Below are positions 1 through 64,000 of a DNA stretch of 64,000 nucleotides, piece by piece. Under the pieces are notes generated by a model, which did not search any database, was not told the origin of the DNA, and saw only the letters and a program-made list of their open reading frames with translations. Position numbers and translations under genes: made by a program. Origin of the DNA: Hymenopellis radicata (taxonomy: Eukaryota > Basidiomycota > Agaricomycetes > Agaricales > Physalacriaceae); the NCBI GenBank assembly GCA_015501595.1, contig JADNRX010000303.1, forward strand, positions 1-64,000. The letters run 5' to 3'. How positions within the stretch are numbered: position 1 is the stretch's first letter; the number at the start of each line of letters is the position of its first letter.

Positions 1-1335
1 GTGCTGATGTGATGATGTCATCTAAGTAGACTGCCTGAATTTCTTTATTTACACATTTAAAAATAGCTTATATCAGTTTAAAGAAAGATATATAATCATT
101 TTACATAGTTAGGAATGGTGTAAGGTACCAAAAAATATTGTAGCAAATGTTGACTACCATCGGAGATTGAACTCGGAGGCTAACCAGGGTGTCAAAAGTC
201 ACATGACTTGCCATATAAGGAAGGAGGGGGTGGGTAGGTCGGAGAAATTTGAGTGAAAAACTTTAATTGACATAGTGTACTTTTAAATTTTTGTGACACC
301 CCTTGGCTGGAAAGGACGTTAAGATAAGGTTCATGATGACATATGCTTCAAGTCAACTCTGTAGTGCTTTACAGACAATGATAAGGCAGTTTTAAGAGCT
401 TTTTGAGTGCCCTTTGAGTTACTGAAAGGCAGTTTGAAGGCAACTTAAGATAAGGTTCACAGAGACGTATGCTTTAAGTTAACTTTTAAGAGCTTTTTAA
501 CAGCTTTTAGGATGCTTAAGATGTCCTAAGATGCCTTAAAGTACATGTCTCCATGAACCTTAGCCTAAAGCGTCTTGACAGCTTACCTATCTTTACTATC
601 TTTTTACGTCTTAAGACACTTTAAGTTGCTTAAAGTCGCCTTAAGGCATATAGGCCTTTCCAGATGTCCAGAGATGTCGCGCATCATGTAAATCAGCGCA
701 ATGCGAGTGAAAGCACTTTGACGATGGCCTTGACGTGCACTCTTCGAAAAGACCAAGGCAGATACGGACAAGGCGTTATGAGTTGTACTGATCAATGTTC
801 AACTTGCTGAGTCAGCCACTGCTGTTTACTCCACACCCTAGATTCTCCATAGGGTCTAGGAACCGCGTTGCCAGTAAAAGCACGGACAAAGGGTAATAAA
901 TTGACTGAGGTGGACTCGTGTAACACAGCAATAGTCGGTATAACCTTCTTCCTCTTCATAGGGAACGTAGAACCAAGCCGCTCTTCGCATTCGCCGTCAA
1001 CACTCTCATGTATCCGCCTGCCAAGATGAGTGGTTGTGCACAAACCGAGGTGGATAATCTGTACTACACTCTCGATCGATGTTCATTGACAGTGACTGCG
1101 ACATCTTGTCCTTAACCCTCGCACAAATGGGTACTAGGTAGTATTTCCAGGCTACAATGAAGAACACAAAGTACAAAGTACTAGTTTAACAACAACAGAA
1201 AGAGAGACGACAAGAGATAGAGAGAGCAAGTAGAAGAAATGAGAGAGGAAAGCAGTACGGAAATGAGCATGTATATAGTATACCAGAATAAAGGAGTGTG
1301 GATGTGAGAAGTAAATCGAGAAATGGCTATCAGTA
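1..1335. other. Non-coding, AT-rich repetitive stretch
   Basis: No convincing gene. Besides the short repeat at 184-306, a unit beginning TAAGATAAGGTTCA occurs at about 318 and 448, and an inverted relative (CATGAACCTTAGCC) lies near 551-566, so 310-640 looks like decayed repeat DNA. Part of 1150-1335 is the 3' flank of the minus-strand gene that ends at 1336. Confidence 0.5.
184..306. repeat. Short MITE-like repeat with GGTGTCA ends
   Basis: An AT-rich stretch bounded by imperfect inverted ends, CCAGGGTGTCA on the left and TGACACCCCTTGG on the right. The inside has a GGGTGGGTAGGTC core resembling the GGTAGGTAGGGTC core of repeats near 3.2, 3.4, 7.4 and 8.0 kb. No coding content. Family membership is inferred from these shared short motifs only. 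Confidence 0.4.
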
Positions 1336-3156
1336 TCATAGAGATAAGTCGTCGCTGTAAAGCAACTCGAGGAGGGAGCGGGTGGCAGGCTGAGGGTATC
1401 CGTTAAACTAAATCGGATGGTAAGAAAAGGAAATCGAGTACAGCATAGAGTCACGTACCTGATTGTCGTTGGAAGAAATGGCATAGTTCATCGCAGTAGG
1501 ATCTGACTCCAAGAAGGACAGCCCGGAGCTCATGGCTGTGTCTGATGGGAGGAACTCCGAGCCAACGTATGGGCCCGGATTGTAGTAGCCCGGGAAGTCG
1601 TGTCCTAGGAAGGGATTCATGGTGGCGTTATAATCGAAAGGGCCTGGCTGAGGGAATGGACCACTGGAAGGCCCCGCCAAGGCGCTCCAGTCCATGGAGA
1701 AACCGGCGACCTCCTGGGAGGGCGCGGAAGGCAAGAGCGGGTATGAGAGGTACGGGAGAGGCAGATCCTTGATTGGCGTGTCCTGGGAGCCACCGTCTCT
1801 AGTTGCCAGGAAAAACAGCCTGGCTGTGCGGACTCTTCACACCCTATGCACTAGGGTACATCTAGTCATACGCTCCTATAAGAGGGCTGCGTGATTCAAT
1901 TTTCCCTCTGAGGAGAAATCTCTTACTATAGAGCATATCTAGATGTTCCCGGCATCGCTGACAGGCTAGCAGCAGGCTGATGCCATACATGCCGGGTGGC
2001 TGGGCTGGGGTTAGGGCATTGGCAGATAGCTAATAATAGATAGACCCAGCAGGTACATATCTAATAATAGATTTTCTTCAATGAAGAGATTAGATATTGA
2101 TGGGAGATGATCAGTGGACCTTGGGATGGGTAGGGAATGCCCTTGGCTACGCAATTGTGGCGCATTTTTGATTAGGTCAGCATTAGGCTGGATGGGGTGG
2201 GCATTGATGAATGCTGCTGTAGGGGATGGCTGTTGGGGTGATGAAAACCTTTTTTTATAGTTTTTTGGGCTGGGAATCCAATGATGTAAACCATTTTGCG
2301 ATAGCTTCAAAATTGGGGAAGATATTAGGGGTGCAAAAATGCGCCACACTTCTAGTAGGCCTTGTACATAGCCTGTAGGGTTGGGACTTTGATACCCTTT
2401 AGAGGTACTATAGAGCGATATCTGATATCATTTTCAGGTGATTTCATCGAAGGGTTCAAGAGATATATCAGGATGACTGCTCCAGGGCCACCAGGGATAT
2501 AGCATAGGATCCTGCCACTCTGGAGACCTGAGACTTTGATACATCGTTTATAGTAGTACTAAACCTCTATTTATGATATAGAGAGTGTCCCCAACCTAGT
2601 AGTCCATGTATAGATAGGTCCCTAATGCTGTTTTAAGCATTTTCGCATTTTGGGTTATTTAACATAGGAATACCTCCCTAAATTGTACTGGGCTACCTTC
2701 ATGCATTCATCCTCGACCTTTTTGCCAAAGGAACCATGTCATTTGGTGAAGGGACCACTGTTCTAGAGGTCAGTCTTCCTCCTCACCGGAGTTTTGATCA
2801 AAATTCCCACGCTCTAGAGGGAGGATCGTCCACTCAATTTAACGTGTCTCACACATGCTACTACCTTCATTTCTTCTGCAGGACGTGTATATATGTTATA
2901 TATATGATCTCCAGGTGTCAGACCAATAATTTAATAAGGTAATCATGTCATGAACTCGTCTTAGATATGCAGACCTACTTGCCCTGCTATAAATTGGACA
3001 ATACTCTATGACTATTGATAAGAGACATAAAATGCGAGGTGGACCTTGGTATTAGAGTGATATGAGAGATATTACATCTGTCAGCCAGATAACAGTTATG
3101 TCCTATAACCTGTTCAGGCATTGAAAGCAGTTATACAAGAGTCAGTCTACTGTAGT

Positions 3157-3258
3157 CAAGGGGGTACCGGAAATGCGGGCCGGCACCCCGGGCAGGTAGG
3201 TAGGGTCCCCGCCGGAGGCCTTAAAAATTTTTTGGACCTCACCTTGGGGGGTACCATT
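3157..3258. repeat. Short dispersed repeat, CAAGGGGGT end
   Basis: Begins CAAGGGGGTACC and contains GGTAGGTAGGGTC followed by an A/T run. It is similar in layout to the repeats at 3395-3548, 7350-7705 and 7938-8098, and lies in the centre of the foldback element. Confidence 0.4.
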
Positions 3259-3394
3259 GATAGCTCTAACTCACTTCTGAAGCATGTAAGCATGCTCTAG
3301 AGGATGAATTAAGTCCTGCAGTTGTGCATAGAGTGCCTATGCTACAGTAGCCCCGAAGTCTGGCAGATGACTAATCTATTTTCAGGAAGTGTCT

Positions 3395-3548
3395 CGACCG
3401 AGGTTTGAACCAGCCACCACAGTGACCCCGGGTAATTACCATATAAGGCAGGTAAGGTCACGTGAAGGTAGGTAGGTTCCGCCGCTGAGGGCTTAATGAA
3501 GAATTCAACCCCATGTGTTGAATAAGAATTTTGGGACCCCCTTGACTG
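3395..3548. repeat. Short dispersed repeat, inverted relative of 3157-3258
   Basis: Ends GGGACCCCCTTGACTGTAG, the complement of the left edge of the 3157 copy (CTGTAGTCAAGGGGGT). Carries the GGTAGGTAGG core. The two copies face each other in the centre of the foldback element. Confidence 0.4.
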
Positions 3549-3551
3549 TAG

Positions 3552-3688
3552 TATTTCGACCGTAAGTTCACAAAATTTTGAATTTTTTGACCTTCCCACA
3601 CCCGATAAGTGATCGGAGGCGTTTTCCGGTGTCCGATAAGGAAATTCGGAGGTCTTGTGACCTGTGACGTGAACTTACGGTCGAAATA
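3552..3688. repeat. 137-bp MITE with 20-bp perfect terminal inverted repeats
   Basis: Starts TATTTCGACCGTAAGTTCAC and ends with the exact complement, GTGAACTTACGGTCGAAATA. No coding capacity. The TTTCGACCG end is shared with the larger palindrome-ended insert at 7396-7653, so both may belong to one family. It sits inside the foldback element. Confidence 0.7.
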
Positions 3689-5696
3689 GGACAGTACTGC
3701 GCATGTTCACTTTCTCACCTCTCATGTATCGCATATGAGAGATGCATCTTACTTCATCCAATATAATATATATTGATAACCAAACACTTTTTAGAGTGCT
3801 CTTTGAAGTAGAACATGAAATATTACTATCTGAAGGTAGCCTAAACTGTCTACAGAGCTTAGGACGAGTTCCTGATACTGTACTATTACAGCATGGTCTT
3901 CGCATAACACGTAACGGGGGGGTCATTTAATCTTATCAGACCCCGCCGATCGCCTGGAAATCCTTATCGGGTTTCCATCAATTTTTTTTTACAAAAATCT
4001 GTGAAGACTTGCCTGTAATAGTACAGTATGACTACCTCATTAAATTACTAGTCTGACACCTGGATATCATATATATAATATATATACACGTTTTGCAGAA
4101 GAAATGAAGGTAGTAGCATATGTGAGACACGTAGAATTGAGTGGACGATCCTCCCTCTAGAGCGTGGGAATTTTGATCAAAACTCCGGTGAGGAGGAAGA
4201 CTGACCTCTAGAACAGTGGTCCCTTCACCAAATGACATGGTTCCTTTGGCAAAAAGGTCGAGGATGAATGCATGAAGGTAGCCCAGTACAATTTAGGGAG
4301 GTATTCCTATGTTAAATAACCCAAAATGCGAAAATGCTTAAAACAGCATTAGGGACCTATCTATACATGGACTACTAGGTTGGGGACACTCTCTATATCA
4401 TAAATAGAGGTTTAGTACTACTATAAACGATGTATCAAAGTCTCAGGTCTCCAGAGTGGCAGGATCCTATGCTATATTCCTGGTGGCCCTGGAGCAGTCA
4501 TCCTGATATATCTCTTGAACCCTTCGATGAAATCACCTGAAAGTGATATCAGATATCGCTCTATAGTACCTCTTAAAGGTATCAAAGTTACAAGGCCATA
4601 GGATATGTACAAGGCCTACTAGAAGTGTGGCGCATTTTTGCACTCCTAATATCTCCTCCAGTTTTGAAGCTATGACAAAATGGTTTGCACCATTGGATTC
4701 CCAGCCCAAAAAACTATAAAAAAGGTTTTCATCACCCCAACAGCCATCCCCTACAGCAGCATTCATCAATGCCCACCCCATCCAGCCTAATGCTGACCTA
4801 ATCAAAAATGCGCCACAATTGCGTAGCCAAGGGCATTCCCTACCCATTCCAGGGTCCACTGATCATCTCCCATCAATATCTAATCTCTTCATTGAAGGAA
4901 TCTATTATTGGATATGTACCTGCTGGGTCTATCTATTATTAGCTATCTGCCAATGCCCTACCCCAGCCCAGTCACCCGGCATGTATGGCATCAGCCTGCT
5001 GCTAGCCTGCCAGTGATGCCGAGGACATCTAGATATGCTCTATAGTAAGAGATTTCTACTCAGAGGGAAAATTGAATCACGCAGCCCTCTTATAGGAGCG
5101 TATGACTAGATGTACCCTAGTGCATAGGGTGCTCTTCAACAGCAGCCTCAGGCGTAGCTTTGCGGCGGGGGACATAATCAGAGGGGAGCAGGATCGTCCT
5201 CGTCGGAGCGGAAGCCTCTACGACTGCTGGTAAGACTGGAGGTCGAATCGTGTCGGTAGTGGTAATGACAGTGGTAGCGGTGATGGTGGTGGGGGACGCG
5301 ACGGTGGCGGGGGACGCGACGATGGCGGGGGCGTCGACAGGCGCGGTCGTCATTAACTTCATCAGTCTGGCCGACCTACGCGTCGCAACGCGCTCCTCTT
5401 TGCGCTTGAAGTGGCGGATAGCGGGTAGGGTTTGAAAGTCAAGTTAAGCTTGACCGGTCAAGGAGCTTAACTTGACCTGACTTAACCGAAATTTTGACCG
5501 ATAACCGATGACCGGTCACACTATTTGATCGGTCACGGTTAACGGTTAAGCCTCAAAGCAGAATTTCACCTGACCGCAGATGACCGGTTATAACCGGTCA
5601 TAACTGGTGATTTTTATTCGTGCTGTACGAGCGAGCCCGAGCTAAATAGCACAGGCCGCATTTCGCAGTGCACGATACTTTCCCATGCCTCCCGAC

Positions 5697-5724
5697 GATG
5701 CGATGTTGTTTACAACATCGCATC
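5697..5724. repeat. Perfect 13-bp-arm hairpin
   Basis: GATGCGATGTTGT, a two-base loop, then the exact complement. It lies just inside the left subterminal region of the hAT-like element. Function unknown. Confidence 0.6.
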
Positions 5725-7349
5725 AGCCGCGAGACAATGGGGAAGCAGGAAGGAGAATGTTAGAGAACGTTGCCGTGGTGTTGGTCTGTCATGTGGTGGT
5801 GGTATTGTCATCGGCGTCTGGCGTTGTTGTTGTTGTAGTAGTGGGGAGCACGCTGTCTTGCTGAGGATGTCGTCGTCGTAGGGCCGTCGTTGCCTGCGAA
5901 TGAATCATATTAATCTAAAAGTCAAGTAGCAGAAAAAACACGCACCTCGCAGACATCGGCTGCCAGCAGGCAATGCAGTGTCGTATCGTCTACTTCTCTA
6001 CCGTAGGCGTCGTGTTGGGGCCGTGTCCCGAGATGTCATTGCCGTCGTCGTGGCCATGGACGTCGTGGCATCAAGCTGGAGCCGACATTGTCGGGAGGTC
6101 GACGGTCGTCCGGAGCGTGTCCCGTTGCTGTGTGAATGTAAGTGATGAGCAGAATACGGGGAAAGCACGCACCTCGACGACGCCGCGCTGTCTGTTGCTG
6201 TCAACAGACAGAGGTTCCGCCGTTGTCGCGCACCAAAATCGTTGTGTAGATCCGGATCTTCTGCACCTTAAGGACGTCGCCTGCAGCCGACAGCGCGGCA
6301 TCGGTCCCCAAGCCGTCTATCCCGCAGAGCACCGTCGTCATGGTGATGTCGTTGTTGCGGTGGTCGTTGTCGTGGTGGTGGAAGTGGCGGAGGTGGGATT
6401 GCCGCAATCGTGGTCGTCCAGAGATCTAGATCTTCGTGGCGACAGAGAAAAATCTGTGTTGTCTTTGTCATGTCGGCGTTCTGCTGGCGGTTGGGCAGCG
6501 GATGTTGCCGACATCGTGGTGCCGTTGTTGTCGAGATCATGGTCATGGGTGTGGGGGTACCGAGAGAACAGTTGTGGGCTTGTGGAGGGTGCGGTGGTGG
6601 CCGCGCTGTCGTCGTCGTCGTGGAGACGTGGTCAAGGTCCTCGTGGTGGGGTAGTCGTCGTCATCCTAGAGGTGTAGTCCTGTGCATGAAGATAAGTTCA
6701 TATTGAACAGCCAACAATACGTACCTTGACGACGTCGCCTGCCAGCAGACAGTGCGGCGTCGAGACCCCGAGCCAATATCCTGTATCCTCTGCCCAGTGA
6801 GGGGTCGCCAGCATTGTGTGTGAAGAGTTGCGGCCTCGTTGGAGGGCTTACGCGTCCAGCGGGGCCGCCGGGGCTCTTCAAGCCCGCGTATCCACGAAAA
6901 CAGAGAAAAAAAGCGCTAGATGGATGGAAAGCGACGCCCGGCAGACCCGCGTCCCAAGGTCGAGTCGTCGGAGACCAGGCGTCGCGAGGTGGTGGTGGTT
7001 GGAGGTCAAGATCTGACCATCGATCACCACTCGGATGATCAGTCCAGACGACGGAAGCGACCTCGGGATGGCTCCAGAGACGCAACGAAGCCCGCGCTCG
7101 CACTCGGATGTGTCGGGATGTGTTTACAGAGTGTATTCCTACATCTTTCAATTTGACCAATTTTTTGGGTGGTGTGGAACTATTACTCGCACTTATAGTA
7201 CGAGTAACATACAATGAACTGTAAGTATGAAGTACTTACAACTGGATTGGCAATGGATGTCAGTATCAATGCATGCATGTATGTTATTCTTAAATTTCAG
7301 AAGTAGCCACAAGGCTCCTCATACCAACTGGAGCAAAATATAACAAAAT

Positions 7350-7705
7350 CACAAGGGGGTTCCGGACTTAAAGTCCGATACACCCGGTAGGTAGGTACTG
7401 TAGCGTTTCGACCGGATATTCGGATATCGGGTCACGCCGGCCTACGAAGCGAACCTATATATAGTGGATATCGCGTCACGGTGCCTCTAAGCCAGGCACA
7501 GCTGTCCTAAAATAGAAATTTTCGGTCCCGCCTACGGCGGGACAGTCCAAATCGGGTAATTCCCGTCTCCGTGCCTGGCAACGAAGCTGTTCGCTGTAGG
7601 TTCGCGGCATATCGCGTCACAGACCGCGAACCTACGGTCGAAACGCTACAGTAGGGTCAACACGGAGGTCTGAAAAAAGTTTTTTGTACCACCTTAAATA
7701 TGACT
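7350..7705. repeat. Dispersed repeat carrying a nested palindrome-ended insert
   Basis: The outer repeat starts CAAGGGGGTTCC, continues to GGTAGGTA, then resumes after the insert as GTAGGGTCAAC...GTACCACC. The insert 7396-7653 has 19-bp perfect inverted ends (TACTGTAGCGTTTCGACCG and complement) and an inner GC-rich segment with ATCGCGTCAC repeats. The order of events is hAT-like element, then outer repeat, then insert. Confidence 0.6.
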
Positions 7706-7937
7706 ATAAAGGACACTTAAACAAGTCTTAGGACTCCAATTGAGTCTTTAACTAGTAAAAATACTATACATGTAACATATTTCCTATGCTAGCTTCAGTA
7801 CCGGGTCAAGCCAAGGCTGGGCTAGTACCCATATGGTCCCGTAAGTTCTCTGAGATATAATTAGTCCTAGTTTCAAGGCTCTCAGTAACTGAATATATCA
7901 GCTACAGGTGGTTCACAAAAGTGTCATAGACAAATTC

Positions 7938-8098
7938 TTGATTAAGGTGGCGCTCGAGACCCTAATTAGGCTGCCCCGCCAAAGGCGGGATCACGTGCAC
8001 TTACCATATATGGTAAGTGAGGTAGGTAGGGTCAAGCTTGAGGGCTGAAAAAAATTAAACAGCCCAGTGTACAAAATTATAATTTTGGAACCCCCTTG
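7938..8098. repeat. Short dispersed repeat, CAAGGGGGTTCC family
   Basis: Left edge TTAAGGTGGCGC, right edge GGAACCCCCTTG, with a GGTAGGTAGGGTC core and an A-rich stretch. Same organisation as the outer repeat at 7350-7705 but in the opposite orientation. Confidence 0.45.
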
Positions 8099-8522
8099 CA
8101 AAATCATAGATCTTACATAGACATTGAACCGTCGTTTGAAGCCGTATCACGCATTTCAGATGCGAGTACTGACATAACCCAACGGTATACAGTGAATACA
8201 TGTCCTAATGGTGCAGCTGCTTTAGCGTGCATGCGATACCCAGTTCAAGTCTGGAGGTCCCGTGTTCAACTCTCACTGGGTGCCATTTTGTTGCCGACTG
8301 ACGGGTCTTGACCGATCATAGCCGGTCTTGACTCGGTTACGGTTATGACCGGTTAAAACTGCTTAACCGGGTGTAACTTGACCGGTCAGGCTGCTTAACC
8401 GGTCACGGTTAACGGTTAGTTCAAAATCCCTATTTGCGTAACCGGTCCGGTCACCGGTCATGTCAGATTAAGGTCATTTAACCTGACTTAACCGGACTTT
8501 CGAACCCTAATAGCGGGCATTT

Positions 8523-9618
8523 TGTCAGATAAGAGTAGAGTGTGCACGGCACAAGTAACGCTCGATGTTGAAGGTGGGTTGGGCGAAGTTTTGTGGGAGA
8601 AGAGATTATTTGGTTCAGTGAAAGCGCGACGACACCGTTATGTAGGCGGTAGAGCCATTGTGACAGTCGCCAGTCGCCTACCCTTGAAGGTCCCAGCACC
8701 GTCCACCTCGCCACTATGGACAGGACTAAGCCAGCTGCCGAATTGGGCAGACAATGCGCTCGGGGTTACTGTATTAGAAAAACTGCCATCCAAAAAAGGC
8801 AATTTCAGTGGCGTCGGAATTTATTGGTGCTATTAGCAAGTGGTCCAGAGGTAAATACCACAATGGCGCCTTGGTTCCAAGTGTGGTGCTGCGTGCAGGA
8901 ATCCCCGAATGTGGCTGCAGCCGTGACTATTGTTTGGACAACAATGCGAATTTAGGACAATGCCTCGGTGCTTTTGAGTCATCTGAACGATATTATCGTC
9001 AGTTTTTGACGACATACGACTCGGAAATTCCCATGAACGTACTCGGCAGAAGTTGAGACTGGCGCCTCGAAATTCGTCCTAAACTCGGGAGGTATTCTGC
9101 AGAAAGGGGTAACTTCGTTATAATCATTCCAGGAAAAGCGAACAAAGGCTGCAGAACCTTGAACTTCATTGCCCCGGTAGATTTCACATCCGAGGCAAAA
9201 CCACGAATTTGAGCTGAACATACGTAAGTCCCAGTAACAGAAGCCGACTACGATTATAGGAAAGGGAGGAGTGAGTTCCAGTGCGCTGTTATAAGTAGCC
9301 TTTTTTCCGATTTTGCATGACGACGTAGCAGACTTGCGAAAAGAACGATGTGTCCAGGCATGGAAGGATTTGATAACAGGCAAAGGGTTTCGTGAGCTAA
9401 TGTCGGATAAGATGTGTACAGAACGCGTTCGCCGTAGCCGTAGTGCCAGTATGTGTTCTATTAGGCTGAGCAGTGAAAAACGGCTAGGAGAGTAAGAAAG
9501 TACTAACCCGCAGTCTTTCTAGATTAGGCGCGCGTGAGCTGTATACATTGCCAGTGGAAATCAGTTGGTTAACGCATAGATTATGGAGGCTGCTGAGCAT
9601 GTTTTATCCAACATGGAA
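8523..9618. other. Upstream region without an assignable gene
   Basis: Lies between the start codon of the split host gene (minus strand) and the large transposon. It should hold the 5' region of the split gene. Open frames occur on both strands (for example plus 8522-8836 and minus 9383-8979), but none shows a recognisable family, splice pattern or clear start, so none is called. Confidence 0.4.
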
Positions 9619-9626
9619 GTAGCGAA

Positions 9627-9810
9627 TAGAGATCGGCACGAGTGGCAGATACTTGCGGGTGCCGGCAAGTATTTCGATCACCCGGGTGGTGCCGCACCCG
9701 GCACCCGGGTGGCAAGTACTTGTTTCCCATGGGTGGTGCCGTGGGTGGCAAGTACGAGCTCGGCGAGGCAAGTACTTGCCACAAGTACTTGCCTAGTACT
9801 TGTACGTAGG
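9627..9810. repeat. Left end of 14.2 kb element: TIR and AGTACTTGCC repeats
   Basis: After the 19-bp TIR come repeated CAAGTACTTGCC units, including the back-to-back pair at about 9770-9800, and CCCGGGTGG units. These are probable transposase-binding subterminal repeats, mirrored at 23638-23830. Confidence 0.7.
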
Positions 9811-10222
9811 TAGATATATATTATACATGATTTATCCAAATTTATTTGACGTCAAACGACCTCAACGTCGCTCAGAAACGACGTTGCCGAAGAATTTCGG
9901 TGATCGCCGAGATGGCCGAAGGTCCCGGCACTTGCCGGATAACAATCGACATCAGGAAAATCACTTTGGCATTAGGCTAACTTAAGTATATGCCTAAATC
10001 TAGAGGTATTTAGAGGGCGTCTAGTTACCATGGCTAACTCAAGTCAACTTGGGCTAACTTGGCAAATAAGAATATCTTTGAGTCATATCAAGTTCACCTA
10101 ATAGTGCTCTAGAATATAGCATATCATCAGCACACCTTCAAACACCCTGATATACCTTTCAGATAAGACCTAATCTAACTTAACTCAAATCCACTAAAGG
10201 TTGAGAGAGTTGAACCAATGTA

Positions 10223-13200
10223 TTATACTTTATATAAAGTCTGATATGTATATAAACTAAGCCAGTTATTTACTAAGAACGTATCTACAGTATCCAAAAT
10301 ATTCTTAGTCGTCCAAGTGTCGTCCAACTCACTCTTACCAAAGTGAGGAATCAATACACAACTCTGACGAACATTAGCCAAAGGTATGATAGACCATGTA
10401 CGTGTTTGGTTATCCCGCAAGTATGCAGTTTCCACCGTTGGCATGTTATGGGATCTGCGATCGCTGGAAGAAAGTTTTGGAGGCATATACCATTCCACGT
10501 ATGCTAGCGCGTGTCGTGGCCAATAGGAAGGTGCATTGATCATGATGGTGCCCTGAAGTCGAAAGGTTTCTGGTAATCGAAAAATAACATGTATACGCCC
10601 GATTCGAGTGCCTGTTAAATCGCGTTAGAAGAAGACTATCAGCAAGAGAAATTACATACCAGTAAGGCCAGTAGTTTCAGCCTTATCTCCAGTATACACA
10701 ACCACCGTATCAAAGCGACCACCGCTCAACGGTGAAGCTTTAACAGTATCGCGATCATCAGAGTTATCGTCCACGCTCTCCAGGCTGAACTTGAAGGAGT
10801 GATAGACGTCCACGCCCTGGAATGGTAAAGGAAATGTCGCTGCAGGCTTCTTGATGACAGACTCGCGCAAGAGATTGATATACTCCTTGAGGTGATCGCC
10901 AAAAAGCGGCACGCGATGGTGCTTCTCGATGAGGGAGATTGATTTGTTGGGGGATGTAGGGAACTTGGGAAGAAGAATAGTTTGAGGATCCTTAAGCTGT
11001 GGAGTTGGCTTGGACTGCGACTTAGACGTAGGTGGCGTCTGACCGGCAGCAGGTTTTGATGTAGAAAGAGGGGTAGGGGAAGGGGGAGGAGGAGCACGCT
11101 GAGCAAGAGCCCAATCAACATAGCGTCCAAACATATGAACACCCTCTTGTCGAAGTATCCAATGAGTCATCTGTGGTGCCTCGTCACGCTTGTTGGAGGC
11201 CCGCCACGCCTTTTTGGCAAAGTCGATATGAAGGTGTTCAAACATCTCGGTATTGAAGTTGTTGGTGGTTCCCAAAGAGCGAATCATGTCGACATAATGT
11301 AGGAGGGAGTGGAACTTGGGAATATTGAGATCGTCGCGAACTCCAACAGCGATAAAGTAATCCTTGTTGTCGTGCCAGGTCTCGAGCGCATCAGTCATGT
11401 ACTGAAGGGTGTCGTCGTCATGGGTGGAGTACTGTGCAAGGTAGATGAAATCCAAAATAGCGCGACAAGCAGTAATACCTTGACTGCTCATGCGCGATCC
11501 CACCAAACAACCCAACAGAATTTTCCCCATATTTTTCCTTTCACTCCCACTAATCTGCGACAGCGCAGAAATCCCATTCTTGAAATGACGAAGCCCAAGA
11601 CCAGGAGGAAGACAGCGAATGCGCCGATCAAGTTCCTTCTTGGTTAAAAGAATTTGGCACCATTCAATCAGATGCTTGAGAACGCCTTGGTATAGCTGAT
11701 GAAGGACGTCGGGGGTGATAGAGAAGTGAATGTCGGTGAAAGGGAGACCCTCCCAGAATGGTCGGGTCACGTACCCAGAAACCTCTTCAGCCATACAGGC
11801 TTTGAAGTACTGAGCTGTAGATGAAGTGGTGGCGCGAGCATTGCTTATAACGCCTAACGTCCAGGTGTGCGTGCGGAGGTCAGAAGGAGAGCGGTCTCCT
11901 AGATGCGCAGCAGAAACCTGGCATTTGGGACAGGTGCCGTACTTGCTACAGGTGACGAGACATTGTTCTGGGAAATCCGCCACGTAGCTAGCAAGAATAG
12001 GGTGAACGTGCCGAACCTCCCCATTACCGCCTACCATCTGGACGCCATCCTTGCCAGCATCAATGAGGGGGGAAAGGATGATGCGCATGGCATGGTGAAA
12101 CAGACGCTGATAGCGAGCACTGTGTTCCCGCTTGGTAAGACGGCCCTTGGACATCTTCTCGACTGGGAGGTAGGCGATGAGAATGCAGACTTGTTCCGTA
12201 GGCTTCCGACGCAGGGCATTCGGAATATTGCCAAGCGTTAGATATACAGGATACGCCTGTTTGCTGCCGGAGAATTGTGTAAGCTGCGTCTTGTCGGTAG
12301 CCAAGATGACTGGCGCAATCGTTCGTCCTTCAGGAAGCATAGCCTAAACACATTTAAGCCATTGAAACTAAGGAGCATATAGAGACGCACCTGAATATGA
12401 GACCACCATTTGGAGGTCCACATCTCATTATACACCCGCTTGGTCTTTGATGCGTCAGTGAACACGCTCTTCGGCCGGTAGACAAGGTGCTCTGAGAGCG
12501 ACAGATCTCCCCAAAGGCTTTTGATGGCTCGGAGAACGTCTCGATGGCGAAGGACAAACTTGTCGTCTGGTCGGTCCGGGAAGGAAAGATGCTTCACGCG
12601 CCATTTTCCAGCTCGAGGAGGAACAGAATCCACGACCTTGTGTAATCCTCGTATGCTGTCGTAGGAGAGTCCCAACTTCTCCTTGACCTACATAGAGGCG
12701 TAAGTGGGGATAACAATAAAGAGGGACCAAGAAACACACCCCAGGAATCTTGAGTAGGCGGTCGAAGGAGTTGTGTCCAATTCCATCCTTTACCACCCAT
12801 TGTGCTACGCGCCAGTCCAGCTCGGAAGCGAATGGTGCATAGATATTGGAAGAAGGAGGTGGATCTTGCCCCTCCATGGCTATATCGCCATCCGGGTCAC
12901 CAAAAATATCCCGCCAGCGATGATGAAGGGACTCGTCCATCTGAACAACTACGCCGGCGCCCTTGTACTCCACCTCTACCCGTGTATCATCATCATCATC
13001 CAGAATGCGACGTGTTGCCCCAAGGAGAGTGCCCAGACGGCGACTCTCAGTGGTGGCGGGACCCGGGCCAGCCTCCCCAATGCCCACCTGCTCTGACGGC
13101 TCCAGGTTAACGAAATGAAAGATGTCGTTGTCCTCCTCGAACTCCCGCAAAACCTCGGCAGGCTCGTCGCTGTCGTATCCATCATCGCTACCATCTTCAT

Positions 13201-13441
13201 CGTCGGAGTCTACAGCATCACGCAAGTCCGGCATGTCCGCACTTTCCATTGGCAGGGCATCCTCCACAGCGTCGGCGGTGTCCGGAGGAGGGTCCTCGCT
13301 GGTGACCTCAGCCGCTTTGTTCTTTTCGAAGGTGTAAAACCATTTGCAGTCTTTCGCCTGCCGGACGTGTGAGTTTCGGCCTTGCGCAGTGGCAAAATGA
13401 CGACCGCAACCGGCAGGACAGATGAGGGGATCAATGTTCAT
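10223..13441 (-). CDS. Plavaka-class transposase
   Basis: DNA transposase of the fungal Plavaka family, a Tnp2/CACTA- and KDZ-related group, acting on the element's own ends. Exons by splice reading: 13441-12740, 12687-12391, 12343-10660, 10611-10223. Together they give 3,072 nt, exactly 1,023 codons plus stop, with no internal stop. The N-terminus has a C2H2-like finger (CPAGCGRHF...SHVRQ), then an acidic linker. The core carries the family's hallmark strings MLPEGRTIAPVILATDKTQLT, CSKYGTCPKC and NFNTEMFEHLHIDFAK. The C-terminal exon contains LAYVEWYMP and VNNWLSLYT, as in relatives. It is the only transposase seen in the 14.2 kb element, so it is the obvious driver. Family assignment is from remembered motif similarity, not a search. 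Confidence 0.9.
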
Positions 13442-13557
13442 GGCGAAGAGGGGAGAGGAGGAGAAAAGATGGGGACAGGTTTACTGTTTGATGGAATCTG
13501 TCTGCATATAAGAGGGTCTCAGCTTATCATGTGAATACCAGGACATACCGTAGAATA

Positions 13558-15456
13558 TCAACGGCGTGGAACAGCCAACGAATCCCCGTCAACACGCCGC
13601 ATACATTTGCCATCTGGGCCTCGCAGGATTATCGATGAATTCCCGGAGCATCGGCACAATCGCATGCGAGTATCCTCCATGGTAAAGGCCGAATAAATGC
13701 CGCGTGCAGCAGCCTGAGAAATGTATTGCCGCTGCAAGCGCCGTCCGCTACGAATGATTCCCTTGCGTAAGCCCATCAGGATATTATTGTTAACGGTGCG
13801 CTCTTGGCTTTCGTCGAGGATGACGACGGAGTACTTGGTGAGATCCGGATCGCGCATGGCCTCCTGGAGCAGTATGCCATCGGTCAAGTACGTGAGGATG
13901 GTCGTATCAGAGTTGACAAGCTCCTCGAAGCGGATAGAATAGTGGACGTGTTCTCTAAGGTCCACTGCGACACAATGAGCGGTGCATGCTGGGGCTATAA
14001 AGGAACACATACCGTCCATTTCCTTGCCTACTCGTTCAGCAAGCGATGTCGCTGATCATCGTGCCTTTGAGATGCGGAAGGTCTGAGTATATGACGAATT
14101 GTGGTATCCTGTCGACTCGATTAGGCATGTGGAGTGACAAGATTTGAGAAAGGACGAACTGTGTGCTTTTCCCGGATCCAGTTTTGCCTGTGAGCAGCAT
14201 TACTTGATTGTTGGACTGGAACTACGATAGAGACCTCAACGAGTTCGCGGGTCACGCGGATACTCGGGTACTCGATCCGGCCGGGGGTCTCGGCTACTCG
14301 ACTGGTTCGATCCGCGGATCAATAACGAGTCGGATCATATAAGGATCACGAGTACAGCCTTGGAGGCACGAGTACTCGTCGCGAGTACTCGGTCTGACTC
14401 GCAATAATGTAGATATATATTTTAACTAAATTTACAAATTTTTTAGAAGTTAAACGGACCCTTGCGTGGCCCAAATGAGCCGTTCGCGTGAATTTCTTGC
14501 AAATTCTCACGATCCGGCAAATGCCGACTGGCCGCGTAAGCGTGCGATCGAGTCGTTTTACTTGCCTCTTACCATCACTACCGCCACCCAGAGTGCGACG
14601 ATTGTCGCCTCTGCCGCTCTGACGACTGTCAGGCGGCCATCGGGGTGTGTTCTTCCACCTTGGCTGCATGCCGGGTGGTGTATCTTGGCCTTCGCTCCGT
14701 GCTGAGCCTGCTGCTGCTGTCTTTATGACAGCAGCAGAGGAGGACGACAACGACGACTGGACGGCGGTCGATGGATGACGACACTACGACGACGCTGGAC
14801 AACGCCAACGCAACAACGCGTCTACGATGACGCGTCGACGACGACACCAATGACAAGATGACGGGGTGATGGTGGTGGCGGCGCGACGGCGATGCGAGGC
14901 GAGAACAGTGTCATGGTGAGTTTCTTTTCCTTTCTGCATTCACTCCCACCCCGCCACCACCACCACCACCACTTCCACCACCACATCACCTCCACCACCA
15001 CCTCCACCCTCAGTCCCTGCTTCATGCACGGCTGAGTGTCCCCGTGCAATTGCCCGGGGATGCTCGCCGGGCATGAATGGACCTTTGGTTGGGTGAGTGT
15101 ATGCGAGGTGATGTGCAAGTATTTTTTACTCGTCGGTGATCCGGATCGCCTGCGAGTACTCGCCGGAATCGCGAGTACTCGACTCGTTTGACTCGCGAGT
15201 CAACGCGGGTCGAGTCAAACACGGATCACGAGTAGCCTCTTCCGGCCTCGAGTACTCGCCACTCGGATCGCGAGTCAGACCCGGATCTGACTCGTTGAGG
15301 TCTCTACGAAGCAGAGATGAAACCAAAGGCTTACCGTATATGTTGAGCTTGTAGGGCTCCGCGCGAATGAAACGGTGAAGGGCGGTGTCTGACTTGACTA
15401 GGTCTCGATAGATCTTGTTGATAATACCGGTGCCCGCGAGCTCAAAAGGCAACGCA
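13558..15456 (-). pseudogene. Decayed DEAH-box helicase fragment (Prp43/DHX15-like)
   Basis: Minus-strand pieces of a DEAH RNA helicase. 15456-15345 has an N-terminal part ending at a GTAAGC donor. 14213-14040 has SNNQVMLLTGKTGSGKST (P-loop, but GKTGSGKS where the family has GETGSGKS) and a shortened continuation. 14019-13700 has YSIRFEEL, LTYLTDGILLQEAMRDPDL and VVILDESQERT (family: DEAHERT). The ATP-binding and Walker B motifs are changed and later motifs are absent, so it should be non-functional. The element at 14228-15306 sits in the intron between the first two pieces. Its place inside the 14.2 kb transposon indicates capture of host DNA. Prp43-like subfamily is a guess from the EAMRDPDL string. 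Confidence 0.7.
14228..15306. mobile_element. Nested 1.1 kb non-autonomous relative of the 14.2 kb element
   Basis: Ends TAGAGACCTCAACGAGT and exact complement, matching the pattern TAGAGAYC...ACGAGT of the 14.2 kb element. The subterminal regions are full of CGAGTACTCG/GCGAGTACTC units, echoing the AGTACTTGCC units of the larger element. No coding domain. The flanks share only a few bases (TCG or, with shifted ends, TCGTAG), so no clean 8-bp duplication is visible. A hairpin of CTGCTGCTGTC and its complement lies at 14709-14737. It is inserted in the intron of the captured helicase fragment. Confidence 0.75.
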
Positions 15457-15459
15457 AAG

Positions 15460-16935
15460 TGATAGTAGTGCTGTCGTCGGGTGATGCGACGTCGTGTCCA
15501 AGTTAACGTCGTGAGGGCGTGTCGGGCTGGTGATGAGCGTTGCGGAGTGAGCGCAGGAGTCTGGTATTAACCAAGAGACGATGATCTGCATTGATTGATT
15601 CCATTTAAGAAACCGGGAGCGAGATGTCCATGAGGATAGCAATTGCTGCTAGCTTTTTCAAGCGAGAAAAGCGGGTGTTTGAGTAGCGTGGAGGGTACTG
15701 AAAGGGAGATGACATTGGGGAGACGAACATGTGAATGTGTGCGCAATATAGGGTGACGAGGATTCGTGAAGGCTGCGTGGGCAATAAAAGAGAGGGCCGG
15801 GGTGGATGTGTTTTCGTAGGCGTATAGCCAGACATTTTTTCCTGGGGATATTTGGCGCGTAGTGCCATCGTCGGGTGATGCGGTGTCGTGGCCTCGGAGA
15901 AGGTGGTGGTGAGAGGAGAGTCGTCGATGACGGCACCAGTCCTGGTCGCGGGGAATTCTGCGTGCGTTCTCCTAAACGCCGTTATTGATGATATTTGACG
16001 CGTCTGGTAATGATGAAGAGTCGGCGTCGAATATTCAAGCGAGAAAAGTGGGCGTTTGAGTAGCGTGGAGGGTACGGAAAGGGAGAGGGCATTGGGGAGA
16101 AGAGCATTTCGCGGTCGTCTTCCTGGACAGCGTTGGGGGTGGTAAGAGTGTTGGTAGCCCTCAGGCGAACGTGCTGAAATTGGCCGCTATCACCTGCGGC
16201 GGTGTTGTTCGCCGGGACGACAATGGGTGGGATGGACGTGCGGCAGGTGAGGGATGGAAATAGGCCCGCTGTTTTTCGCTTTGCAAGTACATCAGTAGAG
16301 CAGAAAAAATATAGAGAGCAAATTAAAGATGCACCGTTGACGCCCCCACACCCGTTTCTAGTACATTCAAACAAAATGACCTGTCTTGAATGGTCGTTTG
16401 GTGAGGCGGCGTTGCATAGAACGCGTCCGATTGTGAAGTAGTGGTGGTAGGAAGAGAGTGGATTAATGATCGTTTCGATCACAGCATAGAGTGGGTCTCC
16501 GGTGGTTGTTCTGACAGCGTTCCGGGATAAAATACATTCGGAAGAGGAGGAATGAAGTGACCGGGTATATGGTGAGTTTCTCTTACATTTCTGCTGCCAG
16601 TAAGGCCTTCAGTAAGGCTTCGGCGAACCAGTAACTTTCCATCTGGGAAAGTCACCACATAGACCTTGGTACTGAATACACTTCAGTATTCCTGGCCGGC
16701 ACACAGCTGCTGGGTAGTGGCTAGCGCATGTTTAATTAGCATGCCACTTGTAGGATGATTTTCCCCAAGCAAGGAGACAATAGAGCTCGACGTTGTTGGC
16801 TGTATGATCAGTGATTGATCGTGCAGTTGAGCATCGTACCTCTTGCCTCTCGCCGCCATCATCTGCCAACGTTTACACTCTGCAACCTCGACCTCATCCC
16901 GTTCCTCAGCAAATCTCTCAGTGTACTATTGACAG
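15460..16935. other. No gene; internal direct repeats
   Basis: Part of the 14.2 kb element between the helicase fragment and the plus-strand cargo. A segment of about 73 bp beginning TTCAAGCGAGAAAAG occurs at 15658 and again at 16035 with about 90% identity, and GTCGGGTGATGCG occurs near 15475 and 15870, so the region arose partly by duplication. Minus-strand open frames through these repeats have no recognisable domain. The upstream sequence of the small basic gene starts here. Confidence 0.45.
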
Positions 16936-17472
16936 ATGCTACGGACGCGTGCACAGGCCAACGTGAAGAAGAAAAAGCGGACGGAAAGCCAGAAACAGGC
17001 GGAGAGGGCCTATGAGCAGCGTAACAAGGAGAGACGCCGGGAAAAGTCACGCGAATATCAAGCTCGGTGTGTACTACTTCTCTCTTTGTGTCTACTTTCT
17101 TATGAATGTGACGCTCAGAAAACGCGCCGAAGCTGTCTCTCTACCTCCGGAGGAGCAAGCTGTCTACAACACCAAAAAAAGGGAATATGCAGCTACCTAC
17201 CGGGAGAAGGAGAGAGTACCATTACTGGCAAGGCGCAATACTCCCGGTGGTTGTATGTGTAGATTTTTTATTCAGTGTTCGCGGATTTAACGCCGTTGAT
17301 TAGAGCGAAACGTCGTGCAAATGACGATCTCCTCCCTCGTGCCGGCAAGCTCAAGCGTCCAGAGGATTACAATGAAGGATATCAGGAGCATCAAGACAGG
17401 CGAAACGAATGGAAGCGGGGCGAGCGTCAACGTGTTATTGCTAAAAGGGAGAATGGAGGTGATAACGCCTAA
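16936..17472 (+). CDS. Small basic, charged helical protein (transposon cargo)
   Basis: Exon 1 (16936-17066) encodes a Lys/Arg-rich helix (MLRTRAQANVKKKKRTE, AYEQRNKERRREKSREYQ) resembling the basic region of a bZIP protein but without a clear leucine zipper. A 52-nt intron (GTGTGT...CTCAG) joins it in frame to 17119 onward, RKRAEAVSLPPEEQAVYN. A third piece ending at 17472 (LKRPEDYNEGYQEHQDRRNEW...) continues the same composition, but its splice junction near 17247-17303 is unclear. I do not recognise a family. A nuclear or DNA-binding role is suggested only by composition and by its place next to the dioxygenase gene in the transposon. Confidence 0.45.
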
Positions 17473-17800
17473 GTTTTGACTTATCGTCTGCATACTCACG
17501 TCTTCGTACGGTATTGAGAGATTATTGAAAGCTGTTATGATAATATCTTGCCCCCACTCTTGAGGAATCTTCTGAGGTGCGAGAGTATTTCATTCAGATA
17601 TGGGAAACTCACCACTCAAGGGCTGATGTTTGTTGTTTGTTCCACTCCGATGACTCGTTGTCTTTTGTTCAACAACCACCACCTTCGCTGCTCTTTTACC
17701 ACTTGCCCCCTCCCCTTGAACATGCCCAAAGGTGATTTCCATTTCCTTATTCTATCTTCTGCATGCAGAAGACCTCGGGAACACTCTTGACAGCAGACCT

Positions 17801-19771
17801 ATGTATAGTCAGGCCGACCTTGAGCAGGATTATGTAGGCCCGCCGTTGCGGTTGTTCCTCCGGCCCTCTAGCTTTCCTATTTCTGTCTTCTGCCTTCCTT
17901 TGATCCTCAGAGCTGACAGAACTTTTAGCACCCCCGCTGCTGCTGGGCAATCGGGGTCAACATACGCAGGCCGTACAACTCGCTCCAACACGATCTTCTC
18001 CGCATACGACATCGACTTCGGCGCGCCCATCCATGCACCGACATACGACCTCTCATCAGGACTTGCGGAAACTGCCCGTGCACAGGACAGGCAGTGGATG
18101 CAGGACGCAGAGGGCCTCGCTAATGAGATGCCTGCTGATGGTGGCGGTGGCGACGTTGATGGCAGCGACGGTCCCGATGGCGGTGATGACGGTACTGATG
18201 GCGGCGATGACGAGGAGGAGGAGGAGCTTGATATCGAGTTTGACCATGGTGGCTACAGGCACGGTGTTCCAGTCAAGTGCGCGTCGAGTAGGATGCCACC
18301 TGCTGCATCATCCCTCCTCTCTGGGCAACCTGCTGCTACGTCGTCGACCCTATCAATTCCATCCCCATCCACCCCATCCTCATCTACCCCGTCCTCTGCC
18401 TATTCATCTCACTCAGCATCGCCAGCCTCCTCCAGCTCCTTCACGCTTGGTGAGGCTGAAACCTTTACCTGGCGTCAAAAGAAGAACCTTGAGCATAGGG
18501 CTAGGCTAAAGCTAAGGAGGTCTCAGCAGCTGAGCTCTGATCCCTCCTGTTCAGGTGGCTCGTCTTCCACACCCTCATCTTCCGCGCCCTATATGAAGGG
18601 TGTCACTAAACGTCGCCTCGCAGAGATGGACGACCCTATTCGTATTGACGACTATGACCATATGGATGCACCCGTTACGGCGCCTGGTTGGATTGGGCGT
18701 ACACAGGATTTGCCTCGCTCCTCTCTCAATCTTGAAGAGGCACTAAAGCTGGGTACGCTTCAGACAGTATACTGGAATGGCCGGTAAGTTCTCTAAGACC
18801 CTCTTCTATCGCATCTCATTCCTGTCTAGGCAAACGCGCACAGTTGTTGATGCACATGGTCGCATCATTATGCTTCTAGGTGGTCGTCCACGCGATCAAC
18901 CTGGTAAAAGTACTGGAATGTCCTATTCTGAGGCCCTTGCTAGCACGGAGGCCTCATTTCGACGTGCTCGAAGGCGTACCAAGAAGCGAAAACACCGACG
19001 AGGCAAATTTCAGGAACATACTGTCGGAGCGTCTTTCGGAGGTGGCCAAGTTGAGCCCTCTATTCTTCGACAACATCCCGCCGATGTAGATGGCATTGAA
19101 GAAAATATCTCCAACCCTGGCCTTGAGCGGATTACTGGTTGGACTAATCGTAAGTGATATTCAACGCTCTCGTTCAAATTTAATCTTACATCATACCAGA
19201 CCTCTTCAAGACTTTCCAGCCTGATCTGTATGAAAAAGGTATGGAGGATATGCGAACTCTTGTTGGCGTTATTCCGGGCCTTGCCAATCCCTTTCCCGGC
19301 GGTATTCCTGGAGGATTTTGGGCTGGAGCAACGAGTAATATCGGTCATCGAACGGTAACATGATCACATACAGATCAGGGCAACCTTGCCTGGTCTTGGT
19401 GCGCCATTACTGCACTTGGGAATTATAATCCTGACAAGGGTGGGCACCTCATTGTCTGGGATCTCGGACTTATTATTCGTTTTCCACCTGGCTCGACGAT
19501 TATGATGCCGTCTGCTCTGCTCACGCACTCTAACGTCGAAATTCAGCAGGATGAAGAGCGCATGTCCGTTGTGCATTTTTCTGCTGGTGGTTTATTTCGA
19601 TATGTTCAAAATGGATGCATTACTGATAAGGAGTTTATCGCGGAGGTTTGGCCAAGTATGACGGAGGAGGGACGAGCTGTCTGGTGGTCTGAGAGGGAGT
19701 CTCGTTGGCAGAACGCCTTGAACAAGATGTCTACTTGGGATGATATTCTTCGTAGATCACAGTCTTCGTAG
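17801..19771 (+). pseudogene. TET/JBP-like 2-oxoglutarate/Fe(II) dioxygenase, premature stop
   Basis: Predicted nuclear dioxygenase; TET/JBP enzymes oxidise the methyl group of modified thymine or 5-methylcytosine in DNA. Exons 17801-17850, 17911-18783, 18830-19149 and 19200-19771 sum to 605 codons in one frame. The first half is Ser/Pro/acidic low-complexity. The catalytic half begins near HRRGKF and ASFGGGQ and continues with HTDQGNLAWSWCAITALG (HxD iron ligands), GGHLIVWDLG, FPPGSTIMMPSALLTHSN (distal His) and AGGLFRYVQNG. One TGA at 19361-19363 (codon 469) falls two codons before the HxD His, so normal translation would lose the active site. The gene is otherwise clean, which suggests a recent mutation or a sequence error. 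Family call is from motif recall; another agaricomycete 2OG-Fe(II) clade is the alternative. Confidence 0.62.
19361..19363 (+). other. In-frame TGA in the dioxygenase gene
   Basis: Reading ...NIGHRTVT, stop, SHTDQGN...; no plausible intron removes it, since the only GT...AG pair around it is 19 nt. Confidence 0.75.
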
Positions 19772-20195
19772 ATCACAGTCTTCGTAGATCTTGTCGAATA
19801 TATCTTATTTTTTAATGTCGTATTTGAGTGAATTTATATGTATGCGTTGCAAAGCTCATACAGTCTGGGAAAGTTACCACATAAGAATAGCGAGTGACGG
19901 AGACATGTCACATATAATCACGCTCACTCCAACCACCATCATGCCATGTCGTCTCCCGTGCTCAAGTCTCTATCTGCCACCTCCCGCCTCCAAATATTTC
20001 TGGATATCGTACGACTTTATTCTAGGATTACGTCTTGCACTGCACTGCCTGGAGCCCCGCCGAACATCCCGCCGTTGTTAAGCGGGCATGAGGCATTAAA
20101 TGTGGGAATTTTAGAAGTTATAAAAGGACCTGCTGTGCGCCCTCCATTCTCATTCTCTCTTTCCTTCTTTCCCTCACACTTTCTAATATTCTGCC

Positions 20196-22403
20196 ATATC
20201 GAAGCGTCAACCCAAGGCATCTCTGAAGCTCTCTGATCCCAACAACGTCGCCAAGCATGCCGCTAGCAAGAACAAGAAGGTGAAGGCGGCGGCGGCGTCG
20301 TCTACCAAGAAAGCACCGGCTGCTCCTCGCCTAGTGCCTGCAAAGCTTGCTGCTCCTGGCAAAGTCGCCAAGCCTACCGTTATTTCCCGGCCACCTACAC
20401 CACCGACATCCTCTCCATCGACATCCTCCTCGGGGTCTGCACCTCTGACGAAGGCTGAGAAAGCTCATCTTGCTGACCTTAATAAGCGCAAGCGTGAGGC
20501 TGAGCGCGCAGCAGAGGCTAAGCGCCAGGAAGGTGTGTATATTTGCTGCTATATATCTCTCTACTAATAAGCCTATATAGCTATACATGCTCGCGCTGAC
20601 AAGCTCAAGTTCGAGGAGGAGGCAAACGAGGATGAGGATGAGGACGACGTTGAGAACGCTTCACCCTCTCCTGCCTCGGATGACGAAAAGCTTCGGCATA
20701 TTTTTGGTCCTTCTGCGTCTAACGGCTATGAAGACGGTAATGTGCATACTTCTATTTTAGAGCGTGCTGATGATTTCCTATTAGAAAATGCTAAGCAGAT
20801 CCTCATGAGGCGCTACGAAAAGACTTGGGGTAGGGACGATGAGCTTGATCCTGATCGAGATATGGGCGGCGACGACGAAGAGACATTTATCAAGGCTGAG
20901 CAGGAGGAGATGAAGCTTGACCCTCACGCTGATGAGGAGGAGGATAGCGAGGAGGAGGATAGTGAGGAGGATGTTATGCAAGCAGAACCAGCTGCTGAGA
21001 GCGATAACGAGGTGCGTCACAGTGCTTATTTACTGAATGCTATTCAACTAATATTTTTTAGATGGATACTGAGGACGTCACTCCAGCAACTCCTCTCAAG
21101 AAGCGTCGTCGTCAAAGCACATCTACCAACTCCTCCCCTCTTGCCAAACACCAGCGCAAGGATCGTCTCGCTAATTCTCCTCAGATCAAATTGAACCGCT
21201 CCTCTGTTCAACGCAGGGCATACAAGGTCACCAGGAGTCGAATGAGCCCTCGTCAAGGCAGTCTTGCGGATATCAGCAAGAAGATGGCTCGACGACGTGC
21301 TGCCATTGAGGATGCATACCCTGCCTCTGATGATCGCCCAAGCTTCAATGTTAATACTCTACACATGGCTGCGAACGACTCGGAGATTGGTTCTGAGGAG
21401 CATCAAGCTACCTTGATTCGCCTACGCAAGAATCCTCAAGCGCTCTCCGATACTGCTGTCTATGTACGTTTCTCAAATATGCTCAACAGTTTCTTACAGT
21501 TCTATAGGCTGGCTATGCGCGTGATGCGCTTCTCAATTCCTGCATTAATCGTGCGCGCCAGGATGTTGAAGGTGTTTATGGCCTTCCAGGAAAGCTTTCA
21601 CAGTCCAGCATTCGTAAACGTGTTCTCTTTCTAGCGGAGAACGGTGTATTCAAGTTTGGTGAGATCGATTTAGAGGTGTGTTCTCTGGTTACCTGTTGAA
21701 TCTAAACTAACTATTGTTTTAGAATGAGACGTATAACGAGCGTCAGCCTTGGGGGTCCTCTATATTCAGTAGCCTTCCTCGAAGTCAATTTGTCACCGGC
21801 AAGGGTACCGCAGATAGCGAGGTGTTTCGCTACTTAACACAGAAGAAGCTGGTACCTCGGGAAATCTTTGTCCTTGTTGCAACGGTGGTAGGTCTTTAAT
21901 TTTCATCATACCCTATGCTCATCTGTCCATAGTATGAGTTTGCTATTCTTCAGTGGCGCACTGGCACCTTGGATAACGCTGAGTTTACATCAGCTGTTCG
22001 AACTCGGTATGATATCTTGCTATTTTATTTCTTTGCTTATATTTTGGTTTTAGCTACCTGGCTCATGGCGCCTCCTGGGATCTCATGATGGAGGAAATGC
22101 CTACCTATACTCTTCATCTTCAAAAGAAGACCTTTGAGCGTATCATGTATGTCTTCTTTTATATCTGTGCACTGTTCTGATCATTCTGCTAGGACGCACT
22201 CAAATAAAGGATTTGTTCTTGATCAAGACGCTAACGATATGGCAAAGGTGGACTTTCAAGACCTTGAGGCTGAGGCTTTAGCTGAGCAGGAGGAGGAGGA
22301 GCGTGCTGAGGCTGCTGCAGAGAAGGCGCGTGCTGAAGCTGCTGCAGAAAAGGCGCGGGTTAAGGCTGCTAAGGCTAAGGGAAAGGCAAAGGCGTCCTCC
22401 TAA
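20196..22403 (+). CDS. DUF6532-like basic protein, start codon lost (ATA)
   Basis: Nine exons (20196-20532, 20581-20736, 20785-21011, 21062-21463, 21508-21675, 21723-21887, 21933-22006, 22054-22146, 22193-22403) join to 611 codons without a stop. The first codon in the expected start context (GCC ATA TCG AAG) is ATA, with an in-frame stop just upstream and no early in-frame ATG, so the start appears mutated from ATG. The N-terminal half is Lys/Ala/Pro-rich and acidic, with a KKRRR cluster typical of nuclear proteins. The C-terminal half (YARDALLNSCI, FRYLTQKKLVPREIFVLVAT, ILQWRTGTLD) resembles the basidiomycete DUF6532 domain. The tail has repeated EKARAEAAA. Role unknown; it neighbours the dioxygenase gene within the transposon. 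Confidence 0.65.
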
Positions 22404-23637
22404 TTTAATTCATTCATAATTCGTACTGGTTTTTTTTGCTGTCGTTACCGCTGATTCTATAACCTACATTTGCCTAATTTGACTTGCTTGTTTCTGATAC
22501 AACTTGGTATGACCTAAGGATTGATTTAATTTTAATATATTTTATTAAATGTATATTAAATTAAATATAAGATTATAGAGAAAACTTAAGAATAACTTAA
22601 AAAATCTACGGTCAACCTGAAATAATTTATATTAATATTAATATATCTAGAATATACCTAGATATACCTAAATATAACTTTATATTGATTTATAGATACT
22701 TAGAGGTAACTTGAGTTAACTTGAGTAGTCTTAGGAAGCATTGAAGTTAACTTGAAGATCGCTTACTTATGGACTGTGTGTTAAGTCAACTTTGTGTTAT
22801 CACAAACTTCTTATCTCTAAGTTGACTATATGCCCTATAGACGACTGTAGCATACTTGAAGACAACACCTATTTTCCTGATGGATCTACTTGGATCTGAC
22901 TGCTTCTGCTCTTACCACCACAGCACGATGTTCGTGTCGTGCTCGTCGGCCCCAGAAAATTTTCTGGGGCTTCTCTGATATCTTCTCTCTCTGCTGGATT
23001 GCTTTCTCTGTGCGGTTTGGCTTCGCGCCGGCCGCTGCGCCCTCGGATACGTTCCGGGGCGCATTCTGGTGTTCGTCTTCGCGACGACACTAATCTGACG
23101 ACTCTCCCCGACGCGTAAGCCCTCAGGATGAGGCTGCCGTACCGGTGCACAGCGGGCGCGGGTGCTTGGACGACAATGCTGGTTGCTGCTGCCCTTGGAC
23201 TCGGTTTTCTGTGTGCTGGCGCTCGTCTTCGCGACGGCGCCGTCTAGGCCACGACCTGTCCCGCGTAAGCCCGATGAGGCCGCCCTATTCTGGAACAGCG
23301 GGCTCAGGTGCGACGCTCAATTAGCCCCCGCGCCGTTGTATACTCACCCAGCAACAGAGCGAGCAGCAGGACTTTTGGGCGGGACAGCGCCGCGGACGCT
23401 TCCAGCCAAGACGGTACGTGTTTCTATATTCTCATTGCATTCTTACTGAAATCTATTGAAGGACAACGACGACGCTCAGGACGACGACCACGATCCCTCC
23501 TCCACCAACTACACTTTGTTGAGTCCCGGTTGCTGCTTTTGCAAGTAGCCGGGGCTTCAGCAATTTGTATCGTGCACGTCGCTAGCCCCCGCACAATTGC
23601 TCGGAGGTCGGCGGCGGGCACGAATCATACGCTGAAT
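22404..23637. other. Non-coding part of the 14.2 kb element
   Basis: 22500-22860 is AT-rich with many AACTTGAGTTAACTT-like units similar to those at 9970-10190, suggesting paired inner subterminal repeats. 22880-23600 is GC-rich with no recognisable gene. A perfect 22-bp palindrome is at 22949-22970, directly after an AGCACGA...TCGTGCT hairpin. Confidence 0.5.
22949..22970. repeat. Perfect 22-bp palindrome
   Basis: The half-site GCCCCAGAAAA is followed by its exact complement with no loop. A hairpin AGCACGA/TCGTGCT lies just before it (22922-22943). It may be a protein-binding dyad; no function is assignable. Confidence 0.55.
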
Positions 23638-23830
23638 GTGGCAAGTACTTGCGCACCCGGATGGTGCAAATACTTGCCTGTCGGGCAAGTACTTGCCAAG
23701 TACTTGACCCGCGGGTCAAGTACTTGCGGGTGGCAAGTATTTTGGTGGATGGCAAGTACAGGTTTTGGGTACCAAGTATTTGCCGGACGGGTGGCGGGTG
23801 CACCCGGGTACCCACTCGTGCCGATCTCTA
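23638..23830. repeat. Right end of 14.2 kb element: AGTACTTGCC repeats and TIR
   Basis: About eight GGCAAGTACTTG units (some degenerate), CCCGGGTG and CACCCGG motifs, then the TIR ending GATCTCTA at 23830. Mirrors 9627-9810. Confidence 0.7.
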
Positions 23831-24085
23831 GTAGCGAAAAAGCCTAGAAAAAGCCGATCGTTCTCTGAACTCCGACCATCGCTAGCACGTTTTGACGGAT
23901 ATCAACTTTCCCTCCGACCAGTCATCATATTATTCTACGACCACACTAAAAGCTTGACAGCTTTGATCATCACCGTTGCCTTTGTACAGCCATGGTTTAC
24001 GATTTTGATTAGGGAACAGTACCGACCCGAACGATATAAATGCGACCACATTCTCTACTTTCGTGACTTCGTCGGCATCTCCATC

Positions 24086-26760
24086 ATGGCTCAGATGTTC
24101 TGGGGCATTTGCTATCAGCATAACCATCACACCATCTCCCTCCCTCTACTGCAGGTCTCTGCAACAGCCACGGTCAAGGAACTAGGCGCGCAGGTCAAAT
24201 TGACGCAGAAATTCGTCAACGATGCGACCATTCCCATCGAAGCAGTCTATTCGTTTCTGGTGCCCGCTCGTGCGGCTGTATGTCATTTTATAATGGTGAA
24301 GCAGGACGGAACTAGGGTACAAGGCCTCGTCCAAGAGAAGTCAGAGGCGCGAGAGACCTACGATGCGGCCTTGGCCGAAGGGAAAACTGTGTCTTTAGCG
24401 ACCCAGCAAACACCGGATGGTGAGTTGCATTTACTTCTATCATTCTTCGTTTCGAGTGACTAAGTACTTTACAGTATTTCAAGTCTCTGTCGGGAACCTT
24501 GCCCCTCAGGAGGAAATCCAAATTGAGCTCACTTACGCGACAGAACTCACAGATGTCAGAGGACGAGGAAAACGATTCCATCCGGCTACATCTCCCCGCG
24601 CACATTGGCTGTCGTTACGGCCAAGCTCCTTCACCAATTATAACCACCAAATCCCCGTTCATTAACGTCGACGTTTCTGTCGAATCTGTCTCTCCCATCA
24701 AGAAAATCGGCTCTCCGTCTAATTCCATCTCAACAGAGCTTGGTCCGGATCCTTCGCTTCCTAGCATACAGGATCTTCCCTTTTTCAACTATGCACGAGT
24801 TTATTTGGCCTCGAACAGTCCACTGGAGAAGGACTTTGTCCTCACCATCCAGTCGGCTGGCCTCGATACACCTCGCTGCATAGCTGAGCGTCATCCGGAG
24901 CACGAAAGCATTGGAGTGTTGCTGACTCTTGTGCTGCGTTTCCACCTCCCCGAACTCGGCAGTCAGGAATTTATCTTCTTGGTTGACCGTAGTGGGTCCA
25001 TGCAAGGAAATCGTATCACTGCGGCTCGGAGGGCACTCATCATCATGCTCCGCTCGCTTCCCCACAAGAACACAGCTTTCCAGATCGTGTCCTTTGGTAA
25101 TAGGACATCCATGCTCTGGGAGGATAGCAGTAGACTCTACGACCAACAGACTCTTGATGAAGCCACCCGGCATGTGGACGACATCCAGGCAGATTACGGC
25201 GGAACACAGATTGGCTACGCACTATCGACGTGTTTTGAGAAGCGTAAATTCGATCGTCTGACCAGCGTCGTAGTTCTTACCGATGGTGACGCGTGGGATA
25301 ACGAGAGCATCTTTCAGACCGTAATGGGTGCTGTGGGCTCTGCGTCGAGCGGCGCGTACTTATGCATGTTCTGTCTGGGTATTGGCAACTCTGCATCCAC
25401 GGCGATGTGTGAGGGCATTGGGCGGGCTGGGAACGGGACGAGTATAATGGTGGGGGAAGACGAAGCGAGTATTACCGGCAAAGTTGCTAGACTCCTCACG
25501 GCTGCGAGGACTCCTCATATTTCGAAAGTTCGCATCGACTGGGACAGACCTAAGGAAGCGGAAGACGATTTCGAGATGGTCGATGAGATGGAAACGGCGA
25601 TTGTGGAGGAGGGTCAGAAGCATAAGTTGAACATATTTGACGAAAGCGTAGACGCTGTGCACATGGACAGTATGGAGGCCCCTCCCCAGTACCCGTTCTC
25701 CTCTCACCACCTTCGGATATCCAACAAAGTCCCCTCAAGATTGAATCGTTGCTACCTGGATTTCGACTCAATGTATATGCTATTTTGCAAGGTTAGTCAA
25801 TGTTCTCATTCGTTCATCGTCCTTTCTTAATAGGCAAGCACACGTTGCCAAGGACAGTTACCATTCGCGGAACAATGCAAGACGGCTCTGAAATCGAGCT
25901 ACGAGTGTCTATAACGTTCAGCGGTCTCCCGAACGATACAAGTGGGGCACCTCCACCCATCCATGCCCTCGCTGCGCGGAAAATCGTACAGGAACTTGAA
26001 GACGGGCGCTACGACGAGCTGCTCAAAGCTTCCTACCCGGATTCTGATCTCCGCAAGGTCGTGGATGCTCAGATCGTCCGCCTTGGAAGAACATACTCTA
26101 TCGTGTCATCACAAACGTCGTTCGTGGCTGTAGATGACAAGTCTTCCATCCCACCCTCCGCCCAGCCTTCCTTGTTTACTGAAATGACGCGCACCATGCG
26201 CAGGGCAGGATGTCTGTTATCCAGAGTGCTGCAGGTTCAAAGTATCGAGACATTCCAAAGCTAGAGCCCATTACCGCGCGTCTCCAACTCACCGCTTCCG
26301 TCGATCTTGGTGGCACCTCGCAGAAACCAGACTTGGCCATGTGTGCATCCGTAGTTTCGCCGCGTGTTAGAAGTAAACGAGGTGCGGCGCGTCGTGAGTC
26401 GAGGCAGGCCTCTACCAGCGAATCCAAGCGCCTATGGATGTATTGGAATCGCTAGCGCGTATGCAGTTGTTTGATGGGAGTTTTTCGATGAAGGCGCTTT
26501 CGGTCTTGAAGGAAGGAGGACTGGCGGAGGACCAAGCGAGAGCTGCGTTTCCTGAAGGCACGCAGGATGTTGTTGTTGCTACGGTTCTGGCGGTGGCGTT
26601 CATTTCGGCGCAGGCGGCGATTTGTGGGACAGACGACAAGGTGGTTTGGGAGGGTTTGTTGAAGAAGGCTTGGGAATATTTAAAGGTGGAGCTGGGCGGT
26701 GTGGAGGAGGTCGATGAGCTTGTGAAGAAAGCTGGTACTGTTTTTGTAAGTCTTGAGTAG
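24086..26760 (+). pseudogene. VIT and VWA domain protein, frame-disrupted
   Basis: Fungal protein with a VIT (inter-alpha-trypsin-type) domain and a von Willebrand A domain, families usually involved in protein interaction. Exon 1 (24086-24419) and the start of exon 2 (from 24475) encode the VIT part (VSATATVKELGAQVKL, VGNLAPQEEIQIEL). The VWA part has a complete MIDAS core, FLVDRSGSMQGNRI, and VVVLTDGDAWDNES. A 42-nt intron is at 25792-25833. The frame changes at about 24549-24556 (TELTD to SEDEENDS), about 25690-25725 (before IQQSPLKIESLL), and probably near 26220-26245 and 26400-26425. The C-terminal part (LESLARMQLFDGSF to 26757) is still recognisable. Several changes in one gene suggest pseudogenisation, but indel errors would look the same. 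The 14.2 kb transposon sits about 250 bp upstream of the ATG. Confidence 0.75.
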
Positions 26761-27077
26761 TTGACTCATAGATTGGGTACATTGGTCGATTTACTTCGAG
26801 AGGTGTTTTTCTGTCCACGTCTTCAGCAGCGGAGATAAGCCAGAGAACATCGTAACTCACGTCGCCTGTATTTACACGTTCACCGGGTTTGAGAATTCGA
26901 AGAGCTCATCGTGTCGTCGTGGAAAGAACATAACATCATCACGTGCACCCGATCGCGTTTTTTGCCTTGCCTTCCGCCTTCTGTTGGTCGGAGCAACCCG
27001 GACCTCGGCGACTTTTACCGCGAATTTTGCGCGCATTTCGGGTACATCGCAACAAGTCGGACTGATTGCACATACTT
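26761..27077. other. Intergenic; nothing recognised
   Basis: 3' flank of the VIT/VWA gene up to the target site of the next transposon. No gene called. Confidence 0.5.
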
Positions 27078-27470
27078 GGTCATCCCACCTGATAGTCCCA
27101 TTGATCCCCCCTAATTAGGTATCATACTGTGATGCCAGTGTGACACCTAATTAGGTCGACTTGACCGTAAAGCGCGGTCAAGCTCTAGTCAGTCATTAAA
27201 TACTACTACTACTACCTTGTAATAAAATTATTTTGAAGACTTCGGCGGGTACGATCCATGCGCTCACTCCCAATCGGGAATGCACCTCCTCCGAACTTTT
27301 CCACGGGCTCGTCATCACTCGGATGACGCTCCCGATTCACGCGACTGCCAAATCGGATACGCGCCCATCAACCCGCTGCTCTGCACAGTGTGGGCTCTCA
27401 AAGTCACCTAAAATTAACATAAATAAAAATAAAAATACTACACAACATGTACACTAAATCTGATACCTAA

Positions 27471-28200
27471 TTAATTACTATCTGCAGTACTTAGCTCAAA
27501 TTGACGTGCAAATTCTGCATCGTCGTCGCGTGCCTCAACCTCATCAGCATCATCAACCACGTCGTCGTCGTAATCCTCCGGCAATCCTGCAAATGGTGGT
27601 GAGGCGGCCTTGATCACATCGTAGTCATACGTCTTCTTGAAGAGATCTGTCAACGCCCCGACGGATATCTTCCCGTCCGCGTCCCGCGCCGCACGCTGCA
27701 CGACCTCGAAAACGCCGCCTGGAAGCGCCGCGTGAGCTCGAGCCCCAGCGAGTTGACAATCACGCTCGAGATGTCCGCTTGCCCAGATTTGGCATTGAAC
27801 CCCACGGTCAGCTTCAGCTCGGGCAGCTCCATGTCGCCAATGACATTGTTCGCGGCGCTGAGGACGGCGCGCAAGCCCGCACCAGAGATGTCCGAGTCCG
27901 ATGTATGCCGCGGTGCGCGCATTTTGCTGTCCGCATCCAGGGTGTGCTCGGTGTATTCACGGATGGAGAGGTCGATGTGTAGGTGCGTGCGGAGGGTGTC
28001 CAGCAAAGCGAATAGAGGTCCGTTGCCGTCTCCGCGGATAACACGCAGGACGCCATCGACTTTAAGAGTGCCGTCAATCCCTTTCTTCATGCTCTTTGCC
28101 CGCCTCCAATTCCTTCAAATACGCAACTGTATCCACAGCTGACTGCAGCGCTGCATCGCCCGCCAGCTGCTTCACCCACTCCGCTGTCATCTTCTTCCAT
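27471..28200 (-). pseudogene. Captured 2-isopropylmalate synthase (LEU4/LEU9) C-terminal fragment
   Basis: 2-isopropylmalate synthase catalyses the first committed step of leucine synthesis; this piece corresponds to its C-terminal leucine-sensing domain. Visible strings, in gene order: EWVKQLAGDAALQ and TVAYLKELEAGKE; DGVLRVIRGDGNGPLFALLD; LRTHLHIDLSIREYTEHTL; SGAGLRAVLSAANNVIGDM; LPELKLTVGFNAKSGQADIS; then DGKISVGALTDLFKKTYDY up to a stop at 27471. The catalytic TIM barrel is missing, the segment around RAPRHTSDSD is shortened or diverged, and the frame changes near 27690. It lies wholly inside the element at 27086-30339, so it is a captured host fragment, not a working gene. Confidence 0.75.
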
Positions 28201-30020
28201 CTAGGAAACTAAGGCGCCTTGGTCGTGTGGTAGTGCTCTCGTATGGTGTTGGTGGTTGTCCGCCCGTTCCAACTTCCTACAGCCTAGTCAGTACTTTAAG
28301 CCATGCAATTATAAGCCAACACACTTTAGAACATGGGATTGTGATGTCGCTTCTTCCGCGGTTTGATATACGCGCGGTCTCCCGCCATTGCGCTTCGGTG
28401 GGGCGGGCGACGGGCGTAAGAGGTAGCAGCATATCAGAGGATGTCTGAGCTGAAGAGCCCGACATGTTGCTCCAGTAGTGAATCTGGGTGCCCGTGAGGT
28501 TTGAAGTGTTGCAGAAGGTATGTTGTGATAAGGGTAGAATGTAAGTGAGGTATGAGAGTCAATCGTAAAATCGTAAGGGTATCCACTTAGGAATCAGACT
28601 TTTATCAGACTTTAACTCTTGTGAACTTTCTACTGTATAGCATAGCCTGGTCCCACTTCAATAATCAAGATATATGCATCTAAAGGTATACTAGGTATTT
28701 TAAGGCATCTCCAGATGCGCCAATGCCCGCCGCCGTCGTCGACAATGTTCGCATCGGCATTTCGGCATGTCAGATTCCCGTCAAGAAGTTCGATTCCGAC
28801 GCGTAGCAGTCTTGACTTCCAGTGCCTCCTGAAGCTTCGTGAGGTTCACAGATGGTTACATTCAATGACTACAGACACAAAGATCATACGATAAATAAAG
28901 CTATGAATAATGTATTAGTCTGACCTCTCCAATAACCCTCTAGTGGAGAATAGCCTGAGGCTCCAGCGCTTTAACACATAGCTAGTAAAGTGACGGTGTA
29001 AACGTTGCCAGTCGTTTAATGGAGGGATCACCAAGCAGACGCGCCACGATAATGCCGTGTGTGCCCGTGTTTAGGCGCAGCGCGCCAGCCCGTCCCTTCC
29101 CAGCAGTGATGCCAACGTAATGAACGTGCCCCGTCAGTGCTGCTGAAGCTCCTGGTCGAGCCACGTCTCCTCCTCCCCGATTGCCACCATTAGTCTCAGC
29201 GATTCCGCCAGAGGCGCCGCGGTAGAGGCTTGAGCAATAATCAACATCAAAGGTGATGAAGCAATAACAACAGACCAACCTGATGCCCCTCGTCGTGGCG
29301 CATCCTGGATGCGATAGCGACAGCATCCAAGGGTTTAGGTCGAGGCCACTATCCAGCCCAGCATCATCCATCCTGACGTCGTCCACGTTCTTCGACAAAT
29401 ATCATGAGTGTGGCACTATGTTCGCGCCAGTCGTTCCTAATCGCAGTAGTGAGGAGCTCGCAACGCGAGTGCGGCGGTGGAAGCGCCGTTGCTGTCGTGT
29501 ATCCTGATCAGACAGAGAGGCCATGCTCCCTGGGTTGGGAACGTGTTCCGAGCTGTAGACGGCCTGATCGTGTTGATTAGCGAGGCGTTTACGCGGCGAT
29601 AGTCATGTGCGCCTTTCCGTGGTGCGTCTTTGCGTTTGAGGGGGCCAGGCGTGGGCGAGTCCGGTGGTGAGAAGCCGGTAGGCGCAGGAGGGTGCGCCTC
29701 TCCTTGAAGCGGTGCGACGCGGAGGGAGCTAGTCAAAGAAGCATACCCTGCGAATAAACTGGGTCGTCGAGGCAGTCCTGTGAATGTTGACGATTAGTTT
29801 GTTGATTTTTATGCGCAGACGCGCGGCGGATACCAGCTAAATGCGACAGGTTGGAAGACAAGGGCCTCAAACATGGCCCCAGGGTTGATTCCATTGCCTG
29901 AGAGCCCAAGTCGCGCATATAGCGACAGCGTCCGTGCGGCAAAAGAGACAACGTACCTTGTGGTGTGGTGATGGTGAAACGAGGAAATCGTGACTGTCAC
30001 TGATCACGTCTGATATCATA
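28201..30020. other. Interior of Pack-type element, unassigned gene-like sequence
   Basis: Open minus-strand stretches occur at 28465-28277, 29398-28982 and 29736-29437. The one ending at 28982 has THGIIVARLLGDPSIKRLATF, which weakly recalls the C-terminus of AIR carboxylase (ADE2) but is far too diverged to call. Nothing else is recognised. Confidence 0.35.
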
Positions 30021-30507
30021 CAAAGAGGCGGGATGATGAGCTCCTGCCCGATTTGGCAGTCGCGTGAGTCGGGAGCGTCATCCGAGTGATGACGAGCCCG
30101 TGGAAAAGTTCGACTGCAGGTTGCTTCCCGATTGGGAATGAGCGCATGGACGTCGGCTGCGGGTACCCCGTCGTACCCGCCAGAAGTCTTCAAAATAAAT
30201 TTATTACAAGTAGTAGTAGTAGTATTTACAGGCTAACTAGAGCTTGACCGCGCTTTACGGTCAAGTCGACCTAATTAGGTGTCACACTGGCATCACAGTA
30301 TGATACCTAATTAGGGGGGATCAACGGGACTATCAGGTGGGTCATCCAAAAATCAGCTCTTACTCATCCGAATCCGCCGCGGCTCGCACTGAGCGCTCGC
30401 CACGCATTGAACGCGCAAGCAGCTTGGTCAACAAGACAGCCAAGCCGTCGTAGGGCATATAAAAAGCATGGAAACCAACCACTCGACAACAGCTGTCTCT
30501 TTTAACT

Positions 30508-31726
30508 ATGACAGCAACAATCCCCTCCGCTTCTGTTACCATCTCTGTCAAGGCCATTAATACCGGCTCCACCGAAACAGCTCTTCCAGCTTTGGCCTTT
30601 CTCTCTCCCATCCCACCAGGCAATGAAGTTTATCATGCGCCCATGTACGCGTTCCTTCTGGAACATCCATCTGGAAAAAGACTCTTGTTCGACTTGGGGA
30701 TGAGGAAGGACGAATCTAATCTGGCGCCAGCTGTTCGAGGACTGATTAAGCTCTGGCACGATCATGGATTGCGCGGTCTGGTCGTTGACGAGGATGTTGT
30801 TGAACGACTCGGGTCGGGCGGTTTGAAGACCTCCGACATAGAGACCGTTATTTGGAGGTAAGCAGTTTTCACATTGAAGGGGGATATTCATCAATTATGG
30901 TAGCCATACCCATCTAGATCACATTGGCAAGGCCGTTTATTTGCTCTTGAGAGATATCTAGCTGATCAAAATCTCCCAAGGCGACATGAGGTTATTCCCT
31001 TCAACGACCGAACTTGTAGTTGGTCCCGGATCTGACTTGAAGACTTACCCGAGCACTCCAGATGCCTCGTTGACAGAAAGCGACCTTCAGTATGCGCACC
31101 GCTCAATGTCGTGTCATTACTGTAAACCTAACGTCATTTTCAGAGGCCGGAAAGTAACAGAGTTGAAACACTTCACCCTGGACATTGGAGGCTACAAAGC
31201 GCTGGACTACTTCTCTGATGGGAGCTTGTACATCCTCGATTCTCCTGGTGTACGCATTTTGTGCTCCTCCCGAACAATAAACGATCTCCTAAATCATTTA
31301 CAGCACTGTCCCGGGCATATAAGCGCCCTAGTTAGGGTCACGCCTACTTCTTTTGTCCTGCTAGGTGGTGATTCGTGCCATCACCAGGCCCAACTTCGTC
31401 CGAATGCGCACTCTACGTGCCCCAGAGACGTCGTATCTGCCGTACCGAATGCGAAGGCCAACGAACCCCTCTTGACCCTGCCGGGTCCTGGTGGGCCGTC
31501 TGCGTACCACGACAGAGAGCAGGCAATCCAGACAATTGGAAAGCTCGCGGCACTGGATGCAGATGCCAATATTCTACTTTTGTTGGCACACGACAGTACG
31601 CTTCCGGGCGTGATAGACGAGTTTCCGAAGGACGTGAACGCATGGAAGGAGAAGGGATGGAAAGCCAAGTTAATGTGGGCCTTTATGGACAAGAATAGCC
31701 CTGCGTATAGGTTCGAGGCGAAGTAA
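30508..31726 (+). CDS. Metallo-beta-lactamase-fold hydrolase, AHL-lactonase-like
   Basis: Predicted zinc hydrolase of the metallo-beta-lactamase superfamily, closest in layout to fungal N-acyl-homoserine-lactonase-like proteins. Exons 30508-30857, 30904-30926, 30981-31089, 31144-31249, 31304-31726 give 336 aa in one frame. The zinc motif SHTHLDHIGD (HxHxDH) is created across exons 1-3. Further landmarks are LLFDLGMRKD, DYFSDGSLYILDSPGHCPGH (second zinc His) and LLGGDSCHH (bridging Asp). The second intron (30927-30980) needs a GC donor (TTG|GCAAGG...CAAG), which restores HIGDM exactly. The start ATG follows TTTAACT in a compact promoter 160 bp from the Pack-type element. The substrate is unknown; lactonase is a family inference. 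Confidence 0.85.
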
Positions 31727-32844
31727 AGACTCGACACGATTTGTAGACCACCACCACTCGCAATTTTAGCAAAGTGAGAAGTGTCTACCGCATATCTGAC
31801 GGTGATGTTAATGCGAAAAGGAAGATTCACTGGGACTGTGAGTCGTTGTTAGACCTCGTAAGTGTATGGTACTTACAATTATCAGAATTGCGGAACCTGA
31901 ACGTGCCATCGGTGCAGTCGCCTGTCGGTGATTCGGTAGAAACAACAGACTGAGCAAGACCAAAGGTTCGACTGAGCTCAGGCAATTTTAAAGCAAGGCG
32001 TTCGGTGATAGCCGGCAACTGGGTAACCGTCACACGACCACCAGCCACCACCTCCGTATTTACGAACTTGAACTCCCAGGCAAACAAACGAGGTTTGTCT
32101 GTGGTGGTTCTGCACCTCGTTTTAGAATCGAAGGCTTGTTACTGCTGCCAGGTCTCTGTCGGCCTCTACTCGGCCTCTAATTGGCGGCTGCAGCTCGCTA
32201 TGAGACCTCTCGAACCGAAATCGCTGGAGCCTTTTGTCATTGATGTTCAATACAGCTGGACTAACGCCATGCCGCCTTACTACTGCCTTCGTACTTTGTA
32301 TCCACCCATATCGCATGTCAGAACACGTTCCGTTTATTCGGGGTGTCTATACTTGCACTTTGACTGACCGTGTGCCCATGCCGGTCGCTTGCCAGTCGAA
32401 TTGCGGTCGTACCCAACCTGCTGTCGAATTTTCACATTCGAGCCAAATTGCTCAGCGTCATCGTGCGTCATAGGCGCTCGACTGCTCGATCCATCGCGCG
32501 TCGGCCGCCACACCAGGCCTGCTGCCGTCTCAACGCCTTTACCGCTGTACAGACTCCTAGCTGTCCTTTTTTTCCCTCGTTGTCCAAGGCATATTTCTCG
32601 GGTATCGCGTCGCCAACCCCAGCGTCTGTCAAGCTAGGTTGTACCCAAATTTTGGAGCACGCTGCCCGCACACTTCCTAAAACGGATGAGACAGTCTGCT
32701 GTGACGCGCGTGCGCGTCATTGTGCGTCATCGAGAAGCGCGTCTTTTCGCGTATAAAAGCCAGCTCTGAACGAGGAGGACATTCAGTTCCCTCTTGCCTA
32801 CCTTCTCCCACCATCGACATCTCTCATACCAATCACTCTTCACG
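31727..32844. other. Intergenic, no gene recognised
   Basis: Between the lactonase-like gene and the CsbD-like gene. A TATAAA-like box with CGTATAAAAGCC lies at about 32749-32760, roughly 90 bp upstream of the CsbD-like ATG, and is a plausible core promoter for it. Other open frames are short and unconvincing. Confidence 0.45.
32749..32760 (+). promoter_or_regulatory. Probable TATA box of the CsbD/Hmp1-like gene
   Basis: CGTATAAAAGCC about 85-95 bp before the ATG at 32845, followed by a pyrimidine-rich leader (TTCCCTCTTGCC, TCTCCCACC). Confidence 0.5.
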
Positions 32845-33398
32845 ATGACTGACGCAAGGTCTGCCCGTGCCTTTTGTCGTCGTGCGCATCGTCGAACTCA
32901 CGCGTACCTGCAGCAAATCCTCTGGCCAGTTCAACTCTGTTGTTGGCAACGTCAAGCAGGCTGTAAGAATCGTTTTACGCGCTGTCGTCGTCGTCGTCTA
33001 ATCTTTGTGTGTACAGGCTGGAGAGGCCGTCGGCTCTGACTCTATGCGCAACTCTGGCAAGCAGCAACACGCTGAAGGAGAGGTCTGTCTCTATCGCCGT
33101 CCAACGCGTACCCTATCGCTGAATATCCTTGTTAGGCTGAGACTACGACCGCAAAAGCTGAAGGTTACATCGCAGGAGGCATGGACTACGTCAAGGTAAG
33201 CCTTGTTTTTCGTTCTGACGACCAACGCTCAAATTTGTTAGGGCACAATGAACAGCGTAGCGGGAGCAGTCATGGGCGACGGTACCCAGCAAGCAAAAGG
33301 CAAGTCACTCGTTTGTACGCGTCAGGAATTAGACTGACAGTAATCCAGGTAACGCCCAGCAAGAGAAGGGCAGCGCTCAGCAGCACATGAACAAGTAA
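32845..33398 (+). CDS. CsbD-like / Hmp1-type mismatch and cruciform DNA-recognition protein homologue
   Basis: A small, highly charged, Gly/Gln/Ala-rich protein of 98 aa from six tiny exons (32845-32858, 32914-32962, 33017-33082, 33136-33195, 33242-33299, 33349-33398). The exon lengths add to an exact reading frame. It has the CsbD-like repeat pattern SSGQFNSVVGNVKQAAGE, SGKQQHAEGEAE, AGGMDYVKGTMNSVAGAV and KGNAQQEKGSAQQH. Basidiomycete homologues are annotated as mismatched base-pair and cruciform DNA recognition proteins or stress-type CsbD proteins; the actual function here is unknown. The last intron (33300-33348) has a consensus GC donor (AAAAG|GCAAGT). A TATA box lies about 90 bp upstream, consistent with strong inducible expression. 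Confidence 0.85.
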
Positions 33399-33616
33399 AC
33401 GATACGATTAGTTGCATGTTGTAATCCACACTTTTCAATGTTCAATTCGACAGCCACTGTTTCCTCAATCGCGTTGACTTAAGATTCGCTCCGGTACGCG
33501 TTACTAAGATGGTCTCTTCGCGAAGCGCAAGAGCCGCAAACAAGTTTTACAGAATTAAGTACACGATAGAAATACAACGATCTGACATCTAACACTACTA
33601 ACGATACATATGCAAA

Positions 33617-35045
33617 TTAATTCACTCCTTTCCGCCTTTTGGTTGACCCTCCCTCTTCGTCATCCTGCGCTTTCCTCTTATTTGGCGGCGGAGCCAAATT
33701 GAAAGGCGCAGGTTTCGTGGCTGCTTCCATGGCAAATGGTCTCGACGGTCCCAACGTGAAGGGTACTGGCTTCGCCACCTCGAAATCGGCCATCCTGTGC
33801 ATCTGCTCTCCAGCCTCGGGCGGATCATCCAACGACAACAGTCCTTCCGGCAGCGGCACAGACGGCGCTTCGACGAGCTTGTTTGGTGATAGGTAGTCGG
33901 GAAATGAGCCAAAGACTTTGGCCCATTCCTGCGGTGTAATGTCCGCGAGCGCGTTGGTAAGTGATGGTGAAGGGATACCGAAATTCGGTAGGGGAGAGCC
34001 GGTGCGGAAGAAGGTGTCGAATGTCGGACCAGGGGATGAGGGAGGGTTGGTGCAGTCAGCGGCACTAGGCTGTGAAAAGGAAGGTGGGAGAGACGTGGGA
34101 GTTGGGATATTCGGCTTCACGGCGGCAGACAACGTGGGTGTTGGGGTGGTTGGAGAAAGTTCAGGTGTAGGGAGGTACTCTGAGGTCGGTTTATCTAGCT
34201 ATCGTATTAGCCATGACCACCAAGGAAGAAGTGAACACACCCTCCGACTGAAATAATTTTCGTTTTCCGTCCTCGATCATTAAGAGCCCTTGTTGCATGG
34301 GTCGCGACGCGGGGATGGGTATTGGTGATAGCTCACTTCCCTGCGACTTGGCCTTCTCCCTCAACTGCCCCACGAAACTGGCCAGAAATCTGACAATGCG
34401 GTTGATCGCGTCCTGCTGCTGGTCGTAGCGCTGGCGGGCTTTGTGCGCCTCATCCCATAGCACCCGGTCCGCCTGTTTAAGATCGGCTAGGTCCTGCGCG
34501 ATCTGTGTCTGTGTGTGGCGGATTGTGCTAATCATCGCATCAACATCCTCTGCCCCGTTTCCGTCCACCGGAACGAGGGCGTGCTGCTGGTCTGGCTTGA
34601 CCTGCTTTTTGCGTTCGATGAAGACTAGCTGCTCCTCCCGCCCCGTCGAAAGTACGGGTGCATAAACTCGACTTGCTCGGTAGATGCGAGCAGGCCTTGT
34701 TGGAGGTGAGGAATCTTGTGGAAACCGTACATGTTGAGCTGTCTCACAAAGGATGCGAATTTGTTGTGTTTAAACCAGTGGGGAAGGTGGGTCTTGGCGA
34801 GGTCCTCAGCAGAGTGAACTGAAGCTACATTGAGTACCGCCAACTTGGCGAACAAGGGCACCCACCATAAAATGAACCTCCATCCTCCGACCAGGATATC
34901 ACGTCGTCTGTTGACGGATCCTCGATGATGCTGTTCGCTTTGATTAAACGTCAAAAGTGTTTAGCCATTTACGCACTCACGTATAAAGCTTTTGAAGGAA
35001 CATGGGAACGCGGTTGTTGTTTACTTGTATTCGCTGATTTTCCAT
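33617..35045 (-). CDS. Heat-shock-factor-type transcription factor, one-base frameshift
   Basis: HSF-family DNA-binding protein, expected to bind nGAAn arrays in the nucleus. Exons 35045-34981, 34930-34866, 34818-34241, 34194-33617. The winged-helix domain is clear: VPMFLQKLYT, DPSTDDVISWSEDGGSFYV, LPHWFKHNKFASFVRQLNMY and GFHKIPHLQQG. It is followed by a coiled-coil region (DLADLKQADRVLWDEAHKAR, QQDAINRIVRFLASFV) and a Pro/Ser-rich tail ending in a KKR...KRRK basic cluster. One base is missing at about 34638-34645 (FMHPYFRRG then REEQLVFIERKK in the next frame). Adding one base makes the total exactly 429 codons, so the rest of the model is sound. HSF is normally essential, so a sequencing or assembly error is a serious possibility. 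Confidence 0.85.
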
Positions 35046-36633
35046 GGCGGTCAGTGGGCGAGGCTTTGACTAGGAGATTGGGATGATGGGGGTAAGAGAC
35101 GAGCTGTAAATTGTAATTGAAGAAACCAAGTGCCGACTTCGGCAAAGGCTAATCGATCTTGCATATCTTCTATGACGCGAACGTTCATCACACGAATGTC
35201 GAAGTGTATTCCTTCATTGCGATTGAGATCCGTTATCTACGGCGTATGAATTATTTCTGGGTCAGTTCTCAACACGACCGTCTACATCACCTTGCTTGTC
35301 ATCACCTTGCTTGTCAAGGTCCTTCGTCCGTTGAAATTAGCCGCCGGGTCCGTTACAGCAAACAAGTACAAACCGGCGGCTACCCGCACTCAACGACCTT
35401 TTTATTATTACTTTCTTCGTCTTTGCGCTGCTTCACTAGCTCCACTTGTGATCACCTTACTTGTCAAGGTCCTTCTAAACTGGAAATTCGGCCGTCGGGT
35501 AGTGTTCTGTGCCTACAGACCCCGGTATTTCCGATCAGCATCTAATCAATACTGTTCCGCCTCCCTTTGGTGTCTTGTCATGTCGTCCTTTCCGGCGCCT
35601 GCCACAATCCCATTACCCATTGACAGAGTGCCACCACGAGTCCACGACACTAACTGTGAGAGCACCGACTTACAGAAAGCACGACTCTAGCGAATACCAC
35701 AATGGTGAGAGGCTAAAGTAGGTCCTGATCCCAGCAAAAGCCGGGACGATGATTCCAGCAAGTTCAACGATGCTAACACTCGGCATAATAACGCAGACTT
35801 TGAGCAGACGACGCGCCCAAGCCCGAACTTTACGAGTTGCCAATGTCAACCACGAAGGGACGGGCTCGTGTATTTTGTTATTCACTTCGAACGTCATCAT
35901 TATATGATGTAGCATCCATCTAGAATCTGAGCCAACATTCATGTCAGTATTTCTCAAGGTTCTGGGTATAAGTTCGGCTCCATCTTCAGTTTGTGTGCAC
36001 ACGTTCGACGCTCGTTTTGGAGGAGACCTGCTGTTTGCTCAGGGTCGACTCTCAATCCTTCATGCTGAACCACGAGACTGAACCGTTCCTTCAGACTTTT
36101 CACCTTCCTCTGCAGATGCCAAGATATCAAGGCAGAGCAACCAGGAGAACAAGCAAACACCAACATTGTGTCGCGGATTGGAAAATGCATTCCACAAACA
36201 ATTACTGACAATAGCTCCGTTAAAAGCTGGCATAGCTGCCGTAGCTGGGACGTAGACTCGGAAACAAGTCGTAGCTAGTCGCTAAAGTCACTCGTGAGAT
36301 TACTACAATTTTTTGGCTGATTGCATCTTGATCCTTGAATCGCCTCCTTTCAATCTGACCAATGCCAGCGCGAAAACTTTCTGCACCTTGACTTTCCAGA
36401 CTTTTTCGAAGACACAAGCAAGGTTCTCAGCCGGCGCAAGCGGCGCTTCTCGAGTTGGTAAGTGCATGTCGTTTTCGCAACTGAAATGAAGAAGCATTTC
36501 GTCCCGGGGCCTACACTTACACGTTGCCTCTACTCACGCCGCGGCGTTTCAACTTGGCGCAGACGCCATTCTTCGATGATTGTAGGACCATTGCGTTCTC
36601 TCCAGATTATTCTACTTCCTCGCTCGATATTAT
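35046..36633. other. Intergenic with a short direct duplication; no gene called
   Basis: A segment containing TCACCTTGCTTGTCAAGGTCCTTC near 35287-35325 recurs as TCACCTTACTTGTCAAGGTCCTTC near 35452-35475, each followed by a similar GAAATTMGSCCG stretch, so about 165 bp seems duplicated. Minus-strand open stretches between 35670 and 36211 have no recognisable domain. Confidence 0.4.
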
Positions 36634-38081
36634 TTACACCGTGTTAAGGCTACGCGCTTCAGACACGGACCCGTCCTTCTCTGGACCGATCTCTACTATA
36701 ACCTCGCTCACTTCACTTCTCCGTGTTGACGTACGCATCAACGTTGACGGCGGCAGGGTGGTGAACTGAACTGGTGTTACGCGAGTGCTATCGGTGGTCA
36801 CCTCCCATAAGGAACCGTAAGATAGGACAAGTATGAAGGTCATGACAGGAATTATGACCTGCGATGTGAGTCTACGTTCAGCTTTCAATCCTCGTCACAG
36901 AAGATGTGGCGCTCACAGAAACGTGGGGCATGACGTCCGTGAATATCAATGTGACGACAGCACTCGTGCCATTCGTGTGTGATGAGAGACTCATTATGAG
37001 AATGAACGCGGTCTTTCGGTGCCGGACGAGGATATGATCAATCGGACTGAACAGTTAGGCGAGCACTCACGTTTACGAGAAAGTAGATGAATCCAGCTTC
37101 CGACAGTAGGCGAAGGATTTTCTGTGCCATAGACATCTTTGACCTTTGAAGCATGTACCTCATCTCAACGCGATGAGACCTATACAAAGTCAGTCTTAAT
37201 CGTGAAGGTAGCAGGTGCTTTGAAACTGACCATCCGATATACGCAATGATGCACGTCGACAAGAGATTTGTGAGCAGAGATAGACTCAGATTCGCGAGCA
37301 CCGTTGGACGGCACGAGCCGGTGGGAACGAACGTCTTCTCCGTATTCGAGGTGTCTCCCTGGACACATTTCAGCGCAACAGGCATCGTTCCTGTTTCAGG
37401 TGTGAGCACAAAACATAGAGTCTCGGCTGAGTGCTTGCCTAAATACGCCAGTAAACAGGCTATCGGGGCGATCAGAAGTCGCCGAGCAACTTTGTTATCC
37501 GCAGATAGGGCGACCGCGCGCCACAATACGATCGCATCGCCCAAGAGCATCTAGCGACTTGCGTAAGGAAACTTGTGGAAGCGGGTCGTGGAGGAGCTCC
37601 ATACCAAGACAACCAACGTTGTCTGCGCTAACACATCCAGGATCTCTATTTCTTTTGGAGAAAGGCGGAAATCTGGGTTCCCTGCCGAAGCCCTCATGCG
37701 AACTTCGTAAAAGAACCAGAAGATATCCATGGCGTAAAGCAGAGTCGTCAAGCAAAACATGAGGACGAGCATCCCCATAATCAGGATGCGGTTTCTCCTC
37801 ATTGACTGTCTAAATTCACAGTGCCATGACACGTTAGTCTCGGTAACTCTCTGTTACTCTATCTGCCAACTCACCGACGAAACTGGACCTGCAAGAAGAT
37901 GAGAAGAAGCAGGCATGACAGCGAGAACGCTACGGTGACATGAGCAGGCTGGCAGACTTCAATAGTAACCCTGGCACTCACTCCAGGTCACGCTCTCCAC
38001 CAAAACAGGCACGACGCCCTTCAGCACCCATTCGTTCGTCGACGCAAGAGGCGGGCCCGCTGTGCCAGTGGTATCCGACAT
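36634..38081 (-). CDS. Seven-transmembrane integral membrane protein
   Basis: Exons 38081-37982, 37929-37875, 37809-37605, 37550-37071, 37012-36917, 36858-36634 give 386 aa in one frame. Hydrophobic segments in order: FSLSCLLLLIFLQVQF; RILIMGMLVLMFCLTTLLYAMD; the stretch ending TTLVVLMLLGDAIVLWRAVAL; LLIAPIACLLAYLG; TVLANLSLSLLTNLLSTCIIAY; AGFIYFLVN with TAFILIM; and VIIPVMTFILVLSYGSLW. A charged cytoplasmic tail ends RSLNTV. The LGDAIVLWRAV pattern after the third helix is typical of a large agaricomycete family of seven-helix proteins, sometimes listed as receptor-like. No ligand or function is known. N-terminus out and tail in are inferred from charge. Confidence 0.8.
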
Positions 38082-41000
38082 GGTAGCTGGGGTCCGAAGA
38101 CGGTATGGCCAGAAACGAGTCTTCAACCTTGGGGCATTTTATGGGACAATCACATCGTGCAGGGTAACCCCTCCTTCGCATTCATTCGCATGATCATCAT
38201 GAAACCTAGGAATCAAGTGGATTAGAAAGGGAATCTGCAGTCTGACAATGAAGCCATACGGCATGTTATATGTATAGTGCCTCGTACCTGAGTACGAGAA
38301 CAACTCGGATCAACAGCCAACGAGGAAAGTAGTACGGTACTTTTATAGGCGACTAGAGTGACAAACGCGCGCTTCGAGGTTGATAGAACACGGAAACTTC
38401 CTACTAGACAGAAACCTATCGACGTCTCTTTGGTTGCTCTTTGGTAGTTGGACTGATTTCCGGGGCACGCTGCATGGTATCTGTTTGAAACCAAGTGCAC
38501 TGCTCCAAGGACTTATCAAACCACCGTGACGGCGCTGTTCTTAATTGAACACTTCAGATTCGACCCCCGTCCACGTCTGTTGCGCGATTCGTCAACATCA
38601 GTGCTTTCGGCCATAGAGGGTGAGGTCATTACACAACGACTCGAATCCTGTATACGGGTTCACATTAAAACTGACAACCAGATCACCAGAAAACTTACCA
38701 TGAAGACATGTCGAAGGAACGAAGGAAGTATATTACATACTCGGCCTACCTAAGGCACTGCTGAGGTGTAAGGACTTCGCTATGGCAAGTCCAAGTTTCT
38801 TGACGGTGGGTTCGCTGAATCTAGATTTGTATCATCACCTCCCTCGTCACCGTGCTCCTGAGAAGAAAAACACGCGTCGGCGTGAACGAAAGACCGACCT
38901 TGACTGCTGATGCGACCAGAGCGATCAACAGTGCCAACTGGCAGAAACAAACATACAAATCGAAATCAAGCACGACGTAAAGAATATGAAGGAATATCAT
39001 ACAAGTAATCATGAAACCGGTGCAATCGTCGCCTTCAATCAAGATCAGTGCCGCCTGCCTACCACGTTTGATTAGATTACCGACTTGCACCAGCAACCAA
39101 GAAGACGCCGCCGCCACCAACACCTGCTCAAAATTCCCCTGACACAATTCACACTTGACCTCACCCGCCTACTGTCTCATCAAAGCCACTAGCAACGGGG
39201 CAGACAAGTCTGTATAACCCCGCGCATCAGCTTCCACATACACGAGGGGAAGGACCGCCACCAACCTGGTTTGGCTTCATCGACCACCTGCGCAGCGGCT
39301 AGTGACCATGCCCCTTGAGGATCCGCCTTGAGTCGACGCCTCATGTATAGGCGGCATCCCCAGGAGAATCCGCTTCAACCGATCCATCCTAGTGCAAAAT
39401 GAACAGCCGTCCGAGGTATCCCTCGCCCATGCGTTCAGCCATATCCTCCGTCAGTTCAGACAGCTTGAACGACAGGAGACGTCCCGACACCAGCACAGCC
39501 AAGGCGCCGATGCTATGGTGAGCGGCAAGTATGTACGCCTCAATAGGATGATGCCGGGCGTGCGAGTTGGTTGGGGTAATAAGCGTAGTGGGGGAAAGGT
39601 CGTATAGAAGGAGGCGGTCGACTGCAGAGATGAGAGTGTGGAGGATTGTAAGGAGCACTGGGGATATTGTAGAGAGCGTGAAGAAAATGATATTCAGCAC
39701 GATCGACTCTTCCTCGATATCTCCCGTCGCCAATGACGTTCCAAACGTGTTGCTTGACGCATCAGTCAAGACGCGACGGTGTGAATAGTATAAGACTTCA
39801 TCGGAGCTCACGATATCCGGAATAAACGAAGGTATACTTAAACAGGCGGTTGGATGACATGCCGTGAGGTATCATCGTTCTGTAGCACTATTGGTCACCT
39901 GAAGGGATGATAGTCCACAAACGTACAGTGCCGTTCAGCGCCTGTTTTCTCAGAGGGTATAAGGTCCTGGCGATGGCCACACATCCCGCTCGGGTGGGCT
40001 GTAGGAGGTCATGGTATCAGGTATGACGCCTCGGAAGATGTCCTACTACATCGCCTCATCCTCGTCGCCTTTTAGATTCAAGGAACATTGAATCGCGCCC
40101 GTCTTGCTGATGCGTGCTACGCTCAGATGCGAACAGCGCAAAGTAATGCACGAAGTATTTCAACCTCTGCTTTGGACCCATGGCCGCTCAGATACATTCT
40201 CGAAGGACAGGAAGACCTCTTACAAGCGTGCCCGAAGCTTCAATAGCGCTAATTATCACCAGTCTGAAGAATATGGACTGGCTACCCTTCGACAGCGAAC
40301 TGGAGGAAGTGTGCAGAAGATATAGCCTGGATGCCATGTTTCGTCTGAAACGCTCCTTTCTTCCGTTAATCCGGTTGCCTAATTGACTTGGCACGCTGGT
40401 GAATATATGCGTTCAACGAGTAAGCGCATTTGCAAGTAGTTGTCGCGTGATGTTCACTGGTTAGCGTCCTGTGTAAGAGTCAAGCTTCTTCATGAATGAC
40501 AACAAAATGACAGACAGCTATGTGAACTTTGCAACCCGTTTCTCAGACTACAATTCCCTAAGCGAGTCTTGAGATGTACATGCAGTGCTTTTTGGAAAAC
40601 ATAGATTACCCTTTTCCTTTCGATCCAGGCCGAACCAAAAAGTCGACCGTAATCGTCCGGCGCGCTCTGTCAACTGGCAGATTTGCTACAGCATCCGGTT
40701 ACCGTGTAGCTTATGTCCGTCGCTGGTGAGTACGCGCCGCTTTTCGGTATCGTCTTGTCGCTGTTGGTCGACGTCGGTCTCCAACATGTAACACACGACA
40801 TGACAGTCACACTCCACGGTCTTCGAGCACGTGATGAAAAAACAACGCCCTGTTCTGAACGCTGCCACTGTGTTCTTTTTGGAATCGAAGGGCCATCGAC
40901 ACATCGATTTAATGCCGCTGGTTCTTCGTATTTTGTCGGTGAGTAAAGGAATTTTTGCACAAATATTCCAGGATCTGTGTACGTCAGGATTGACGCCACA

Positions 41001-41273
41001 CTTCAGTGATCTGAATCAGCTTACCTCTAAAGGGTTCTGCGCTAAGCTACGAAATCTCGTATTATTCTTGTCATTCTGGTCATGGCTACCTACGGTGATG
41101 CCCTGTGTTCTGTTTTGCTTCCCTTGGCACCTGAGCTTGACTTGGTATTTGCTCGAACGGGGCGTTTTCCTTGCTTGCCTCGCTGTCTTAGACACTCTAT
41201 GACGCAGATTCAACCGAGACATGTTCCCTCTCTTTGACCAGCACTGCCAACCAAAGCGCCGCATCTTGCCACC
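38082..41273. other. Gene-poor interval; possible membrane-protein remnants
   Basis: Two minus-strand open stretches, 39147-38821 and 39811-39389, encode hydrophobic sequence (FMITCMIFLHILYVVLDFDLYVC; SIVLNIIFFTLSTISPVLLTI). They lack a convincing ATG, splice partners or a known domain, so they may be remnants of a membrane-protein gene. Nothing is recognised on the plus strand between 40.1 and 41.2 kb. Confidence 0.35.
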
Positions 41274-42053
41274 ATGGAGCCCAGGCCAATCCACCGACGC
41301 TCTCTCCGACCTAAATTCCTCCAGCGCCTAGCCAGAAACTACGTATCCTTCTTCTCTTATCCAGATCCTTCTGCTGCTGAACGTCGAGAAGCGGCGAGGG
41401 AAAGAGGACCACCGCCACCATCCATGAGCTCCCCGAAACCTTCCTCTGAACCGGCGTTTTCTGCAGATCAGCTGTATTATGACGCGAGCGCTGCTCAAAG
41501 CCGTCGGGAAGACGCCCTTCGTGAACGCGGATTATTACCACCAGTGCCCCTAGAACGCGTTCCATCAAGATCTTCAACGCCCGTGTCTCAAACATCTTCC
41601 AACCAAAGTCACGAGAAATGCGGCAAGGACCGGGACGCGACGACTTTGGAGGAAACGAACCAGATGGAGCAGAGTCTAGGAACACGACTGACAGCCGCCG
41701 AGCGTATCAAGGCTGAGTGGGAGGCGCGTCAATTGCAGGAGGAATCCAGTTCTGATGTATTGTGTGTTCTGCGTGGACCGCCACAACGCGATGTTGAGAG
41801 ACCCAATGCGCCGTCGGCAGATGAGTTCGCCCTCCCGGTTGCTGTTTCGGCGAGGCGTCCGACTACAAAAGATTTACCTCTGCTCGATGCGAATAATCCG
41901 GCGCGCAGATTATCGTCCTCAACGTCGCTTTCAGGCGAGACCCTCCACACGCGGCGGCCTAAAGTGTATACTCGGAAGATGATGGAGGCTGAATTGGAGA
42001 AGATAGAGGACGAGGAAAGTAGGATGCTGACGAGGTTGGCTTTCATGATGTGA
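41274..42053 (+). CDS. Hypothetical 259-aa protein, single exon
   Basis: An uninterrupted frame of 259 codons begins at a near-ideal start context (GCCACCATGGAG). The protein is hydrophilic, rich in Arg, Glu, Ser and Pro. A motif is repeated near the N-terminus: DPSAAERREAARERGPPPP (residues about 31-49) and DASAAQSRREDALRERGLLPP (about 69-89). A predicted helix ends the protein (KMMEAELEKIEDEESRMLTR). No signal peptide, membrane segment or family I can name. The repeat and the charged terminal helix suggest a structural or interaction protein, probably lineage-specific. No similar protein is encoded nearby. Confidence 0.7.
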   Translation: MEPRPIHRRSLRPKFLQRLARNYVSFFSYPDPSAAERREAARERGPPPPSMSSPKPSSEPAFSADQLYYDASAAQSRREDALRERGLLPPVPLERVPSRSSTPVSQTSSNQSHEKCGKDRDATTLEETNQMEQSLGTRLTAAERIKAEWEARQLQEESSSDVLCVLRGPPQRDVERPNAPSADEFALPVAVSARRPTTKDLPLLDANNPARRLSSSTSLSGETLHTRRPKVYTRKMMEAELEKIEDEESRMLTRLAFMM

Positions 42054-44202
42054 TGTCGTACCTTGTCATCTCCTAGAATATCTGCTTCCATACTACAAAT
42101 GCCTTGACAACGTCGCCACACTGGCAGAAGTGTTTAAGTAGTTAATGTTTTTATTATTACCTTTTGCAATCATAAGTATCTCCGAAAGGTCCGACACACG
42201 GCCGACGCGATCGAAAATGCCTCTTGGCATTGCCCCTTGCCTTGTGGCGACGATGTCGACCAACAGCGTACTCGGCGTTGCGAATACTTTTGACACGAGC
42301 CCATGGAAAACAGACCAGATGGAGGTGCCGCTCGGACTAGCCTCGCTTTTGGGATAACGACGCAGACTGGACAGCAACGCGCATTGGCAGAGACCGAGTA
42401 TCGCGAGGTCTAGAGCATGCCTACGGGAGACTATTGGCAGAGTAATTCATGTGGGTACCAACGGGCGCCTGTACCCTTTTTCTAACCGTGTTCGTGTAGA
42501 AAGGCGTCAAAGGAGTCCACGTACTGGTGCCCCCGCTAGCTAGTAGTGAACTACGTCCTCATCTCTATGTGCGTAGTCTAACGCACATACAATAAATGCT
42601 CGACTCCCCCGCGACTTGGTTTGGAAATGGCTATTAACGTGTCTCTCTATTTTTATTGGGGGAACCGCTATCCTCGGCATTAGTTCACTGGTCTGTTCTT
42701 TTCCTTCGTGTCCTGTCCTGTCTATTGACGCGTTCGTCTAAGACCTGCGTGGAAAAGACGTACCTATGCGATGAATCATGAACGGCTCAAGTCGATAGAT
42801 CAACACCAATATAAAGGAAGAGTCGATGTTTGGCCCGAACCCTTTCACACCACTGCCTCCTCACCAGCTCCCCATAGCAGGTTCTTCTAAAGTTGCGATC
42901 TTTCAGGCCCGAGCCGTATTCTTGGCATCTTGGTCATGTCTGTTCGGGCAGATAAAGGTGGAGGAAGTACAGATTCCCCAACATTGTGGTGGCCATCTGG
43001 ACAGGCGGCGTTCTAGACCCTTCACGACGTGTCTTCATTTCCCGCTTCTAATGAAATGCTACAATTATGTTGTGCGTTCGCTCGAATACGACGGATTCGG
43101 GCGGCGAGGGAGGCCAATGTACGCGCTCGCATTCAATTCAAGGGGGAGTGCGGCACAGCTGAAGGAGTCGATGGTTTCATCACTTCTGTATCGAGTGTCA
43201 TTTGGCGTCCGATGCCGTCACATTCTCATCAACTCAGTCTAGCAAGCTGGCGACAATGTTGAATCGGCAAATGCCCTTCTGGAGCTCGCGCGCAGGATGT
43301 TTCCGGATCCTGTAAAATAACCGTTTTCGCGGCAAAGTCCCGAGCACCAATGGTCACCGGAGTTAAAGACCAAAGTTGGTTGAAGACGATCATGCCTGGG
43401 CGCTGAGCAGTGGGGTGCTATCAAGCACGGGTCTATCCACCTGACGGTCTTTCTCAGAAGTCCAACGTAAGTTTTCCGTTTCCACTGCCAACAGGTCGAC
43501 TTGTTCTCATCGTTGTCTTTCTTCAGCTTCTAACGCGCGACTTTCCTGCCCAGAAAATGAGCCGAGTTGTGCTGGGAACTTTCCTTTACAACTATCGCGA
43601 TTCGCGAAGTTCGTTGAGGACGGCTAGACTTCTAAGGCAGTAACACGACATTTCTGAATGCCAAAGATGGGTTCTTACGTTTCATTTTTCAAGTGACGCC
43701 TTGTATACTTGACGACAACTTTGGACTTTCCTTGACGGCGCATTTCGGAGGCGATCAAGCATCGAACAGTTGCCTAAAGGACGGAATTGGTTTCTACTAT
43801 TCGACGATCATCCCCGAGTTTCGCGGTGTACGCCTTTCGGTCTACTTGCCTACTTTCGGCTTTGATACTATGGGAGCGTCGGCTTCCATCCCCGTACCCT
43901 AAATATCATCTTAGTAGGGACTCACCTTCAAGCTGGTCACACAGGGCGGGATGTAATCTTCTGCTATATAATGCGCTGATGTCGGATACGTGCTGAGCTC
44001 TGGTCTGATCATGACTTGCGGTCCCTTTTCCATGATAGGTAAACGTCGTGGACGCAGCAGTGGGTTAGGCGGTAAGCGTTCACATGAGGATTTGCGATTC
44101 ACTTTTCCTGCGTCTCTCATCTTTCCATAAGATGGTGCGTGTAGGCATTAGTCTCCCCCACTCTCACAACGCATGCGGGGAGTCCATCATCTACCATCAC
44201 TT
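42054..44202. other. No confident gene; scattered open stretches
   Basis: Plus-strand stretches at 42826-43242, 43029-43262 and 43693-43902 look partly coding. The second reads MLQLCCAFARIRRIRAAREA and could splice at CAACTCAGTCTAG onto AGDNVESANALLELARRMF, but I recognise no family and cannot build a model. Confidence 0.35.
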
Positions 44203-44813
44203 CAAGAAATGTATCCCGGTGAGCGCTTGGGTGCTTCATACAAAATTCAGACCGACAATATCGACCTGTCTTCTCCAGATTTCCTCTTCGATAGAGTCCT
44301 TCTTGGTGCTATAGATGATGAGCCCGGGCTCGCTAGCGTCTGCGACACTACCACTGTCACTGCACCGCTGGTGGATTGTACACACTCCAAGGTAGATGCA
44401 AAGAACACTACGTTTACTAGTAAGGCGTGCCCTCGGACCGAACGCATACTTCTAACGACTTGGGACTAAGCTGCACCGTCCCCAGCGGAGAACGCTCAGC
44501 CTCTTTTCAACTGTTCTACGGTCCGTATACCGGCGCCACCGCGTCCAAAGGTTCACATTTGCGAAATCTGCGGCTATTCCTGTAGCCGTCCCAGCAACCT
44601 CAAGGTCCATATGCATGTCCACACCAGAGTGAAACGTGCGTGTCTTTCTCTCCATGCTCGCTGCCAGGCTCTGATGTCATCCTAACCATAGCGTATGTGT
44701 GTCCATACCCAACGTGCGGGAGTACGTTCAATGTGAGATCGAACATGCTACGCCATTGTCGTTCCCACGGTGCAGAGGTGGCGTCGTTGCTTAAGGGCCG
44801 AGAGACGAGGTAG
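44203..44813 (+). CDS. C2H2 zinc-finger protein
   Basis: Probable DNA-binding regulator of 167 aa. Exons 44203-44419, 44471-44635 and 44692-44813 have GT...AG introns and sum to an exact frame. The N-terminal half is acidic with no domain. The C-terminal half has two tandem C2H2 fingers: CEICGYSCSRPSNLKVHMHVH, joined by the linker TRVKPYV, and CPYPTCGSTFNVRSNMLRHCRSH. The linker is formed exactly across the second intron, which supports the model. Two fingers joined by a TGEKP-like linker close to the C-terminus are common in basidiomycete transcription factors. The start at 44203 (AGAAATGT) is the first in-frame ATG after the upstream stop-rich region; an extra upstream exon is possible. Confidence 0.8.
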
Positions 44814-45937
44814 TCAATGTCTGTTGGATGCTCCTTGTGCAAGGATTCCACTCTACCTGACATAGTAAGAGGTTGAGACATATGAAGTTAGATTCAAGTT
44901 ACTCTACGATCAAATTCTACTTAATTGCTTGCCAAAGGTTAATTGTCGGCGAGCTCGGCCACGTTATACGGGAAGACATAGTCCCTTGATAGTCTCAGCA
45001 GTCAAGTAAATACATATATCCAACTGGCGACCCTCACTGAAAGGTCAGAGCATCGTTGTGTAGCTCCCCGCAGTTATGCGCTTGAAGGTTCCAACCATCG
45101 ACCTCAGACTCGGCTGCAAAGCTGTTTGTCGCTTTTCACAGGTCATATCACAGGGCCTCTAAACCAATGAGCTCGGGAGGATGTAGGGCGTACTACGCGT
45201 CTTGATAACTAGACTGACAACCCTGGTGCTCCTTCATATGATAGATATATACCCACTTGAGGAAGCGAGCTCGAGGTTCGAGTTCAGTAATGAGGGAGAT
45301 CAGACGGTCAATGATAGAGTGCGGGTCGCCTGCTGCTAGTCGCTTGAATGGACTAACTGAAACGGTCCTCAGTGCCTCCTCGCTGCCGCATGCATGGAAC
45401 TGAGCAGAGACGGGACTTTGATATATTAAGGTGATGCTAGGTAAGACAGTGGGCGTGTTTCTGGTATTGGACAGGTCAAGTTGTTGCATCTTGTTTGTAT
45501 CTTGGACTAAGGAACGTTAACTACTTTCGCCACGCTTGCAGTGGGACGAGGTTTACATACTGACCAACCACACCCACACTACTCCCACATCATTCGCGTC
45601 AAAACAGTGGCAATAACTAGAACGCGCAGTCGGAGGGAATCCGCTGTTCCCGCACTGATGTAACATATCTACCATTTCGTCTCTCTAACCTTCCTACACA
45701 TTCGTGTGCCGGCGCCTAAGTCTGAAAGCGACAGGTCCCGGTGGATGACATCGAATCGAGAAAGTTACCTTCACGTACGTTGATGGGGCGATTATTCACT
45801 ACTTTCAGTGTTCAATACCGATTTTTATTCATAGGAAATTGATCAAGGGAACATATCTTCAATACGACCGTCTTCCGCTTTCCAAGACGGGTTACTGTAA
45901 CAATAGTATGCAGCAAAGCAAACTATGATTTCGCCTA
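44814..45937. other. Intergenic; one short unassigned minus-strand frame
   Basis: The frame 45489-45193 (98 codons, starting MQQLDLSNTRNTPT) has no recognisable domain and is not called as a gene. Otherwise no features. Confidence 0.4.
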
Positions 45938-48900
45938 TCAAACCATGGTGTGATCGTCGATAGGCTCCATCGTATATGCAACGTGCATCTCCGTGTCGGA
46001 CACCCTCCTCGCATTGTTCCTGGCAAAGGAACGACGGATTAGCTTGTACATCTCTACAGCGACAATGTAGACAACGAGCTGGCCAAACACCAGAGCCCAA
46101 TGCCAGGTCAGCCCGTCAACCTGGAACACTCGGTCATTGATGGCTGGAATGTAGATGATCCTGTCAAACGCTCGAAATCAGTAATTCTCAAGAGTCCGTG
46201 AAGACACTTACGGGAAGACGGATAACGCCAGGCACCCAGTCGACCACAGAAGAAGACGGTTCTCCAGTAAATTCATTTTGAACAGGCTGCGAGTTAGATT
46301 CTTGCACTAGAACATTCGTGTTTCAGTCAGATATCTTTCGAGTGAGAAGAAAAGAAGACATACAGTCAGCCCATGCATCATGAGAATCATCTGAAGGGTA
46401 GCGAATGCAGTCCCTCTCGCTTTGAAGACAATTTCGCATCCCGGCTGCAATCCGACAAGGGCATCATTGCACTTGGTTTCAATATCGGAGGTCCCATCAG
46501 CGATGCCATATTGCACAATGACAAACGTCGCCAAGGTCTGCGCACCCATGAATACACCATAACCTATCGTATCTATGGTATGGTGTTAGAGGCAAGTAAA
46601 TCCAATTAGTATTTCACAGACCGAGATACCACATCGGCGTGAATATAGCCTGGAAGTGGTCAGGACTGAGATCCATGGCATCCTTCGCAGTCGGCTCCAA
46701 TCCAAGCGCGAGCGCAGGAGGCCCAGCGGCGATGGTGTTGATCCATAGAGCCGCAACCGGAGAAATTGGATACACCGCGACACCATCCCGTCTGAACGCC
46801 AGTCCAATCATCAGCACCACTACTTCAGCTACGTTGCCCGACAAGAGATACACCAAAAACTTGCCCAGGTTCTGGAACACTGAGCGGCCCTTTCGGATGG
46901 CACGGACGATGGTGGAAAAGTTGTCGTCCGCCAGCACGATGTCCGCAGCTCCTTTGGCTACATCGGAGCCGTTGAGGCCCATAGCAACGCCAACGTCGGC
47001 GCGCTTGAGGGCGGGGGAGTCGTTGACGCCGTCGCCTGTCATCACAGTCTTTCGTCCCCGGCGGTGCAGCGCCTCGACCATCCGGACTTTAGTCTCGGGT
47101 GCGCAACGGGCGACGACGACAGGCAGCTCAGGAAGCGCGTCGATCTCAGCTTCAGTGAGAGCGTCGAATTCCTGGCCCGTCATAACCGCACTGGATGCGT
47201 ATGAGTTGCCCAAGATGCCAACAGACCTAGCGATCGAAGCAGCGGTAGCGGCCTTGCGCATGACAATAAGGATGAATTAAAACTATGACAAAGTGTACGT
47301 GACTTACATGATCTCCGGTGAGCATACGCGGAACGATGCCAGCACGATGAGAGTCCATGACGGCGCCCCTAGACTCAGGACGCGGGGGATCGCTGGGGTA
47401 AGGCTTAACACCTTGTGCATCGTGGTATGATCAGATGACTTACTATATACCAACAAGTCCAATGAACGAGCAGTCGGACTCCAAGACCTCACGCTTGGCT
47501 GACTTGAGAGATTCAGCCTCAAAGTGCGGCACGTACTTCCCAGCAAGGCATAGCACGCGTAAACCCTGGCTCGCGAGTTCATCCATCTTGTTAATGATAT
47601 CGCGAATACTGGCTTCCCCCAGTTCGACCCGGTTGTCGCCTAACCCGACGTACTTGCAACGATCCAGAATGCGCTCGACAGCGCCTTTCATATCTACATG
47701 ACAGTAAGTTGAAATCCAGGTTCCGTAGACAAAGAGTACCTACAAACCAAGATATCATAATCGCTCACATCGGCAGAGGGATCTTCGGGGATGAATTTCC
47801 ACGCCGTCGACATCCGCTTAATTGTGGAATCGAAAGGATGCTCAACAAGCATCTCGTAATAACCATCGATCTGCACGCGCGGAGTAACCTGTTCGCTTTG
47901 GTTGGTCGGAGCCCTCTGCAACTCATGAGTGGATATGTGCGTCGTTACACGGGCCAGGGGTGTCCCAGTAGTGGGCGCGTAGTGTCTGTGGCGTTTGCGT
48001 GTCCTAGAAAACAGCCACATTACAACAAAATCGACATATCAGTGATGATGAACGTACAGGTGAGGCTTGCCGTGCCCAGCCTTGTGCGCGAAAACCTGGA
48101 GGGCGATCTCGGTCGGGTCACCATTCCCCTCCCAGTTCTTACCCTCTTTGCTCTTGAGGGTGGCCATATTGTTCAGTGCTGCACTTTGAATAAGATCCCG
48201 GAAGGCTCCATCTAGGCGATCAATGTGAACAACGTCCTCGCCAGACACATCCTCGGCACCGTCGTCGTTATCGTCTTCGTAGTGTTCGTAATCCATGCGC
48301 TTGTCCTGCTCGATGTCGGAGTCAACCATTCGGATGATTCCACGTGGGTAGTACGGACTACAACGCAAAACGGTTAATCAAGCCATGTAATCAAGAAATC
48401 GACGAGAAGGCTTACTCTCTACCAGACTCAACGATGTACAGCTGTCCATTGCCAGTGTCAAATCGATCGCTATCCTCTCCTGATGCCTTGGACGGCACCC
48501 AAGCCTTGCGCGATCGTTCCAGTTTTGTCTGAACATATATCGGTGACGCCTCCCCTAAAAGCCGAAGTCAATCAAAAAGAAGAGAGTAGGAAGATACATC
48601 ACGTACAAAGTCTGGACGGCATCCATACGCCTCACAAGCGCGTTGCGTGAAGCCAAATCTCCACATGCGATGGCAAGTGTCAAGTTGACGACAGCGACAA
48701 GAGATGCGGGAAGTAGGGAGACAGCAGCAGCGACAGCGTACGTAGCAATCGACTCGGGGATGTTGCTGTAGCCCGTACTCGATACCACGATGATAGCTAA
48801 CACGATAGCGACTCCCAATAGAAAGTAGGCCAGCATGTTCAGGCGGATCTGTAACGGCGTAGTTCCTGCAACACCCAGTGCAACCGCGACTTTTTCTCTA

Positions 48901-49793
48901 GACCTCTTGAAGCCCGTCGCGCCGCTCTTCTCCTTGCGCTCCAGTGCATCTGCAATCTTTCCAAGCTCTGTCTCCATGCCTGTCATAGTCACGACAGCCC
49001 TCGCGCGGCCTTTCGTGACTTGGGAACCGGAGTAAATCATGTTGATTCTGTCTCCTACTGGAGACGTCGGGTCGTCGACAACGTCGGAGACCTTTCCAAC
49101 AGGAAGAGACTCGCCGGTGAGCAGGGCCTCGTCGCACTCGAGATTCGAGATGTAGTTGGGAAGAATGCGGGCATCAGCAGGAACAACATCTCCAATTTTA
49201 ACAAGGATGATGTCACCAACGACGACTTGCTCGGTGGGGAGGGTCAGAATATTGCCCTCGGCTTTCCTCGAGCGAGGGTTATGACGGATGACGGTAGCAA
49301 CCGGACTCCCGACCTGCAGATGCGATGAGAAAAATAAGTCGTCGTGCTTCAAAAGTGCTCACGGATTCCAGAGCAGCTAATGTCTTGGCTGCTTTCCATT
49401 CCTCTGAAAGAGTGGTTTCAATTTGGGGTAAGATAAGACGAGAGAAGACGTACGCGAATAACCGACAGAAACGTTCAGGAATACTAAAGCGCCGATAACG
49501 CCAGCCGCGATCCAATCCATAGTCCCAAAGGAGACCGCCATAGCGCTAAGGAGCACTATAGTCATCGCATTCGTGATTTGGGACATGAAAATCTTGAGGC
49601 GAGATGGTTTAGCGGGAGGCTTGAGTCTGTTTGGGCCATTCTCCTCGAGGAGCTTCGCAGCCTTGTCCTCGGAAAGACCCAGAACCACGTCAACGCCTAA
49701 AGTTGCTAGAAGGTCCTGGGCGGGCTGCGTGTGTGGGGTTTTGTGGCGCCAAACGGGCTGGGGGGTGTGTGAGAGGGATCCTTTCTCGTCCAT
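45938..49793 (-). CDS. ENA-type (P-type IID) Na+/K+ efflux ATPase, lesion after DKTGT
   Basis: Plasma-membrane P-type ATPase of the fungal ENA group, which exports Na+ or K+. Twelve exons: 49793-49454, 49403-49363, 49313-48607, 48554-48416, 48357-48058, 48003-47744, 47693-47444, 47392-47308, 47252-46622, 46572-46364, 46306-46212, 46160-45938. Landmarks: LSEDKAAKLLEENGPNRL; ECDEALLTGESLPV (TGES); AAVSLLPASLVAVVNLTLA; VTDICSDKTGT (phosphorylated Asp); MKGAVERIL; RMLTGDH; VMTGDGVNDSPALK (hinge); and C-terminal helices to HTMV. Directly after DKTGTI the conserved LTxGKMVV-like segment is missing and the frame shifts before RKAWVPS. The exon sum is one base over a multiple of three, as a deletion of about 20 nt would give. 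If real, the product would be truncated at the catalytic site. An upstream in-frame ATG-free extension exists; 49793 is the best start. Confidence 0.88.
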
Positions 49794-51204
49794 TGTTGAT
49801 GATCTCTGGGCAGAGAGGCTCCTACGTTCGTTATTGTACTGGGAGGTAAGCAGAGGCAAAAGTTCCGTTGAATGCAGCAATCATAAATTTCGCGACGGCG
49901 AATGATGGGGGGGATGGATGATTTGAGAGATTCATCAGGCACGCCATTGGGCCTTTTATTGCGAAGCGGGGTGAAGGGATTACATGGTACACTTTCGCCA
50001 AGATGCTGGGCGAATCTCAGTAGTGCACGTTTGTAGATTGCTGAGATCCAGTAAAACGGGCTTGTTTCCGGCCAAGCCTCGACAACTCGGCTCGCCGGTG
50101 TAGAAGGTATGTAGTACAAGGAAGTCCGAAGGGGCCCTGCTTTCCAGCTGCAAAGTATTATGCCAAGACATATGCATACGCCAAGGGTTGTCCGAGCGAA
50201 ATCGATATGGGAATATTTTTGTCGAGGCCTCGGGAATTAGCGCACTTCAATATCTGACCGGTGGCCAATCCGAGATATGTACGGTGCGTTGTGCGAACCG
50301 TTCCTTTACGTTTGCGAAATCGCAGAGGAAAAGAATAGACCAGGAGCAAAACATCTGCGAGATGCCCACACGAGGAAGGATGCGGGGCTTATAGAAGTAA
50401 CCGGCCTACATTGACAATATTCAGACACGTAACAACGGTGAGCCACAAGATCCGCACCACCTAATAGTAACATCGAGACTGTCCTTGGTCTTTGCTTGGT
50501 CTTCTCTTCTTCGTCATATACACCTAACGCAACGTGGCGAATGATCCAACACTGCGTAAGCCCGTCGTGCCAAAGCGCGCATCGCGATGGGCCGGTCATC
50601 CTTGTGGCCATATAACATCATTTTGCCGAGCACGAGGAGCTGGACAATGACAACAAGGTCGGTCCAAGTGCTAAATTCTGGACAATGACAACAAGGTCGG
50701 TCCAAGTGCTAAATTATGAAGCGCGCCATATCCAAAAGGAAATTAAAGAATTTGTGGTATAAAATATACCAGTCAATACGAGACTAAGTTGGCTTTCACG
50801 ACAACGGGAGTCTGCGAGCTCGCGAGGCTAAGTATTATTAACGAAAGTCTTGATGAAACGATAAGAAGTACCTCTTCAGCTGCTTCTTCAAGCCCCTTTG
50901 CCTCGCTAGCTCATACGACCGCTATACTCAAGACTCGGCCCAATGCCGATTTCGAAATGCTGGTCCAGCAAGGGCAATATTCGCCGTCAACAGTCCACTG
51001 CTCGTTTTGGGGGGATGGTGGGTAGTAGGTACTTGCCAAAGATGGCAGGTGATCGGCAAACAGTACAAGCCGACGGCATTTCCGGTGGCGTTGAAAAATA
51101 ATACACCACCGGAAATATAATACAAGTATGATTCAATGGTGATAGAGCTCAATAACGCGTACAAATACATCAAAAAGTAGACCAAGAGCATTCCTTAGCC
51201 ACAT
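49794..51204. other. Intergenic with a decayed MYND-gene fragment
   Basis: Holds the 5' flank of the ENA gene, the pseudogene fragment listed at 50500-50716, and unassigned sequence. Confidence 0.4.
50500..50716 (-). pseudogene. Degenerate copy of part of the neighbouring MYND/Mss51 gene
   Basis: The stretch reading HDGLTQC (CACTGCGTAAGCCCGTCGTG) and the CATCGCGR...GTCATCCT segment match 52297-52380 of the gene downstream (DGHDGLTQCQL) in the same order, but with gaps and no frame. The end of the fragment (50641-50716) is a tandem pair of a 37-39 bp unit beginning TGGACAATGACAACAAGG. It appears to be a local duplication that has decayed. Confidence 0.55.
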
Positions 51205-53021
51205 TCATCGAAAAGTACCTGCAATCCACCCATTCACGCTGAAGAACCCGATGATCTTGCACGGCTCTGGCTTCATCAGCATGCTGCCCCACTGGTTCCG
51301 ACTCCCCGAGCTCATATCACCATCCTTGATCAGTTTCGCCCCATGCTTGGTCAAGATCTTTCCCTCCGCCACTGCCTCCTCGCGATTATACGACTGTCAA
51401 ACTTAAGATCATTATGCGGATGATGAAAAACCCGACAACGTACAGTGAACACTGAAGGAATCTTTCCATCAACAAGCGCTTTGATAGTCTCAGGCCATGT
51501 CTCCCGACTTTCTTCCGATAATCCAGTGTTGAACGCGACGGCAAGATCAGGCTTGTCTTCGTTTTTCAGGTCGTGGTACAATCTATGAAACTATGAGCAT
51601 ACGAAAAGGAACATCGAACTGCGTCTTACTCGCGTCGCATGACTTGAATGCGCTTCCGGTCGGCCTTCTTGCACTTCCTGAGACATTCGTCAGAGGTATA
51701 ACGAACAAGACCACATCAGATACTCACGGGCAAACATCCAGTGACATGGATGCCGCGGAGAAAGGCCGAACGACTTCAGGAAGCTGAGGGCCAGTCAAGA
51801 CAAGCTAAAATTTCGATGTTAGCCATTGCCAGAAACTTGAGAGGGCGGCGCGGATGCAAACCTTCAAGGTCTTGATCCCTGGCACACGATGCAACACCTC
51901 TTCAAAGACATGGCCGACCAATATTTCGGCCTGATGTGCACCAATAATCTACAGCCAACATTGAACGAAGAGTCAGAACGATCAACAAACACTCTTACAT
52001 GAATCGTCAGCGTCTCCTTTTTGGTCCATGCGTCATCATTATGCAGCAACTCAAGTCCCCGTAAAATTGTCATCGGGAACGACAGCTGCTCAGACGCCGC
52101 TCGCAACCACGCCGCCTCCGACTTGCCTAGGTCAGTCTCAAGCAAGGCCTTGTATTCCGATGTCCACGACGCGCCATCGAGAGATGCCCACGCATCTTGA
52201 ATGCGATCCGGACAGTACGCGAACGGCTGCTCGGGATCGACGTTCGGATCGGCGTGAGATCGCTTAACATCCTCGCGAACCTCGCGATTGAGCTGACACT
52301 GCGTAAGCCCGTCGTGCCCATCTTCGCAAGGCTGCTCCGCGTGAACAGCGCGCATCGCGGTCCAGTGATCCTCGCAGCAGTAGAACGCCATTTTGCAGTC
52401 TGGGCATGCGGCGAGCGAGGAATAGCGGCCGGACGAGGGCGACATGCGGAGCATGCGGTCAGTTCGAGTACTAAATTATGAATCGTATCAGATCTAAGGG
52501 GAGTCTGCGGTATGAAAAGACGTACCATCCGATACAGCGAGACTGATAGCAAACCAAGTTTTGTTCTACGACGTTTACCGCCAGTGGGTGTCCGCGCGCT
52601 CGCGAGACAAACTGCACTTCGGCCTGCGTCGCCTGCATTCCAAGTTCGTTGAGGAACGCTACGTCTGTGCTGGCGACGTCAGAGAGGGAAAACTCCAATG
52701 TCATTTTAAGCATCGGTTCTTGCTCCGACGCGTGTAACGCCTTGCATATCGCCTTGTGCTGGGCCCAGTCATCCTAGAAATCAGATCAACAACGACATTA
52801 GAGCAATCTATCAAATTAGAAACCTTTTGACAGCCTAAAAGCAATCATCAGGTCTCTGCAGCGATCATCAAGGCAACACTAGGAATACCTGAGCCGCAGT
52901 AAGAAACGCGTTTACAGCGTGTACATTTCGACAGTTTAGTATTGGTGCCGTCTTCCTTGAAGCATTTCATGCAAATGACATGCTGGTTGGCGATAATAGG
53001 CGGTACGACAGTGGCTGGCAT
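51205..53021 (-). CDS. MYND zinc-finger protein with Mss51-like C-terminal domain
   Basis: 467 aa from nine exons: 53021-52889, 52835-52825, 52773-52526, 52470-51999, 51948-51862, 51804-51728, 51677-51630, 51582-51444, 51393-51205. They sum to an exact frame. The MYND finger is CMKCFKEDGTNTKLSKCTRC followed by SYCG and CQKDDWAQHKAIC; its centre is completed by an 11-nt microexon encoding GCQK. A second Cys cluster (RCIGCTRTD, ACPDCKMAFYC) and the C-terminal domain with TIHIIGAH, LVLTGPQLPE, KPDLAVAFNTGLSE and FTSYNREEA match fungal Mss51-like proteins. Mss51 in yeast activates mitochondrial COX1 translation, but basidiomycetes have many paralogues of unknown role, so no symbol is given. Confidence 0.85.
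52825..52835 (-). other. 11-nt microexon of the MYND/Mss51 gene
   Basis: TTTTAG|GCTGTCAAAAG|GTTTCT restores the conserved GCQKDDW of the MYND finger; without it the finger is broken. Confidence 0.75.
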
Positions 53022-53410
53022 GGTGGTAAGTGGAAAGAAACGAGGCTGGGTTGACGTTATATACGTTGTGAAAATGTGAAAGTTGCCATGTGTGCTAGTC
53101 GGTTCCATTCTCCGTCACGGTTGCCGAGTGTGATTCCACTTAGGCTTTAAAGCTTAAAGGTTGGTGGAAGCCGAGAAACTGTTGTCATGGTGGTGATAGG
53201 AAGTCAAGCAGGAAGGCGGTGATCCTGATTCGGATTCCTTGTCCATCTGGATATTGGCGCATCCGTATGCATTAAGTATTGGTACTAGATTCATCTAAAC
53301 AATACTGAGAGACTGCTTTCAATCAGGTATCTGTCCATGGTATCAATATCAAGCGTAAGTATTACTGAGTGTTGGTATGTAGTTTAAGTGACACGCCGCT
53401 CAATACGGCG
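53022..53410. other. Short intergenic region
   Basis: Between the 5' end of the MYND gene and the 3' end of the DUF2235 gene, which are in the same orientation. No features recognised. Confidence 0.5.
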
Positions 53411-55448
53411 CTAGTCAGTCCATATAGGCTCGGCGGGCCACTTTGCTCGCGGCTCGTACTTTAGTCCTTTAGCCTCCATACGCAGCTTCACAGATCTGTG
53501 TACCTTCACCCCGTCCCTCAAATGAGTAATTGGTATGCGACGCGGACGGCCACAGTTAAAGCTACAAGATAGAAGAGATAAGTATTCCTCAAAAATCAAA
53601 TGACGGATTCACGCACGTCCATTTGCGGTCGCTCTCTGAATGATAGTCCAGCTTGGCCGGGATCAACTCAAGAAGCCACCAAACCTTCACGAGACTGAGC
53701 TGATCGTACACATCGCACATGGCGTCCAGTGCGTCTTCTTCTTCCTCTGTCGTCGCTACGGCCGGGGTGAGCGCGTACGGGACAGGCGGCGGACGTGGTT
53801 TCACGTAAGGGTAAAGGTCAGCCCCATCCATGCCCAGTTTCCTAAGCCGCGCCTCATCAAACATGATACCCGTGTCGACCAAAAAGCATTGGCGGATCAT
53901 CCACCGCAGAGGAATGCGCGCAAGACTGTGAGGAACATTATTGGCCACTGAACCTCCTCCAACATCTGTTCCAACTCAATCAGGGATTGCTTCTGACACG
54001 GAGGGCACGAAATGACAAACCAGCATGGCACCCGGCAAACCACACTTCTTCAGCATCGGTCGGTTCAACAAAATCCTGCCAATCATCCGAGTTACTGAAC
54101 GCTCGCTTTCCTCCGGCATCACATGCATGACAATTCACTCCAGGAACCTGACCGAAGATCGGAATGAACCGAACGCGTCGTTCGTCCAGCGCGAGGGCAT
54201 GTCGGAAATGACGCACATGCGTGTTAGAACAAGTAAAGGGAAGATTGCGGGGGAATATTCCAATGGCACCCACTGTGTCCCTGCATATACAAAGTAAGTG
54301 GCTGTGTACTTGCAGGGAAAAGAGTCCCACCAAACGCCTAAGAATTCGATTTTCACGTCGATGGAGAAGGCAGCCTTGAATTCCACGCTTTGGGCCCATC
54401 CTTTAGCGTCGTCGCGAGCGTACATTTTATACGCAAAGGGAACTTGCTGGAAGTTGCATCGCGGTAGCAGTCCCACCTAAACGGTCTCGCAATCGGATTC
54501 TGCATCGGTCGTGATAGTCCGTACCTTGTGAATCCTAGATGTCGCGATGGAACTCAATTAGTGCGAGTAAATGAGTGTGACCTTTACGCGACACTTACAT
54601 TCCTGCTAGTGCACGGGCCGTCTAGAAATATTACGTAGGTCAGTCGTTCGCGCAAGCTCCCGTGGACGCTCTTACATATGCGCCGCGTGAAAAGCTGCGG
54701 TGAAGATTAGACGCCGTTGTTTCACTTGGAATCGAAAAAGGACTGACCCGAAGATGCAAATCTTGTCCCCTTCTTCGTCTATCAAAGAGTAAGACACGTC
54801 CAGAAACAACGGGATGAAGAGAAGACGCACAGTTCTGCATGATGTATTCATAGCCGGCTAGACGTCGAGATAAGTTAGAAGGTGATTTAACGGTGAGAAC
54901 CTCCGTACCCATTACATGGGCATCAATATAGACGCCAAGCACCTTGTCGACAAGCTTGTCGAAGAACGCAGTGGAGCTAGTAAGAGAAGGAGCTTGCGAA
55001 GTCACGTATGTGCCGATCCCGGTCTAAACCCGAAAAGTTTAGTTGTTGAAGCGACACTAAGAGAGACAAACTTGATAATAAACCAGCTGCTCCTTACAAT
55101 TGTTCTTCTTGAGCGCGCCGAAGAAATTGACGACATTGGAGTTCTACGAAGGCCAGAGTGAGAATACGAGCGTCAAACAAGAATTCGTGCTCACATCCCC
55201 GCCAAATTTATCTCCTGGGAAAGAAGCAACGTTCAGTTCGGGTCCTTGAGTAAATAGGCAGACACACCAGTGCCGTCGAAACATAGCACCATGGTACGGT
55301 GAGCGTGTTGCGGGGGTATCGAATCTGAATTGAAAGGGAAGGACCCCGATGCAGTCGACGAGGAGGCCTGTCAGTTATGAATATCATTGAATAAAGGAGC
55401 ATAGAGATGAACACAGACGGTAGCAGAGGAAGAAGATGAGACGGACAT
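53411..55448 (-). CDS. DUF2235 (Tle1-like phospholipase fold) alpha/beta hydrolase
   Basis: 450 aa from 14 exons: 55448-55419, 55367-55268, 55214-55195, 55143-55072, 55023-54909, 54857-54831, 54778-54748, 54694-54676, 54621-54599, 54534-54525, 54476-54331, 54280-54021, 53965-53617, 53561-53411. The frame is exact. Landmarks of the fungal DUF2235 family: VLCFDGTGDKFGGDNSNVV, LVYYQTGIGTY, DAHVMAGYEYIMQNY, GDKICIFGFSRGAYTARALAG (GxSxG nucleophile, FSRGA), VGLLPRCNFQQVPFAY, FLGVWDTVG, FRHALALDERR, EVWFAGCHADVGGG (probable catalytic Asp/His region) and SLARIPLRWM. The tail has DGVKVHRSVKLRM. The domain is shared with bacterial type VI phospholipase effectors, but fungal members are of unknown substrate. 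Five exons are 31 nt or shorter, including one of 10 nt. Confidence 0.9.
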
Positions 55449-56427
55449 GGCGGACGTCCAAATTGATCGCGTCGGGGGATAACGAGTGGACGTCGAACAT
55501 TTCCCTGCTAGATATAGCTTTCGGAATCGCTGGTCCGTATCGCAGAAGTCCGCCCCACGTACTAGAAGATCTATACAGCCATCAGAAGAAGCCGCTATAC
55601 ATCTCCACAGCTTGCAGAGAACTTCGCGAGCCACTTCTTTTTGCGCGTCACTTGTATCATCCCCAACTTTGTTTCACATCCATCTTCTCTAATCCAGAGG
55701 ATATCACAAAATCGGCGCGTACCTTTGTAATCGGATCTGTCCAGTGGGTTGCGAGTTTTAAGAGACCTCTGTCTACGTTTAGCAGCCTATGGAACGCAAT
55801 GTTGTTCGTTCCGCGGCTGTGGAAGACAGCGGGCTGTAGTTGACGCGTAGCAGGCAAACCAAGTCAAAACGACTCCTTGATGCTGGTTAGCCAGACAGCA
55901 ATCACAGCTATTGGATCATTGTGATTGGTGCGTCGTGGTCGAAAGCTTGTGCTAACAATCAGAGTCCTACTCACTTCAACAAGGAAAGGCAATGACTACA
56001 GTGACTACGACGACGGGTTCCGGCTGGATGAAAAGGCAGGCACCAGAAATAGCATGACAGCAGATTAAAACACACCGCGGAGCCTCCCCAACATCTTGGA
56101 ATGAAGACACCGGCGACTCGGAGCTGAAGCTCTCAGAGATGGTTCTCCTAGTGGGCGTAGAGACGACATGTTTTGAGACGGAAACCAAGGGAAAATGTCA
56201 GCTGGTATACCAGATAGTACACGTCAAGTCCAACGTAGTCTATCATCAGTGCACTGCTGTGAGGACGCATCCGCAGAGCCCCAAACTTGACGGTCGGAGA
56301 ACGAGCTCATTAGATGCTAAGGCCCAAGATGCCAAGTTTGGTCGCAGTGTCCGCATTCTGCGCTGTGCCCGCAGTTTCCGGGGACGGTTTTCCTGATGCT
56401 AGAACAAAAAAAGGTCCAGCCTTACCT
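55449..56427. other. Intergenic; no gene called
   Basis: The plus-strand frame 55436-55843 (136 codons, containing YISTACRELREPLLFARHLY) opposes the first exon of the DUF2235 gene. It has an F-box/LRR-like flavour but no definite domain. Nothing else stands out. Confidence 0.35.
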
Positions 56428-57330
56428 TCACTCGACAGTCTTCCAATCCGCCGCATGATCAGCCTTGTCCCTCTCAACTTCACTACTATCAAGCTCCAAC
56501 AGCTTCTCCCCACCTCCACTCATGCGGTAGATGCGGGCCCACTCAGCCAGCGCAGACTGCAATATCCTCACGACCAAAAATCCAGTTTCCACCAAACCTA
56601 GGTCCTCGAGAGTGTCAACGGTGATTGGTGCGGAGCGATCAATAAGCTCGGCGCCGACTGTTACTTTAGTCTTCCCGGATCTGAACATCAGGAGGAAATG
56701 GACCTTGATTGCGGCGCGAGTGAATATGCGTTTCGTCAAGAGGGTGTGAGAGGATTTGGGGTCTTCTTTGGCCCATAGTTTTATGTGGTCAAAGAGACTT
56801 TCTACTTGATCCTGGGGCATCCTGTAGTGATTCACCAGGAACACAATGATAAGCTACACAGCGCTTCTGTTGGCCACAAACACCAACGAACGGATTGAGA
56901 AGCTCACGTCTCGGAAATAATCCACGACACTATCCAAGTCATCCCAGTTGACTTTGTCATATCTCGCGTCGATACGGTAGCATTGGACAAGCGACCACGC
57001 GACGAAGGAGTGATCCTCATACAGAACGAACGCATACGCGAGCACTGGAATCGGTACGAGCGCTAGACTAGCAAAAAGAGCATAGAGAGCGCCTTTTCGT
57101 TTCGATCTGGGCGTGCCGTCTTTACGAAACCACGCCCGTTGCCACCATCCACGTTTGCCGACTGTGCTAGCGAAGCTGGCCCGGGGCGGGGTACTATACG
57201 GCTGCAACGTCGGTGACCGTATTATCGGCCGCATCGACGCCGGTATACGTGGCGCTGATAATTGCGTGGCACATCGAGTGGAGGGTGCGCGACTGATGCG
57301 AAAAAGAGGGCGCGACGCGGCGCGAAACAT
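56428..57330 (-). CDS. Predicted mitochondrial membrane protein of unknown function
   Basis: 282 aa from two exons, 57330-56908 and 56853-56428, joined across a 54-nt intron (GTGAGC...GTGTAG). The start at 57330 gives MFRAASRPLFRISRAPSTRC, an Arg/Ser-rich amphipathic presequence without acidic residues, typical for mitochondrial import. Further Ser/Pro/Arg sequence leads to one membrane segment, GALYALFASLALVPIPVLAY, at about residues 95-114. The remainder (DLDSVVDYFRD, LIIVFLVNHYRMPQDQVE, DTLEDLGLVETGFLVVRILQSA) is soluble and helical. I do not recognise a named family. A role in the inner membrane is inferred from the presequence and the single membrane helix. Confidence 0.7.
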
Positions 57331-58392
57331 GAAGAAGGGCGGGAAAGAAACGGACCCTTGTTTGCGCTTGTGTGCTATTGGCTTCACCTATCACAGTAGT
57401 GAGCAATTCCGAGTTCTGCTCGTGTTCGCCGACAGCACAGGCGGCGGCCAATTTGCAGTCAACGGTTTAGTAGCAATAATTTGTCGCAGTCCGGGGAGGT
57501 TGGTGCGCGAGGGTAATGCGGTGCTGGGTGTCGTTGGTTGAAGTCGTAGGACATCCGACATCGTCGCAAAGGTTGAAAGAGTTCAACAAAGATTTGCCGT
57601 AGGCATCCACGTGTCAATTCGGGTTCTAGCCGGGCCGGAACGCGAATCCTCCGTCCCGCCTTCAACTTGGCATAAGTACTTGTCTCTATTCAACCTCGCA
57701 TCGATGTTCTCGGGTGATAGTTACTATGTCTTAACAATGGACAGCATTGTATATGTTGCTGATGCAATCTGAGGGCCTGAAAAGCATCCCCACCGTGTCA
57801 CTTGCTGATAGCGCTTAGTCCTCGGAGGCACTCAAGTGGCAGTCAATACAACAGCTTTGGAGTCATCACTGCCGGAGAATACTGGACGATGGCGGCGATT
57901 GTCGTTGCCACCAGTGTACATCTGGGCTGTGCGTCGTCATCATCGTCGAAGTACTAGTAGCAAAAGCCACTTTGCCCTCGGCATCCACTATTGGTGGCCC
58001 GTCTTCAGTACTTCAGTGGCAGCGCTAGCGATTCCCGTATCAAACGGAGATCCTTGATAGTGGTAAATATGCCGATAGAAACGGTACAGGCCCCCTCTAA
58101 TAGCATCTTTTGACGACTCTACAGCTGCCATTGCAACAAGATCAGCTTCTCTGGTCTCGCCCCCTCTCCACGGTGGACACGAGATCTCTAGTTGCAAAAT
58201 GCTCCATCTCTGTACGAAATGGATACTTGTTTGGACGTCTATCTCAAGGACGATGCGTTGCTCATGACGACCTTCGCTGATGCGCGGCAATTCGGAGTGG
58301 CAGCCTCGTGAGACATACGCAAGACATATCCCGATCGCACTTTCCACATAAAAGCCACCCTTTCTCAACCACTGACAGACATCAACATCCCA
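57331..58392. other. Intergenic; bidirectional promoter region, no gene
   Basis: Separates the minus-strand mitochondrial-type gene from the plus-strand GFA gene. Short open frames only. Confidence 0.45.
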
Positions 58393-58894
58393 ATGGCATC
58401 CTCCAGTGACGACACCGCGACATACAAGGGCGGCTGCCACTGTGGCAAGATTAGCTACTCAGTAGACATCTCGCCGCCTCTCGACAAGGGGCACGAGGTG
58501 GTTGGCTGTAACTGCTCCATCTGCGCGCGCAATGCGTACTTGTTCGTCTTTCTCAAAGAAGACGCGGTCAAGTTCCATTCCGGCAAAGGCGAGGCTATTG
58601 TACGTGCTGCTTGCTTGCTTTGAGTCTCCTATTTGGCTCACCTTCGCTACAGCCTTACACCTTTGGCCCAGCCCGCCTCGGGCATAATTTCTGCCCCAAG
58701 TGTGGCACAAGTGTTTTTGGCACTTCTATGCAGGCCGGCTACTATGAGGGTATTATTGCAGTAAATGTGGGCTGGTCATCTTACTTGGATGAACGCGACG
58801 TATTGAACTCTTGATTGAGGTCCGCACGTTGGAAGACGTTGACCTGGATTCTTTGAAAGTCAACATAATGGATGGGAAGAGTACGGTCCTTTGA
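58393..58894 (+). CDS. GFA/CENP-V-fold zinc protein
   Basis: 131 aa from exons 58393-58599, 58653-58766 and 58820-58894, in an exact frame. It carries the complete GFA (glutathione-dependent formaldehyde-activating enzyme-like) zinc signature: GGCHCGKISYSV, then VVGCNCSICARNAYL (CxC and Cys-x-x-Cys), and LGHNFCPKCGTSVFG. Length is normal for the family. Most fungal members have not been shown to act on formaldehyde; glutathione-adduct or other small-molecule chemistry is only a family inference. The protein ends DLDSLKVNIMDGKSTVL. The last intron (58767-58819) starts GTGGGC and ends TTGAG. Confidence 0.9.
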
Positions 58895-59273
58895 GTCTCG
58901 ACGATGTATGTCGAATCACAGACTGGGAAATTCAAATAGCCTGCTGTGATGGCTGTTAGTCTGGCTTGTCATGCTGATAAGTCTCTGCAGATGTTCGGTT
59001 GAACGGAGCTGAGCGCCTGACGTTTTTCGCGCGTCGGAGAGTTACTACCATCAATCAGCGATGATAGAGATTGAAGACCGGTAAAAGTCGTCCATTCGGG
59101 GCCTGGTCAACTCGCAGTGCACAAACGTTGCAAAGCAGCGGCTTTCTACAACCAAGCAATCCAGGATGAGAGTACAGAAGAAGATTGAGAGGTCATACGT
59201 TCATATCACTGATGCTCACAAGGATATTGTTTCGTGACATTCTACAACCAGTGATAATATGTCGTCTATTCTC
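58895..59273. other. Convergent intergenic region
   Basis: Between the 3' ends of the GFA and P450 genes. No feature recognised. Confidence 0.5.
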
Positions 59274-61308
59274 TCATTTCTCTACCTGGTCTACTAGTTC
59301 GAGGATATTTGCTGTCCGAGGTGAGACCGAGAAGGGGAAAGGCTTCAAAGTACTGTCATAATCACTGTGAGCGCAAGTATAAATCCAGAAAATCTGACGT
59401 ACACAGCAACACCCTGAGTAAACCCAATATCGGGAATCATCTCTTCCCCATCTTCTTTGACAGCGCATCGCAGCTCGCACGTAGCTAACAGCATTGTAAC
59501 AGCGATCCAGAGGCTGCTGTCGGCAAAGAAGTGACCTGGACATATCCTGCGGGAACACGTTCATCGCCGCCGCCAGACGGGTGGCGTAGTAATACACACC
59601 TTCGGCCGAAACCATACGGCTGGATGAATGGCTCTTCTCTGCCACCATCGGTCTTTGAGAGGAAGCGTTCTGGATCAAAACGATACGGTTCGTGATACAC
59701 AGTTTCATCCAGTGTCATTCCTCTAGGCCAGTATTAGGATGTTCCAGTGATTCCGGAAGAGAACACACTTGATATTCGGAATGACTATAGTGCCCTTCGG
59801 AATGAACATCCCACGGTAGATATCATCCTCCGTTGATACATGAGGAGCACCTAACCTCCTTGTCAGTGACACGGTGGATAGACTTGGAAGACTCTTAAGC
59901 TCATCCCGAATGGCGCAACCGGTTGCCACCTGGAAGTCCACGGTCAACATTTCTCATAATGATGTTAGATAAACACAAACCGCAGCGTTTCACGCAAGAT
60001 AGCTTCTATGTAAGGCAAGCTCGGACGATCGCTCAGCTGTGGCAGTCGTTCGCGACCGACTACGCAATCAATCTCCTCCTGTGCTTTACGCTGGACGTCC
60101 GGATGGGATACCATAGCCAAGACGAATGCGATTAGTGTTCCGGATACCTAGTACTCATCAGCAGTCTACAAGTTGAAACTTTAGGCCACACCTACAGTGT
60201 CGCAAGCACCCCAAAAGCTCATACCCGCAGCATTTTTGACGTGCTGGATGTAATGCTCCGTTGGTTGTGCCGAGTCAGGATTGGACTCGGACAGGAATGT
60301 CTCCACAAAGGATGGTACTCCCGTTTCAGTGTAGTGCCCGGTGACATTCAGTGGCTCGTTGAGTATGCTTTTCGTGACGCGCGTTCCGCGAGATATCGCT
60401 CTCCCGTACGCGGTGCAAGGGAACAACCGCACAAACAGACGGGAAACTCCGAGTACGTCGTAAATGACTGTGATACTTGAGAAGTGGAGTACTTACATCA
60501 AGGAAAACAATCGGCAATGAACGAATCGGCCTTGTAAAATACCTCCGATAACTCCTCGAGAAGCCACATAAAATGGTCATCCGACGGCTCGTGTCCATAT
60601 AGGATACGCCTCGTAACAGAAATCATGTATCTGGGATAGTCAGATGAGTACCGCTTCAAAGACGACTCGCTCACCGCTTCAAGGCCGTATAATGTTCTCC
60701 TTCAGGTCCTTCCAGTAGCACACGAACGAGCTTGAGAGCCTCCTGTGCGTATGCAGACTCCAACTCGGCACAAGCCTGCCTGCTGAGAAAGCGCTGTACC
60801 ATCCCGCGTTCTATGTGCAGATCTGGTCCATACGGAAGCATCCCAAGGACTTTCTCCCAGCCTATCCTATCGGAGAGTCAGATCCTGAACGACTGTTGAC
60901 AACTGGAGATGATGTGGTCACATATCAAGAACTGCCACCCTCGGCCGATCGCTATACTTGAGACTCTTGTCATCGAGAAGGTCTTTGGCGGCCCTTGCAG
61001 AGTCCAGGATGAGTATCTTGCGTCCTAGGACTTCAAGATACATCACGTCGCCTACATACAGTCAGTGGGCCGCCAGTAAATGGAACCCATTCGAACTCAC
61101 CATAAGTTTTAGCCCAGTTGTGGAGCAGCTCCCCTCTGAGGACGCGGTCACTGAGTATGGACTTGCTCGCCAGGAAGAGGCGTAGGTTGCCAATAAATGG
61201 TGCACGGGAAGGACCAGGAGGGAGATTTGAGGTTGACGATCGTGTCCATTGTAAAAAGAGAACAGCGATCGACACCAAAGGCCAGAGGTATAGTGCCTTG
61301 AAGGTCAT
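59274..61308 (-). CDS. Cytochrome P450 monooxygenase
   Basis: Microsomal P450, many exons. The N-terminal anchor is [17 protein letters not shown], then the proline hinge [14 protein letters not shown]. It continues across an intron at about 61099-61045 into [17 protein letters not shown] and KYSDRP. Later pieces: [28 protein letters not shown] (I-helix, Asp-Thr); [19 protein letters not shown]; and YRFDPERFL (PERF). The haem loop [18 protein letters not shown] is rebuilt exactly when the 53-nt intron ending CCCGCAG is removed, giving FGxGRRxCPG with the Cys ligand. The last exon encodes [16 protein letters not shown] and ends at 59274. I did not resolve every splice site between 59.75 and 61.0 kb. 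The substrate is unknown; the hinge and I-helix patterns resemble CYP families expanded in wood- and litter-decaying agaricomycetes. Confidence 0.88.
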
Positions 61309-62390
61309 CTGTTACGGGGGTTACAAGTGAAGGTGCGCCGATTTATAAGAGCTTTGTATCTGTTCCGTCTGCTCGGGTTAAACCAGACCAGGCATGGTCC
61401 GTTTGAGCTGGGAAGCGCATGGTACGGCGATTGGTGAGGTGAATAAGTCGGAGAGTACCTCAACTCGGGTGTCGAGAACTTGCGTTAATGTAGTCTGTCG
61501 AAGCCACACGCTCCGCAGCTGAAAGTGTTCGACGTATCGGATGGGTAGCTGTCACGTCTCCCATCTAGACAGTGCGCAATAAGATGACTCTCCATAAACG
61601 GCAGGCCGATAGCAGATACCGGCTTTAAATTCGAGGCAAGTAGATATTCAACTCCGTGGCACCGAACAACCTTGGACATACTCAATGTTAATTGCTCCCG
61701 AAAAGTGGCGACGTACACAAGCTGGATGTTACAGTTCGCGAAAAGGTAAAAGTCCGTTCTGTCGCCTTTCTCGTGGCCTACGTGAACAGGCGTCTCATTT
61801 CCGACAATAGTGGACTCTGGTAGTGTGATCTTTAGACTCAGCGGAGGCAAATTGTGGTGCCGACAACCTGAGCGTGAAACGTGTTTATAAGCTGAGGGAC
61901 AAACAAAAATACGTACAACAGGAATCCACGACAGCATGATGGACTCGAAGCGGAATGAAAGAACGACAACGGAAAGAATGACAACGGAAAACTACGTGAA
62001 GCCATTTTCAGGTAAACATGTTTAACAGCATATTCGCCGTCGCGTGTACGAAAAAACAAGTTCGAGGAAGCAGAGACTGAAGAGCGTCGAGGCTAGAGCA
62101 TTCAGGCGTCGTACAGGCATTATTTGTGCGGTTCCGCCAGTTGTAGTTCAGGTCAATCGTGTTGTAACTCGAGGACTGCCGAGCAGTACTTGCCGCATCC
62201 GTACTTCCGAAAAGAGACGTCTTCCACGTGGGTCCCTTTTACATCTGCCTATTGCAGGCCTAAGGCTATTGCTGGTCCATTGCCAGTAACCTCTAACAAC
62301 GCGGCGTAAGGATGTCAGCCTCCCTTCAAGAATAGCTGAAGGTTAACAAGTCGCAGGTTGTGGCGATGTTCTAGCGTCCTCACAATACTG
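61309..62390. other. Intergenic; one unassigned minus-strand stretch
   Basis: The minus-strand frame 61937-61485 has a possibly coding middle (SLKITLPESTIVGNETPVHVG) but no domain or splice evidence. No other feature. Confidence 0.4.
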
Positions 62391-63725
62391 ATGGTTGTCA
62401 ATCATGATACTTTCTGTTCAGTACGCGTCCCTCTCTCTCCTCATTCCTTGGACTAAAGAATGAGCAGTTAACTGGAGGTTGTTATTACAAGTATGGGGAC
62501 GATGTCATTTCGGCCTTTGTCAAAGATGCGTGTAGCCAGCTGTCGCAGAACGACCCGCTCAGGCCATCGGACAGCATTCTGGAGCGCCTGAAATACACGG
62601 CAGACGATGTTGAAGGGTCTCAAGATCTGGTGTTACTCGTTCCCAAGAAAGAGGATGGCGAACTTGACATTAAGCAGTACGATGCGCCCAGTGCAAGCCC
62701 AGTGCGTGATTTCTCCTTCTCTTTCCACTTGATCCACTTAAATGCGATGGACAGAACCGACTGTGCTTTCCGACTCTACTGTGGCGGCAGTCGTCAACTT
62801 CACTATCGGCAACCGTCCCTCCCTCGGCGAGTTCAAGATTGTCTTCCCTGACGATCCCGGCGCCAAAGACTTGCACGTCAAGATGTCCAACGGATACAAC
62901 AAGTTCTACATCTTCTTATACGCATACCGCATCCTCATCGGGCGCTTTCCAGAGCTAGAACCCTACATGATATACGCAATGCTCGCCAGCCCTTTGGGTT
63001 GGTGCATAGATGAAGAATATTCATTCATCGCGGATCAGTATGCGTTCTGGTGGCTAGTCGCCGACGTCGGCGAGGACGAGTTAGAAGACCCTGAAGACGA
63101 CGGCTATCTCGACCTTGGAAGGTGGGAATACTTCTGGCTCCAGTTGTTATGTGCCGAGGGCAGGAGTGAGGACGAGATTATCCGCGAGGCTTGGTTCGGA
63201 CAGGGAAGATTATATCACTTTGCGCGCGCAGACCTGTAAGCTTGGCTCCTGGCTCTTAATTTCTTTGCTGACCCACGTACCAACAGTTTCCCTGAATCAG
63301 AACCCCTCGCATCGTTTCCAGCTGGACAGTCCGATACCTTGTTCTCCAAATTGCCCTTCGACGTCCTCGATTATCTTTGCGTCACGTACCTCAGCATTAG
63401 GGAGGCCTCCTCTCTCCTTTGTCTTAACCGTTCCCTGCGCGCCGCTCTTCTTCCCTTCGTTAACTTTTTCGCCCAGAAGGCTATTGCTCGACGTCATCCA
63501 TATTGGCTGCCCATTGTCGCGTCGTGTCTCAGAGGAGATGAAGAACAGCTCCGTTGGGAGCAGATGTGGGAGGGACTCGGTGGCGAGATCCCGTGGGCGC
63601 CGTACGCGAGAGAATGTGCAAAGAGCCCGGGAATGAGAAATCGACAGCGGATTTGGTGGATGGCGGAGAGATTTAGGAACCAGGTGAAGGAGAAAGGGTG
63701 GTTAGACGGGAGGACATCGATTTAG
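62391..63725 (+). CDS. F-box domain protein
   Basis: Probable substrate adaptor for an SCF ubiquitin ligase. Main exons: about 62459-62693 (GCYYKYGDDVISAFVKDAC...), 62755-63235 and 63287-63725. The last two are joined by a 51-nt intron and stay in frame (ADLFPESEP). A start exon 62391-62420 is possible but needs a 38-nt intron, so the 5' end is uncertain. The F-box is KLPFDVLDYLCVTYLSIREAS followed by LLCLNRSLRAALLPFV, near the C-terminal third. After it comes a conserved agaricomycete tail (HPYWLPIV, EIPWAPYARECAKSPGMRNRQRIW). The region before the F-box (RWEYFWLQLLCAEGRSEDEII) is also seen in such proteins. The target is unknown. Confidence 0.8.
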
Positions 63726-64000
63726 CAAGTCGTCTGTGATCATACAGGCCCAACGTGAGTACTCTTGACACAAGCCTGGAAGGGCACGCTCATCAACTTG
63801 AAGACAGCTTTTGACAGAGCTATATCATCATCTGCATCAATACCTTCGTTCTCTGGGCTAGGTCTTGGCAATTCAGAGTAACATTAAGCTTACCTCCCAG
63901 TTCTCCAAACATCACCGATACTGTACCTTCTCCAGTCCGAGCTTCAAGTCATCACGTCGACATCGACGGTGCGCGCTCGAACAGCACACCGTCGACTGGC
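63726..64000. other. 3' flank, no feature seen
   Basis: Non-coding sequence after the F-box gene to the window edge. Confidence 0.5.

Follow-up and report, generated by a model that had tools for sequence, protein, structure and literature searches.

The 64,000-nucleotide window, by which we mean the whole stretch of Hymenopellis radicata DNA analysed here, carries, with a probability of roughly 0.8, a 12,933-bp PlavakaB-type cut-and-paste transposon that is nested in a MITE and brings together a transposase, a Tet_JBP-like dioxygenase, a DUF6532 gene and, at one internal slot, scraps of host genes. The 12.9-kb element is inserted in the MITE, which had itself inserted earlier.

Boundaries of the nested elements

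The boundary features, in window coordinates, are as follows.

9619-9626, no strand: left copy of the outer MITE TSD, GTAGCGAA, 8 bp, the 8-bp overlap of the flank matches on C473
9627-9645 and 23812-23830: 19-bp perfect TIR of the outer MITE
9627-9949, plus strand: left portion of the 1.27-kb MITE split by the insertion, with 98.8% identity to positions 1-323 of an uninterrupted copy in L001
9948-9949, no strand: left TSD of the Plavaka element, GA, 2 bp, from comparison with two uninterrupted MITE copies
9950-22882, no strand: PlavakaB-type element, the real unit, 12,933 bp, with its own 12-bp TIR and a second copy on C1132
9950-9961, plus strand: left terminal inverted repeat of the Plavaka element, CATCAGGAAAAT, 12 bp
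22871-22882, minus strand: right terminal inverted repeat of the Plavaka element, ATTTTCCTGATG, 12 bp
22883-22884, no strand: right TSD of the Plavaka element, GA, 2 bp, from comparison with uninterrupted MITE copies
22883-23830, plus strand: right part of the interrupted MITE, 98.1% identical to the remainder of the same L001 copy
23831-23838, no strand: right copy of the outer MITE TSD, a perfect 8-bp GTAGCGAA

The original prediction had placed a complete 14.2-kb Plavaka element between a 19-bp perfect TIR and an 8-bp perfect TSD. Both repeats are present as described, but they are the ends of the 1.27-kb MITE and not of the Plavaka element. In the genome-wide search the exact 19-mer occurred at 32 places (14 and 18, window included) against 0 for the control, and the loci cut for 30 of these 32 gave 19 distinct short elements of 1,203-1,338 bp, with a perfect 8-bp TSD in 15 of the 19. 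The two nearest copies (98%) are continuous through the point at which the window carries the additional 12.9 kb. The left 323 bp of the window are 98-99% identical to these two copies and 82-97% to the other 17, and the window therefore falls among the members of the MITE family and not at its base. The empty site that the prediction had called for was found, both flanks joining on C473 with an 8-bp overlap as judged by coordinates. The outer element, which we take to be hAT- or Zisupton-like, resembles known 8-bp-TSD MITEs in being short with a 19-bp TIR and an 8-bp TSD. The misreading was a plausible one, and its correction shows that a small element enclosing the true transposon can supply flawless TIRs and TSD, and an empty site as well.

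The inner unit is recognizable by ends of its own. The 12-mer CATCAGGAAAAT occurs 94 times in the genome compared to 3 occurrences of the reversed control, and the terminal stretches of about 300 bp contain 4 and 8 AACTT motifs, whereas the density over window positions 12001-19000 is 0.17 per 300 bp. Further CATCAGG-ended pairs lie on C1127 (15.3 kb), C1116, C332 and C213. The reading of every CATCAGGAAAAT as a transposon end was rejected; the 12-mers on C596, C846, C629 and C1335 edge a match to window positions 23831-24700 and stand beside a VWA gene, so they are probably coding. PlavakaB elements are defined by CATCA..TGATG ends and a 2- or 3-bp TSD in the available text of Kojima 2025 (PMC12730594). 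The CATCA..TGATG termini are present in both the window and C1132 copies, while a TSD of that length accompanies one of the two (GA in the window; AG/TA around the C1132 copy). By its ends, its TSD and its PF18759 domain, the 12,933-bp element is thus classed as PlavakaB-type.

A second full copy, at C1132:7384-22497, has identical 12-bp ends at an unrelated site, and its transposase, dioxygenase and DUF6532 genes are arranged and oriented as in the window. The pairing of a Plavaka transposase with a TET/JBP-like gene in a single mobile element, as originally proposed, is borne out, since this copy with the same ends has both. In the C1132 flanks in hand no match was found to the 19 MITEs or to the flanks of the window; a 2-bp TSD was not found around this copy, and an empty site was looked for and not found there, the flanks being repeats. 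Comparison was made between these two full-length copies only, and their divergence is uneven (93% identity in the left and middle parts, 98% in the right).

Coding content of the element

The predicted genes are given below.

10223-13441, minus strand: Plavaka transposase, exons 13441-12740, 12687-12391, 12343-10660 and 10611-10223; 1,023 aa, no internal stop
17801-19771, plus strand: 2OG-Fe(II) dioxygenase, Tet_JBP-like, exons 17801-18783, 18830-19149 and 19200-19771; start codon inferred
19361-19363, plus strand: in-frame TGA, two codons ahead of the HTD (HxD) motif
20187-22403, plus strand: multi-exon DUF6532 gene, exons 20595-21011, 21062-21463, 21517-21675, 21741-21890, 21933-22013 and 22203-22400, with a probable further exon at about 20187-20500; some of the splice sites are inferred

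The predicted transposase frame of the window is intact. Of the uninterrupted 1,023-aa protein that had been described, the length and the lack of an internal stop hold, and the single reading frame gives way to four exons separated by three introns of 47-52 nt. The suggested profile search returned PF18759 on the main exon at 280.3 bits (E 2.8e-83; cut-off 26.3). The pN/pS ratio between the window and C1132 transposases is 0.13, and the C1132 gene carries one TAG. The DUF6532-like protein was likewise corroborated by PF20149 on the joined exon peptides (63.4 bits; cut-off 24), with pS of 0.036 and pN of 0.005 between the two copies. To judge from frame and spacing, the separate small basic protein of the original prediction is in all likelihood exon 1 of the DUF6532 gene.

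Membership of the dioxygenase in TET/JBP is weakly indicated. Tet_JBP (PF12851) is the top Pfam family for the window core, as had been anticipated, but the scores stay under the Pfam cut-off of 34.9 (18 bits for the reading frame at 19364-19771; 24.3 bits, E 2e-5, for the spliced 315-aa core), and the gene is broken by the TGA. The family consensus reached 12.6 bits, the relative P0014 30.0 bits and the relative P0001 gave no match, all below the same cut-off; among the relatives, Tet_JBP is the most-matched Pfam family (7 of 30; best E 3.6e-7, from P0014). The consensus and P0014 also match 2OG-FeII_Oxy_3 weakly, and some relatives in UniRef are named prolyl 4-hydroxylase. The closest relatives, at 56-59%, are from Hymenopellis radicata itself, and the structure model of P0001, an intact relative from this species, has a pLDDT of 80.2. 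TET/JBP dioxygenases carry HxD...H...R residues. In the window the metal motif reads HTD and, counting from its His, position +5 is N and position +11 is C; in the alignment of 30 relatives the motif H (29/30), the D (30/30), the distal H (30/30) and an R at +64 (29/30) are conserved, the N and C being found in all 30. The H, D/E and H residues of TET/JBP are also given in the available text of Kojima 2025 (PMC12730594).

The dioxygenase reads as broken in both copies compared, the window gene by its in-frame TGA and the C1132 gene by a splitting insertion and one extra base in the first exon. The pN/pS of 0.18 between them nevertheless suggests purifying selection compatible with a function. 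The element adds a well-bounded TET+ Plavaka with a dioxygenase that selection apparently maintained until the recent past.

Related arrangements were seen at other loci. On C515 a dioxygenase match lies about 3 kb from a partial related transposase match, in the divergent orientation seen in the window, while on C715 the two related genes, transposase and dioxygenase, are convergent, an arrangement not shared by the window element. Stops were counted in the dioxygenase matches near Plavaka matches on C515, C114 and C715; since these may fall in introns, the genes are not concluded to be broken.

One internal slot with different host-gene fragments per copy

The region between the transposase and dioxygenase genes contains the following features.

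13703-16223, no strand: variable slot, unmatched in C1132, where 1,883 different bp stand
13706-14227, minus strand: sequence from a host PRP43/DHX15-like DEAH helicase gene, in which two non-adjacent pieces meet at GCGC
14228-15306, no strand: nested MITE of a second family, 1,079 bp, TIR TAGAGACCTCAACGAGT, without TSD
15309-15465, minus strand: 157-bp fragment of another host gene, 97% identical to C1284:26229-26385

The helicase fragment is 89% identical to C554:73255-73770 and 97% identical, over 36 bp, to C554:74298-74333, with a protein match at E 3.6e-18. The helicase was considered as a component of the element and rejected, because it is absent from C1132 and has its source in a host gene on C554. 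Three further loci match the 157-bp fragment at 93%, 89% and 79%, and the frame adjoining the match in its C1284 source encodes a 2OG-FeII_Oxy_3 domain. The corresponding slot of the C1132 copy holds fragments of an F-box gene and of eL8. A single internal slot thus contains different host-gene fragments in the two copies, and 4-bp and 3-bp microhomologies are found at its junctions.

Proposed mechanism, alternatives and known systems

In the sequence of events that we favour, the 1.27-kb MITE inserted first, with an 8-bp duplication, and the 12,933-bp element then entered it with duplication of GA. The element would be a CACTA/EnSpm-related cut-and-paste transposon mobilized by its own transposase, which may cut at the 12-bp CATCAGG... 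ends with the aid of the AACTT-rich subterminal repeats. In our view the likeliest target of the dioxygenase was a methylated base in the DNA of the element itself, whose oxidation would have eased host silencing and given the enzyme an anti-silencing role, and host-gene scraps may have been picked up at the slot during break repair. Points that count against this account are the AG/TA borders of the C1132 copy and the fruitless search for its empty site, the broken dioxygenase of both copies, the TAG in the C1132 transposase, the sub-threshold Tet_JBP scores with no solved TET structure retrieved, the different gene arrangement on C715 and the sample of two full-length copies.

It could be argued that the 14.2-kb unit is after all the complete autonomous element, with the 1.27-kb MITEs as its internal-deletion derivatives, given the TIR and TSD that it has in common with them and the empty site, by coordinates, for the entire 14.2 kb. 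The nesting of the left 323 bp within the MITE family, the inverted ends and GA duplication at the inner breakpoints, and the C1132 copy, whose inner ends stand in flanks that (as far as in hand) do not match the MITE, leave this reading scarcely credible, and in our judgement the C1132 copy refutes it. A chance pile-up, in which a short Plavaka stands beside unrelated genes for the dioxygenase and the DUF6532 protein without moving together with them, would accord with the nested MITE and host fragments and with the uneven divergence of the copies; it is nonetheless very improbable in view of both ends and three genes recurring on C1132 at another site, the divergent gene pair on C515 and the PlavakaB elements with TET/JBP genes in the available text of Kojima 2025 (PMC12730594). 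Nor do the C1132 and window flanks in hand share any sign of a segmental duplication.

The nested PlavakaB-type transposon being the preferred reading, the function of its dioxygenase is a more delicate matter. The enzyme may act on protein or another substrate, or be a passenger, rather than be a DNA demethylase; the sub-threshold Tet_JBP scores, the weak 2OG-FeII_Oxy_3 matches, the prolyl 4-hydroxylase names and the broken state of both copies point that way. The rank of Tet_JBP as best family for the core and among the relatives, the pN/pS value (which speaks against a mere passenger) and the TET/JBP-type enzymes in published PlavakaB elements (Kojima 2025, PMC12730594, available text) weigh against it, and we regard this alternative as unlikely, though deserving of serious consideration.

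The combination of transposase and TET/JBP gene is not new as a class, TET+ PlavakaB transposons being already described from Agaricus bisporus and Gymnopus confluens in the available text of Kojima 2025 (PMC12730594), and the window element is like them in joining CATCA..TGATG ends, a 2-bp TSD, a Plavaka transposase and a TET/JBP-like gene. The known Plavaka enzymes there are of PE type, with HxE, whereas the window enzyme and all 30 relatives have D at this position, N at +5 and C at +11; the main text of that paper mentions neither DUF6532 nor the word "fragment". The AG-type TET/JBP enzymes (CcTET, Kyakuja and Zisupton elements) are HxD and transposon-borne in Agaricomycetes, as here. In the window and in all 30 aligned relatives, Asn and Cys stand in place of their Gly/Ser and Asp (Gly331 and Asp337 in CcTET), positions being matched by offset and not by alignment to CcTET, and no solved TET structure was retrieved from the PDB with either the dioxygenase core or the family profile at E up to 10. 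The HxD/N+5/C+11 dioxygenase would therefore appear to fit neither the Plavaka HxE type nor the CcTET-like type, and together with the slot that differs between two copies it goes beyond the published description as available. Tentatively, PlavakaB elements may carry a further TET-like type (HxD, N+5, C+11) outside PE and AG, and the slot may swap host fragments per copy via microhomology-guided break repair. If true, this would be an autonomous element that pairs an anti-silencing tool with gene shuffling.

Two copies with different host scraps at one slot offer a natural test bed for gene uptake by fungal CACTA-like elements; in the literature on fungal Pack-CACTA and Plavaka gene capture, none for Plavaka was found among the matches listed. 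Pack-TYPE elements, as described in the accessible text of Gisby and Catoni 2022 (PMC8903248), hold host gene sequence between TIRs, as here, but are non-autonomous and from plants, whereas the carrier in the window is a Plavaka with an intact transposase frame. Fungal transduplication of histone H3 in hAT (PMC6710886, accessible text) likewise places host gene sequence in a DNA transposon, read there as a captured transcript or retrocopy, while the present carrier is a Plavaka with its own transposase. The window element differs from both cases, as far as these texts describe them, in that the fragments at one slot differ between copies.

A Plavaka element nested in a MITE

The 19-bp inverted repeat with outer limits at 9627 and 23830 and the 8-bp duplication exist exactly as the original prediction described them, but they are the ends of a short MITE and not of a 14.2-kb Plavaka transposon. 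Across the 75.5-Mb genome the 19-mer is present at 32 places, two of them in the window, against none for the reversed control. Loci cut out for 30 of these 32 places yielded 19 distinct short elements of 1,203–1,338 bp with 19-mer ends, which are MITEs; a perfect 8-bp duplication accompanies 15 of them and is absent in four, while one further locus (L012) holds a single end only. The nearest copies, loci L001 and L029 (about 98%), match 9627-9949 and then continue unbroken to about 22883-23830. Since both run uninterrupted across the insertion point, the window holds a MITE into which 12.9 kb has been inserted, with GA on each side of the insert versus a single GA in the uninterrupted MITE.

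Features of the insert and its second full copy
9950-22882: Plavaka insert, 12,933 bp, starting with CATCAGGAAAAT and finishing with the reverse complement of CATCAGGAAAAT
13441-12740, 12687-12391, 12343-10660, 10611-10223, minus strand: exons of the Plavaka transposase, 1,023 aa, no internal stops
13703-16223: slot, with helicase pieces, then a 1,079-bp MITE, then 157 bp of another gene
14228-15306: MITE of a second family, 1,079 bp, 17-bp TIR, at the junction between two host fragments
17801-18783, 18830-19149, 19200-19771, plus strand: exons of the dioxygenase, with an in-frame TGA at 19361-19363
C1132:7384-22497 (another contig of the assembly): second full copy, 15,114 bp, same ends as the insert

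The terminal 12-mer CATCAGGAAAAT is found 94 times in the genome versus 3 for a control. The element is a TET+ PlavakaB, a kind already published; the original prediction of a TET-carrying Plavaka had sensed its kind correctly and misplaced its bounds, which are 9950-22882 rather than those of the 14.2-kb unit. The flanks of the 14.2-kb stretch join on contig C473 (32020-32790 and 32783-33638, 8-bp overlap; identity 85% and 92%) and nearly join on C596 too. The empty site that the original prediction called for as a check is present on C473, as judged by coordinates and not by sequence letters, and it shows only the absence of the MITE together with its insert.

C596:200369-205444 is a related flank locus devoid of the MITE, where two different insertions, roughly 1.24 and 2.1 kb long, break the sequence. 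A VWA-domain gene (24460-25830) adjoins the insertion site. Several contigs hold relatives of the flank stretch 23831-24700; on four, the transposon-like terminal 12-mer stands at the match edge, where it is probably coding.

The second copy and the variable slot

The C1132 copy aligns to insert positions 1-3753, 6275-9441 and 9435-12933, and the divergence is uneven, with 93% identity in the left and middle parts and 98% in the right, a pattern suggestive of recombination among copies or of gene conversion. Its flanks, compared over some 500-600 bp on either side, show no match to the 19 MITEs or to the flanks in the window, and no target duplication is seen there (AG/TA). Its empty site was looked for and not found owing to repeats in both flanks.

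The slot at 13703-16223 has no match in the C1132 copy, where 1,883 other bases occupy it. In the window, a PRP43/DHX15-like helicase gene has contributed two pieces that are not adjacent in it; they match C554 (89%; 97% over 36 bp) and meet at GCGC, and 26 bp present in the C554 source are missing. The helicase match extends 3 bp into the slot MITE, which lacks a target duplication, a perfect one being present in 22 of the 25 other copies compared. The 157-bp fragment is 97% identical to C1284, with three more loci at 93, 89 and 79%, and the C1284 frame adjoining its source holds a 2OG-FeII_Oxy_3 domain. Part of the C1132 slot is taken up by two fragments. One matches C577 (93%) and C910 (92%), downstream of an F-box frame (PF12937, scored at 41.4 bits for the C577 locus); the other comes from the ribosomal protein eL8 gene, as matched on C213 (98%) and C601 (97%). 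Everything else in that slot matches multicopy pieces. The two such pieces on either side of the eL8 fragment are near neighbours on C687 and on C278, which may mean that this fragment splits an older repeat. Such host-gene fragments would enter the slot by capture during break repair.

A fungal DNA transposon with a captured gene is already known, namely histone H3 in a hAT (PMC6710886), and PMC4289320 describes Pleurotus Helitrons that hold captured genes of unknown origin but show no tendency toward host-gene capture. Literature searches on fungal transposon gene capture found none by Plavaka among the papers listed. The swapped host fragments, together with the dioxygenase variant, seem to be new.

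Coding capacity and type of the dioxygenase

The transposase matches Plavaka (PF18759) at 280.3 bits, and the third gene matches DUF6532 at 63.4 bits; both domains are joined in one predicted Collybiopsis confluens protein (P0175). The separate small basic protein of the original prediction is probably the first exon of the DUF6532 gene. The dioxygenase TGA in the window lies two codons ahead of the HTD motif. The C1132 dioxygenase is without a stop at that position, has one extra base in its first exon and carries, inside the exon directly after the HTD motif, an insertion of 2,831 bp flanked by a 7-bp duplication; the C1132 transposase has one TAG. In spite of these breaks, most differences between the two copies are silent (pS and pN of 0.179 and 0.024 for the transposase, 0.066 and 0.012 for the dioxygenase, 0.036 and 0.005 for the DUF6532 gene), which suggests, from this sequence comparison, that all three genes were conserved until recently. 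The ends of the 2,831-bp insertion (L061/L062) are imperfect inverted repeats.

Against PF12851 the 315-aa dioxygenase core reaches 24.3 bits (E 2e-5), short of the 34.9 cut-off, and the family consensus 12.6. Among 30 aligned relatives, picked from the best 120 of 294, PF12851 is matched at E up to 0.01 by seven and not by P0001, the closest relative among the matches listed (predicted structure, pLDDT 80.2). Solved TET structures were found by neither sequence nor profile search. The motif His is kept in 29 of the 30, and the Asp and distal His in all. As described by Kojima 2025 (PMC12730594), the PE type, the TET/JBP type found in Plavaka, is defined by HxE, whereas the window has HTD and does not fit. 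The AG type, in the same paper, keeps CcTET Gly331 and Asp337 (positions +5 and +11 when counted from the motif His, the first being Gly or Ser); the window and 30/30 relatives have Asn and Cys instead, and again do not fit. A role in demethylation is likely but unproven.

Other loci

The dioxygenase core has 101 exon-level matches in the genome and the main transposase exon 57. Dioxygenase and transposase matches lie within about 3 kb of each other on two contigs: C515, where the transposase match is partial and the arrangement divergent like that of the window element, and C715, where the two face each other in contrast to it. On C114 roughly 20 kb separates them. Elsewhere in the window, 48555-49358 is an exon of a P-type ATPase (PF00122).
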